Shown here in pieces: positions 1 through 64,000 of a stretch of DNA of 64,000 bases. The stretch is from assembly GCA_021234155.1 (NCBI GenBank), contig JAJEKV010000054.1:2327574-2391573 (forward strand), given 5' to 3'. The translations under genes and the position numbers were made by a program. The first letter of the stretch is position 1. Every line of letters begins with the position of its first letter. This stretch comes from Isoetes taiwanensis. Taxonomy: Eukaryota; Streptophyta; Lycopodiopsida; Isoetales; Isoetaceae. The notes beneath the pieces were generated by a model that saw only the letters and a list, made by a program, of their open reading frames with translations, ran no database searches and was not told the origin of the DNA.

Positions 1-1144
1 TATAGGCAAACTCGACCAGATAAATATAGTCAGCCCATTGTGATTGCTTACTCCACACATAGCTGCGTAGCATATCTTCTATAATGCGATTGGTACGCTC
101 TGTCTGACCATCCGTCTGAGGATGATATGCCGTGCTCATAGCAAGCTTGGTCTGAATGGTGGCAAAGAAATCTTTCCAGAATGCACTTACAAATTTGGGA
201 TCCCTATCGGAGACAATAACCTGTGGCATTCCGTGCAATCTGAAGATCTCCTTGGCAAATAACAGAGCAGTATCAAAGGCTGTATCCGTGTGACATGGCA
301 AGAAATGAGCCATTTTCGACAATTTGTCGACCACTACCATTAAGGCATTATATCCACGGAGAGTACGTGGAAGGCCCACAATGAAATCCATGGTTATCAC
401 TTCCCATTTAGCGTTGGGCACATCCAGAGGTTGCAACTCGCCTGGAATCCTTAACTGCTCAGCTTTGGTTTGCTGACACACCTGACACTGCTTAATGTAT
501 CTGGCAATATCCTTTTTCATAGAAGGCCAGAAATAGCTGGAGCGAATCTTAAAGTAGGTCTTCATAAAACCTGCGTGTCCAGCTATAGGGCTGTTGTGCG
601 TGTCGTGGAGGATTAGCTTACGCACTTCCAAAGTCTCAGGTACACACAACCTATCCTTGTAATATAACAAGCTGCCTCCTTTCTTATAGGAACGAAAAGC
701 TTCACGCTCCTTATCTGTGCGAGCTTCCTTGGCCAAACTATTCCAAACTTCAGAGAACTCAGGATCCGTGGCCAAGGTCTGTTCTATCTGCTTCCCAAAC
801 TCACTGGTGAGTGTAGAAACTGCATTACAATGGGTTCGGGTTACCAAGGGATGGCGTGACAACGCATCCGCAACCACATTGTGCTTTCCGGGTTTATACA
901 TAATCTCAAAATCATACTCCTCCAGAAATTCCATCCATCTTCTCTGACGGAGATTGAGATTTAGTTGGGTGGATAAATAACGGAGACTTTGATGATCCGT
1001 ATCCAACTGGAATCTTCTACCCAGAAGGTAGTGTCTCCATATTCGCAGGGCACGGACAATGGCTAACAATTCCTGATCATGGGTAGGGTATCGCTGCTCT
1101 GTCTCGTTCATTTTCTTTGAATCATAGGCAATAACCCTCCCCTC
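1..1144 (-). CDS. pol: E1 RNase H and integrase (truncated by the window edge)
   Basis: Same frame as RT. RNase H: RVIAYDSKKMNETEQRYPTH, RIWRHYLLGRRFQLDTDHQS, RRWMEFLEEYDFEIMYKPGK, NVVADALSRHP. Integrase zinc-binding HHCC module at about 630-460: NSPIAGHAGFMKTYF and CQVCQQTKAEQL. The core shows the three acidic residues of the D,D,E triad: MDFIVGLP, SDRDPKFVSAFW, and YHPQTDGQTERTNRI. I see no stop or frameshift through base 1. The C-terminal part, where relatives carry a chromodomain, lies outside the window. Confidence 0.92.
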
Positions 1145-2014
1145 CTACATCAGGACTCCACCGGTGGCAATCTTACTGGCATCCGTGGCCACGAGTTTAT
1201 CCTTTTCAGGATCGGGCAACGTGAGAACTGGGGCTGACGTTAAGGCATCTTTAAGCTGCTGGAAACTTCCCTGAACTTTTGCCTTCCAGTGGTCCATCCA
1301 ATCCTTCACTTTCTCATGCTTTGTAAGATTTGTAAGAGGTGCTGCGATCTTTGCAAAATCCTTTACAAATTTCTGATAATATCCTGCTAGTCCTAAGAAA
1401 CTTCGGACCTCGGAAACATTTCCGGGAATAGGCCATTCCCTTACGGCCTCTATCTTTGCTGGATCTGTAGCAATTCCCTCTGCCGAAATGACATGGCCCA
1501 AATAATCGACCTTCGGAGTGGCAAACTTGCACTTAGAGAACTTGGCAAAGAGCTGATGACGTCTTAGCTTCTGCAGGGCCAATCTAAGATGTGCCTCATG
1601 CTCCTGTAGGGTCTAGATGAGAATGTCGTCAAAGAAAATAACAACAAAGTCATGCAAGTATTGTCGGAAGACATCGTTCATCAATCGCATGAAAGTTGCT
1701 GGGGCATTAGTTAATCCAAAAGGCATAACTGTAAACTCATAATGCCCATATCTAGTGCGAAAAGCAGATTTATGGATGTCCTCCTCTTTAATCCTTATCT
1801 GATGGTACCCGGAGCGTAGATCAATCTTTGAGAAATACTTAGCCCCTTGCAATTGATCCATTAGATCATCGGCTCTAGGCAAAGCATAGCGATTCTTGAT
1901 GGTATGCTTGTTGAGTTGCCGATAATCAATACACATCCTCAAGGAGCCATCCTTTTCTTATGAAAAGAATAGGAGCACCAAAAGCGAAACACTAGGGCCG
2001 AATGAAACCTAGGT
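1145..2014 (-). pseudogene. pol: E1 reverse transcriptase
   Basis: Copies element RNA into DNA. Motifs in order on the minus strand: [55 protein letters not shown], and the catalytic FFDDILI (about 1616-1636), followed by [37 protein letters not shown] and the RNase H lead [15 protein letters not shown]. Breaks: a one-base frameshift just before MCIDY (about 1956), TAG at 1613-1615 where the family usually has Tyr, and TAG at 1145-1147 at a conserved Gln. Apart from these the frame is continuous with RNase H and integrase. Confidence 0.9.
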
Positions 2015-3020
2015 TTAGTAACTCACGAAGTTGCTTCTTAAGCTCGCCAGTGCGGAGGACTCATGCGCAGACGGGGCCTTGCTGGTAGGCTTAGTACCTG
2101 GCTCTAAAGCTATCTCACATTCTACCCCTCTAAAAGGAGGAAGCTTCTGGATCTCATCTGGGAAAAGATCACCAAATTCTCGGAGAAGATTAGCAATCCC
2201 CTGTGGCAAGGTGTCGATTACTTGCTTTTGTTTAGCGTCTGACTCAACGGAGGCAAGTCTAATGACGCAGAGAAGTGTTTCCTTGCGTATAGCTTTGTCT
2301 AACTACCGATGGACATAGGCGCATAATATGGTTGAATGGTTTTATAGTCACGCGGACGCCATTAGGCTGCGTTGAAGGTAACTTCCGTTTCTCATGATCT
2401 CTATGTTGGCTTTTGCGGATGCCAATAATTCCATACCAACAATGAGGTCGTATTTGCCAATATCCATTAACTTTCGGCACCCAAAAACTGGTGCACCGGC
2501 AACCGTGCATCTTGAGATTGATGCGGACGGCCATGAGTATGTCGACCTTACCAGCGGCTAGAGTGGCAGGGCTTTGGTCGGGACCTCAATGTTTCAAAGT
2601 TTGTAAGACTGGGCCATTCTAGGAGAAGCAAAATTATGTGTACTTCCGTATCCATAAGAATTACAAAGGCTTCTTGTCTACTTGACCTATGGTGGAAATG
2701 ACAACAGGTGACTTTCGGCATTGCCGGTTTCTATAGCCGCAAGGATATGGAGACGCGAGTGAATGTACTTTCGAGAGCCTCCTCCTCGGCGACGGGTTGT
2801 GTTGACTCAAGATCGTCCCAATCGAGGTCGGCCATGGCCGGTAGGCGTCTGGCGTGACATAAGGACAAGTGCATGAAGTGCGGGGACGATACACACTGTA
2901 GCATGCCTTATCTCGGCTGAGCTATTCTCGGGCCTCTTTAGGAATAGACTGTAAGAGGTTCCGAACTTCCTTGCCGACATTGTTCTGTTTATCGGCCGTG
3001 CTGAAGGTGACTTTCTTTTC
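2015..3020 (-). pseudogene. pol: E1 nucleocapsid tail, aspartic protease and RT N-terminus, degraded
   Basis: Decayed coding sequence between gag and RT. The protease active site is clear on the minus strand from about 2661: LMDTGSTHNFASPRM, with the DTG catalytic triad starting near 2652. Several stops and frameshifts follow. Near 2209-2015 the RT linker reads LLREFGDLFPDEIQKLPPFRGVECEIALEPGTKP in part, the usual lead-in to Ty3/gypsy RT. The zinc knuckle expected between gag and protease is not intact. Non-functional as it stands. Confidence 0.75.
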
Positions 3021-4030
3021 CTAGCGGCCATAAGAGTTCTGCTGAGAGGGCCCCGGACTTGGTGAGCGGGGTTTATAAGGTGTGGACAGCCGTGGCTGCG
3101 AGTAAGGAGCAGGACGTGGATACTGGTTCTTTGGTGTGTCCTCCTCGAGGCTCAATGCTTTAGCCTCAGCCTCCGCAACTGATTTCAGGTCTATGGCCTT
3201 AACCATTCGTTTAATTGATGGGGCCAACCCTTCAATGTAACCCTCCACCGCCCTCTTCTCATTCATACCTGGTACATACAGCCTCAGGCGCATAAATTCA
3301 TCAGTGTAAGCCTGAACCGACATACCCTTTTGCTCTAACCTATAGAAGGTCTGAATTTGTTGGCATTTGTGCGCACGAGGCACATAATGCGACTTAAAAG
3401 CTTTCGCAAACTTCTTGAACTTGCATCTGCTTCTATCCAGATGCTTGGCTCTAGCATAGCCCTTCCACCAAATACGGGCAGCTCCTGTAAGGTTCGTGGT
3501 GGCAACCTTTCCTGTATCCTTTTCTGTCATGCCATAGGACTTCCCAAACTCCTTCATTTCGTCCAACCAGGACTCTGCATTCAGTCCGCCTCTAGATTTC
3601 CCATCAAACTGGGCCAGTTTCCTATTCTTACATATACTAGTTATGGCTGTATCAACCGTCTTGCGGTATTCCTTATCCCGGCGCTTTGCATGGTCACCAG
3701 CTGATACCGACGACTCAGAAGACACAGAGGTGGCTGATTGTGAGGAGGTGGCTCTATCCCTAGAGGAACTCCGACGACGTTTAGCGTGGGGCCTCCTCTG
3801 TGCAGGTACAGGGCTGGTTTCAGGTGGGGACGGCTGCTGTGTAGGTGGACTTGGCGGTGGCGGAGGTAACTCCGGTCCGTCTTCTTGTATGTGCTGGGGT
3901 GGATTGGCATGTAACACATACGCTTGCAACTCGCCTAATTGCCTCTTCATTAGCATAAGTTCCTGTTTAGGTGTTAGTCTGATGGCATTTGAGGGCGTCT
4001 GCCAAGCGGCGTTGCGTGCACCGTCTATAT
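3021..4030 (-). CDS. gag: E1 gag (capsid) polyprotein region
   Basis: The open frame reaches back to ATG 4220, but its first ~65 codons look like untranslated or intronic sequence; similarity to E2 and E3 begins around 4020 at KQELMLMKRQLGELQAY. A possible splice acceptor lies at 4025-4026 (TGGATATAG on the minus strand) paired with a donor at 4260. Next come a Pro-rich stretch, an Arg/Ser-rich stretch (AKRRRSSSRDRA) and the retrotransposon gag domain: ESWLDEMKEFGKSYGM, ARIWWKGYARA, FKSHYVPRAHKC, VQAYTDEFMRLRLYVPGM, VEGYIEGL. This is the capsid that packages element RNA in the cytoplasm. The frame ends in TAG at 3021, beyond which coding similarity continues in the same frame, so the stop may be a mutation. 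Confidence 0.85.
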
Positions 4031-4298
4031 CCAGCATACAAAAGGTATAAGCCGACTTATGGTGACATAAGGTCTCACAACAATGCCATTTTGGATCAGT
4101 TAGAGAAAGAATACAAGAAAAAGTACAATGGCAAAGATCCTTATTACAGGTGAAAACAGTCATTCTATTATAGTTCGGTACAGTGATAGCAACACAAGTT
4201 GATACAAAGATATGATACAAGGACAGACATTATACATTGGAGATTTAAAGTTCAACTCACCTATAACCTCACAAGACACAAAACAAAAGAGACTGGGC

Positions 4299-4739
4299 CT
4301 AGGGGTTCGCAAATGGGTACAAGATTGAATAGCGAACACTTTCACGTACGGCCCTAACGAGCTTGTATCGTGCCCAGGCCTGAACTATTACAGATTGGTA
4401 ATCTAGCGTTGGGCTAATAATAAGGAGATTGAAAAGCCTCCTTAATGCGTAGAAGATTTGCCACAGGTGGTCATTGGCGTCCTCGAAAGCTTCGTGCCTG
4501 GACATGTCCCAATAGTCCCATGTGCGGCGAAGAGTTTGCTTCAGGTCCTCGTAGGCTCGTTCCCTGAGAATGTTAACTATCTCCATCCCTTTGGCTGGAT
4601 CGTAGGGCTCCCCTGGTGGCGTGGGTTCCATCTCGTAATCTTCGTCCCATTCCGGGTACTCCCCATACCTTTGACCATAGTCCTGGTCGGGCGGCCCGGG
4701 GTCATCCCTCCTTATCAGGTCCGTAATCCTCTCCTCATA
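4299..4739 (-). CDS. E1 ORF3: small unknown ORF or gag-linked exon
   Basis: Open for 147 codons from 4739 to the stop at 4299, with an internal ATG at 4631 (110 residues). Acidic and Tyr/Pro-rich at first (DPGPPDQDYGQRYGEYPEW), then a helical segment with many Arg and Trp (LKQTLRRTWDYWDM). Upstream lies a possible splice acceptor (CATCTTACAG, about 4756-4765 on the minus strand) and downstream a strong donor-like AG-GTGAGT at 4255-4261, so it might be an exon of a spliced gag transcript rather than a separate gene. No family recognised. Confidence 0.45.
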   Translation of the reverse strand, partial: YEERITDLIRRDDPGPPDQDYGQRYGEYPEWDEDYEMEPTPPGEPYDPAKGMEIVNILRERAYEDLKQTLRRTWDYWDMSRHEAFEDANDHLWQIFYALRRLFNLLIISPTLDYQSVIVQAWARYKLVRAVRESVRYSILYPFANP

Positions 4740-4980
4740 TTATTCGAGTGTTTCTTCTGTAAGATGATAAAAATGAATATAGAACATTGAACAATTTCGT
4801 TATGCCCTAAACTCTAACAGATAGAAGAACACATCATGGAAGAGAACAATCTTAATTGTATTCATTGAGACAATAGTCACAATTGATAAAAAGATGGTAT
4901 ATCATAACTATAGAATGGCTAGAAATTGCCAAACCAAAATCCTACATCTATACGCAATACAAAATGCGTAATACAATTAT

Positions 4981-6381
4981 TTAAGAGCTAGGTCCTGCCT
5001 CTTCATTCGTAGACCGAGGAGGTGGTGGCGGCGGTCGGTGTCGTAGCAGAGTCACCCCTGGGTCTACTGTGGCAGCCGCAATGGAAGCAACCTCTGGCGG
5101 ATAAGTAACAGCCAATGGGGCTGCCGTAAGGAGCTTCATGCTCATCCAGGGTGCAATGTCTTGCCCCAAGGCCGTCAGGGCAAGATCCCGTCGTACGAGT
5201 ACATAAGTGAACGTACGATAGGGAAGCTTCTTGTGCCCGGCCAATGTGGAGAGAGCACGGAGGGTCCACCAAGAAGCTTCGGCCTCCGACCCTAAGTCTC
5301 GGGCTATAAAAAGAACTTGCCCCTGCCGAAAAGCTGATAGGAAGAAACAAGTAAGGTGGTTTCCTAATACCTTCCCTTGCGGAGTCTCTGACGTGGCCAC
5401 CTCCTTGTCTATGTCCATAGGGACCTCTTCTTCCTTGAGTTCTTGCTGCTCTTCCTTCAGATGAACAGGATTATGGTATAGATCCTCTCCCTCCTCATCA
5501 GAATCGGAGGGAACCTCGACCATATTAATGTTTGGAACATGAGATCCCATAGCCGTAAAGGCGTCCGGTGAAGGCTGAGAGGGCGGGTCCTGCATCACTA
5601 GTTCCCGAAGCCGTAGCAAAGTTTCTGCTGGCTCTAGGGTCTCCTGGTGGAATTGGAGTACCTGCTGCACCTCAGGGGGAAGCTCAATAGGAGCGAAGTC
5701 GATGAAATCATCCATACAGTACTCCGCTAGCTCATAGAGCACATGGTCCTTACGCCGGTGCTTGAACCCGGCCACCATGTGATAGGTCCAGATGATGTCA
5801 TCCAAGAGAATATATTCTTGCCCTTGGTGATACACGACTGTTAGGGCGTCTAACCCTGACAAGCGTGCAGCTTGCTCCCGGCGTGGTGGCATCTCCTCTG
5901 CCAACTGCTTCCAGCGGGCGAAGTCCCCCATGCCTATATGCTCATCTTCTCCCTCCTCGAAAGATTCAGGAAGTTTGCCTTTCTCTGCCGGCAAAGTCTC
6001 ATCCTCAACATATTGATCCATGAGGATGGCTAGGGCGAAGGCGACTTCAAGATATTGTCGCCCCTGATGTTGTACAACGGGCAGGTGCTTGCCCCATCTG
6101 AGCTTTCCTTTCAGCACATTATACGCGTGGGTATCACCCCCTAACATATCCCAGACCACCTCCCGTTCTAGGTACAACTGGGGAGGATCCCCAAGAGGAA
6201 TACACAAAGGAAGCATCTCCTCTGTGTAAAACTCTAGGAATCCGGCATAGTCTGGGTGTCACTGCATATTGGTGATGAGATCAAGGCGCTGACATAGCAA
6301 GGGCCGCAACAGGTCGAAGGGCACTTGCGGATCCCAATGCTCTCCGTCTTGATACCATGCAAGAAGGTCGGTGGCTGCCAT
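4981..6381 (-). pseudogene. E1 ORF2: unknown 466-codon protein, shared by E1, E2 and E3
   Basis: Starting at ATG 6381 the frame runs to a stop at 4981 with one in-frame TGA at codon 41 (6259-6261); the longest unbroken part begins at codon 56. I do not recognise a family. Visible parts: a hydrophobic and aromatic N-terminal region (MAATDLLAWYQ, DYAGFLEFYTEEM), a middle segment with DALTVVYHQGQEYILLDDII and ELAEYCMDDFIDF, an acidic segment (SDSDEEGED), then a conserved module (GQVLFIARDL, LRALSTLAGHKK, TYVLVRRDLAL) and a proline-rich tail. The C-terminal module aligns with FMLIALSGFGRHA of E2 and E3, so the gene belongs to the element rather than to a single capture event. Function unknown. 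Confidence 0.8.
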
Positions 6382-6461
6382 GGCGCTAGAAGGGAGGAGG
6401 AAGCAAGAAAAATATGACAAATGAAATGAAACTTTGAAGATATTTTTTAACCCTTTTTATT

Positions 6462-6477
6462 ATGCTGACGTCAGCAT
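6462..6477. promoter_or_regulatory. 16 bp palindrome with TGACGTCA core between ORF1 and ORF2 of E1
   Basis: ATGCTGACGTCAGCAT is a perfect palindrome in the ~198 bp AT-rich spacer between the ORF1 stop and the ORF2 start. TGACGTCA is the classic bZIP (CRE/as-1 type) binding core, so it could be a promoter element for ORF2. No experimental support. Confidence 0.5.
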
Positions 6478-6579
6478 TTTCGTATTTAACACAAAGTAAA
6501 AGGTTCTTAATACAAAACAAAAAGTTTTTATTAAATCTCAAAAAAAAATATTTATAATGCAGAAACTCAGCAAAATAGG

Positions 6580-7842
6580 CTAAGGATGCTCCCCCCCAAT
6601 CCTGCGGGCGATGGCTAAATCCTTAGGCATGATGGTGAGCCTCTTTGCGTGGATTGCGCAAAGATTGGCATCACCAAAAAGTGCCACTAGATAGGCCTCC
6701 GCAGCCTCTTGGAGTGCCAAAATGGCAAAAGTCTGGAAGCGGAGGTCAGTCTTGAACTCCTGGGCAATCTCCCGAACCAACCTCTAAAAGGGGAGCTTCT
6801 GTATCAGAAGTTGGGTCGACTTCTGAAACTTACGGATCTCCCGTAAGGCGACAGTGTTGGGTCGGTACCGATGGGGTTTCCTCTGTGGAGCAGGGTTGGG
6901 ACGCGGCCCCCTTTGTGCAGGTACAGTCTTGGCCCCAACAACTGGTCGGGACGCATCCACCCGCTCCTGCCTCCGATTGGAGCTCACGTTCTTCCCGAAA
7001 GCCCCGACATTCCTCAATTTTTCCTTGTATTGGCTGCCGGCCTTTCGGGCGACGGACTTCCTCTGGTGCTTCACCGTCGTGTGCTCTGTTGGTGTTGGGC
7101 CCTGCCCACTCCCGGATGCCCCTTCCCCTTGCGGGTTCGACTGGTCTTGCCGATCCTTCTCCTCCTTCTCCCGTTCTATCCTCTCCTGCTCTTCCCGGAA
7201 CTCTCGGGCTCTCCTAAGGTCTTCTTCAACCTGAGCATAATGTTGTGCTACACTGCGGCGAAGAAGTTCAGCGTGGTACCGGTTGGGCCGCTGGGCTATG
7301 TCAATCTGGATCGTCGTTAAGTAATCCAGACTGATATCAGGAATCGGGGCTCCCCACATGAAGCTCTGCGAAGCTTCATGCCATTGGTACGGGGGAAGTT
7401 CGATAGCCCGGCCATCAATAACGGCGACTCCATCCCCAAGGTACCGGTACTCCCTTCCTCGAGCCGCTGTATCGGCTCGCTCTATCTCCCTTTTGTCATC
7501 CTCCCTGGCCAAGTTTCTGATACGGTCGGCCTCATCCCTTATGTCCTCCTCCTCGGTGTGGCCTTCACATTCGGGAGGATAAAACTTTATTAACATCATG
7601 ACCAAGTCAGGTTGCTCGGCCATGGTGTAAGGAAGCTGGCGGAGGTTCAGTCGGACCAAGAACGGCTCCGAGAAATGATAGATTGGATAGGGGATCCTAT
7701 CGTTGTTATCAAATCTGTTGACCAACTCGTCTAGAAGTATGTCAATCAAAGCAGGGTCGGTAGCCATATTCCGAGCGATCAAAGCGTAGATCTGGGCTAT
7801 AGTAAGGGTAGTGGGGTCCGGAGCACTCTTGGTGTTGGCCAT
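6580..7842 (-). pseudogene. E1 ORF1: retrotransposon-borne protein with C-terminal histone H3 domain
   Basis: 420 sense codons plus stop from ATG at 7842, broken only by an in-frame TAG at codon 353 (6784-6786). Residues 1-187 are unrecognised; 188-235 form a charged, probably coiled-coil stretch ([14 protein letters not shown]); 236-254 are a Gly/Ser/Pro linker; 255-321 are basic and Pro-rich. Residues 322-420 are a histone H3 fold starting [20 protein letters not shown], co-linear with H3 residues 37-135 with no insertion or deletion. By hand alignment about 79 of 99 positions match canonical plant H3. The H3-H3 dimer residues equivalent to Cys110, His113, Arg116 and Asp123 are kept. The H3 N-terminal tail is absent, replaced by the 321-residue extension. 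The TAG falls at the position of Gln68 of H3, consistent with one C-to-T change. Expected to enter chromatin if made; that role is inference. Confidence 0.88.
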
Positions 7843-8092
7843 GGCTGATCGCGCTGAGGTCTAGAGGGACAGGCGGTAGGGCGCTTGCTGGTAGGGAAGC
7901 GGCAATGAAGGCGCTAGGGTTAGCGAAAAGCTAGGGCGAAGGAACAAGGTCAAGTCTGGCGGCTATGGCGGGTGTCGGATCCGGCGGGCGAAGGCGATGA
8001 AGGCAAGGCGGAAATAAGAAAACTTTAACGGCCTGTTAACTTTTGAATTTTAAAATTTTTCTTATTAACTTTTTATTTCTTTATTAAAAAGA

Positions 8093-8100
8093 TATTTATA
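8093..8100 (-). promoter_or_regulatory. TATA-like box upstream of E1 ORF1
   Basis: TATAAATA on the minus strand, about 250 bp before the ORF1 start. A TATAAATA box also precedes ORF1 of E2 (32991-32998), which makes an internal promoter for the extra genes plausible. Inference only. Confidence 0.4.
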
Positions 8101-8125
8101 CGGCAGAAATACGCGGGACATACGG

Positions 8126-8320
8126 TTGGGCGCCGACTGCATTCTACGCGCTCCCACCGCAACTGGGGGCCGACGAAAAGCAAGCGGCGCCCGGGTTGAC
8201 TTTTGGGCCCGCGTTGACTCGCGATGGTACGGTTGGGCGCCGACTGCATTTTTGGGTCTCCCACCTCGACTGCAAGGCGACAAAAATCAAGCGGCGTCCG
8301 AGTTGACTTTCGGGCCTTCC
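8126..8320 (-). repeat. E1 leader: two-copy ~100 bp direct repeat
   Basis: Two units starting near 8128 and 8226 both begin GGTTGGGCGCCGACTGCATT and share later blocks (CAAGCGGCG, GAGTTGACTTT or GGGTTGACTTT). They lie between the primer site and the TATA-like box of ORF1. No ORF is convincing here. Confidence 0.75.
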
Positions 8321-8610
8321 CTTGATCATTTTTCCGCCAGCGACGACTGTCCTAAGGTATTTGGGGTACGCCCGATCCAATGGAACCACTTTCTCCTTCA
8401 TTTAAATGACCTACAAGAATTTACAATTTTTCCAAACTTGGGGCCTCCAGTCGCCCTAACTTCTTTAAACCTGCAATTTCTTACTTTAACCTAACACAAA
8501 GCCAAGCATCAAAGAGGGCTAAGCAACACACTAGATTAGCCTCCTCCTAACTAACGAACTACGAGTTAGGGTTTGGCCAGTGCTATGATTTCGAGCAAAT
8601 CGAAATCACG

Positions 8611-8622
8611 GCTCTGATACCA
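8611..8622 (-). other. E1 primer binding site (initiator tRNA-Met)
   Basis: The minus strand reads TGGTATCAGAGC, the standard complement of the 3' end of plant initiator tRNA-Met, separated from the LTR end by one base. Confidence 0.92.
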
Positions 8623-8623
8623 C

Positions 8624-10180
8624 TGTGACGCTCCCTGAATATATACGACCCCCGGTCGTATACATACGGGGACTTTCCCCTCCCAGGGCGACCATCTCGC
8701 CATGAGCAGGGCCCTCCGTCTGACCCAGGCCATCTACGTAGAGATGCTCGAGTGAAGGGCACGGAGGTGTCATTTGGCCCACGCCTTCGATGGGCTCCTA
8801 CGTCGCGGAAGCATGAATACAAGGGTTAGCACACAGCATAATATATATATAAATAACCACCACAAAGGGTGGCGCATCCATCCAAATACCAACGGCAAAG
8901 AATATGCATCTAAAACTAAGAAAACACCCCAAACCTCAGGGTCTACCCCGGCTCAGACTCCAGTGAGGATCGACTGACGAATAGCATAGAACATCGGCTA
9001 GGGTTGTCCACTCCATCCGCCCCTCCTGTGCACACTTTGCAGATGGGTCGATTCACGCTATGGCTTCGCTATAGCCTTCCGGAGACGCAGACTCAAGGTA
9101 TCACCCTTTTGAGCCTACTCCAGGGTTCATGACGCCCCGGTCCGATGAGGCAGGTCAAGGAAGTGTCCCCTTCCAGGATCACAGTGGTTCCATGGGTGAG
9201 CTAGAGGATACGTGCCGCATCAGTGACCCCCGCATCCGTACCCAACTTACTCACCCTAAATCTACTCAAAGTGCAAGATGCTCCATACGGATCACACCTC
9301 TACACCCAGGGAGTGTCAGACCCATACCCGGCCCTCTCCGTGACCGGCTATCAGGCCTAGCCCACTATAGGAGTCTCAGGAGCCTTTTATGTTCGTGCAA
9401 GACCCCACCCCCACTTCGCCACTGTGTCCCTTCTCTGGTGCTAAGCCAGACCATAGCATCTACGACCCGGTGGTCTCTTGTACACAGGCCGCATATAACG
9501 GGAATATTACGGGGCTCTATCTAGGAGCATACAGAGGTCTCTACCTCCCCTTTAAACCCCCGTTTAATGGAAGCTACCCAAATACTTCATAGATACATCA
9601 ATCATTCCTTAACAGAGTACCATTCATAATGAAATGTAATCCTACTTACCACAGAAGGGTTAATTGCAACAAAGGCAACAAGCAAAGAGTACTACAGTAC
9701 TATCTTACAAATCACAAGCTAAACTACTACTAACCCGTGTTTCGGCTAGAACCGTTATCGTGGGGTGCTTCCATAGTGCTACAAGTAGGGTGGCAGCAAC
9801 AGCTAGTGGTGGTTCAGTGATTTTGGTGAAGTCTGCAACAGTCCTTGGGCGCTCAGCTGCTCCTTGGGCGCTCAGCTGGTTCGATATTGGTTGATATGGG
9901 GGTGATGATCCACCTTAATGGATCCAATTAGTAATCACCATGCTGGCCAATCGAGTTTGGCCAGGAGGCGCTTTCTTAAACTATAATTAGCTTAATTGTC
10001 CTTCTTACTTATTAATTTCCTTAAACATAGGTTATTATCCTTAATGATTTAATTAACATAGCTAATGAAATCCCTTTTAGGTCAACCCCCTAGGTTACCA
10101 TACCCCATGGTGGCGTATCTATACTGGGTGACGTGTCAGTATATTTATACATATACCGTATAAATACTTGGAACGTCACA
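8624..10180 (-). repeat. E1 5' LTR (1557 bp)
   Basis: Bounded by the family's inverted ends: TGTGACG at 8624-8630 and CGTCACA at 10174-10180 on the plus strand. The tRNA primer site lies one base inside the 3' boundary. Palindromes sit near both ends: at 8641-8663 (arms GTATACGACC and GGTCGTATAT on the minus strand) and about 10136-10170. The LTR continues directly into integrase codons of E0, so the right boundary is exact. Confidence 0.9.
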
Positions 10181-11494
10181 GATTCTCCACGACATCCACA
10201 ACAGTCCAATAGCTGGCCACGCAGGATTTATGAAGACATATTTCAAAGTGCACAGCAGTTATTATTGGTTAGGGATGAAGAAGCAGATAGCTCGCTACAT
10301 CAAAGAGTGCCAGCTGTGTCAGCAGACGAAGGCAGAGCAGCTTCGAATTCTAGGGGCATTGGAACCATTAGGGTGCCGAACGCTAAGTGGGAAGTCATCA
10401 GCATGGACTTCATAACAGGGCTCCCGATGACAGCAAGAGGAAAAGATGCCCTGATGGTTGTGGTCGACAAGCTGTCGAAGATGGCACACTTTGTGCCGTG
10501 CAGGACCACCGACACAGCTTTGGATACAACGGCTCTCTTCACCAAGGAAATCTTCAGGCTCCATGGCATGCCGAGAGAGATCATCTCCGACAGAGACCCG
10601 TTCATGAGCGCCTTTTGGCAGGATCGTTTTGCGACGATCCAGATGAAGCTGTCCATGAGCACGGTCTATCATCCTCAGACGGATGGGCAAACAGAACGGA
10701 CCAACAGAATTTTGGAAGATATGCTAAGAAACTATGTCTGGAACAAGCAGAGTAAGTGGGAAGATTACATTCACTTGGTTGAGTTCGCTTATAATAGCAC
10801 CAAGCAGGAATCATCCCAGATGTCGCCGTTCATGATCAACTACGGTTAACAATGTCTAACTCCAGACACTTGGCACAATCCTGTGTCAAAGGTAGAGGTT
10901 TCGCAGCAAATGTTGGCCGACATGCAGCAGCTGGTAGAAGAGGTCCGAGGGTATCTTCTTGCAGCAAGGAGTCGACAAAAAAGCATCGCCGACAAGCACC
11001 GGACGGTCAAAGAGTTCCAGGTTGGTGACAATGTCTGGCTCAAGATCAAAGTGAAGCAGGCAAAGCTCCGCATCGGAAATTGTAAGAAATTTGCTCCAAG
11101 GTGTGCTGGCCCTTTCAGAATAGAAAAGAGAGTAGGTAACCAATCCTACAAGTTAGAGCTGCCAGCACACCTGAAAATTCATAAAGTCTTCCACGTGAGT
11201 TTGTTGAAGAAGCATACTCCAAACCCAGAAGAAGTCTTGGACACGGCAACGTTGTTGGAAATGATAGAAGAGCAGCTAGAGATAGTCCCAAATTTGATCC
11301 TTGATAAGGCCATCAAGAAGACAAGGAGATCAGAGTTTCTCCAATATTTGGTCAAGTGGAAACACTTGCCGGTGGAAGACGCGACATGGGTACTTAAGAA
11401 GGACCTGATAAGGCAGTACCCGCAGTTCATGGAGCAATGGGACGGCAAGGTCATCTCCGAAGTAATCGGCTCAGGCATGTCGATTTATGTTTAG
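10181..11494 (+). pseudogene. pol: E0 integrase with C-terminal chromodomain
   Basis: Zinc module (NSPIAGHAGFMKTYF, CQLCQQTKAEQ), catalytic core (MDFITGLP, IISDRDPFMSAFW with one residue missing after DRDP, TDGQTERTNR), then a GPF-type C-terminal domain (GPFRIEKRVGNQSYKLELP, LKIHKVFHVSLLKKH) and a chromodomain at about 11325-11440 (LQYLVKWKHLPVEDATWVLK, ending YPQFMEQWDGKVI). Chromodomains of chromoviruses bind modified histone H3 and direct integration. Breaks: a frameshift near 10370 and TAA at 10847-10849. Truncated 5' by the E1 insertion. Confidence 0.9.
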
Positions 11495-11667
11495 ATTAAT
11501 TGATGTGTAGTTAAGATTAATCTACGCATGCAGCCTATGCTAGATATGGGTTGCATGCGTTGTTACCGATGATGGAACCACTACGGTGATCTCTAGGACG
11601 TGGTGTAATGTCATTGTAGACATGACCACGGTTTTGCTTGGATTAGTTGTAAGGTAGATTAAAAAGT

Positions 11668-11690
11668 CTACTTCCGTCTCACGGAAGTAG
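11668..11690 (+). other. Conserved 3' UTR hairpin 1 (E0)
   Basis: CTACTTCCGT, loop CTC, ACGGAAGTAG: a perfect 10 bp stem. The same stem, 12 bp with loop GGG on the plus strand, is in E4 at 55968-55994; E2 has a degraded copy near 41752-41770. Confidence 0.7.
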
Positions 11691-12104
11691 ATAACCTCGA
11701 GAGATAAGAGGCCATTCAGGCATGCATTGATAGGAAAGCACCTGGGGTTTGGTTTGCTAAAGGATGAAGGTGAAGTTGAAGGGGAAGGACTACTAAAGCC
11801 CCCTTTCTGGGGGATGAGTTTATATGGGAATGCCTACGGGGAGGACGCCATCCTTCACGCCAGAGGCAACTAAAGGTGTAGGCATGAGTGTCATCCTAGG
11901 CATTATAGGGCGCTGTCTCCACGGCCACGATGGAAGAAGCATCCTCTTCCTACGCCGGGAAATTAGTCATGCATCCATTTAGTTAATTAGATGGGTGGTT
12001 ACCTTATAACCATAATTTTATTAATAGTTAAAATGGTACTAACGTAGTGTCGACCTGCAGGCCAATAGAGCGCTCCGGAATGCAAGGAGGTCGAGTTACG
12101 AAGA

Positions 12105-12138
12105 CTTGCAACACAATTTTGTTGGAATGTGTTGCAAG
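12105..12138 (+). other. Conserved 3' UTR hairpin 2 (E0)
   Basis: CTTGCAACACA and TGTGTTGCAAG form an 11 bp stem around a 12-base loop. Equivalent hairpins lie at 42135-42169 (E2) and 55573-55607 (E4, opposite orientation). Confidence 0.7.
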
Positions 12139-12428
12139 GAACGAAGAATACCTCGAAGGATAATTGTATATGAAAGTGTTGAATTTTGATAAACTTAAAT
12201 GTTGTATTAAGTGAGGCTAATAAGTACCTTACTTTAATGGAGTTATGAATTGATAAGTTATTGGGATAATGCAATGTCGTAGTAATGTTTCAAAAATATT
12301 ACCTTAGAGTAATGCTAATAATTGTGTAAGTATAATAATAATAAATTGTATGCATGAAGTTGGTTGCAGGACAAGAAGATCCCAAGGTGGGGAGACCCAC
12401 GATGCTGCGGACAGCATCATTTCAAGGT

Positions 12429-12965
12429 GGGGAGAATGTGACGTTCCAGCACAGTATACGGTCCCAGGACATATACTGTACTGCCTCGTCACGCGTGCAC
12501 GCCATCCCGATTGACGTGTACGTGTAGCTAAGCAAGTAGCACCCTAGGGGGCAACTTGCAAGGGTGTGCATATTTATTCATGTGTACACTTTAGCCCACT
12601 TAATTAATATAGGCAAGTGGGCCACACCCATTATCCCACATGCTCAAGGGTTAATGGAAATTCTAGCCCTAACCCTTAGTCTATATAAGGCATATGAAAC
12701 CCTAACTTTCCATTTTCGTCCACAACCTTCTAGAACTCCGTTTTACTTGCTCCAAGAGCCAATTTCACCTCCCAAAGTCTGTCTGAGCAGCCTAGCTCAT
12801 CAGCTTCCCTTTCTAGCTTCATCTTCAAGCAGTTCTGCAGCATGGATGCATTCAGCGCAGGAGGAGCAAGCCAGGGATCAGGTATTTTGCCAATTCAATA
12901 GTCTAATCCGCCCTGGATCTCTTAGACCCTCACGACCGTTCTCGAATTTAGCGTTCTCTCTTCAC
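12429..12965 (+). repeat. E0 3' LTR, 5' part only
   Basis: Starts TGTGACGTTCC directly after the polypurine tract, shares the terminal palindrome (AGTATACGGTCC with GGACATATACT) and the block CCCTAGGGGGCAAC with the other LTRs, and near 12840-12905 the block GGAGCAAGCCAGGGATCAGG. Similarity to the family LTR ends at about 12905. Confidence 0.8.
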
Positions 12966-12969
12966 CAGA

Positions 12970-13200
12970 GCTCTGATACCATGTAGCAAAATGGATCGAC
13001 ATAGAGAACACCAAGAAGCAAAGACCAACCAGAAATATTCTTGGAAGCCGTAACCCTTCTAGATTTTCGGATCTAAATATATATACCAAACATGCAATGT
13101 ATACATGCACTAAAAGTGACATCTGTACAGTCTTTATGAGCAGAACGTTCAGTAGTTTGTTATAACTACTCGTCCATCAGCCATAATATTCAAGCACATA
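12970..13200 (-). mobile_element. Copia-type primer site and start of LTR (fragment)
   Basis: On the minus strand TGGTATCAGAGC (12970-12981) directly abuts an LTR-like end TGTAGCA at 12982 (plus strand), the arrangement of a minus-strand LTR retrotransposon 5' end. The ends differ from the TGTGACG family, so it is another lineage, most simply Ty1/copia. Its far boundary is not visible, and no internal coding sequence is preserved. Confidence 0.45.
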
Positions 13201-14254
13201 TTTTTTTCCAAATGGAGAGATTATGTCCAACGACTGGGATTACGGCTCGTCATCAACAACCGAGAGCTTGGGCAAGGACCGCCATGCTTCTGGTTCTAAA
13301 CTGCCATGTGGAAACAGTAGGTGATCTCTGACTGCAGTATTATAGGTGTCGCGATCCCAGAGGTGAGGATCACGCATAGGTGTTGACGAGGATTATAGGC
13401 ACTAGGTTATATAGAGGACGATATTAGCCACCCCGATAGATCCTAAAGGTCGAAATAACACATGGTGAAATCTAACCTGATCTAGAAACCTAGAGGTGGA
13501 AATAACAAGGAAGTGATATCAAGGCTGTTATATTGACCTCCAGGTGATTCCAGGGGGTGGGATAACGCTTGATGATCACAGACGATATGATCCCAGAGGC
13601 AGAGATATTTTTGGTGAACTGGCAGGATAGGATGGCCACAGACGGCTGGGATGAGGCGGGGCATCGGACAACTGAGATCATCCGAAGTGTACCTGACGTG
13701 CATTAGTATGGCGAGCGGGCCAACCAAAACGAATCGTGTTGGAAATAGGATGAAATCCCAGATGTTGGAATTGTTTCCTCCGGGATGATCGAAACCAACA
13801 AGGTAAGAGTTCAGCGGCCAACAAACCCCAACCACAACTCCCCTTACCACTCCACCTACTAAAGTGTCACAACCCCGAATTACATAAGTAAATATAGGCC
13901 ATAGATCTTGTGTCGACAAGGTTGGTATAGAAAGTACGCGTGTGTCGTAAGCATATGCCACGGTGGAGATGACGTGGCCGACTATACACCGGGCATTTAT
14001 TTCCCACCAGAATTCAGGTCCAGGAGACTCTAGAACCTTCCTGCCGCTGCTTCCCTCTATTTCATATAGGCTAGCCGGCCCCTTCTTTGTTATTCTGTCA
14101 ATTCTTGCATCTGCCGAGTTCTGGAGATCAGCTGCTGCTTGCTCATTGCTTGTTCTGGTGGATCAGATCTGAAGTTTTTTGTCGCCCCTTTACCCTTCAG
14201 CACACATTGAACAGATAGAGAAGAAGTCAGTTTTGTATCAAATTTTTGGTCCTT
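13201..14254 (+). other. Intergenic region and putative promoter / 5' UTR of the DeSI gene
   Basis: No coding sequence I can support. 13230-13860 has degenerate internal similarity (repeated GATCCCAGAGG and GAGGAT blocks) that suggests an old repeat. The last ~250 bp before the start codon, including a pyrimidine-rich stretch at 14030-14110, are the likely transcription start area; no clear TATA box is seen. Confidence 0.4.
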
Positions 14255-15498
14255 ATGGCAGAGGTACGTTGCCTTCCTTTGCGTTTCAAGCATAAATTGG
14301 CCGTCTATGTATGTGATTAGGGCAAAGAAAAGAAGGATGTTGAATATGCATGCTTTGATTGACATGGAGTACGTTTTTATTTTTCTAAATTCACTTAATA
14401 GGAAGGGGTCCGGGTGTTGCTAAACGTGTACGATTTGAGCCAAGGAATGGCTCGCCAACTGTCGACTATGTTGCTTGGCAAGGCAATCGATGGAATATGG
14501 TTAGTCTGGTTGCATGCGTTTTCCCTTTCTTTTTCTTTTTTCTTTTTGTTTTCGGGTGTGATCTAAAGTATGTTAATTTCATTTACCAGGCATACTGGAA
14601 TTGTGGTATATGGAGTTGAATTTTATTTTAGTGGAGGCATTGCTAGATCTTTTAGTGGTGAAACAGTTTATGGAAAACCTGTTCAAGTAGTAGAACTTGG
14701 TGTAACTCACGTACCAAGGGAAGTGTTTGAAGAGTATTTACAGGAGATTTCACCACGATACACGGCAGAAACATATAATTTGCTTAAGCACAATTGCAAT
14801 AACTTCACAAATGAGGTAGCACAATTTTTGCTGGGTACAACTATACCAGAATTTATTTTAAGGCTTCCTCAAGACGTTATGAGCAGTCCAATGGCCTCTT
14901 TGATAAGTAAGCTTATTCTTTTTGTCTTGGAATTACATTATTTCTTTTTTTTTTTTCCATAGGAGTAATAAGTTGTATCTTCTTTCAAGTTGGTTTGCCA
15001 GTCTTATAAGCTGTTTCATATTTTGCAGTGCCAATGATCCAGCAGATCGAAACAACACTGAAATATGGAGCTGTCCCTCAGATGCCACACTTAGTTGGTT
15101 CAAATTCCTCAATGCATGCAGCATCATCTCCATTTCAACAGCCTGTTGCAGCATCTAAAACTGCAAGCAATACTGACATTAGCAGAACAGCCAATGCAAG
15201 TGTGGAAGCAGTAAATACCCAGCTGAAAGCTGCAACCTTGGAAGGCACAGGGCCAAAACCATCAGATGCTGGAATAGCTTTGGAAAAAGCAAGTGGTGAG
15301 ACTTCCAAACCCAAATCAGCAGGAAGTATTGGAGATCCCATTAGCGAGGCCAAAGTTAAAGTGCAGGAGGAAATTGCCCGTGAGTTTGCAACTTTAATGG
15401 CTAATGGAAGCCTGAGGGCAAGTGAAGCTGCAGCTCTAGCTGCCCGGCGTGTCATGCAAAGACATGGTATTACTGCTGGTGCTCCGTCACAAAGGTGA
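14255..15498 (+). CDS. DeSI-like (PPPDE) deubiquitinase/desumoylase family protein, 4 exons
   Basis: Exons 14255-14263, 14402-14499, 14590-14906 and 15029-15498, all with GT-AG introns, encode 297 residues. The PPPDE fold is a papain-like cysteine isopeptidase; family members remove SUMO or ubiquitin. The catalytic pair is visible: His37 in GIWHTGIVVYG and Cys105 in LLKHNCNNFTNEVAQFLLG. Other family blocks are LNVYDLSQGMARQLS, LGVTHVPREVFEEYL, ISPRYTAETY and VMSSPMASLI. Exon 4 adds an Ala/Ser-rich C-terminal region with a conserved helix (EIAREFATLMANGSLRASEA) seen in plant members. Exon 1 codes for only three residues (Met-Ala-Glu). Frames join with phases 0, 2 and 1. Apparently intact and the only host gene recognised here, although every neighbour is a repeat. 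Confidence 0.95.
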
Positions 15499-16593
15499 CA
15501 TGAATGGTGATTTTTACTTCATTTAATTAAACTTTTTATACAATTTAAGGACCTGTGGTTAAGGACCTGTGGTTACATGTTAAAAGATTTTCTTGAAGGG
15601 CTAAGATGACTTGCAAAAAGCGTTCTTAATTGCAATTTCTTGTTCTATGTTGATGCTCCTTTGATGTCATAATAACCAAGAAGGGTCGTAATTATAGGTA
15701 GTTTAACTCTTTAGTCTATTCAGGTGGCAAGAGTTCTTCCATGGGGCTGGAAGAGGATTGATATTGAAGGGTGAATGACTGCATTCTTTCCTGCTTGTAT
15801 TATGGTGTCAAACCAGCCAACCAAATATGAAGACAATTTATCTAGCAGCAAAATTGAAATCTGATAGCATAATTTCCCTGGTTACAACTGTGCAGGTTTC
15901 CTATTCAGCCTGATAAATAAATCTGAAAAAAAAATGAAATGTAAATGAGGCATAATCTGAAAGCACATGGTGGTAAGACAAACTTCATGAAATGACAATA
16001 TAGTCTTCTTCATACAAGTACTTGGAAGAATACAGACTATGCGTCAGACCAAAATGCTATAAGCATGAGCATAGGTGGAAAAATTGATTTGTCACTATCA
16101 ACATCTTGTTGAAGATCATTCAACAAAAGCGGTGCCACCCTTCGTTTCTAGAGCGCAAAAGAACGCCGCACCTTCGTTTTTAGCATTTGGGCACTTGTTT
16201 TAATTGTACGAAATTTTAGTGACCTTGAAATTATAGGCTAAATCACCTTGATTTTTCAAGGTGAAGTTTCAAGGTAATCGCCTGTTGTTTTCAACATTCC
16301 ATAAATTTCAACAGTTAAGTTTCAACATCTTTTCAACAGATAAGTTTCATATCAGTGATCATTACAACAGTTACAATTTCATATCATTGCAACACAGCTT
16401 CCAATTTCATATCAGTGAAAAAAAGATAGACAGTTTAATAACACAGTTTCAAATACAAAGTTTCTGATCAAACTATGATCAAAGCTTCACATACAAAGTT
16501 TCAAATACAAAGTTCCCTGTACCTACTCAGTTGCCTTTCTGTCATGCTGAAATGAGTATTAAAAAGAAACTCAAACAAAATGTGCATCTGAAT
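15499..16593 (+). other. 3' UTR of the DeSI gene and downstream spacer
   Basis: AT-rich, no ORF of note. A 14 bp tandem duplication (AAGGACCTGTGGTT) lies at about 15547-15574. AATAAA at 15916-15921 could be the polyadenylation signal. 16260-16510 is a run of short TTTCA/ACAGTT-type repeats. Confidence 0.5.
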
Positions 16594-16687
16594 GAATTCT
16601 CTAGTGTAGATTTCTGCCCATACTGCTTCCCTTTTCCTGGAGCTCTCAATCTCTTGTATGAATTCATCTGTCATGTCACATAACTGC
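16594..16687. repeat. ~94 bp direct repeat flanking the LARD-like element (left copy)
   Basis: GAATTCTCTAGTGTAGATTT to CATAACTGC. The right copy is 19580-19669. The left copy abuts the start of the first LTR and the right copy abuts the primer site after the second LTR. Confidence 0.85.
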
Positions 16688-19562
16688 TGTTAACCACCTA
16701 GTGGTTAACATTGTGCACATGTTAGGTGTCAGTGGTGACGCTTGGCATGTTTAGGTTAACCTAAGCGTATGGCTTAGATTTAGTTAGATGTAACTCAGAT
16801 TTGCGGTCTACACTATATTAGACCGGAGCCCCTTCAGATGTACTCAGGTTTGATCTCAAATTTGGAGAGCCTCATTTGGCCACGTTCCCTTCACTCTTTG
16901 TACATATTTGTTCTTCTTGTTCTTGTTTTGTGATCATGAGCATGGCAGCTTTGTAGCATCCGGCAGTCATAGACTGCTGCTGTAGGGTGCATGCCAAGAA
17001 CTCACAATTAACAGTGGCGCTGTTATGCCAGGTTCGCTCGTGATCACCTTCTTGAGCCTTGCTGTTTTGCTGTTGTCTTTGTTGCTCTTATCCTAATCGG
17101 TTCTTGAAATACTTCTTGTACACTACTCTCTTTATTTGGCCCAACCAGTTGTTGAAATGGTCCGGCTGGAGGCCCCTTTGTCAATCAATTCCTTAGCACT
17201 TAGTTTGGTTATGAAAATCGTTTTCAAAAACTCTTTTTTTCATCTTTGCGGCAAATACAGTTTTACAATAGGGGGATTTACGGAGTGGTGGTGGCACTCC
17301 TCTCTGCAAGATCTTTAGAAAAATCAACAGTTTGATCCTCTTTTCTCTTCTATTTGCTGAAAAATTGTCAAAATATCAAGATTTTTTCATTATCCTCTGT
17401 CTTTCTCTCAGTTTTATCAGAAATCGTGCTCTGGCACACCAAAAATATTCTCGTTCATTTCTTCTTCAGTTTATTTTTCGAGGGCCAGCACTAGGCTAGC
17501 CCCTTTGAGCCCATCCATTTTGAGTTACGATTGAGTTCCCTCGCTTATTATGGCTTTCTTACGCACTTTCTGTTTCTATTCTTATAAGCGGTTCCTGGAG
17601 ATACACGAGTGTTATACCATTTTTTGGGCTCATGGATTATCACAGATACCAGCCGAGTTGGGGCAGAATCAAGCAAATATGACAAGAAATTTTAAATCTA
17701 TTGTATCATTTGTCCAAGTCACGGTACTGCGGGAGATCAATCGAAAGCTTCAAGTATCGTGAACCACGAATTACAGATCAAGGCCGATCATTTCTTCAAG
17801 CATATACTGGCTGCAGCAAAATCATCTTCAAGCAAACATCTCTGTGACGAGAATTCTTATGGCTCTTTCATCTGCAAGCAAGTACATCACATCTTTTTGT
17901 CCGTCACAGCTGGGACATTTATTTTTGACAATCTTTGTGGGCAGAGTTTTGGGCACATCCCCTGTTTCTGCAGCTTCATTGACACCAAAATCCGGCATCC
18001 TCGTTGCTATTCTTAGATGATCTTATCTGGCCCCTGCTCCATCCAGCAAAATTAGGCAACAAATAGCCTTCTCGCTCAACTTCTGGCACTCTATCAGGGC
18101 CTCTGCCTCTCAGAAACCTCGAAATCCTACTAATCTGGGCCCTGCCTTCCATTTTCGAACTTCCTATCAAAAGAAATCCGGAAATTCTGGCTGCCATCTC
18201 CCTGTTGCCGCAAATCCGGCCGCCATACCTGCCCTTATAGCTATGCCCATCTTTTGTTTTCCGAAACCCCAATCACATTCACCGATCTCTTGCAGCGGCC
18301 CCACACTTTCTGCAGCTTCTATCTATAGCATGCCACATTGAAGGAAGATCTTTGGCTTTATTCGCCACCATCTCATCAGCAAATAAGAAGCAGCACCGCC
18401 ATAGCCGGCCGTCCCTGCTCTGTTCAGCTGGTTGATAACGGGCCACGCTCTGTTTTCATAATTATTATTGGTTGATAACGGGCTACGCCGAATTTTTGAT
18501 CCATGCTCACGCTACCACCCACGCTATTAATGCAGCACCCACGCCCACGGCTCATTGCCCACGGCCCACGGCCCACGGCCCACGCAGTGATAAGTCCACG
18601 CCGATGGCCACGGCTCACGGCCCACACAGTGCTACTTTCCTCACGCTCACGCTCACGCCACGTCACGCTCCTCACGCTTATGTCACGCCACGCTCCTCAT
18701 GCTCATGCTCATGCCACGGTCGTCTACTCCTCACGCCATGACTCTCTACGACAAGTTATGATTGCATTTGTGAAGCTTTTTGAATTGTTGGTCTTTTTCA
18801 TATTGGAACCACGCCGTGACCTCTCTAAAGACATGCCCCTACTTCTTATGCTTGCTCACGCTAAAGTCACATTGCATGCTTCATTTGGCTTATCATGGGG
18901 GCATGATTTGATGCTTAAATTTTGAAGACCCCCCTAAATCTTTTTAAGTGGAATTTTGGGCCTTGTTCATTAAAATTGAATTACACAAGATATAAGGGAA
19001 TAGTCTCTATGTTTTTTCTGACCCCAGTTCCTATGATCCACGTTCTGCATCGATATTCTTTCGGATCTTATTCGTCATCGACACATTCACGAAGATCTTT
19101 TACGGCGACACAACCCAACCATTACCATCATTTTCGCCCCTAAATATTTTGGCACCACGTTGTAATTGTCGGACTTGTCTTATAAAAGTCTGTACATATT
19201 TTTGTGCTAAAAACTTTTAGGGGGAGGCAGTGTTAACCACCTAGTGGTTAACATTGTACACATGTTAGGTGTCAGTGGTGGCAGACTGACACTTGGCATG
19301 CTTAGGTTAACTTAGGTATATGGCTTAGATTTAGCTAGATGTAGGGCTCAGATTTGCGGTCTACACTATATTAGACTGGAGCCTCTTTAGATGTACTCAG
19401 GTTTATCTCAAATTTGGAGAGCCTCATTTGGCCACGTTCCCTTCATTCTTTGTGCATATTTGTTTGTCTCATTCTTGTTTTGTGATCATGAGCATGGCAG
19501 CTTTGTAGCAGGCAGTCATAGACTGCTGCTGCAGGGTGCATGCCAAGAACTCACAATTAATA
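16688..19562 (+). mobile_element. Non-autonomous LTR element (LARD-like), ~2.9 kb
   Basis: Two LTRs, 16688-17013 and 19231-19562, both starting with the 23 bp palindrome TGTTAACCACCTAGTGGTTAACA. The first is followed by a TGGCGC-type primer site (17015 on), the second by TGGCGCCATTGCCGGGG (19564-19580), the primer type of Athila/Tat-like Ty3/gypsy elements. A polypurine tract (GGGGGAGGCAG) ends at 19230. The 2.2 kb interior has no gag or pol, so the element must have depended on a relative. The LTRs are clearly diverged, so this is not a recent insertion. Confidence 0.85.
18490..18740 (+). repeat. CACG-rich short tandem repeat inside the LARD-like element
   Basis: Runs of GGCCCACGGCCCACGGCCCA and CTCACGCTCACG with variants. 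The ORFs across it translate repeats and are not genes. Confidence 0.8.
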
Positions 19563-19579
19563 GTGGCGCCATTGCCGGG

Positions 19580-19669
19580 GAATTCTCTGGTGTAGATTTC
19601 TGCCCATACTGCTTCCCTTTTCCTGGAGCAATCTCTTGTATGAATTCATCTATCATGTCACATAACTGC
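19580..19669. repeat. ~90 bp direct repeat flanking the LARD-like element (right copy)
   Basis: Near-identical to 16594-16687 apart from a small deletion and a few substitutions. It starts immediately after the primer-site sequence and continues into unique sequence (TTCAAGGTTAACTTT). Confidence 0.85.
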
Positions 19670-19761
19670 TTCAAGGTTAACTTTTTTTAACTTGTTGGCT
19701 TTGATGCAATGATATCTCATAATTGTCAATGTCTGTGTCCAGTCTTGTGGAGCCTTCCCCT

Positions 19762-21188
19762 TTAAGAAACATTAGATATTCTGTCACAATCAGAATATGG
19801 AGCATTAGAATCAATAACATTGAAGGAGGAGACAAATAAATTAAAATGGCCCCTGTATAGCCCTATGGAATTCCAGCAACTGTTGTATTTGTCTCCAAAT
19901 TTCCTTTTATGACATGTAGCAATAGCTTCAATGTCTAACTGAAAGTGCATTTTAATCCAGAAAATAGATAGAGGTTTAGAAGCATAAAGGATTCTATTTC
20001 TAGATTTCCAGATGTTCCACAAGGCAGTATGGACAAAAGTGTTAGCAAGAGTGTCACCTTGTTGCAGAAAATCGATAATGCTATTGATATTCTTGTTTTT
20101 AAGGTTTGAACCAAGCTTGTCTAAGAGCCAAGTCCAAAAGGGTCTTAACTTAAAACAAAGGAAGATATGCTCCAAAGTCTCGTCCTGTAGGCATCCAGAG
20201 AAACAGTAGATACATTGCATCTTTTAGACAATGATACCAAATTTGTGAGGCTTTTATGTGCAATCAACCAGACAAAGAAGCAGATTTTTGGAGTGCAATA
20301 AGAGTTTCAGACATTCTTAAAAACAGATAGAACTTGGGATTGATCTAAGGACCATTTCTGCATAGCTTTAACTGGAACATCAGCAACATTAATCAAGGAA
20401 TAAATTTCCTTGACCCTGTGGAATGTCTTACCATTTATAGAGCAACCAATCGCTTTATTGTAGTCATTGAATTTATTAAAAGGAGCCAGAATAGTCTTGA
20501 AATGAGCATAAATTTTCTTGTCACTGGAGGTACCTTTAAGCACAGATTACAAAGCAGTCCAAGTTATGAATGAGTTATTGCTCCATAAATCTTTTATAGC
20601 AGTGACTCCCTTGCTAGCCCATTTACTATAGGTTGGATGCTTAATGGCCACAATTTTAGAATTCTGATCAGAAAAGATTGGTGACCTGAACAGATTTGTG
20701 CTCATAGTAGCATCTGAAAGATTATTTCTTTGAAGCACAGGATGGGTTTTATTCCAAGCCATAATCAAATTTCTCATCATAGGGGAAGTATTAGGAGCAG
20801 GATGAATGTCAACAAAAGCAGATTCTGGAAGAGAATGCTTAAGAGAGGGATGTTTAGAGGGATAGGAAATATTTAGCCAGTATGCAATAAACTGAGAGGC
20901 AGGAGAGTTGTTTCCCATAATTGTTCTCCAAATGTATTTGCCTGCCAATGAACAAGCCTGAAGGTGAAGGTTTTTGCATCCTATACCTCCTAAGTTCTTA
21001 GGCCTAGAAATTGAGTTCCAGTTTACAAGGTGAGATCCATTCCAGATGAAATTTCGAATAATCTTCTCCAGATCAGAATAAATTGATTTAGTGGCAACAA
21101 GAGCAGAGGAGAAATAAACATGGGAAGAAGCAAGAATAGAATTTGCTACGATTGTCCTACCAGCAAAGGATAGACAATTCCTGTAGTT
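19762..21188 (-). pseudogene. LINE ORF2, C-terminal half (after RT, zf-RVT domain)
   Basis: Minus-strand continuation of the LINE whose RT is at 28544-29230. Motifs: NYRNCLSFAGRTIVANSILA, WNGSHLVNWNSISRPKNLGG, GCKNLHLQACSLAGKYIWR, then a zf-RVT region (CIYCFSGCLQDETLEHIFLC, TALWNIWKSRNRILY). Plant L1-type LINEs carry these after the RT palm. Broken by a stop or shift at about 20543-20546 and 20221-20306. Codons join exactly to the other half once the DNA transposon and one 4 bp duplication are removed. Confidence 0.87.
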
Positions 21189-21266
21189 GGGTGCTTTTTT
21201 TATTGACCTACCCACCAGCGGCGCTCCGGCCCGGCTCGGCACCTATTTTCAGCTTTTTCGTGGCGT

Positions 21267-21302
21267 GAAGGGCGCCCTTCATCATTTTGAAGGGCGCCCT
21301 TC
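21267..21302. repeat. Two copies of the palindrome GAAGGGCGCCCTTC near the left TIR
   Basis: At 21267-21280 and 21289-21302, each followed by ATCATTTT. A half copy (GTGAAGGGCGC) lies near the right end at about 28446. Such subterminal repeats are typical transposase-binding sites. Confidence 0.6.
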
Positions 21303-22004
21303 ATCATTTTTTGAGGTGTGTGCGGGGCCTGCTTGGAAAAGTTCCCGCGAGGCCGAATTGATTAGGTGCGGCTAGGGATTTTCGAATCGTGATCATTTTG
21401 ATTATGATTTTGATTTTGAATTGAAAGTGTAATTGGGTTGGGAAGTTCGGTTCATTACGCTACTCTTAGGAATTCCGGCATCTAGCTATGGTATTTGAAG
21501 TCCCGTGAGTAAAATCCCTCTATTTCTCATGCTTTTTCTTTATCTCTGCGATATTGAACTAAAAAAGTTTGTTTGATGTTATCGAGGATTTTGCTTTTAT
21601 AAGGCGAGTATGAATTTTACACAAGCGAGAGGTTTGTGTAATGAAGGGAAAAGCCAAAGGATTTGAAGGCGAAGGATGTTTCGGCCAAGTGATTTTCTTG
21701 AAGTGGCGATTGCCCACCGAAAGGAAAGATAAATTTAAAATTTGTTAGGCCCGGTTAAGCCCATGCTTGTCTTTGCATGACCTGCTTTGGAAAGGATTTA
21801 TCGAGAAAAAGCAAGCCTACCAACAATGAGGTTAGGGTAACCTTTGCTCGAGCTTTTGCTTGGAGTAATACCCAACGAGCTTTGTCAACCCCTGGGCAAT
21901 TCAAAGTGAAGCTGGGCTAGTTTTTCTTTGCGGAAGCTTATCGAACATCGGCCTTGATTTCTAGGGAGAGACCAGCAGCCCTCTTTGTTTGAAATATATT
22001 TGTT

Positions 22005-22870
22005 TTGGATCACTTGGGTAAGCTTGCTGAGATGAAGAGAGATCTGAGAGGAGTTGCTATTATCAAAACAAAGTCTTTGTTGAGGAAAGAAGGTGCTATT
22101 GTTGGGGCGGACATAGCTTGCAAAGCTATATATGAAAATATAGAGGCCAAGCGAGAAGTCGGAGAAGACCTTGAGCGTCATTTTCGGAAGAAGTTGATGC
22201 TATTGCAAAACTAAAGAATGATGAAGAAGTTATCACGAGAGCTTTTGGGTCGACACTTACGAAAATAGATTCTAAAGGGAAGAACACATTAAGTAAAGAA
22301 ATTTCTTTCTTTGAAGTCAGAAATAGATACCTTTGAGGAATCAATGGCTAAGTGGCATGCAAAGGCTAAGCATATTTCAGCCATGCAGCAAGATAGTGAA
22401 AGCACCAAAGCTCGGATGGAGTTGGGTATGGGTGTGTATTCTTTGCCTTTGCTAACTACTGATGTATGTCAGGCATGTGGCCTTTGTTTTCCTCAAGAAT
22501 ATGACCTGTTTGTTAAAATAAACCAATGTGGACATAAGTACCATGTGTTTTGCTTTTCAAGTGTCTTTGAAAACTATGCCTTTGTGTGGTTCCCTGTTGT
22601 GGAGAGGAAGTCCCAAGCAACATTTTGCGAGGAGCGGGATTCAAAAAATTGATATTGTGATTGAAGAGGACTCTAACTATGAAGATGAAGAACAAACTGA
22701 AAATGCAAGCGATGATGAAGATAAAAGCGAAGGATGAAGTTGATAGCAGCACCACTTTGTACAATAAACGCAAGTCTTTGAATTTAAAAGCGAGAAAGAA
22801 TTTGCAAAAATTAAGAAAAAGGAAGACAAGGGCCGGCACCAAGAAAGACTTCGAAAACATTTGCAAGTAA
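22005..22870 (+). pseudogene. Accessory gene of the DNA transposon: helical N-terminus and RING-like zinc site
   Basis: Fragments in changing frames: a charged helical part (GKLAEMKRDLRGVAIIKTKS, GADIACKAIYENIEAKREVG), then a Cys/His cluster CQACGLCFPQEYDLFVKINQ followed by CGHKYHVFCF, spaced like a RING or other cross-brace zinc finger, then an acidic and Lys-rich tail (EDEEQTENASDDEDKSE). At least two frameshifts. I do not recognise the family. Orientation is convergent with the transposase remnant. Confidence 0.55.
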
Positions 22871-23055
22871 GTTTTTGTTCAATGTATCTTGTAATGTATT
22901 TGTTTTGTGCTAACTTCAATTCTATTTGAGCAGTTATAGATATTGACAAAATTTGAGTCTGTTAAATTTGCTCACATATCTCCCATAAAAGGTACACATT
23001 TAGTTTTAGTATTATAACTTCTCTTTAAGTTACATTAATTTTAAATTAATCTTGC

Positions 23056-23150
23056 GGAGACAAAGAAGACCCTGCCCGACCTTTGGACAACTGGAGATAA
23101 GAAGACCCTGCCCGACCTTTGGACAACTGCTGAGACAAAGAAGACCCTTG
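23056..23150. repeat. ~40 bp tandem repeat, 2.5 copies
   Basis: Units of GACAAAGAAGACCCTGCCCG plus ACCTTTGGACAACTG, the second unit with ATAAG in place of ACAAAG. Confidence 0.85.
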
Positions 23151-23689
23151 CAAGAACCAAGCTTGGAGCCGAAGAAAAATGGTAAAGTCTAATCGAAAAT
23201 TTGAATAGTAGTCCATGTTCAATTTAGTTGTACTAAATATTGATTTCTTGTTTAGGAAATGTGTCTAACATTCTTTGTGAAAATTTCTTCTTTGAAAGAT
23301 GCAAGGTTGGAGCCTATAGAAGATGAAGATCTTTGGAGATGTAAAGAACAATGATCTTTGAAGAGGATATAGGGCGATTTATCACGGGATGTAGGGCAGA
23401 TTTATCACCGGGATGTAGGGCGAGAATCTGAAGAAGAAATCCTTCCAGGTGGTACATTGGAGGAAAATTATCTTGCTTTTAAAAAGGCAAGACTTTCTGG
23501 AATTTAGCAGTCTCTCAGCATCTACCAAGCATCTTATCAGCATCTACCAGGAGGATATTATGAGGATGTTTTTTTTTTAAATATTATGTGGATCTTGTAT
23601 ACATGCAACACAATTTTGTTCCATAGTGTTGACATGTTTTTTGTATATTTATGTAATAGCAAGGTTTACACTAATATAAGGTTTGCATT

Positions 23690-24090
23690 CTGGAATATAA
23701 GTTTTACATAAGTTTTACATTAGGTTTTTACATAAGGTTTACATTAGGTTTTACATAAGTTTTACATTAGGTTTTACATAAGGTTTACATTAGGTTTTAC
23801 ATTAGGTTTTACATAAGGTTTACATTAGGTTTACATAAGTTTTACCTTAGGTTTTTTACATTAGGTTTACATATGAATAAGGTTTACATAAGGTTTACAT
23901 ATGAATAAGGTTTACACAAGGTTTACAAGGTTTATGTATAATAGGAATAGTAATGAATAAGGTTAATGAATAAGGTTTATGAATAAGGTTTATGAATAAG
24001 GTTTACATATGAAGAATAGCAATGAATAAGGTTTATGAATAAGGTTTACATATGAAGAATAGCAATGAATAAGGTTTATGAATGGGTGAA
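23690..24090. repeat. Degenerate ~12 bp tandem repeat (AGGTTTACATTA type)
   Basis: More than 20 units of AGGTTT(T)ACAT(T/A)A grading into AATAAGGTTTATG. A second AT-rich run (GTTTATGATT) follows at 24370-24540. Non-coding. Confidence 0.85.
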
Positions 24091-24619
24091 AGCATGCTAG
24101 GGTGTACCATCTAAAGTACTTTTTTTATATGAAACTACCTAGAAAAGTAACAACTAGAATCTTGGGAACTTGCATTTTTTGCAATAAATAATAAGTTTGA
24201 GTTAATCCATTTATATTAGTCTCTAATATGATATACTATAGATTGACATGTTTTGACCTTCAATTCAATATTTTTGATTGATTTTTGGTTGTGTAGGTAC
24301 TTTGAGGGTTCAAAAGTGGTACCGTAGCATCTTTTACCGAATATAAGGTGTACATGAATATAAGGTTTTTGATTGATAGCTATCTTTATGATTGTTTACA
24401 TATTATTGTTTATGGTTACATATTTGTTTATGATTGTTTATGTTTATGATTGAAAACCTTGATTGTTTATGATTGAAAACCTTATTGTTTATGGTTACAT
24501 ATTTGTTTATGATTGTTTATGGTTATGATTGACAACCAATTTGATTACATATGAACTATGACAACAAATTTACAATATGATTTACAATTTACAATATGTT
24601 TCACAATTTACAAATTGGT

Positions 24620-26700
24620 CTAAGGTTCAGTTTGAATCACAAAGCATCTTTGCCTTTTCTTTGCTTTTGCTTTTGATTTATTCTTTCCTTTCGGATCATT
24701 TCGGGAAGACTCTAAAACTTCTTGAGCATAAATGGATGTGCTTTGATGCAAGCTATCCATAATTTGATCTTCCACTATGTCAGGGAGCTGAAACAAGTTG
24801 TTCCTCAATCTGGTCATATCAAAATTAACAGCCAGAACCAAATGGCTGTATACACTGCACTATGGCTCATGTTCTAGCAATTCATACAAGTTACCATTAA
24901 TCGACTTGTAATATTTTCCAGTGACAACTACTTCATTCCTACCAAACTTTTGCCCCCAAGGATCCTTGTATGCTTTCTCTATAACATGCTTTGTTCTAGT
25001 GCATTTTAAAATATAAAAGTCTACTTTTTCTTTGTTGTTAGGCTCAGCATTGACAGCAAAGTTATCTCAACGACAATGATATCGATTTCCACTCATGATC
25101 TCCTTCAAAAAGCGGGGCCTTCAACAACTTCCTCAACATAGTCAGTACCCATAGGTTTTAATTCAGAGTATGACCACGTGCCTATTCTAGCAATGTAGGG
25201 ACACTTTGCATATTTCCCTAACCAGCAGTTATGGCAGAAACAAGTGAAGTTCATATGTGCAACTTGAGTCGGGTCAGTTCTTTGAGTAGGCCTGATGGAA
25301 TGAAATTTGCTAGAGCCGGATAGAGTTGCACAATCATACCTCTCATACGTCAACATCTCCTATGCCAACTTCCCAAAAAATCTGTCAAACACAAGCATTC
25401 ACAAGCTCAACAAATTGGAATGTATAAAAATCCGGCAGTTCAACGGCACACACATGTCTGTCCTTGCCTTCCATTGTGATGTTGTCCTTTGAAATGTTTT
25501 TGCAAAAACCACTACATCATGTGCATTTCTAAGTGGCCTTGAATTTCGTTTTAACATCTCATGAGTTAGGGCTCTCTTAATGGCAGCTCCGGCACCATCA
25601 TGTTCACTGTTTCTCTATCCAGTTAGTCTTTGGAAATGAACATTAACTCTAGGTGCTTGAAAATGAAAGTTACCTTTCCCATGATAAAAGCAAAATAATT
25701 CCAAGTTATTGGGATGCCACTAGTTTGATAATTTCTTCCTAGAAAGTAAAATGTTCTACTTCCTTTCCTTTGGCTAGAACATCCATCGAGACCAAACAAT
25801 GTGTCTGCTGCGTACTTGATTTGTTTCTTTGGACAAAAATCTTTGCATATTTGTTCAAACAATGTTGCATAAACAAAGTGTCATGTTCCCTGTCATCTGA
25901 AATGTAGAAGTGAGTTTCTTTGATGATTCTTCTCTCATCTTCATCCAATTTAGGGTCATCACTTTTGGTGGCATGTCTATATGATATATGCACTAAAATT
26001 GTGCTTTGATCATTCCTCAATGCGGACTCGAATTTCTTGCTGAATTTTGAAGCTGTAATTTTCAACAAAATCAATCTTTGAAACTATTGCATCCTTTGGA
26101 AATGTTTCCAAACACTCCTTGAATTGCACGGCACGCCATCTAGCCTCATAGTTGTGTGGAATGAATTCTTTCGACCTTTGTTCTAGCGATGCGGAAAATA
26201 TCGGTGACACTTGTGGTCTTGTAAAACCCGGTTTAGTATTTGGTTTTTTTCCCGACTTATAACCACCTTTGCCATCGGGTTCTTCTCTGATTCATATATC
26301 TACAACAAATCTGAGAAATAAAGAATAAAGCTACACCATAATGAAGCATAAAAAGCAGCAACAATCTTAGTACCTTGTCATATGTCTTCCTCTCCACGCA
26401 CACCATTTTTGAAATTCACTTCTTTTTGGACATGTTGGCTGACTTGCTGGGTCCACAACTATTGCACTTGAGAGTTAGGCGGTCATGTGCATACCATTCT
26501 TCACTTTCATCTCTTGGACAAATAAGAGACCTCCAAAGCTCACTTGTTGAAGCATAGGTGCTCTTCCTTGCCATGCATGTTGGTCCGGGACCACAAACTT
26601 CCTGCGTGCATTTACAATTTGGACCATGAATTTTTTCATCATGTCTTACTTTGTTCATTGCAAGTCGAATAAAATCTGCTCTCATATGATACACACACTT
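24620..26700 (-). pseudogene. Transposase-like gene of the 7.36 kb DNA transposon, degraded
   Basis: Minus-strand fragments in order: a Cys/His/Trp domain (CKCTQEVCGPGPTCMARKST, ELWRSLICPRD, HDRLTLKCNSCG); IDFVENYSFKIQQEIRV; TILVHISYRHA; HFYISDDREHDTLFMQHCLN; the block LFGLDGCSSQRKGSRTFYFL with W and F downstream (PITWNYFAFIMGK); and EHDGAGAAIKRALTHEML near 25612-25555. The order FxENY, QV-type strand, ISDD-HD, DGC-Q-K, W-F-GK and DGAGA-KR matches a transposase architecture I recall from eukaryotic DNA transposons, the Asp residues being candidate catalytic ones. Many stops and frameshifts; no function expected. Confidence 0.6.
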
Positions 26701-28520
26701 GACGCGTCTCTCTGTCCTTTACTTTCACGACATAAAGGGGTTTCAAGGCATGAAATCTTGAGAAAGAAACCTCAAACTTAGGATACTCCCTTAAAACTTA
26801 TTTGGTAAAATGAAAACACGCAAAAGCAGGACACAAAATTCTGAGCAATTAGAGCAATTTACAGAGAATTACAGCAATTCTGACAATTCTGACAATATCC
26901 GGCATGTGCAATCAAACTAACACGAGTATCCTCCATGAAGTGTAATGGATGCATGATCTTGAATCCTTGACCACTCTAATCCTTATAACATGTTTCTTGC
27001 ATGGAGACACTCGTGTGTTATCTCTCCAAAAGTCAACTATTAGCTTCCTCTCATCATAAAGAGTCTGTCAAATCTAGTATTCTTCTTGAACATGGACCAT
27101 GGTCCACTACCATGCTCTGCTGACCAATCTTCTATTTCTTGCAAGCCCGACACAATCTTCCTATTGATTCATTTGCTTGGCAAAAGCGGACTTGTTAGTT
27201 TCACCATTGGTTGTAAAAAAGTCATTGCGGCACTTCTTGCTCTCCACACATCGTATTTTTGAATACTTATGAGCTGCAAAAGACTCCCTCAAATTGTTAA
27301 TGATTGTTTTCATTGTGTTTAATTCTTTCTTTGTTTGAGAGATCTAGTTCGGTATCCACTTTCTAGCACCCCTAAATTTCCACTCTTTCTTGGATGTAGC
27401 ATTCTCACACAATTCGTTCACAAGCTTGCCTAATTCTTTTGACAACTTTCTTTTCTTCCAAGCTGCTGAATGAACCTTTCTTACCCTTGGTAGCATCATT
27501 TGCAAGCTGCACCTAAATTACCCGATTCGACATCCACTTCTCTTTTTTTACGTCTTTGAATCCTCGATTTCGGCTGTCTTTTTTTTTTGAAAGCGGTTTC
27601 ATAATTCTCTTGGTTTGCAAACCTTTGCAATTCTAACTCTGGTCGAGCGAAATTTATCAATGCAAATACCTCTATTATAGCAAGTACGTATTATGACGGT
27701 CGGATCCAACCTCTGACATTGCCAACATCCATAACTTCATCATCCTCATTTGATATTCCACCATATTCTCACGTAATTTTAGCATGTCGGTTTACTTTTT
27801 ATAAACCAAGTAACAAATTTAAATTGCATACTCGACATGTTGAAATCATGTTCAAAGTCCATAAACTCAGCACCATTGAATGAATTACATTCCCTTTGAA
27901 AGCGGTACATTACATCGGTCGGCAATTTAGAACAAAAAATTCAGCAATTTAATAGGAGGCATTTAACAAGGAATACACGGTCTTTCATCTTCATGATGAA
28001 ATTCTTGATCTGAATTTTCGGCTTCAAATGTAGTTTCTTCATTCCTTGTGAAATCCCTTTGTTTCAATGTGAGTACCGGCCGATTTGTGTAGGTGATTCT
28101 TCAAGGTAATTTTACGCAAATTGTGAGCGACCTCAATCGCTTGGAATTGTTGCGAACTCTTGCATGCCCTTGACAATCCCGGGCATCAAATTGCGCACAA
28201 TGCACGGACCACGAAGCAAAGGAATTCATCTCTCAACTCAAGAACCATAGGCGTGTGCTTCAAGCATTTGAAAGCTTGACATAATTACGAAGGTCGACAT
28301 TTGATTTGGGCGGGGAAATTCCAATTCGAATTGGAGATTGCAAACTAAAATTTCGGGATCGATGACTTGGCCAAAAATAGCAGGAATGATGGATCTTGAC
28401 TCCCGCTCAAGGCTGGCTATGGCGGGTGAAGTGCTTGACGAAACGTGAAGGGCGCTCGAAAAAATTTTATGACGGGTATCAGCACCTTACCAGCACCAAT
28501 GTCGCGACATGATTTTTTGA
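26701..28520. other. Interior right part of the DNA transposon, no gene resolved
   Basis: AT-rich; short minus-strand ORF scraps only. It probably held the 5' part of the transposase gene, given the direction of 24620-26700, but I find no motif that proves it. Confidence 0.4.
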
Positions 28521-28543
28521 GTAGGTCAATAAAAAAAGCACCC

Positions 28544-29230
28544 AGTTATTCAATTTCTTTTTGATTCTTTGGAGGATTGGATCCCAAAGACCTTTCAGGC
28601 TAGGACTGAGAGAGAGAGAGGCATACCTAGTAATTTGGATGCTTGATTGGGATTGAGCACTGGAATGTCACAAATAGAAGTCTGAGAAACATCCCCAATG
28701 ATCCTACTTTTTTCAAGATTAAGATGGACACCCGAGGCAGCAGAGAATTCTGTAATAAGATCAAGAAAGATACTGACATTGCTGGGCTTGGAATCCAAAA
28801 AAGCAAATGTGTCATCTGCATATTGAGAAATTGTGAGAGAATCCAAATTATTTGGGAGTTTGAGACCAGTTAATAATCCAGAATTTTGCAAGTGGAGAAC
28901 ACATCTCGTGAGCAACAATGAGAAAAAGATATGGAGCTAAAGGGCAACCTTGCCTAACTCCTTTTGCTAAAGGGAAGAAATTAGGTGGAGATCCATTGAC
29001 CAAGACAGGTGAGTTGGACATAGAATTTAAACCATGAATGAGAGATATGAGTTTAGACTGAAATTCCATTTTTTTAAGGCAATATCAATAAAGTCCCAGC
29101 TCACAGTGTCAAAGGCTCTCTTAAAATCTAATTTTAGCAGAATGCAAGATTGATTTGAAATTCTGTTCCAATGTAAGCCTTCCATTGCACTGATGTAATT
29201 GTCCAAGATGAACCTGTTAGGCAAAAAAGC
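28544..29230 (-). pseudogene. LINE reverse transcriptase (N-terminal half of the split LINE)
   Basis: Motifs on the minus strand: KSAFLPNRFILDNYISAMEG, CILLKLDFKRAFDTVSWDFI, FPLAKGVRQGCPLAPYLFLI, catalytic ISQYADDTFAFLDS (YADD), SGVHLNLEKSRI and LLGMPLS, then LKGLWDPILQRIKKKLNN up to the transposon junction. The endonuclease domain is absent, so the copy is 5'-truncated near 29230. Upstream codons to 29395 include a Cys/His stretch not typical of this position. Confidence 0.88.
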
Positions 29231-29579
29231 AGATTTTTCACCTTTTATATCAGTATGTCCACTCAGAATGCCTATAAAGGTAACATGTTCTGGCTTATAC
29301 CAGCATATTTCATATGCCTTAATAATATGAGAGCACTGACATCTAAAGATCATGTGTTCTTTTGATTCCACCTCACCCACGTCACACGAATTCATTTTAT
29401 TCTAGCTTCGTCCATTTTGTTCTAGCTTCATCCATCGTCCAACTTCTATCATAAGCTTGTGCGAGCTCATTCTGAACTTGGCAATAACACGAATAAGGTA
29501 TTTAAGCATCTCAACCGATAGATATGATTGAGGACCGAATCACCTGGGGATTGAAATCCCAAAAGTCATTTATTTGTCA

Positions 29580-30640
29580 ATCTATGAGGAGCTTACTGCC
29601 AAATCTCCCATGAAGAGTTGACTCACACCTACTACCAATTTGAAAGTATCATACATGAGGAGCTGACTCATACCTATGACAATTTCAAAGTATCACCTAT
29701 GTATACACACTACCAACACCTATCATTTCCAAAGCATCATCCATTGGGAGCTTACTCACACCCACTGCCAATTCCAAGGCCGCACCCATTCAGGGAAAAA
29801 ATTACTAAAGTCATATTTTAGATTAGCTAGAACAACTTTGGCTAATTTAACCCAAAATACATAGGAAAACTTTCAAATGTTTGGCTAAAGTTGAATAATT
29901 TTCCTTTACTAGTTTTGAATGTTTGGCTATTTTTTGTTTAAATCTTTATATGAACTTTAGCCAAACATTTATGCTATGCCAAACTTTTTATTGTACGAAC
30001 ATATCAATAATAGAAATCTACTAGTTGGAGAACAAAAAACTGTCCATCTAATATAGTATTAGCAACCTTTATTCCATAATCTCATGAATAATCTCATATT
30101 TTACATTAGCTATTAAAAAGTATGGCTAATCTATCCCTAAATGCATAGGAAAACTTTCGAACATTTGGCTAAAGTGGAAGAATTTTTCCTCTCCTTCTTT
30201 CTTATGTTTGGCTAAACCTTGGTGTAAGGGAGGTCAACTTTGAAAATATTTGGCGATTTTTTCCTTTTTTCCAAAAATTTCCTCCTTTATAGTTTAGCCG
30301 TACTTTTTCCAAAAATGTCCAAAAAATCGCCATTTGGCTAATATTAGCCACTATTTTTTTCCCTGCACCCATTAGAAATTGACTCACACCTATTGATAAT
30401 TCCAAAGCATTATACATGAGGAGCTGACTCATACCTACTACAATTTCAAAGCTACACGTACATCCACTTGACAATTAGGAGAAGTTTATTGCCACCCACT
30501 ACCAATTCTAAAGAATCGCCTATTGAGGAGTCACACCTACTACCCATGAGTTTACTCCCATCTATTATCATTTGCAAATTATTGCATATTTTAAAAACTT
30601 TCTATTCTTAGAATGGGCTTGCACACCTACGGCCAATTTC
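29580..30640. repeat. Degenerate ~45 bp minisatellite split by a MITE
   Basis: Units of GAGGAGCTGACTCATACCTA followed by an AATTTCAAAG block, with many variants, at 29580-29790 and 30366-30640. The segment 29396-29579 to its left has no recognisable content. Confidence 0.7.
29791..30365. mobile_element. hAT-type MITE 1 (575 bp)
   Basis: Termini CAGGGAAAAAA and TTTTTTTCCCTG are inverted repeats. The 8 bp target duplication CACCCATT lies at 29783-29790 and 30366-30373. No coding capacity; internal repeats of ATAGGAAAACTTTC and TTTGGCTAA. The 8 bp duplication and CAGGG ends indicate the hAT superfamily. Confidence 0.9.
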
Positions 30641-30644
30641 AAAG

Positions 30645-30779
30645 TGTGGCGTTCTAGCATAATATACAGTATGAATACATATATTATACTGCCACGTCAC
30701 TCGTACATGTCGCCTTAACGACATGTACTTGGAAACCATAAAGAGTTGAACCCTAGGGGGCAACACCTTATGTTGCACA
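30645..30779 (+). repeat. E3 5' LTR, first 135 bp
   Basis: Starts TGTGGCG, contains the terminal palindrome (TAATATACAGTAT with ATACATATATTA) and CCCTAGGGGGCAAC, and ends in GCACA, which is duplicated on the far side of E2 (44116-44120). Confidence 0.85.
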
Positions 30780-32441
30780 TGTGACGTTCCAGGACAGTAT
30801 ACGGTCCCAGGACGTATACTGTACTGCCTCGTCATGCGTACACGCCACTCCGACTGACGTGTACGCTAACGTGTAGCCAGGTGGGTAGCCCTAGGGGGCA
30901 ACGTGCTAGGAATATGTGCAACTATTAATGTGCACATTTTCCAATGTACACATTAATGTGGGCACACATTTCCATGTGGACACTTGATGCCAAGTGGGCC
31001 ACACCCATAGGTGCAATTAATGTGCACATTTTCCAATGTACACATTAATGTGGGCACACATTTCCATGTGGGCACATTTTGCCACCTAGCCATTAAAGAC
31101 AAGTGGGCCCATTACCAATTATCCCACATGCCTAAAGGGGATAATTGGAAACCCTAGCCAACCCCTTGTCTATTAAGGGGGGAAACCCTAACTTGCCCAA
31201 TTTTTCGTTTCTAGGGTTTTGGAACTCTGTTTTGGCAGCCTCAACAGACCAAAACCGCCTCCCGAACTTTGCTGAGAGAATTGCAGATTAGTTTCCCTTG
31301 ATTCGGCGTTTTGCCGGGGATGGTCGAGCTCGGTGAGGAGGAGCCACTCAAGGATCAGGTATTTGGCCAATTAGATAGTCTAAACCCTAATTCAGTCCAT
31401 AGAATCGTAGGTTTAGCCTATTAAATTGCCCATAGCGACCTTCTAGATCTCTAGATACCAGCCTCTAACTAAAGAACCTAACTCTATGATGTAGATTAGA
31501 TATAGTTCTTTAGTTCTTACATGATGATATATGGATAATGTATCTCTATGAACTCCTTGTATCGGGAAGGGGGTAGAGACCTAAAAGCTTGGTAGTAGAT
31601 GCTCCTAGAGTAGCCTCTCTAGCACACTATAGATTCGACACATGTGTACAAGAACCACACTCGGTTGTGGGTGAAGGGGCAGGCTGGCTAAGAAGGAGGT
31701 TCATGTCGACTCTTGAGCGATCCCTCGGTGTGTAAGGCCTACCAGGGATCATTGTGACTGGGTCTAATGGCTCACCACTGAGTGCGGGTGAGGCATGGAC
31801 TCGACACCCGTGAAGTGGTGTACACTTTCCAGTGGGTTCAGTCGAATACGGGCAGTGGCCCTCTAGTCACCTTGAGTCGGCATGTAGATCTCGGAGGGAG
31901 TGATCCCTTCCTGCCCCATCGGGCCGAGAGGATGAAACCCAGGGAATAGCCCTTTTGGCTATGCCTCCCGTGGCTTCTGATCAGGTCCCAGAGCACTTTT
32001 CAGCCTACTCACGCAAAGTGTGCCTGAGGAGGGGCGGATGGAGTGGACAACCCTATGCCATGTTCATATGCCAGCCAAATCCATTGCCATGAATTCTGTC
32101 CGCAAGGAACTCTGGAGACCCAAGCCGTCAGTCATTCCCTTGAGTCTGAGCCCTGGGTAGAACTCCCCATATGTATTGTGCTCACCTTGTTATGCAGATG
32201 TGATGGACCACCCTTGAGGTGGATATGTGCTTATGTTATAACGACATGTATGTTTACGCTTCGCGACTAGGTAGGCCACGAGGGAGGCGGGGTAAAATGA
32301 CCCCTTCACTCTTCCCACTGGAACCAGTCACGGTTGCAGTGTTATGTGGAGGGCCCTGTATCGGCATGGAGCTGGTATGGGGGATGAACTCCTGTTTGTA
32401 TCACGGTGAGTGCACCGTATCACGAGTAGGGGGGCGTCCGC
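30780..32441 (+). repeat. E2 5' LTR (~1.66 kb)
   Basis: Starts TGTGACGTTCC. The 3' end is altered (GGCGTCCGC where the 3' LTR has GACGTCACA). Contains a ~110 bp internal duplication (AATGTGCACATTTTCCAATG type) at 30925-31080 that is also in the 3' LTR and in E4. Confidence 0.88.
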
Positions 32442-32443
32442 GG

Positions 32444-32454
32444 TGGTATCGAGC
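32444..32454 (+). other. E2 primer binding site, one base missing
   Basis: TGGTATCGAGC instead of TGGTATCAGAGC: the CAG has become CG, in line with the CAG/CTG distortion seen elsewhere in E2. Confidence 0.75.
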
Positions 32455-32646
32455 AATGTTCTTGGAGACCAAGAGCAAAAGCACTGGCCATGTTCCCAGT
32501 AGTACTAACTTGATAGGATCCTTAAACCTCGAAAAATGGGAAAATTTTTTCTCATTCTTTTAGTTTTGCTAAGCTAGTAACAGTTAAAATGAATGAAAAC
32601 ATAAAAAGATTAAGAATTGGTGAGCCAACATCCGAAAGGTAGGGTG

Positions 32647-32916
32647 GTCTCTGCGTCGCGCCGGAGACGAGAAAATGAGATTTTCATTTTTAATTTTGGT
32701 ATAGCGTCAATGAGACATTCAACTTAAACACACCAAAAAGTTGTAAATTACAGTAAAATAGCTTGATAATTCTAAATTAGAGCTAAGAATCAGTAGAATT
32801 AGCATGTTACATGTTTAAAAAGTACAAAATTTAGTAGTGGGTCCCACCATGTCTCACACGTCGTGCGCGGATGAGGGAAATGACTTTTTCATTTTGGGGG
32901 GCATAACGTAATGAAC
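32647..32916 (+). promoter_or_regulatory. Hairpin pair upstream of E2 ORF1
   Basis: Two imperfect palindromes at 32647-32716 and 32851-32916, 204 bp apart, each opening GTCTC and centred on AAAATGA(G/C)-TTTTCATTTT. They are diverged relatives of the perfect pair upstream of ORF2 (34489-34754). Confidence 0.6.
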
Positions 32917-32990
32917 TTGCTTAAATAGGTGTTTTAGATGTTTTAAGCACCCCAAAAGGTAGTTTAAAAAGTTGACCTAAAATTGACACC

Positions 32991-32998
32991 TATAAATA
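32991..32998 (+). promoter_or_regulatory. TATA-like box upstream of E2 ORF1
   Basis: TATAAATA in the context CACCTATAAATAGACC, ~100 bp before the first ATG (33098 or 33101), followed by pyrimidine-rich CCTCCCATTTTCGCTCTTCC. The position parallels the TATA-like box of E1. Suggests an internal promoter; not tested. Confidence 0.45.
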
Positions 32999-33100
32999 GA
33001 CCTAGACCCCTCCCATTTTCGCTCTTCCTTAGAAGTTTGCTGCGCGTGTTCATAGAGGCGATCTTCCGGGCGCTTAGCTCCGTCGGCGAACCATCAAATG

Positions 33101-34342
33101 ATGGCCTTCACTTCAGGACTGCAAGGAAGCCTAGCCAAGAGCGGATCCTCAGCGCCCGTGATTCTGGCCTCTTCGGAGGGTCCTTCAAAACGCCTTTTTT
33201 AGAAGGCGAATCTTCTTGGCGAAGATGCGAGGATCAGATCGGGCGACCATCACGGAGATCATAGAGGACGGCCGTGGGACATCATGCATCAAATCCTCGA
33301 GGAGATCGCACGGGGAGGAAGGAAGGAGCGAGGAGCAAGAGGAAGCGGCGAGGGATCAAGCGGCCGAAGAGCAACACCGGGTGAGACCCACCTCACGGGG
33401 GAGGAGCAAGGAAGGGAAGAGCAAAGAACCGCCAACTCTTAGCCCCAGAAGAAGCAGATATTGCGCGCTTCATCGAAAGTATGAAGCCAAAGAGCGCCCG
33501 GGAGCAGAGGACGAAATCCGGAGGACGCGACCCAACCAGCACCCGGCCGAGCCAAAGAAGAGGAAGGCCAAAGCTATCAAAGCGTGCAAGAGAAAGGTTG
33601 TGAAGGTCGGAAGCTGAAGCGGTAGGGCCCGGCCATCAACGAACCATCAGGCGAAGAGACCCGCCTTCTACCGACGATTCGACGAGGATTACGCCCCCCA
33701 ACGCAGGGGCGAAGTTCTTCAAAACCCCACTGCGGAGAAGGAAGTCCCCGAAAGCAGGTGGCGAGGAACAAGACCAGTCGGGCAAAGAAGCCCCACCTTT
33801 TTCCGACGTGGGATAGGGTTAAAGCCCCGCGACCACAAAGGGAGGCGTACGTGATAGACCCGGTCAAGGTCTATCAGAAGAGGATCAGAGAGCATAACAC
33901 TTACATGGAGAAGTGGGAGGCATACAATGCCTATTATTAGGAGCACAGGGTGAGAATGATTGAAGGCGGACACCCGACAAGAAGCGAGACCTTGAAGCCG
34001 CCGCCACCCAGGCCCAAGCCTCCAAGAGCACCAGGGAAGAAGCGGTCCAACAGGAAAAAGTTGGAGGACAGAGCCCTCAAGGAGATCCGGCATTTCCAGA
34101 AGAGTTACGGACTCTTGATCCCCCGGGCACCGTTCCAACGCTTGGTCCGCGAAGTCATGCAGGAGTACAACACAGACATGCGCGTGACATATGAGATGCT
34201 GTTGTGCTTGCAGGAGGCAGCAGAAGCAAAAATAGTGCAGCATTTTGAGGATTCGACGGCCTGCACAGTGCACGCGAAGAGGGTCACCCTCATGAGGCAA
34301 GATATGTATCTTGCTAGGCACATCAAGGGAGAGCGCCCTTGA
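33101..34342 (+). pseudogene. E2 ORF1: protein with C-terminal H3-like domain showing centromeric-H3 residues
   Basis: The start is uncertain because the first ~650 bp change frame several times. From 33758 the frame is open to the stop at 34340-34342 except for TAG at 33938-33940. A Pro/Lys/Arg-rich segment ([20 protein letters not shown]) precedes the histone fold, whose 89 residues from [10 protein letters not shown] to ARHIKGERP align with H3 residues 47-135 without indels; about 50 of 89 match canonical H3 by hand. [18 protein letters not shown] and RVTLMRQD resemble plant centromeric H3 (CENH3) rather than canonical H3, but the loop-1 insertion usual in CENH3 is absent. The residues at H3 Cys110, His113, Arg116 and Asp123 are kept. 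Same place in the element as E1 ORF1, so they are orthologous. Confidence 0.8.
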
Positions 34343-34488
34343 AACCTTTTTGTAAATAAGGAACATTTTTGTTAATATATAAAGAATTTTTGTGTAATTA
34401 ATGTGTCTGATCTAGCTTAATTAAGTTGTTAGAGAATTCTAGTCTTTATTTTGGTTAAATTGGAAGCTTTTGAGCAAATTGAGACGAT

Positions 34489-34555
34489 GTCTCACACATC
34501 GCGCCAGGACAGAAAATGAGATTCTCATTTTCGGGCTGGGCGCAACGTGTGAGAC
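34489..34555 (+). other. Long hairpin A between E2 ORF1 and ORF2
   Basis: A 67 nt near-perfect palindrome: GTCTCACACATCGCGCC... pairs with ...GGGCGCAACGTGTGAGAC around AAAATGAGATTCTCATTTT. Arms ~33 nt with a few mismatches. Confidence 0.88.
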
Positions 34556-34687
34556 CATGCCCAAAAATGCCCAAAACAGCTCCAAATCGACCAAATAAGG
34601 GGTCAATTCTGCCTAACTCGACGCGTTTAGTGGAATTTCAGCCTTAGATCATCCAAATTGATTAAGTTTAGCCCATTTAGAACCCAT

Positions 34688-34754
34688 GTCTCACACGTCG
34701 CGCCAGGACAGAAAATGAACTTTTCATTATCGGTCTGGGCGCAACGTGTGAGAC
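34688..34754 (+). other. Long hairpin B between E2 ORF1 and ORF2
   Basis: Second copy of the 67 nt palindrome, 199 bp after copy A (GTCTCACACGTCGCGCC... with ...GGGCGCAACGTGTGAGAC). Confidence 0.88.
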
Positions 34755-35056
34755 CTCGTACCATTTTCTTCACCAAATGATCTCCAAGTTGTTACAATAG
34801 GTTCATTACTTGTTCTTAGCATGTTCAAACCCTAGAAGTAGTCTTCAAACTCGCAATTGCACCCTTTAATAGATCAGAATCACCTAATCTCAGTAAATTC
34901 TAGGTCATCCAAAAATTAGGGTTTCCCCCTTTTCTAAAAATAAGTCCCCCATTTCTCATTTAGCACCCTGCAAGTTTGCTCTCCACTGCTTAGGCGATCT
35001 TCCAGCTCCTTGAGGCGCTTCTGCATCCGTCTGTTACTCCCTTCTTCGCTAGATCA

Positions 35057-36611
35057 ATGGCCACTGCTGACTTCAGGATGATGGATGTAGCCGGTGCCCA
35101 TCTTTGCCGAGGCGGATGTCGACGACATCTTCCAAGTCTTTGGGAAAGAAATTGATATCCAAGCCACGCTAAATGCAACCCCAGCATATAGGCAAGTGCT
35201 AGCAGAGTTTCAAGCTAGGGTAGGACCCTCCCTTGTTCAGGTTCCCCCTTGCTTAGGATATTTTAGTTCCCGGCCATCCCTTCAAGCGGCCTTGACATGA
35301 TGTCCCCAACATCGCCAAGTACCTAACTAACAAGGCACAAAGGCAGCCCGAGACTACATGGTCACGACGACCAAACGGAACCAAGTATTTCTCTTACACG
35401 CCGCCCCTAGCTATGTTCTTAACCCATAGCGCGAAAACCCATTGGGGCAACCTCTATCCCTCTTGGATGGAGGTGGACCCCATAGCAGCTCAAGCGTAAG
35501 AGCGGATGCTTTTGCTTTCTTTATCAGCGAGAACAAGAAGAAAGAGAAGAAGAAGAGGAGTTCGGACGGCGAGGAGTACAGTCTTCGGAGCTCAACTCGC
35601 ATTTAAGAACGGGCGCCAAGCCGGGCAGGAGCTGATCAACTTCGAAGCGTTTAGCGGCTAAATATAGGAGAACATCGAGTTGCTCCCCCCACTTGGGCTA
35701 GGCATCACAAGCCTAGCCCTTATCATCATCAACGAGAGGAGTATCTACTCCTCGCGCGACATCCGAGAACCTTCCGAATGCGAGGAGAGGGAGCTCAGGT
35801 GGACGAACTGCTCCACCAACTGCGGGCTGGCAATGTAAGGCCCCCCGACATGGACGACTTCATTGTCAGGGAGTCTTAGACTTCCCACTTCAAGTCGTGG
35901 GGAAGCCTACATCTACACGAGGGAAGCGACTTCCGACATCGGGCATACTGAAAGGCATAAGGCAAGTCATGGGCGGAGACACGCCATCAAGAAGAAGAGT
36001 TCCTCGCCATTCAGGAACGGATGGGGATCAGAGGCAAGACCACTAGCATCCTGATGCCGAGTCCCTCAACACCACCTCCAACAAGAGGAGCAGGAATTGA
36101 CCTCAGGAGAGTCGACTCCACAATTGAAGATTACCGGGAGCTCACCGAGATCGAGGTCGACGACATGCCCGGGGGCATAGAGCGGGGGTCAAACAAGTGG
36201 GGAATCATCCGCGGACGCACAACGGCAGTCGCCTGAGGTACTACCCGCCCTTTGTTGCTAGATGGGAGAATAGCGGTAGTACACCGCAAATTCAGCCCCA
36301 GGGGCGAGGAAGGAGTGTTCATGCTGATTGCACTCTCAGGCTTCGGCAGGCATGCAAATGTCGACTATGCTGTCCTAGTCAAGAGGGCAATGGCACTCGA
36401 TCTCTTCGACTTCGCCATACCCCATCGACGGCAGGCGAGATTAGCCCGGCCGCATGGCCCTCACATCCGCCAGCGGGTGGAGGACTTGGCGAGAGCCTTG
36501 CAGGGCGGCTCGTCAGCAAGCGTCTTCAGGAACTTGGGTCATTCAGTAGGAACGGCCCAAGTTAAGAAGTTCCTTGAGGACAACCCATCTTACCGCCGAT
36601 TCCAAGACTAG
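35057..36611 (+). pseudogene. E2 ORF2: unknown protein, homologue of E1 ORF2
   Basis: The ATG at 35057 follows a leader that resembles the ORF1 leader (both contain AAGTTTGCT and GGCGATCTTCC). A frameshift near 35095 leads into EIDIQATLNATPAYRQVLAE, alignable with the E1 N-terminus, followed by several breaks. The middle part (GLGITSLALIIINERSIY; DELLHQLRAG, MDDFIV) corresponds to E1 DALTVVYHQGQEYILLDD and MDDFIDF. The C-terminus is open from 36252: IAVVHRKFSPRGEE, FMLIALSGFGRHA, AVLVKRAMALDLFDFAIP, RQRVEDLARALQGG, VKKFLEDNPSYRRFQD, longer than in E1. Function unknown. Confidence 0.72.
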
Positions 36612-36890
36612 TTAGACTCTTGATCCCGGAGACTTTTTGTACTAAAATATTATATAATATATGAATATAATCTCTGTTGCACTTTAAATGTTTTGTTGAT
36701 GTAATTTTGCCCCACAACTATACCAACAAACATAAACAATGCAAGAGAACAAGGAAAACTAACCATATAGCCATGAATTACTTGTGTATGCAGTTAGAGG
36801 CCTAGGCTCAGGGGAACGACAACGCCAAGACTTTAGGGAAGAAACAGACCCCTTGAGACCACCCCGGCAAGGAACCTATTTGAAGATATG
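36612..36890 (+). other. Spacer between E2 ORF2 and gag
   Basis: AT-rich, no ORF. Matches 46794-46940 of E3 in several blocks (GATATAAT/ATTTTG, CATCAACAA), so it is part of the element. Confidence 0.5.
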
Positions 36891-38030
36891 GAACCCATGA
36901 CCCGAGGAGGAGGAGATATCCCGATGATGAGGGCGGACCTTGAGCGGATAAAGGCTCATTAGCCAGACAAGCGGATGAGCGGGCCGGTGGGCAATGCTCA
37001 ACTGCCACAAGCATCAGCTCGGAAAACAGGAAGGGACAAGAAGAGGAGCAAGAGAAGAAGATCCCCCAGCTCGGACTCCTCCGACTCAAGCTCAGAGTCA
37101 GACTCCGACTCCGAGGAAGAAGAAGATCAGGCCCAGGACCGAACAGACGCAAGGCAAAGGAACTTTGAAGAGGGAAGGCGGAGGAACACCCCCGGATGGG
37201 ATCTACAAAGGGACACTGGGGCCTCGACTACGGAAGAAGGTAGATTCGCGTTGGGCAATGTATGGAAGGCGGAATCGAAACAGTTCTCGGGGAAACAGGT
37301 CAGGATTAGAAGCGAGAGGCATGGCTGGGCCCGAAATGAGTGAGTACGGCAATGCTTATGGCATGAAGGATAAAGACAAAGGAAGAGTGGCAACGTGGCG
37401 AACTTGAAAGGAGCCATTTCGGATTTGGTGGAAGGGTTATGCAAAGGCACATGGCTTTAGCGTGGATGCTTGTAAGTTGAAAGTTTGCTAAAGCCTTCAA
37501 AAGCGCCATTACGTCGAGGAACATAAGTCTAGTATGATGCAAATAGAGTTCTGAGGTTCGCGGCAAGGCAACAAATCTGTCGAAGTATCTGGGAATTCAT
37601 GAGGCTGAGGTTGTATATGCCAAAATTGGGTGAGAAGCATGCAATGAGAAAGCTATATTGAGGGCTGAATGAGGAGATCCATAAGCTTGTGAGGGCAATA
37701 AACCCTAAGGCGATGTCGGAAGCGAGTCCAAGGCTATAAGCTTGCAAGGGGCGGGACCTGAGAATGGCAGGCGGAGGCGCCGGCATTTCGGGGACAAAGG
37801 CAAGGCGGCGAGAAGCTATAGCCCTAGAGCGGCGGCCAGTCCAGGTCCGGCTAGAGCCCCATATGGTGGCAACGGGAAGCGGCAGGAGAAAAGCGGTGTC
37901 CTTCAAGGACAAGCGAGGGGGTCAAACTACTCCAAAGCGGTGCGATCCTTTTTGCGGCGATGCCCAAGGAAAAGGCGGGAGTGCATAAGCGGCTCTGCAA
38001 AAGGTGCTTCCAACCCAGGCCATAGGGACG
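36891..38030 (+). pseudogene. gag: E2 gag region
   Basis: Ser/Arg-rich segment (KKRSKRRRSPSSDSSDSSSE), then decayed gag blocks: KQFSGKQVR, EYGNAYGMKDKDKGRVA, RIWWKGYAKAHGFSVDACK, FMRLRLYMPK-like sequence near 37600, and a Cys cluster near 37985 (KRLCKRCFQP) that stands for the zinc knuckle. At least five frameshifts. Order and content match E1 gag; E1 ARIWWKGYARA is the best anchor. Confidence 0.75.
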
Positions 38031-38099
38031 GTGGCGCCCCTCGTCATGAGTGCAGCCCTAGCGGAGTTGGGAGATTGGGACACTCTGTCGGCGGCGGCG

Positions 38100-38560
38100 G
38101 GAAGCCCGCGACTACATTGGGGGTGAGTGTCATATCTTTGCCGCAATAGATCTGAGCAAAAGCGAGAGCCCGGTATAAAGTAATTTCCACAGTAGGGAAG
38201 GCCAAGGCCAAGTCCTTCATAGTCTTGATAGACTCGGGAAGTAGCCATAATTTTGCATCCCCCAGAATGGTTCAAATGTTGAAGTTGAAACCACTAAAGT
38301 CAAAGCCAAGGCCTGTTGTCTTAGCAAGTGGTGCAGTAAGGCAGATGGCAGGCAAGAGAATTAACTTCGACATCGACTTGCCAGGGATTAAGATCCAGAT
38401 GGGGAGCAGAAGTAATGGGCATTGGCAAGTACGACCTGATCATAGGAATGGAGTACCTTGGACCAGCAGGGGCCATTATCGATTGTGGAAGCGGAAGGTG
38501 ACCTTCCCAACACCGGACGGCAAGATCATCGAGATCAGGTAAAAAAGTTGTTCCCATCAT
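38100..38560 (+). pseudogene. pol: E2 aspartic protease
   Basis: Processing protease of the polyprotein. Active site FIVLIDSGSSHNFASPRM (DSG) at about 38217-38270, followed by LKLKPLKSKPRPVVLASGAV and KRINFDIDLPGIKIQMG. A frameshift near 38400 separates the C-terminal flap (YDLIIGMEYLGPAGAIIDC type), readable in another frame. Confidence 0.82.
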
Positions 38561-40014
38561 GCGGTGCATGTCTTCTAGGCGGTGTTTCAAGTGCATCAAG
38601 GCGGCGGGTGGCATACATCTTCAAGCTTGAAATTGATGAGCGAATCGGGAGGAAAGCAAAGAAGGCGGGGTGCTCAAGCAAGTTGCCGAAGCAAATAGCT
38701 CGGTGATCACGGAATTCCATGATCTCTTTCGGATGAGATCAAGCGGCTTCCTCCTTATAGGGGAGTCGAGTGTGAGATAGCACTTTCGAGGCGGGAGCAA
38801 AGCCGACAAGCAAGGCTCCATACGGAATGGCGGGGAGTTTGTGGGGTGAAGAAGCAATTGCGGGGAGTTGCTCGACCTAGGCTTCATTAGACCTAGTGTC
38901 TCGCCATTTGGAGTGCCCATTCTCTTTGTAAATAAGAAGGATGGCAGTTTAAGGATGTGCATAGACTATAGGCAGTTGAACAAGCACACCATTAAGAACA
39001 AGTATCGCTCCCCGGATCGGATGACTTGATGGATCAACTCCAAGGTGCAAAGGTCTTCTCCAAAATCGACTTAAGGTCGGGGTTATCATCGGATCAGGAT
39101 AAAGGAAGAAGATATCCATAAGACCGCCTTGAGCGGTATGGGCATTATGAGTTCACGGTAATGCCTTTCGCTTATCGAATGCCCCCATGACGTTCATGAG
39201 GCTCATGAGCGACATCTTGAGGGAGTTTTAGACACCTTTGTGATTGTATTCTTTGATGATATTTTGGTGTATAGCAGATCCCTTGAAGAGCACGTACAAC
39301 ACTTAAGAAGAGTGCTAGAGAAGTTGAAGAGGCACCGGTTGTACACCAAGTTGTCGAAGTGTCGCCATAGCGGAGAAAGGTGGAATACCGGGTCATGTGA
39401 CCTCGTGAGAAGGAATCTCGGCGGATCCGCCAAGATTGAAGCCGTCATTCGGTGGCGGTGCGAAGAATGTGCATGAAGTCGAAGTTTTTTCGGCCTAGCG
39501 GTACTACTGAGGAAGTTCGTGAAGAACTTTGCTAAGATAGCAGCCCGGGTTAACAGACTTGGCCGAGGGCGGGAGAAAGTGAAAGATTAGGCAGAGCATT
39601 GGCACAAGAAAGCCCAGCGGGGTTTGAATTATTGAAGGAAGCTTTAACAACCGCCCGAAGTCTTAACCTGCCGGACCGGAGAAAGATAAGCTTGTAGCAA
39701 CGGGCCCCGAGTAAAGATAGCTACAGTGCGGTGCTCATGCAAGAAGAGCGTGTGGTAGCGTATGATTCAGGAAGATGAGCGATGCGAAACGCAGCTACCC
39801 ACCCACGATCGGGAATTGCTTGCGGTTGTGGGGCATTAAGAATTTGGAGGCACTATCTTTTGGGAAGGAAGTTCGGTTGGATACGAGACCATCGAGCCTC
39901 CGGTATGTATTCACGCAACCACACCTCAACCGAGGCGAGAGAAGATGGATGGAGTTCCTTGAAGAGTATGACTTTGATATAGTCTACAAGCGGGGAAGCT
40001 CAATGTGGTAGCGG
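38561..40014 (+). pseudogene. pol: E2 reverse transcriptase and RNase H
   Basis: RT blocks in shifting frames: [20 protein letters not shown] (about 38905-38970), [39 protein letters not shown] (about 39235-39290, catalytic FFDD), then RNase H blocks MSDAKRSYPPT-type, HYLLGRKFGW and GERRWMEFLEEYDFDIVYKR. Frame breaks occur about every 100-150 bp, many beside places where relatives have CAG or CTG. Confidence 0.82.
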
Positions 40015-41580
40015 ATGCGCTTTCAAGGCATCCCACGACAACTAGAGTGCATTGCAATGCAATTTCGGCGCTCTCCGGCTGACTTTGGTAAGAAGATTGA
40101 AGAATCCTTGCCAGCGGATGTGGATTTCAAGGAAGTATGGGCAAGCCTCTCTAGGGAGGCTAGAGAACGGATAAGGAGGCGGGAAGTCTTTAAGCATTAT
40201 AGGAAGAAAGGCAACCTGTTATACCATAAGAACAAGTTGTGCGTACCCGAATCAGCAGGTGTAAGGAAATTGATCCTCCATGACATACTGCAGCCCAATA
40301 GCTGGCCATGCGGGATTCATGAAAACATATTTCAAAGTCTTGCGCGGCTATTATTATTGGCGGGAATGAAGAAGCAAGTAGCTCGCTACATCGGAGAATG
40401 CCGGTTATGTCAGACGTGGCGAAGCAGCGACTCAATTCGGGAGCATTAGAGCCATTAGCGGTGCCAAGCGCTAAGTGGGAGGTGATTAGCATGGATTTCA
40501 TCACAGGACTCCCAAGGACCGTAAGAGGGAAAGATGCTTTGATGGTAGTAGTCGACAAGTTGTCGAAAATGGCACATTTTGTGCCTTGCGGGACCACGAT
40601 CTGGCTATGGATACAGTGAAGCTCTTCACCAAAGAGATCTTCGGGCTTCATGGCATGCCAAGGGAGATTATCTCCGGCGGGGATCCGAAGTTCATGAGTG
40701 CCTTACGGCAAGACCTCTTTCTGACGATTGAGACGAAGCTATCCATGAGCCGCGACATATCATCCTCGGGCGGATGGCCAAGCGGAGGCGGACCAACAGG
40801 ATTTTAGAGGACATGCTCTGAAACTATATGCGGAATAAGCAAGGTATGTGGGAAGAATTCATTCACTTGGTGGAGTATGCATACAATAGCACCAAGCAGG
40901 AATCATCCCAAATGTCGCCGTTTATGATCAATTACAGCTATCAGTGCCTAACTCCGGATACTTGGCACAACCAGGTGTCAAAAGTAGAGGTTTCGCGGCC
41001 AGATGTTGGCCGATATCGGCGGCTTCGTGGAAGAAGTTCGAGGGTATTTGCTAGCAGCAAGAAGTCGACGAAGAGCATCGCCGACAAGCATCGAACGATA
41101 AGAGAGTTCAAAGTTGGAGATGATGTTTGGCTCAAGATCAAGGTGAAGCGGTGGCTTCGAATCGGGAATTGCAAGAAGCTTGCTCCAAGGTGGTTTGGAC
41201 CTTTCGGAATAGTCAAGAGAGTAGGTAATCAATCCTACAAGCTAGACTTGCCAAGACACCTAAAGATTCATAGGGTCTTCCACGTGAGTTTGTTGAAGAA
41301 GCACACTCCAAATCGGGCGAAGTCTTGGACTCTCAACGTTGTTGGAAATGGCGGAGGAGCGGTGGAAATAGTTCGAAATTGATTCTTGATAAAGCTTTCA
41401 AGAAAAGCGAGGAGATCGAGAATTCCTCAAGTATTTAGTCAAGTGGAAACACTTACCGGTGGAAGACGACATGGGTACTTAAGAAAGATTTAGTAAAGCG
41501 GTACCCACGGTTTATGGAGCAATGGGACGGCAAGGTCATCTCAGAAGAAATCGGCTCGGGCATGTCGATTTGTGTAGATT
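40015..41580 (+). pseudogene. pol: E2 integrase with chromodomain
   Basis: Zinc module near 40300-40430 (GIHENIFQ, ARYIGECRLCQT), catalytic core (SMDFITGLPRTVRGKDALMV; HGMPREIISGGDPKF where relatives have SDRDPKF; the third acidic block corrupted near 40760), GPF-type domain (GPFGIVKRVGNQSYKLDLP, HRVFHVSLLKKH), and a chromodomain at about 41425-41540 (KYLVKWKHLP, then a frameshift before WVLKKDLVK). The distortion of the catalytic block coincides with lost CAG sites. Confidence 0.85.
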
Positions 41581-42450
41581 AATTCTATGTATAGTTAAGA
41601 TTAATCACGCGATGCAACCTATGCTAGGTATGGGTCGCATGCGTTGTGACCGATGATGAGACCACTACGGTGATCTCTAGGGCGTGGTGTAATGTCAATG
41701 TAGGCATGACCCGCGTTTCCGCTTGGCGAAAGTGGAAGGTAGATTAGAAAGTCTACTTGTCCCCACGGAGTAGGCGACCTCGAAGAAAGGAGGTCATGAA
41801 GGAATGCATTGATAGGGAAAGCACCTCTAGCCCCATATATGCTTTGATAGGAGGAATCAGGCCTTCCGCCCCATATATCTGGGGAAGGACCTATCCTCCA
41901 CTTATTTGGCAACTAGGGTGTAGGCATGGCGGCATATAGGCATATAGGGCTGTCTCCCGGCCATAATGGAAGATTCACCCTCTTCCCTGTAGGGAGATTA
42001 GCCATGCATCCATGTAGATAGGTGGGGTGGTCACCATATAACCAAAATCTTATTAATAATTAAAATGGTACTAACGTAGTGTCGACACATGAGGCCAATA
42101 GAGCTCAGGGAGGGCAAGGGGTCGAGCTCGAAGACTTGCAACACAAATTTTGTTGGAATGTGTTGCAAGGAATGAAGAGTACCTCGGACGTTAATCTTAA
42201 TTTTGATAAACTTAATTGTCATGTTAAGTGAATTATTGAGCAACCTGTTTTAATGATGTTATGAATTGATAAGTTAATTCATAATATAATGGCGTGATAA
42301 TATCCTAAAAATATTACCTTAAGGTAATCTTAATAAATGTGTAAGTATTATAGTAGTTATAGTATGCATCAGGTTGATTGCAGGTTAGGATGATCCCAAG
42401 GTGGGGAGACCCACGATGCTGCGGACAACATCATTTCAAGGTGGGGAGAA
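41581..42450 (+). other. E2 3' UTR and polypurine tract
   Basis: Non-coding. Conserved hairpin 2 at 42135-42169 and a degraded hairpin 1 near 41752-41770. Polypurine tract TTTCAAGGTGGGGAGAA at 42434-42450 directly before the LTR. Confidence 0.8.
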
Positions 42451-44115
42451 TGTGGCGTTCGGGGCGGTATCGGTCCCGGGGCGCATATCTTGTATCTTTG
42501 CCTCGTCGCAGCGTACCGCGCCACTTTCCGTGGCATTGTGCGCTAGCGTGTAGCGGTGGGTAGCCCTAGGGGGCAACGTGCCAGGAATATGTGCAACTAT
42601 TAATGTGCACATTTTCCAATGTACACATTAATGTGGGCACACATTTCCATGTGGACACTTGATGCCAAGTGGGCCACACCCATAGGTGCAATTAATGTGC
42701 ACATTTTCCAATGTACACATTAATGTGGGCACACATTTCCATGTGGGCACATTTTGCCACCTACCCATTAAAGGCAAGTGGGCCCATTACCAATTATCCC
42801 ACATGCCTAAAGGGGATAATTGGAAACCCTAGCCAACCCCTTGTCTATTAGGGAGGGAAACCCTAACTTGCCCAATTTTTCGTTTCTAGGGTTTTGGAAC
42901 TCTGTTTTGGCTGCCTCAGCAGCCAAAACCGCCTCGAACTCTGCACGAGAGAATTGCAGATTAGTTTCCCTTGATTCGAGCGTTTCAGCAGGATGGTCGA
43001 GCTCAGGTCAGGAGGAGCCACTCAAGGATCAGGTATTTGGCCAATTAGATAGTCTAAACCCTAATTCAGTCATAGAATCAGTAGGTTTAGCCTATTAAAT
43101 TGCCCATAGCAGCCTTCTAGATCTCTAGATACCAGCCTCTAACTAAAGAACCTAACTCTATGATGTAGATTAGATATAGTTCTTTAGTTCTTCTGTACAA
43201 TGTATATGGATGATGTATCTCTATGAACTCCTTGTATCGGGAAGGGGGGTAGAGACCTAAAGCTTGGTAGTAGATGCTCCTAGAGTAGCCTCTCTAGCAC
43301 ACTATAGATTCGGCACTGTGTACAAGAACCACACGGTTGTGGGTGAAAGGGGCAGGCCCGGCTAAGAAGGAGGTTCATGTCCTGACTCTTGAACGATCCC
43401 TCTGGTGTGTAAGGCCTACCAGGGATCATTGTGACTAGGTCTAATGGCTCACCACTGAGTGCGGGTGAGGCATGGACTCGACACCCGTGAAGTGGTGTAC
43501 ACTTTCCAGTGGGTTCAGTCGAATACGGGCAGTGGCCCTCTAGTCACCTTGAGTCAGCATGTAGATCTCTGGAGGGAGTGATCCCTTCTGCCCCCCATCG
43601 GGCGGGAGGATGAAACCCAGGAATAGCCCTTTTGGCTATGCATCCGGCGGGCTACAGTCAGGTCCCGACACTTTTCAGCCTACTCTGCAAAGTGTGCACA
43701 GGAGGGGCGGATGGAGTGGACAACCCTATGCCATGTTCATATGCCAGCCAAATCCATTGCCATGAATTCTGTCTGCAAGGAACTCTGGAGACCCAAGCCG
43801 TCAGTCATTCCCTTGAGTCTGAGCCCTGGGTAGAACTCCCCATATGTATTGTGCTCACCTTGTTATGCAGATGTGATGGACCACCCTTCGAGGTGGATAT
43901 GTGCTTATGTTATATACTGACATGTATGTTTACGCTTCCGCAGCTAGGTAGGCCCTGAGGGAGATGGGGTAAAATGACCCCTTCACTCTTCCCACTGGAA
44001 CCAGTCACGGTTGCAGTGTTATGTGGAGGGCCCTGTATCGGCATGGAGCTGGTATGGGGGATGAACTCCTGTTTGTATACGGTGAGTGCACCGTATACGA
44101 GTAGGGGACGTCACA
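42451..44115 (+). repeat. E2 3' LTR (1665 bp)
   Basis: TGTGGCG to CGTCACA. The palindrome GTATACGGTG-AGTG-CACCGTATAC at 44075-44098 ends 17 bases before the LTR end. The first ~110 bp are distorted against the 5' LTR (GTTCGGGGCGGTATCGG for GTTCCAGGACAGTATACGG). Confidence 0.9.
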
Positions 44116-45405
44116 GCACATGCCTATAAACATGTGCATTTAACCTCTTTGCTACATGGCAAAACCCCACATGACCTTTTAGCTCTAACCCTAAAAGGGT
44201 CATGTAAAAGGAACCAAAATGGAAACCCTAAACCTTTTCTCTTTTCGCATTCCAACTTCCTTGAGCCATTTCGGCCAAGTGCTAGCGCTATTCCACAAGC
44301 CGGCCTTTCACAACAGATCCCCCCGATTCAGTCACCTTCAACCCAAACAGAAGCATGGACGCATTCCTAGGAGCTGGAGCAAGCCAAGGATTGGGTAAGC
44401 AATTTTGTTGTGCAATGCCAACTTCCAGTCCAGCAATGAGCTAGATTAGCATGTTAGTTTAGCCTTCGAGGCCTTATAAATTTTGAGATCACAAGCCCTA
44501 ACAAAGGAACGTAACCATGTATGTTTAGGTTGATAGATTAGATGTTATTCTATATTTCAGTTCTATGGATGATGATGCTCTATTTTATGCGCACTCCTGT
44601 GTATTGGGAAGGGGGATAGAGACCCTGAAAGCCTTAGTAGTTGATGTACCTAGATAGCCTCATTAATTCCCAATAAATGCGGCCTGTACATAAGAGCCCG
44701 CATGGCTGTAGGTTGCGGGGCTAGACCGGTAGATAAGGAGGACATGTTCCATTACAGATTGATCCCTCTGGTGTGTAAAGCCTACCAGGGATCTTAGCGA
44801 GCTAGGCCTGATGGCTTGCCACTCAGTGTGGGCAAGGCATGGGCTTGACACCTTTTGGGTGATACGTCACATTAATTGAGGTTCAAGTCGTAGACGAGCA
44901 GTGGCTCTGTAGCCGCCTGCAATGGGCATGCATGCCTCTGGAGGAACCTCCTGCCTCATCGGGACTGGGGAGACGCAACCCAGCAATAACCCTCTTGGCT
45001 ATGCACCCGGCAGGCTATGGTCAAGTCCCAAGACTTATCAGCCTATTCTGCAAAGTATGCACAGGAAGGGCGGATGGAGTGGACTACTCAGCGACCATGT
45101 TCTTATGCCAGCCCAATTCATTTGCCATGAATTCTGTCTGCTTGATTTCTGGAGTCCCAAGCTGTCAGTCGATCCCCTCGAGTCAGAGCCTTGGGTAGGG
45201 TTTCCTGACGATGATGATGTATTGATGTTTTACAGATGTATGTTATGGTGAGCCACCCTTCGAGGTGGAACTATATGTATTTGATGTCATGTGCTTATGT
45301 TATTTACGCTTCTGCAGCTAGGACGATCCCGAGGGAGGATGTGATGAATGAGAACTCTGGCTTCATATACGATGGAAGCATCGTATACGAGCATGGGACG
45401 TCACA
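44116..45405 (+). repeat. E3 5' LTR, remaining part
   Basis: Resumes with the duplicated GCACA and ends GGGACGTCACA. The palindrome TATACGATG-GAAG-CATCGTATA lies at 45366-45387, its outer arm ending 17 bases before the LTR end. More diverged from the other LTRs than they are from each other. Confidence 0.85.
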
Positions 45406-45406
45406 A

Positions 45407-45418
45407 TGGTATCAGAGC
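45407..45418 (+). other. E3 primer binding site (initiator tRNA-Met)
   Basis: Intact TGGTATCAGAGC one base after the LTR end. Confidence 0.92.
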
Positions 45419-45689
45419 TATGATCTTGGTCGACCAAAATTGAGCACTGGCCAATTCCCGAATAGTACTAACAGTCTAGATCTTTAGACTTTGGGGATGG
45501 CAACCCAAGTAGGAGCCTCGATTGTTTTTCCTCATATTAGATTAACAAGCTAAGCTAATAATAGTTAGCAAAAGTATAACAAAAAAACCTTGAAACCTGA
45601 AAAATTTTGGCCATCTGAGAGTGACCCCTCATAGAGTGCGCCTGGACCCTTAGCTAAAATTTAGCAAGGAACCTTCTACCCAGCCACTA

Positions 45690-46793
45690 AATATAGAGCC
45701 CCTGCCTCCACAGCAGAAGATCAACTACTCTTGGAGTATGAAGGCTCAGAACTGGAGGAGGAAGAAGAAGGCGGACACGACTACGACATCGAAGACCTCA
45801 TCGACGTCGACCCCATTCAAGAGCACTAGCAAGCAGGGCATGAACTTCAGGGCTTTGACAAAGGCCTGAGGACGACGAGGACAGTTCCTCCACTTGAGTA
45901 GGCATCACAAGCTTAACTCCCGTCATGATCGAAGGCCAGGCGTACCTCCTACTGCACAACATCAAGAATCTACACCTACATCAAGAATCTACTGTACTAC
46001 ATCAAGAATCAAGAGGCCAGGCGGATGAACTCCTACACCTCCTGCGCCAATAGCCCGACCTCGATGACTTCATCGACCAGGAGATGCAAGACTTCTCCAT
46101 CAGCATACGGAAAGCCCATACCTATACGGGGCAGTCATCATCTGATATCGAGGCAGAAGAAGAATTTATCGCCATCCAAGAACGGATGGACATCAGGGGC
46201 AAGACCACAAGTGTACCCCTGCCTAGTTCTTCATCAATGACGCCAGCCGGAATCGACAGAAGCGGGGTCAATCTGACCTCCTTCAGGTCCATGTTTCAGA
46301 TTACAAGGACCTGACAGCAGTACTGGTGGACAAGTACTCCAGGAGGCATAGGTCCAGCATCAGGACCGGAGATAAAGCAGGAGAGGCAGGACATGATAAG
46401 TCCCTCAGGTACTACCTTCCACTTCTCATCGACGAAAGGATAGCAGTGATCCATCGGCAGTTCAGCCCACGGGGAGAAGAACGAGTGTTCATGCTGATTG
46501 CCCTCTCAGGATTTGGTAGACATGCATGAAAGCCTCAAAACATCGGCCATGTCATACTAGTAAAGAGGACAATAGCCATGAACATCTTCGACTTCGCGGT
46601 CCCGTGCCGACGCCAGGGCAGATTAGCCGTCACTGCGGCCTACACATCGGACTGAAGAGTGGAAGAATTGGTAATAGCTTTGCAAGGTGGGACGCCCACC
46701 AATATTCTCAGAAATTTGGGACATACAATTGGTACAGCCCAAGTAAAGGTATTCTTGGAGGACCACCTTGTATATCAGAGATTCCAAGAATAG
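45690..46793 (+). pseudogene. E3 ORF2, N-terminally deleted
   Basis: Begins within the acidic middle of ORF2 (EGSELEEEEEGGHDYDIEDL), then GITSLTPVMIEGQAYLLLHN, ADELLHLLRQ, LDDFIDQEMQDFSI, EEEFIAIQERMDIRGKTTS, LLIDERIAVIHRQFSPRGEE, FMLIALSGFGRHA, TPTNILRNLGHTIGTAQVKV-type sequence and a stop at 46791-46793. Several frameshifts. ORF1, the spacer and the start of ORF2 are missing between the leader and 45690, so E3 is a deletion derivative. Confidence 0.72.
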
Positions 46794-47399
46794 CTTAAAA
46801 TTTTGTTTCTCTCTCAATCATTGTAATAATTTTTTATCTTATAAATATATTTTGTTGGCATTATGAATGTTCTTTGATATATTTTGTCCCCACATCTATA
46901 TCATCAACAACCAATGCAATAACAAACAAAAGCTAATCATAAGAGTGCAATCTAATGTGTGCGCAACTAGAGCTCCTAGAACCATGGAGCAAAACTGACG
47001 CCATCAAGAAAAGCAAACTCTTTCACGACAATTTCAGCCAAGGAACTTGTACGAAGAGTTCGAGGCACCGACCACAGAAGAAGAGATATCTTGGATGAGA
47101 TTGAATATCCAAGAGACAAAAGCTCTACTGGCAAAAGGGCAGTATTTGCACTAGACCAGAACATCCAGCTGCCCCAGGCACCTGCTCAGGGAACAGATAA
47201 GGGAAGGAAGAGAAACTGGAGAAGGAGATCCCCTAGCACGGACTCCTTCAACACCAGTTTCGACTCCGACTCGGAATCAGAGAAGCAGGATAATGATCGG
47301 CGGACCCCCAGAGTTTCCGAACCGTGATAAAGGCAGGAACGGGGCCGACTATCAGAAGAAAGTCGACTCCACAATGTGTGGAAAGCAGGAAGTTAGAGT

Positions 47400-49220
<1,821 letters not shown>

Positions 49221-49821
49221 CAGACGTCCCTTTCCCCAGAATGATGGTTCTCTTCTATATAAGAAGAGCACAATGGCATTCTCAGGGGATAACATGTCAA
49301 GAACGGAAGTCGAAGCTTGGTTAGACGAGATGAGAAAGTATGGGAACGCTAATGGCATGAAAGACAAGGACAAGGGCAGGGTAGCAATAGCCAACCTCAA
49401 AGGAGCGGCCAGAATTTGGTGGAAAGGCTAAGCCAAGGCCCATGGATTGAGCAGGGACAACTGCAGATTCAAGTAAGTTTTCCAAGGTATTTAAGCGTCG
49501 TCATTACAGCTTGGAGCAGGGAAATAAGATGGTGTAGAAGTACATCGAAGAGTTTATGAGACTAAGGTTGTATTGTGCCAAAGTTGAGCGAACGACACGC
49601 AGTGGAGGGTATATTGAGGGCTTGAATGAGAAAATTAAGAATCAACCCCAGAACAGTGTCAAAAGCAGAGTCCAAGGTCGTGAGCCTACAGGGAGCCAGG
49701 GATAGGTTCAATACACTGTACGTTTTATACAGAATACATATGAATTGTATGATACGGCACATATTTGTCGTATAAAACGTAAAAAATACGGAAAAAAAAA
49801 AATCGGCGTCGGAAGATTTTT

Positions 49822-50105
49822 TTTTTTTTTGAAGAACGTGATTTACTTCATATTATACACTCAAAATATTACAGAGTACTTCCAGAAGTAAGAAATGTCC
49901 CTGAAGCATCAATCACTTTTAGATGATCATTCCGTATTGGAATTTTAATACGATCAGGCCAATTGGAGATCTGAAAGCAATTATACAACTTCTTACGAAT
50001 TTCTTGACGCACCACCTGAGAAGAAATACGCTTATCATAAAAGATCTTTCTTCGCCTTCGCTTCCATACACTCCATATTAGCCAAGACTTTGCCATGTGA
50101 AATTT
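49822..50105 (-). mobile_element. 5'-truncated LINE insertion inside MITE 2
   Basis: Poly-T at its left end (poly-A on the minus strand) and an 18 bp target duplication CGGCGTCGGAAGATTTTT at 49804-49821 and 50106-50123. Minus-strand coding matches a zf-RVT tail (SWLIWSVWKRRRRKIFYDKR, SNWPDRIKIP). Confidence 0.85.
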
Positions 50106-50119
50106 CGGCGTCGGAAGAT

Positions 50120-50400
50120 TTTTGCGTACGCGAAAACATCTAATTCGCATATGCAAAATTTTTTTCGCGTACGCGAAATAGTGAAAACAGCATACTAATT
50201 CGCGTATGCGAAACTTTTTCCGCGCACGCGAAACAGTATAAAGCGGGTAGCAAATTTATTTTTTATTTTTTTTTTATTTTTTGACGAATTGGAATTTGAA
50301 AACCGCGTACGCGAAACCTTCTAAACCGCATAAGCGAAAGCTTTTTCGCGTATGTGAAACAGTATAAAGCGCGTTCGCGTACTAAAAAATACGTAAAATA
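50120..50400. repeat. Tandem CG-rich palindromes TTCGCGTACGCGAA in MITE 2
   Basis: At least six copies of (T)TCGCGTACGCGAAA or close variants (CGCATATGC, CGCGTATGCGAAA, CGCGCACGCGAAA), each followed by short AT-rich spacers, some with CAGTATAAAGCG. Confidence 0.8.
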
Positions 50401-50790
50401 CGTTTTTTTCCAAAAAAAAATACGTATTTTTTAACTATATACATCAGGAATTTATATTTCGTACGTACAGAACCTATCCCTGAGGGAGCATGTCCCCAGA
50501 GCAGTGGACAGAAGCAACAATTCTATCAGGATAAGAGAAAAGATACCCGAAGCTATAGTCCGAGAGCAACAAGCCCGACACTTGCTAAACCTCAGTACAA
50601 CACAAATTATGGGAAGCAAGACAAGAAGTAGGTCAGCTTGGGGGACAAAGGGCAAGCGAGAGATTCAAACTACTCCAAAGCAGTCAAGCAATTCTTGCAG
50701 TTCATCCCGAAAGAGAAGAGGCAGGAATGCTTAGAAAAGCGGTTGTGCTTCAGGTGCTTCCAAGGACACACAACTGTCCTTTTGTGATGA

Positions 50791-51340
50791 ACGCAATGCT
50801 AGCAGAGTTAGGAGGATGGGAGACACCCCCGGAAAACGACGACAAAGATGCTTGCAACTACATCCAGAGTGAATGCCACATCTTTACTGCCATTGAATCC
50901 GAGAATGCCGAGAGTCAATATCAAGTCATTTCACCAATAGAGAAAGTCAAAACCAAATCCTTCATAGTGTTGATAGACACGGGGAGTACACATAACTTTG
51001 CTTCGCCAAGGATTGGTAGAGTTGTTAAAGCTGAAACCTTTGAAGTCCAAGCCCATGCATGTAGTGTTGGTAAGTGGAGCAATCCGACACACAGCGGGAA
51101 AAAGGATCAACTTCAACATAGATTTGCCAAGTATCATCATTGGAATGGGAGCAGGGGTCATGAATATTGGCAAGATATGACCTGATCATAGGCATGAAAT
51201 ACCTTGGCCCAGCTGGTGCTGTAATTGATTGCAGGAAGTGGAAAGTGACCTTAACGGCACTAGGTGGCAAAATCATTGAGATACCAGGTAAAGAAGTCAC
51301 ACCAATCATGCAATGCATGTCTAGTAAGAAATTACCTAAG
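50791..51340 (+). pseudogene. pol: E3 aspartic protease
   Basis: Active site KSFIVLIDTGSTHNFASPRI at about 50957-51016, followed by LLKLKPLKSKPMHVVLVSGA and KRINFNIDLPSIIIGMG in another frame, then YDLIIGMKYLGPAGAVIDCR. One or two frameshifts. Confidence 0.85.
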
Positions 51341-52587
51341 TGCATAAAGAAGGAGCAAGTGGCCTATGTCTTTAAGCTTGAAATTGAAGAGCCAAAAAAT
51401 AGAGGAAGACAAGAAGGACAAAGCATTGCGCAAGTGGCTGAAACAAATAGCCAAGCTAGCAAAGGAATTCCACGATCTGTTTCCAGATGAGATCAAGCAA
51501 TTTCCTCCATACAGAGGAATCGAGCGTAAAATAGCACTTGAACCAGGGACTAAGCCCACAAATTAGACACCATATAGAATGACACCTCAGGAGTTGGCAG
51601 AATTGAAGAAGCAATTGCAAGAGTTGCTAGACCTAGGGTTTATAAGACCTAGTGTCTCCCCGTTTGGGGCGCCTATCCTATTTGTCAAGAAGAAAGATGG
51701 AAGTATGAGAATATGCATTGGCTATCGTCAATTAAACAAGCACATCATCAAGAATAAGCGCGTTGCCCCGACAGACGACTTGATGGATGAGCTCCAAGGT
51801 GCAAAGGTCTTCTCGAAAATTGACTTGGGATCGACAAAGACATCCATAAGACCGCTTTCAAAACGAGATATGACCACCATGAGTTTACAGTGATGCCATT
51901 CGGACTGTCCAATGCCCTAACAAGATTCATGAGGCTCATGAACGACTTTTTTCATGAGTTTCTATATACGTTCATCATAGTTTTCTTTGATGACATCTTA
52001 GTGTATAGCAAGTCCCCAGAAGAGCATGCACAACACTTGAGGAAGGTACTTGAGAAGTTTAGGAGGCATCAACTCTACTCGAAATTGTCCAAGTGTCACT
52101 TCACTACAGAAAGAATAGAGTATTTGGGACATGTAACTTCAGTAGAGGGAATTTCCACCGATCTTGCGAAGATTGAAACGGTAATTGATTGGCCAGCACC
52201 GAAGAACATCCATGAAGTAGCTTCCTCGGCTTAGCGAGTATTATAGAAAGTTCGTCAAGAACTTTGCCAAAATAGCCGCACCACTAACGGACCTCACCAA
52301 AGCAAAGAAAATAAAAGATTGGGCAAGTCATTGGCAAAAGAAGGCCCAAGCAACATTTGAGGCATTGAAGGAAGCTCTAATGACTGCCCCAGCCTTGACA
52401 TTACCGGACCCAGAGAAGGATAAGTTGGTGGTAACCGGCTCTAGCAAGATTGCAACAAGAGCAGTCTTAATGTAGGAGGAGAGAGTTGTAGCATATGATT
52501 CAAGGAAGATGAACGACGCCAAAATGTTCGACCCAACCCATGACCAGGAGTTGCTAACAGTGGTGAGAGCGTTAAGGATATAGAGAC
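51341..52587 (+). pseudogene. pol: E3 reverse transcriptase and first part of RNase H
   Basis: [79 protein letters not shown] with a deletion, MMPFGLSNALTRFMRLMNDF, catalytic FFDDILVYSKSPEEHAQHLR, YLGHVTSVEGIS. RNase H begins near 52430 and is cut at 52587 by a MITE. Less corrupted than E2. Confidence 0.85.
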
Positions 52588-53253
52588 CATGGAATAAAAC
52601 AACGGCTAAGGTTAGCCAAATGGCTATTTTGTAGCAGTTTTTACAAGAAAAACGGCTAAAGTAAATGGAAAAAATGCCCTCAAAAAAGAAAATTTTAGCC
52701 CAATTTTTTTGCCCCCCAAGTGAGCTTTTAAGTTGAATAGCCAAACCTTTACCTCCAGACATATCCACCAGGACATCGATTAGCTAAACCTAAGATAGAG
52801 TGGGCTTGGAAAAATGGATAGATTAGCCCAAAATTCAACACCAATGTATGTACCAACTTTAAGAAATTTCAAATAGGGTTTATATTTTTCCTTTTTCCAC
52901 TTTCTTTCTTGTTCCAAGTACAAAGTTGAAGCATTAGAGGGAAAAGGAACAATGTAGTCTTTTTTTTTTTTAGGTTTTTGAACATGTTCATGTATATTTG
53001 TGTCTTGATTTATGTATTTATAATAAATTCAATGTCTTTGCCAAAATGCTTGGATTTTTTTTAAATTACTATAACGTGATGGCTAATATGTGCCTCTCCA
53101 TTTTGTGAAAGTTTAGCCAAAAGCAAGAAATTGTGATGGAGAAAAACCATTTAGTTTAGCCAAGTGTTAGAAACTTCTTGTCCCGATTTGAAGGTAGTTT
53201 AGCTAAACCTATTTTGGCTACACCAAAATATAGGAGTAGTAATTTATTCCATG
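52588..53253. mobile_element. hAT-type MITE 3 (666 bp) in E3 RNase H
   Basis: Inverted ends CATGGAATAAA and TTTATTCCATG, perfect 8 bp duplication ATAGAGAC at 52580-52587 and 53254-53261. Internal GGCTAA/TTAGCC motifs as in MITE 1. Removal restores the RNase H sequence. Confidence 0.92.
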
Positions 53254-53261
53254 ATAGAGAC

Positions 53262-53657
53262 ACTATCTATTGGGAAGGAAGTTCCAATAAGATACGGACC
53301 ACCAGAGCCTATAGTATGTCTTCACCTAACTACATCTCAATTTGAGGAAAAGGAGATGGATGGAGTTCCTGGAGGAGTACAATTTTGACATCATGTATAA
53401 AACAGGCAAGCTCATCGTGGATGCGAATGTGCTTTCAAGGCACCCTTTGACGATGAGAGTCCATTGCAATGCCATATCAACACTCACCAGTGAGTTTGGC
53501 AAGAAAATAGAAGAAACCTTGCCAACGGACCGAGACTTTAAGGAAGCATGGGCAAGCCTTTCCAAGGAAGCAAGAATGGACAAAGAGAGGGGAACCTTCA
53601 AGCATTTTAAGAAGGAAGGCAAGCTATTGTACTATAAGAACGAATTGTGCATACCAG
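53262..53657 (+). pseudogene. pol: E3 RNase H end and integrase start, cut by E4
   Basis: RRWMEFLEEYNFDIMYKTGK, DANVLSRHPLTMRVHCNAIS, FGKKIEETLPTDRDFKEAWA, GKLLYYKNELCIPV. The frame ends where the E4 LTR begins (TGTGACG at 53658). Confidence 0.87.
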
Positions 53658-55291
53658 TGTGACGTCCCCTACTCGTATACGGTGCACTCACCGTATACAA
53701 ACAGGAGTTCATCCCCCATACCAGCTCCATGCCGATACAGGGCCCTCCACATAACACTGCAACCGTGACGGGTTCCAGTGGGAAGAGTGAAGGGGTCATT
53801 TTACCCCGTCTCCCTCAGGGTCTACCTAGCTGCGGAAGCGTAAACATACATGTCAGTATATAACATAAGCACGTATCCACCTCGAAGGGTGGTCCATCAC
53901 ATCTGCATAAACAAGGTGAGCGCAATACGGGGGGGAGTCCTACCCAAGGCTCAGACTCAAGGGGATGGCCCGGCGGCTTGGGTCTCCGAGTTCATTGCGG
54001 GGCGAAATTCATGGACGATGGATTTACCGGCATATGAACATGGCATAGGGTTGTCCACTCCATCCGCCCCTCCCTGTGCACACTTTGCGAGTAGGCTGAA
54101 AAGTGTCGGGGACTGGATGTAGCCAGCGGATGCATAGCCAAAGGGCTATTCTGGGTTTCATCCTCCCGATTCAGATGGGGCGAGGAAGGGATCACTCCCT
54201 CGAGATCTACATGTAGACTCAAGGTGACTAGAGGGCCTTGCCGTGATATTGAACCTTTGGAAAGTGTACACCACTTCACGGTGTCGAGTCCATGCCTCAC
54301 CGCTTTTCGGTGGTAAGCCATTAGACCTAGTCACAATGATCCCTGGTAGGCCTTACACACCGGAGGGATCATTCAAAGTGAACATGAACCTCCTTCTTAG
54401 CCGGTCGGCCCTTCACCCACAACCGGTGTGGTTCTTGTACACTGGCCGAATCTATAGTGTGCTAGAGAGGCTACTCTAGGAGCATCTACTACCAAGCTTT
54501 GGGTCTCTACCCCCTTCCCAATACAAGGAGTTCATAGAGATACATCATCCATAAACATCACAGGAGAAGAACTAAAGAACTATATCTAATCTACATCATA
54601 GAGTTAGGTTCTTTAGTTAGAGGTCGGTATCTAGAGATCTAGAAGGCTGCTATGGGCAATTTAATAGGCTAAACCTCTTGATTTCTATGGACTGAAATAG
54701 GGTTTAGACTATCTAATTGGCCAAATACTGATCCTTGAGTGGCTCCTCGACCGAGCTCGACCATCCTCTTTGAAATGCTTTCGAGTCAAGGGAAACTAAG
54801 GTTGCAATTCTCTCGAGGTAGTAAGGAGGCGGTTTTGGCTGTTGAGGCAGCCAAAACAGGAGTTCTAAAACCCTAGAAACGAAAAAATGGGCAAGTTAGG
54901 GTTTCCCTCCCTTAATAGACAAGGGGGTTGGCTAGGGTTTCCAATTATCCCTTTAGGCATGTGGGATAATTGGGAATGGGCCCACTTGCCTTTAATGGCT
55001 AGGTGGCAAAATGTGCCCACATTAATGTGTACATTGGAAAATGTGCACATTAATTGCACACTTGGGTATGGCCCACTTGGCATCAAGTGTCCACATGGAA
55101 ATGTGTGCCCACATTAATGTGTACATTGGGAAATGTGCACATTAATTATTGCACATATTCCTTGCAAGCTGCCCCCTAGGGCTACCCAATGGCTACGTTG
55201 GCGCACACGTCGGTCGGGGTGGCGGTATGCGGCGTGACGACAAGACGAAAGATATCGTCCCCGGGACCGTATCGTCATCTGGAACGTCACA
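53658..55291 (-). repeat. E4 3' LTR (1634 bp)
   Basis: TGTGACG...CGTCACA ends, same palindromes as E2 (GTATACGGTG-CACT-CACCGTATAC at 53675-53698). Very similar to the E2 LTRs. Confidence 0.9.
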
Positions 55292-56158
55292 TTCTCCCCA
55301 CCTTGAAATGATGATGTCCGCAACATCGTGGGTCTCCCCACCTTGGGATCATCCTAACCTGCAATCAACCTGATACATACGATAAATTACTATAATACTT
55401 ACACATTTATTAAGATTACCTTAAGGTAATATTTTTAGATATATTATACCGCTATATTATGGAATAACTTATCGGTTCACAACATCATTAAAACAGGTTA
55501 CTCAATAATTCACTTATCATGACAATTAAGTTTATCAAAATTAAAATTAACGTCGAGGGTACTCTTCATTTCCTTGCAACACATTCCAACAAAATTTGTG
55601 TTGCAAGTCTTCACATCTTCGACCTCTTTGCCCTCCTGAGGGCTCTATTGGCTGTGAGGTCAACACTACGTTAGTACCATTTAATTATTAGTAAAATTTT
55701 GGTTATATGGTGACCACCCACCTATCTACATGGATGCATGGCTAATCTCCGTAGGAAGAGGGTGAATCTTCCATTATGGCCGTGGAGAGGCGCGCCTATA
55801 TGCCTATATGCCGCTCATGCCTACACCCTAGTTGCCCCAGCGTGGAGGATAGGTCCTTCAGTATATGGGGCGTGAAGGCCTGATTCCTCCTATCAAAGCA
55901 TATATGGGGCTAGAGGTGCTTTTCCTATCGATTGCATTCCTTCATGACCTCCCCTTTCTCGAGGTTAGTCTACTTCCGTGGGACGGAAGTAGACTTTCTA
56001 ATCTACCTTCCACTCGCCCAAGCTTTAAACGCGGTCATGCCTACATTGACATTACACCACGCTTAAAGATCACCGTAGTGGTCTCATCATCGGTCTAGCA
56101 TCGACGACCCATACCTAGCATAGGTTGCATCGTAGATTAATCTTAACTATACATAGAA
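55292..56158 (-). other. E4 polypurine tract and 3' UTR
   Basis: TTCTCCCCACCTTGAAA next to the LTR is the complement of the family polypurine tract. Hairpin 2 at 55573-55607, hairpin 1 at 55968-55994 (12 bp perfect stem). Confidence 0.82.
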
Positions 56159-58050
56159 TTAATCTACACAAATCGACATGCCTGAGCCGATATCTTCGGA
56201 GATGACCTTGTCGTCCCATTGCTCCATAAACTGCGGGTACTGCTTTACTAAATCTTTCTTGAGTACCCATGTCGCGTCTTTCACTGGCAAGTGTTTCCAC
56301 TTGACCAAGTATTGGAGGAACTCCGACCTCCTTGTTTTTCTTGAAAGCTTTATCAAGAATGGAGTTAAAGAATTATTTCCGGTTTTGCTCCTTCCGTCAT
56401 TTCCAACAACGTTGAGAGTCCAAGACCGTGCGGATTTGGAATGTGCTTCTTCAACAAACTCCACGTGGAAGACCTTATGAATCTTTAGGTGTCTTTGGCG
56501 AGTCTAGCTTGTAGGATTGATTACCTACTCTCTTGACTATTACGAAAGGTCAGCCCCACCTTGGAGCAACTTCTTGCAATTCGATTACGAGCCGCTGCTT
56601 CACCTTGATCCGACCACGAACTCTCTCCAATTCGATGCTTGTGCGATGCTCTTACAATCGACTTCTTCGCTAGCAAATACCCTCGAACTTCTTCCACGAG
56701 CTGCTACATATCGGCCAACATTTGCTGCGAAACCTCTACTTTGACACGGGATTGTGCCAAGTATGCGGGTTAGGCAGCGATGGCGTAAATTGATCATAAG
56801 CGGCGGCATTTGGGATGATTCGCTTGGTGCTATTGTATGCAAACTCCACCAAGTGAATAAATTCTTCCCACATACCTTGCTTATTCGGACATAGTTTCGT
56901 AGCATGTCCTCTAAAATCCTGTTGGTTAAAGCTCCGGTTTGGCCATCCCGATGCAGGGGATGATATGCCGTGCTCATGGATAACTTAGTGCAGAATAGTG
57001 TAAAGAGGTCTTGCCGGAAGGCACTCATGAACCGGATCCTAATCGGGAGATAATCTCCCTTGGCATGCCATGAAGCTGAAGATCTCTTTGGTGAAGAGCT
57101 TATTTGTATCCATAGCCGTATCGTAGTCTGCAAAGGCACAAAATCGCCATTTTCGACAACTTGTCGAGCCACTACCATCGAGGGGCATCCTTTCCTCTTC
57201 TTGTTCTTGGAAGCCTGTGATGAAATCCATGCTGATCACCTCCCCTTAGCGTTTGGCACCGCTAATGGCTCTAAGCCTCTGGAATTGGCTGCTCTGCCGC
57301 GCCGTCTGCGACATAGCTGACATTCTCACGATGTACTGAGCTGCTTTCTTCATTCGGCCAATAATAGGCTAGCTGCGCACTTTGAAAATATGTTTTCATG
57401 AATCCCGCATGGCGGCTATTGGGCTGTTGTCGCGTGTCATGGAGGATCAATTTCCTTACCCCGATGATTGAATGCAGCGCAACTTGTTTTTATGGTATAA
57501 CAGGTTGCCTTCCTTCTTATAATGTTTAAAGGCTTCCCGCTCCTTATCACGATTTCTAGCCTCCCTAGAGAGCTTGCCCATACTTCCTTGAAATCCACAT
57601 CCGTTGGCAAAAGGACTCTTCAAATCTTCTTACCAAAAGTCATTTGGAGGCGTCGATATTGCGTTGTAATGCACTCTAGTTGTCGGGGATGCCTTGAAAG
57701 CGCATCCGCTACCACATTGAGCTTGCGCTTGTAGACTATATCAAAGTCATACTCTTCAAGGAACTCCATCCACCTTCTACGCACCGGGTTGAGGTGTGGT
57801 TAGCGTGAATACATCTTGGAGGCTCGATGGTGCGTATCCAACTGGAACCCTTCCCAAAAAGATAGTGCCTCCAAATTCATTCTTAATGCCCCGACAACCT
57901 TAAGCAATTCACGATCGTGGGTGGGGTAGCGTTGGCGTCGTTCATCTTCACTGAATCATCGCTACCGGCTCTTCTTGCATGAGCACTGCACACTGTAGCT
58001 ATCTTCTTCCGGCGTCCGTTGCTACAAGCTTATCTTTCTCGGGTCGGCGG
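56159..58050 (-). pseudogene. pol: E4 chromodomain, integrase and RNase H fragment
   Basis: The chromodomain ORF is intact from 56345 to 56159 (QYLVKWKHLPVKDATWVLKK, YPQFMEQWDDKVI). Upstream on the minus strand the integrase is corrupted: MSTAYHPLHRDGQTGALTNR stands for the catalytic Glu block; MDFITG and HGMP-type blocks are near 57230 and 57080; the zinc module near 57420; RNase H blocks near 57780 (RRWMEFLEEYDFDIVYKR type). Many frameshifts beside CAG/CTG sites, as in E2. Confidence 0.8.
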
Positions 58051-58229
58051 GTGGTTACACACTCACCCGGTTTTGGTCCTTTGTTGAAAACATCAGTTTT
58101 GGTAGGTCTACATGTCACTGTTTTCAAAAGAATCCTACATGTGGATTTGTGGAGGTATGGTTTTGTTCGATAATGGTGTTCTTTTTTCGGTGGACTAAAA
58201 CATCCTTTCGTTGTTTTTTGTAGTTTCTT

Positions 58230-58760
58230 CTATTGTGACATGTCATTTTATAATACAATCCACTGTAGGAAAAGAATACTTGAATTTCTACATGTCTAAT
58301 AATTCTATTGTCACATGTCTTTATAGATGTAGGAAAGAATATTTGATTCTCTACATGTCCTATACTTCCATTCACATGTCTTTATAGTAGTAGGACCAAG
58401 TACTTTATTTGCTAAGGCATTGTAGGAAAGAATACATGAATTATGACATGTGTAATACTTCTATTGTCACATGTCTTTATAATTAGGAAAGAATACTTGA
58501 TTCTCTACATGTCATATGCTTACATGTCACATGTCTTTATAGTAGTAGGACGTAGTACTTTTATTTGCTAAGGCATTGTAGGAAAGAATACATGAATTAC
58601 GACATGTGTAATACTTCTATTGTCACATGTCTTTATAGAAGTAGGAAAGAATACTTGATTCTCTACATGTCCTATCCTTTCATATCACGGTGTCTTTATA
58701 GTGGTAGGACAGAGTACTTGATTTGTTACATGTGATGCGTGCACGATCACATGTCCTTAT
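58230..58760. repeat. ~155 bp tandem repeat, ~3-4 copies
   Basis: Units start AGGAAAGAATACTTGATTCT near 58331, 58491 and 58641, with TACATGTC and CACATGTCTTTATAG blocks. Non-coding. 58051-58229 to its left and 58761-59000 to its right hold no recognisable feature. Confidence 0.8.
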
Positions 58761-59046
58761 ACTAGTATTCCATGTAAGACAAGTTACTTCAATTACTTAA
58801 CACCTATTTTTGCATAACAAAACCATCAAGAATTTGATTTGTATTCCTTGAGGGGGTGCAGGACCAGTGCAAAAATGCAATATCTCATCTATTGTCCCTT
58901 TACCCCTCATGCTTATAGAAAACTAGAATGCAAAGGCATTATGAAGATCCCAAAATTGAATTGAACTGAATTTAACTTTAACATCCATGGGAACCAACAA
59001 GTCTATCGATCACGTAATTAGGATGTGTGGGTGCGTGCGTGTGTGC

Positions 59047-59146
<100 letters not shown>

Positions 59147-59199
59147 CTTTTTTATGCCTCAAATCCATTTTTTCAGCATATGCACATGATCTCAGGTCC

Positions 59200-60775
59200 C
59201 AATCAGCTCAAACATGCCAAGGTGGCTCAAACATGCCACCAAGGTGGCTCAAACATACACAAGATGGCTCAAACATGCCACAAAGGTGGCTCAAACATGC
59301 CAAGGTGGCTCCAACATGCCACTTGTGGCCTAACATGCCATGTGTGCTCCAATGCCAACGCATGGGCAAAACACGCCACGTGGGCTCCCACCCATGCCAC
59401 CTAGGTCCAACATGCCAAGGTGGCTCACAACATGTCACCTAGGCTTAAATATGCCAAGTTGGCTTCAAACATGCCACCTAGGCTCCAGCATGCCACCGTA
59501 GCTCTAACATGCCACCTAGGCTCAAACATGCCAAAGTGGCTCAAACATGCCAATGGGCTCCAACATGCCACCCAGGTTCCAACATGCCAAGGTGGCTCAA
59601 ACATGCCACCTAGGTCTAACATGATGACAAGGTGGCTCAAACATGCCACATGGGCTTCAACATGCCACCTAGGCTCCAACATGCCAAGGTAGGCTCAAAA
59701 ACAATGCGGCTCCAAACATGCCAATGGGCTCCAACATGCCAAGGTGGCTCTAACATGCCACCCAGCTCAAACATGCCACTTTGTGAAGCCAACATGCCAC
59801 TTAGGCTCCAACATGCAAAATGGCTCAAACATGCCACTTAGGCTCCAACGTGTTCAAACATCCCACGCAGTTCCCAAAGATGCCACCTATGTTCCAACTT
59901 GCCAAAGGTGGCTCAAATATGCCACGTGGGCTCCAAACATGCCACCTAGGCTCCAACATTCCTAGGTGGCTCAAACATGCCACATAGGCTCAAACATGCC
60001 ATGCTTGTGCTCACTTAGGCTCCAACATGCCAAGGTGGCTCCAACATGCCACCTAGGCTTTCAACGCCAAGGTGGCTCAAACATGCCACCTAGGCTCCAA
60101 CATGCCACCTAGGCTCACACATGCCAGGTGGCTCAAACATGCCAAGGTGGCTCAAACATGCCACCTAGGTCTAACATGCCAAGGTGGCTCAAACATGCCA
60201 GGCTCCACCATGCCACCTAGGGTCCCAACATGCCAAGGTGGCTCACAACATGCCACCTAGGCTTAAATATGCCAAGTTGGCTCAAACATGCCACCTAGGC
60301 TCCAACATGCCACCGTGGCTCAAACATGCCACCTAGGCTCAAACATGCCACGTGGGCTCAAACATGCCACCTAGGCTCCAACATGCCAAGGTGGCTCAAA
60401 CATGCCATCTAGGCTCCAACATGCCACCCAGGCTCAAACATGCCAGGTGGCTCAAACATGCCAAGGTGGGCTCAAACATGCCACCTAGGTTCCAACATGC
60501 CAAGGTGGCTCAAACATGCCACGGCTCCCACCATGCCACCTAGGATCCAACATGCAAGGTATGCCACCTAGGGCTTAAACATGCCAAGTTGGTTCAAACA
60601 TGCCACCTAGGGTTCCACATGCCACCGTCGAATACGCCACCTAGGCTCAAACATGCCAAAGGTGGCTCAAACATGCCACGGGTTTCCAACATACGCCACC
60701 CAGGCTCCAACATGCCAAGGTGGCTGCATGCCACCTAGGCTCAAGCATGCCACCCAGACCCCAGCGGGTGACATG
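59200..60775. repeat. 19 bp minisatellite, ~80 copies
   Basis: Two interleaved variants, CTCAAACATGCCACCTAGG and CTCCAACATGCCAAGGTGG, with many one-base indels. The long ORFs on both strands are read-through of the repeat. Confidence 0.95.
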
Positions 60776-60999
60776 GCATGCCAAGTAAGCAAGGTCAAGT
60801 TTTGACTAGGTCAAAAAAATGAAAAGATGTCCATCTTTGGTCTTTTTTCATTGGGTGATGTTGGGAATTTTAGGTGACATGGCTAGATGATGGTGGATAT
60901 GGACATGATGACCAGGGACTTTTTATGCAAGAAATATGATGGTAGAGGAGTTTGGCAAGGAATGAATAGAGGGATCGAAGAACTTAATGCTTGGTGACA
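60776..60999. other. Spacer between the minisatellite and the long tandem repeat
   Basis: About 220 bp with TGGTGGATATGGACATGATG-type sequence and no recognisable feature. Confidence 0.4.
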
Positions 61000-63900
61000 T
61001 ACTTCCCAACTCCAACCAAAGGACTTTCTTGCACTTTCTCACGGGAGGGAGAGGCCGGACCCCGGAGATGGATCTCACCGAAGGTTGCCCAGGAGATGGA
61101 GGCGGGGATGGTCTTACGCCCACCAAACTTGGTCTCGGGGTAATGTAGATGTTTTCGAGTCCGTTGGTGAAAGTTAGATGACATTCGGGGGTGGGAGAGT
61201 TAGTTCGTCCGGTGGCTAGGGACCTTCGAGAGATGACCTTTGGGTCAACCGCTCGGAAGGTTTTAGGGCTCCATCTTACGGCGTCAACGCCTCCCACCAC
61301 CTCATGACGTGTGCAAGATCCTGGTCCAATCTGACTGGGGTATGGCCTCCCAAAGCGTAAACCACGGCTCACCCAAGGGTTATTGTAGGGTTTTACGTTA
61401 TGGAGGTCGAGTTTTATTCAGTTGCATTTGAGACATGGTCACAGAAGCCTGCCATTGAAAACAAGAAGCAAGAAACCGGCTTGAAATGGGGTTTGGATTA
61501 CCGCAGGCGCCACGGTGCTCCTCGGGAGGCAAATGCCAATGCCTCCCCTTCCCGGAACCCGTTTCATCCCACCGATTGAATCCACGCTTCAAGCAACTTG
61601 CCGGCGAGGTTCAAAATTCAAGATCCGGTCAGGAGAACATATCAAACCCAGTGTCCTCCGCCCGGTGGCCAATCGCGGTAGAAAACCCAAGTGTTTTGTC
61701 GCTCAGTACAAAGCATAAAGGAATGGAGATTTGACTTCATGTCGTCCAAACAGCGAAATTACCCTAGGGACCAAGTTACCGCGGTCATTTTTTGCAGCAA
61801 AAGAAACACAGGCCCCCACACGGGCGATGCCCACCCTCCTAAGGCCAGCCAATTCACGAACGTGGTAGACATGAGGCTACTTTATTTCACGGGCGAGGGT
61901 GGTCTTACGCCCACGTAGCATATTCAAAAGGTAATGTCGATGTTTTGAACTGGCGAGGCCGATCCACAGTTCGAGGGTGGGAGGAGAGTTGCCCGATAAA
62001 ATTAGCCGAGGACCTTCCAGAGGACCTTTGGGTGAAGGCACTACGAAAGGTTTAGGGCTCCGTCTACTAGCGCCAATGCCCTCCCACTACCTCATGACAT
62101 TGTGCAAGATCCCCTGGTCCAATCTTAGGGTATGGCCTCCAAAACGTAAACCCCGGTGCCTTGCCAGTTATTGTAGGGTTTACGCTACGTTGGAGGTCGT
62201 AGAAGCTTTATTCGGTGCACTTGAGACATGGTCTAGAAGCCGCTGCTTGAAAACAAGAAGCAATAGAAACGTATCGAAATGGGGTTTTGGATTTACGAGG
62301 CTGACTTTCCTACCGGTGCTCCTCCGGGAGGGCAAATGCCAATGCCTCCCTTCCAACCCAAGCCCCCTATCCGACCGCTGAATCCACGCCCATTAACTTG
62401 CTTCGGCGAGTTCAAAAAATTCAAGATCGTCCGGGAGAACATATCAAACCCAGTGTCCTGGCAATGCCGACCGTAGAAACCCAAGTGTTTTGTCGTTGGG
62501 CAAGCACAAAGGTCCGGAATGGAGATTTGACCGCCATATGTCGTCCAAACAAGCGAAATTACCCTAGGGACCAAGTTACACGGTCATTTTTGCAGCAAAG
62601 AAACACGAACCCTCTACATGGCAAGATCTCGCACCCTCCGCTAAGGCCAATTCACTACGAACGTGCAGACATGACTACTTGGCGCTTCACGGAAGTAGGG
62701 TGGTCTTTCGCCCACTAAACTTGGTCTCCAAAGGCCAATGTCGATGTTTTGAATCCGTGGCAGTCAGGCCTTCCATCACGCCTTCGGGGGAGAGTTGCCC
62801 GCCCAGGCTGGGGACCTTCCAGAGGGACCTTTGGGTCGAATCGCTTCTGAAAAGGTTTTAGGGTCTGGCTCTACTAGCGTCAATGCCCTCCCACTACCTC
62901 AAGCGACATTGTGCAAGATCCTGGTCCAATCTGACTAGGGTATGGCCTCCCAAAACGTAAACCCCCTGTGCCTTGCCAGGTTATTGCTTAGGGTTTACGC
63001 CATGGAGGTCGAAGTTTTATTCTGCACTTTGAGACATGGTCGAAGCCTCAGCTGGAAAACAAGAAGCAACAGAAAATTTAAATGGGTTTGATTTACCGAG
63101 GCGCCCTACCAGCAGCCTTCTCCGAGGGCAATGCTAATGCCTCCCTTCCGGAACCTGCTTCATCCACCGTTGAATCCATCGCCTGGGTAACTTGTTTCGA
63201 GGTGTTCAAAAAATTCAAGACTGTCCGGAGAACATTATCAAACCGCAGTGTCCCGCAATGATCGTAGAAAACCAAGTGTTTTGTCGTTCGGGTACACAGT
63301 CTGAATGGGGACGGACTTCGCCATGTCGCCCAAAAACAAACAATACCCTAGGGACCGTTACACGGTCATTTTTGCAGCAAAAGAAACATAACCCCCATAT
63401 GGTAGTATTCACCCCTCCCCGCCATTATTGCCCGTTAATACTTAACGTTGGATTATGAGCTACATTGGTGTTTCCCGGATAGGTGGCCTACACTAAACTT
63501 GGTCTCGTGGTAATGTCGATGTTTCGAAGTTCGCTGGCGCAGCCCATCACGCCTCCGGTGGGAGAGTTGCCCGGCCCAGGTAGGACCTCCCAGAGGACAT
63601 TTTGGGAATCAACCTTCCTGGAAGGTTTTAGGCTCCGCCTTCTGGCTTCAATGCCTCCCATTACCCTCTACGACATTGGTGCAAGATCCCGTCCAACTGC
63701 TAGGTATAGCCTCCAAAACGAAACCCCAGCTCTGCTGCTATTGTAGGGTTTGTTATGGAGGTTTGCCGGTTCGCACTTGGGATATGGTTTCAGCAAAATG
63801 CTATGAAACACGAGGCAAAGAGAAACCGCCAATGGGTTTGATTTAATCTCCTCCCGTTTTGTAATAAAGTCTAGAGCTCTTATGCAAGAGCAAAATTGTT

Positions 63901-64000
63901 TGGGGATCACCTGCTGGCCAATAGATCAAAACTTTGTTATTTCGCCTCGTGGCTCCCCATGCATGCGTTTAGAAATGATCCACCTAAGTTATCAAAGAAG
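61000..64000. repeat. ~790 bp tandem repeat, ~3.7 copies, running past the window end
   Basis: Landmarks recur: GGTCTTACGCCCAC at 61110 and ~61903, the matching GGTCTTTCGCCCAC at ~62702 and GTGGCCTACACTAAACTTGG at ~63481; GGCAAATGCCAATGCCTCCC near 61527, 62332 and 63127; CAAGTGTTTTGTCG near 61687, 62482 and 63276. Spacing 780-800 bp. Copies differ by substitutions and many small indels. No ORF is conserved between copies, so it is satellite-like rather than coding. Confidence 0.88.

What the first reader, a model, noticed from the sequence alone, without database searches (positions are those of the whole stretch)
6580..7842. Histone H3 globular domain fused to a retrotransposon protein (E1 ORF1)
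Seen: a 420-codon frame between 5' LTR and gag ends in 99 residues co-linear with H3 37-135, about 79 of 99 identical by hand alignment, including [20 protein letters not shown] and CAIHAK. The normal H3 tail is replaced by a 321-residue extension. Known: chromovirus integrases carry chromodomains that bind H3 tails. Inference: the element could place its own tailless H3 in nucleosomes, for example to avoid tail-based silencing marks or to mark sites for integration. I know of no described plant LTR element with this gene.
Basis: partly seen in the sequence, partly recalled or inferred. Interest (0 to 1): 0.93.

Follow-up and report, generated by a model that had tools for sequence, protein, structure and literature searches.

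The report
Retrotransposons carrying their own histone H3
A group of jumping genes in a plant-lineage genome carries its own copy of histone H3, one of the proteins that package DNA, with a long extra front part, and keeps the H3 part almost unchanged, which suggests that these elements put a home-made histone to use.

Summary
E1 lies on the minus strand (7842-6580); this copy has an in-frame stop (6784-6786), so it is open for 352 codons and the H3 fold continues 67 codons beyond. It is no local insertion: the window's own 1.66-Gb genome holds at least 115 E1 places (capped list), and 14 of 20 fetched copies are fully open. A second LTR element in the window (30779-44107) carries a diverged H3 at the same place, from a family of at least 150 places; its five best-preserved copies start MARTKQT(A/T)RK, the H3 tail tip. 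Between copies the H3 part is under extreme purifying selection: dN/dS 0.056 and 0.014; on internal branches 49 and 53 synonymous but no nonsynonymous changes. So H3 is a maintained gene of a Ty3-type retrotransposon group, the first ORF after the primer site, followed by an unknown ORF (E2), gag and pol. Best reading: an N-terminally extended H3 variant that pairs with host H4 and acts in chromatin, probably against silencing; this function is inferred, not shown. Closest precedents: an H3-like gene in a fungal hAT DNA transposon, and single viral histones.

The parts
6580..7842 (-). E1: N-terminally extended histone H3 gene, first ORF of the element; 352 open codons, an in-frame stop, then 67 more codons of H3
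   Evidence: at least 115 places in the same genome, this one included
6583..6879 (-). H3 globular part of E1 (H3 residues 37-135)
   Evidence: 80 of 99 identical to plant H3.3; Pfam PF00125
6784..6786 (-). in-frame TAG inside the H3 part of this copy (decay)
   Evidence: a stop at this codon in 1 of 20 other fetched copies (L030)
8611..8622 (-). TGGTATCAGAGC, initiator-Met tRNA-type primer binding site (type recalled)
   Evidence: the same 12-mer in 17 of 20 fetched copies, 610-653 bases into the fetched piece
8623..8769 (-). end of the 5' LTR next to the primer site; outer LTR border not determined
   Evidence: 149-base 97% match (8621-8769) to a place left of the window
4981..6216 (-). E2: second ORF of unknown function between E1 and gag (411 codons here, 466 in 3 of 20 fetched copies)
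   Evidence: at least 101 places in the genome; no Pfam match
3021..4220 (-). gag
   Evidence: PF03732 and PF19259 matches
1145..1942 (-). reverse transcriptase and start of RNase H (pol), two open pieces
   Evidence: PF00078 and PF17919; pol continues left of the window
30779..44107 (+). second LTR element (family F2) with the same plan; decayed copy
   Evidence: LTR pair 93.2% identical over 1,686 aligned bases
30779..32432 (+). 5' LTR of the F2 element
32444..32454 (+). TGGTATCGAGC, decayed primer site of the F2 element
   Evidence: sequence printed; intact 12-mer in L053 and L054
33941..34339 (+). C-terminal open part of the F2 histone H3 gene (histone fold at its end)
37054..37724 (+). 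gag remnant of the F2 element
   Evidence: tblastn
38712..39849 (+). reverse transcriptase region of the F2 element
40828..41430 (+). integrase C-terminus of the F2 element, with frame-shifted remains of a chromodomain after it
42450..44107 (+). 3' LTR of the F2 element
10883..11491 (+). integrase C-terminus with a readable chromodomain, fragment of an F2-related element (10181-11743 is 80.6% identical to 40272-41826)
   Evidence: PF00385 E 1.2e-09; self-alignment

Best explanation
A group of Ty3-type LTR retrotransposons in this streptophyte took up a histone H3 gene and keeps it as the first reading frame after the primer site, ahead of E2, gag and pol (shown by sequence). It encodes an H3 variant with about 320 residues in front of the fold in both families: in E1 the normal tail is gone, in F2 the tail tip ARTKQTARK stands at the very N-terminus (shown). 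The fold is held almost invariant by selection in the replicating lineages of each family (shown for the copies sampled). Inferred: the protein pairs with host H4, is deposited in nucleosomes on the element's own DNA or at its target, and carries the extension there. The most likely gain is escape from silencing, because these nucleosomes lack most of the tail residues that host silencing modifies.
For: 14 of 20 fetched E1 copies fully open. Same position in both families: primer site, H3 ORF, E2, gag, pol. Selection: dN/dS 0.056 in the E1 H3 part and 0.130 in its extension (19 copies); 0.014 in the F2 fold (19 of 20 loci); 0.088, 0.274 and 0.023 by transversions only; shifted-frame controls 1.62 and 1.87. 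Internal branches: 49 syn / 0 nonsyn (E1 H3) and 53 / 0 (F2 fold); terminal branches 142 / 44 and 57 / 13. E1 (L028) differs from the host's H3.3-like gene at 12 of 99 sites with no indel. The tail tip, or a decayed form of it, was found in 14 of 20 F2 loci.
Against: No expression, protein, chromatin or silencing data exist here. E1 and F2 folds are only 53 of 96 identical although the RT core of the two elements is 85% identical over 88 residues, so the fold is not equally constrained between families. F2 has changed several positions that contact DNA in ordinary H3 (R63, K64, F84, Q85; contact roles recalled), which may weaken a standard nucleosome. The linkers of E1 and F2 show no homology (hhalign probability 0.3). 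F2 keeps K4 and K9, which does not fit a simple mark-free reading. Copies were ranked by similarity to the query and, for E1, mostly chosen without stops, which biases dN/dS downward; the tree-based count is less exposed but uses the same copies, simple parsimony, midpoint rooting and only 399 bases for F2.
Confidence: 0.55

Rival explanations
1. Targeting or tether: the element H3 is placed in nucleosomes, or binds histone chaperones, to give the integrase an address; the extension or the chromodomain of the integrase recognises it.
For: An F2-related fragment has a chromodomain at the integrase end. In it two of the three cage residues of HP1 are not aromatic (my reading; HP1 cage recalled), so it looks like group II, whose mechanism a 2025 review calls yet to be elucidated (PMC12786077, passages read).
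Against: No chromodomain was seen on the E1 copy, and those on the F2 copies at hand are decayed. No integration-site data.
Confidence: 0.15
2. Packaging: the H3 protein with its basic and coiled parts condenses the element's cDNA or RNA inside the virus-like particle or pre-integration complex, and does not enter host chromatin.
For: First ORF after the primer site; basic stretches in the F2 linker; long helices in the E1 extension in a model of mean pLDDT 50.
Against: A mere DNA condenser need not keep the H3 fold invariant on internal branches. H3 normally needs H4 (recalled), and I saw no H4 gene in the E1 element: the E2 and 110-codon ORFs have no Pfam match.
Confidence: 0.15
3. Decoy: the protein soaks up host H3 chaperones or tail-modifying enzymes and so weakens silencing without entering nucleosomes.
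For: F2 keeps the tip ARTKQTARK with K4 and K9; fold surfaces for chaperones could explain constraint on the fold.
Against: E1 has no such tip beyond A-N-T-K, so a tail decoy cannot be the shared function.
Confidence: 0.1
4. Passenger: a host H3 gene was carried along by transduction and amplified without function.
For: Transposons do amplify host fragments (PMC3538342, passages read).
Against: 0 nonsynonymous against 49 and 53 synonymous internal changes in the fold; same position in two diverged families; frames open in 14 of 20 copies.
Confidence: 0.02

Closest known systems
H3L gene of a hAT DNA transposon family in Pyrenophora tritici-repentis (PMC3538342; passages read)
   Different: DNA transposon with terminal inverted repeats, very similar copies, no long front extension described in the passages read. 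Here: LTR retrotransposons, two diverged families, more than two hundred places in capped lists, long extension, measured selection.
Single viral histones, such as bracovirus H4 with a 38-residue tail extension and single H3-like proteins (review PMC9145170; passages read)
   Same: A parasite's own copy of one core histone, mostly 73-89% identical in the fold, sometimes with a longer N-terminal tail; bracovirus H4 is reported to enter host chromatin. Two late-phycodnavirus MAGs have H3-like proteins with about 170-residue extensions.
   Different: Those are in viruses or polydnaviruses, not retrotransposons. The extension here is about 320 residues, and the F2 fold is far more diverged (53 of 96).
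Additional ORFs of plant LTR retrotransposons (reviewed in PMC12786077; passages read; Ogre ORF1 recalled)
   Same: An extra ORF beside gag and pol.
   Different: No histone is named as such an ORF in the passages read.
CENH3 / CENP-A
   Same: H3 variant with a long, divergent N-terminal part; F2 reads IPRAPF where the Wolffia protein P0009 (CENH3-like by my reading, unnamed by its source) reads VPAAPF.
   Different: No extra residue in loop 1, and E1 (L028) is 87 of 99 identical to the host H3.

Membership tests
Histone H3 | H3-type histone fold | tested here: met
   PF00125 in both E1 pieces, the F2 fold and an F2 full ORF; best solved-structure match for F2 is H3.3, E 5.9e-29
Histone H3 | fold co-linear without indels | tested here: met
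   E1 and F2 rows show no gap against plant H3; ungapped comparison with host H3 over 99 and 96 columns
Histone H3 | canonical N-terminal tail | tested here: not met
   E1: only A-N-T-K at the start; F2: tip ARTKQTARK, then about 310 unrelated residues
Histone H3 | assembles with H4 into nucleosomes | not testable with these tools
   needs biochemistry
CENH3 | longer loop 1 | tested here: not met
   no insertion in E1 or F2 against H3; P0009 has one extra residue
CENH3 | location at centromeres | not tested
   no chromatin data
Ty3-type (Metaviridae) LTR retrotransposon | LTR pair and primer site | tested here: met
   F2: LTR pair 93.2%, primer 12-mer in L053 and L054. E1: primer site in 17 of 20 copies, but its full LTR pair was not determined
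Ty3-type (Metaviridae) LTR retrotransposon | order protease - RT - RNase H - integrase | tested here: met
   F2 copy L053: protease 5629-6558, RT 6781-7284, integrase within 7654-9165; RNase H only seen next to RT in the window element
Chromovirus | chromodomain at the integrase end | tested here: inconclusive
   readable in an F2-related fragment, decayed in F2 copies, not seen in the E1 copy
hAT transposon with H3L | hAT transposase and terminal inverted repeats | tested here: not met
   the elements carry LTR, gag and pol; no hAT match among the proteins scanned

The most novel reading that the evidence does not exclude
A retrotransposon group that makes its own chromatin: it supplies an extended H3 which, with host H4, forms element-specific nucleosomes on its DNA or target sites. 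These are both shielded from host silencing marks and readable by its own integrase, so the element writes and reads its own chromatin address.
Probability: 0.12. Interest if true: 0.97.

Novelty: new variant of a known kind. Interest (0 to 1): 0.87.

Why it matters
Hosts silence retrotransposons largely through marks on H3 tails (recalled). A retrotransposon group that brings its own H3 and keeps the fold under selection of a strictness known from real histones would be a direct counter-move in that conflict, with more than two hundred natural copies to compare. It makes testable whether mobile elements can build or label nucleosomes, and it may bear on what group II chromodomains recognise. 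Transposon-borne H3 was known from a fungal DNA transposon. In the listings of my ten paper searches and the passages I read in three papers I saw no LTR retrotransposon with a histone; three of the searches matched hundreds to thousands of papers of which 10-20 were listed, and the library holds only openly licensed papers.

Tried and rejected
Rejected: single host-gene insertion; passenger; CENH3 by loop-1 length; programmed readthrough of the stop in the window copy, since 19 of 20 other copies lack a stop at that codon.

Led nowhere: protein databases. The 9 hits of E1 cover 9-20% of the query and all bear the histone domain. For F2 the best 120 of 1,617 hits cover at most 48% of the query, and only the 7,977 candidates sharing most words were scored; the six that I read were proteins with two or more H3 units. 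Single-sequence structure models of E2 and of the open part of E1 had mean pLDDT 35 and 50, so no fold search was made. Small trees of folds did not resolve whether E1 and F2 H3 share one capture. The leader between primer site and E1 diverges less (0.145) than synonymous sites (about 0.46), so dS may be inflated; the transversion-only ratio was made for this. The RT search for relatives without H3 and a search with the 67-residue H3 end of the window copy did not complete.

Full report
What is there. The frame is on the minus strand, 7842 to 6580. It is open for 352 codons, has a TAG at 6784-6786 and continues for 67 codons to the terminal stop. Pfam Histone matches both pieces, E 7.1e-07 and 2.1e-24. 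Upstream, at 8611-8622, is the 12-mer TGGTATCAGAGC, a primer site of the initiator-Met type (type recalled); the same 12-mer is in 17 of 20 fetched copies. Downstream follow E2 (6216-4981), gag (Pfam) and RT/RNase H (Pfam). The left end is rearranged: in the 6,000 bases left of the window I found, by reading the frames, a second gag-pol piece, and by BLAST a 149-base, 97% match to the LTR end. The outer LTR border of this copy was not determined.

A second element with the same plan. BLAST of E1 and of the window against the window found a second H3 fold at 34139-34342 (+), 53% identical, inside another LTR element, 30779-44107, whose LTRs are 93.2% identical over 1,686 aligned bases. The fold again lies between LTR and gag. 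I call this family F2. Two better copies (L053, L054) show a primer site and a 425-codon stretch without stops that ends in H3. L053 goes on with E2-like pieces, gag (43% over 217 residues), protease, RT and integrase, and decayed chromodomain remains. L054 shows no long open frames of this kind after its H3 ORF. E2 of the two families matches at three co-linear places (E 7.5e-06, 0.014 and 0.018 against a 2.3-kb subject, from different query copies), so the pair H3 ORF plus E2 is probably ancestral.

Copies. The open part of E1 hits 115 places, the window's own included, the others at 77-94% identity; 80 of 115 have no stop in the matched part. F2's 133 C-terminal residues hit 150 places (the cap; 10,544 candidates), 141 of 150 without stops by my count. 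A plant H3 query gave 15 intact genes at 97-99% over all 136 residues, and then a gap to 135 places at 71-87%, 46 of them in an open frame of at least 390 codons. Of these 135, 60 lie on an E1 place or next to an E2 place of the capped lists; the other 75 are not tied by them. I read six of the 135 (L058-L063): four are E1-type by sequence; L061 and L063 are other variants whose element context I did not examine. Of 20 fetched E1 copies, taken from the first 31 rows and mostly without stops, 14 are open to the terminal stop. The others: stops in L013, L025, L026 and L030, frameshifts in L018 and L027. Is there a family member without H3? Of 101 E2 places, 36 have an E1 hit within 3 kb upstream, 31 have an H3 hit, 53 have either. 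Of the other 48, where the capped lists are silent, I sampled 3, and all 3 carry the H3 part, one of them damaged. None without H3 was seen; 45 are undetermined.

The tail. Five F2 loci with long open frames begin MARTKQT(A/T)RKP, the tip of the H3 tail with K4 and K9, followed by about 310 unrelated residues and then the fold. The tip, or a decayed form of it, was found in 14 of 20 F2 loci; 6 showed none, the window's own copy (L032) among them. E1 begins M-A-N-T-K, conserved in 19 copies as A 18, N 19, T 17, K 18; it may be a remnant of A-R-T-K. K36 of H3 is R in E1 (APQRKPHR against GGVKKPHR; and the host genes). The linkers of E1 and F2 show no homology.

Selection. 19 E1 copies (18 of 20 fetched plus the window; L018 and L027 dropped for frameshifts): dN/dS 0.119 over the ORF, 0.130 in the extension, 0.056 in H3. 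F2: 0.014 in the 90-codon fold and 0.12 in the 43 codons before it (19 of 20 loci; L041 missed by my filter). With transversions only, to remove decay of methylated C: 0.274 and 0.088 (E1 extension and H3), 0.238 and 0.023 (F2 stretch and fold, 20 loci). E1 in shifted frames gives 1.62 and 1.87; gag 0.13 (10 copies); E2 halves 0.086 and 0.109 (5 and 12 copies). By parsimony on FastTree trees, internal branches carry 49 synonymous and 0 nonsynonymous changes in the E1 H3 part, and 53 and 0 in the F2 fold; terminal branches carry 142 and 44, and 57 and 13. The E1 extension has 260 and 104 internal, 430 and 250 terminal. This is the pattern of a gene needed by the replicating lineage and decaying after insertion. 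Bias: copies were ranked by similarity to the query.

Origin. Three host H3 genes that I read have E at position 77, where the typed plant H3 has D. E1 and F2 also have E, while L059 and L060 have Q. E1 (L028) differs from the host H3.3-like gene L057 at 12 of 99 sites. L061 and L063 are further variants at 86 and 88 of 99. This favours capture from the host's own lineage. Whether E1 and F2 go back to one capture is open. Both end in P (A135P) and share Y54F, but L061 and L063 lack both; the tree support is weak (68, 49); and the RT cores are 85% identical over 88 residues while the folds share 53 of 96. Either the fold changed fast between families, or there were two captures, or RT was exchanged by recombination.

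Host. A neighbouring gene piece in the window (15028-15495) resembles the C-terminal part of plant PPPDE peptidases, at about 43% to ferns, liverwort and flowering plants alike. I infer a deep-branching streptophyte; the species is not known to me.

How it works. Shown by sequence: position, copy number, open frames, constraint, and the tip in F2. Inferred: pairing with host H4, entry into nucleosomes, and the extension as effector. Escape from silencing is the gain I find most likely, because E1 lacks the modifiable tail. F2's K4 and K9 leave room for a decoy or an address reading. DNA-contact roles of single residues are recalled, not tested.

Known things. The fungal hAT element with H3L is the closest precedent for a transposon-borne H3 (PMC3538342, passages). 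Single viral histones are the closest functional analogues (PMC9145170, passages). In the listings of ten paper searches I saw no LTR retrotransposon with a histone; the library holds only openly licensed papers, and several listings show a small part of the matches.

Noticed in passing
window 4981-6216 (-); L021, L022, L027: E2, a 411-466 codon ORF of unknown function with weak co-linear matches in both element families, dN/dS about 0.1, no Pfam match.
   Followed up: partly
window 4299-4631 (-): A 110-codon ORF between E2 and gag with no Pfam match.
   Followed up: no
window 14570-15498 (+): Host gene pieces of the PPPDE peptidase (desumoylating isopeptidase-like) family; the C-terminal piece is about 43% identical to land plants of all kinds.
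   Followed up: partly
window 59206-60717 and 61101-63727: Two repeat fields: one with a 19-base unit (GCTCAAACATGCCAAGGTG) in 38- and 76-base higher orders, and one with long direct repeats (74%).
   Followed up: no
window 8121-8316: 1.8 copies of a 107-base tandem repeat in the leader between primer site and E1.
   Followed up: no
L015-L031 and window, leader upstream of E1: The untranslated leader diverges less between copies (0.145) than synonymous sites of E1 (about 0.46); leader constraint or hypermutable codons.
   Followed up: partly
L061, L063: Further diverged H3 variants near host H3 and E1; more than two families are possible, element context not examined.
   Followed up: partly
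window RT region against L053: RT core 85% identical between the two families while their H3 folds share 53 of 96 residues; recombination, fast change or two captures.
   Followed up: no
window 19762-21242 (-): Pieces that look like a LINE-type reverse transcriptase C-terminus (by eye, not scanned).
   Followed up: no
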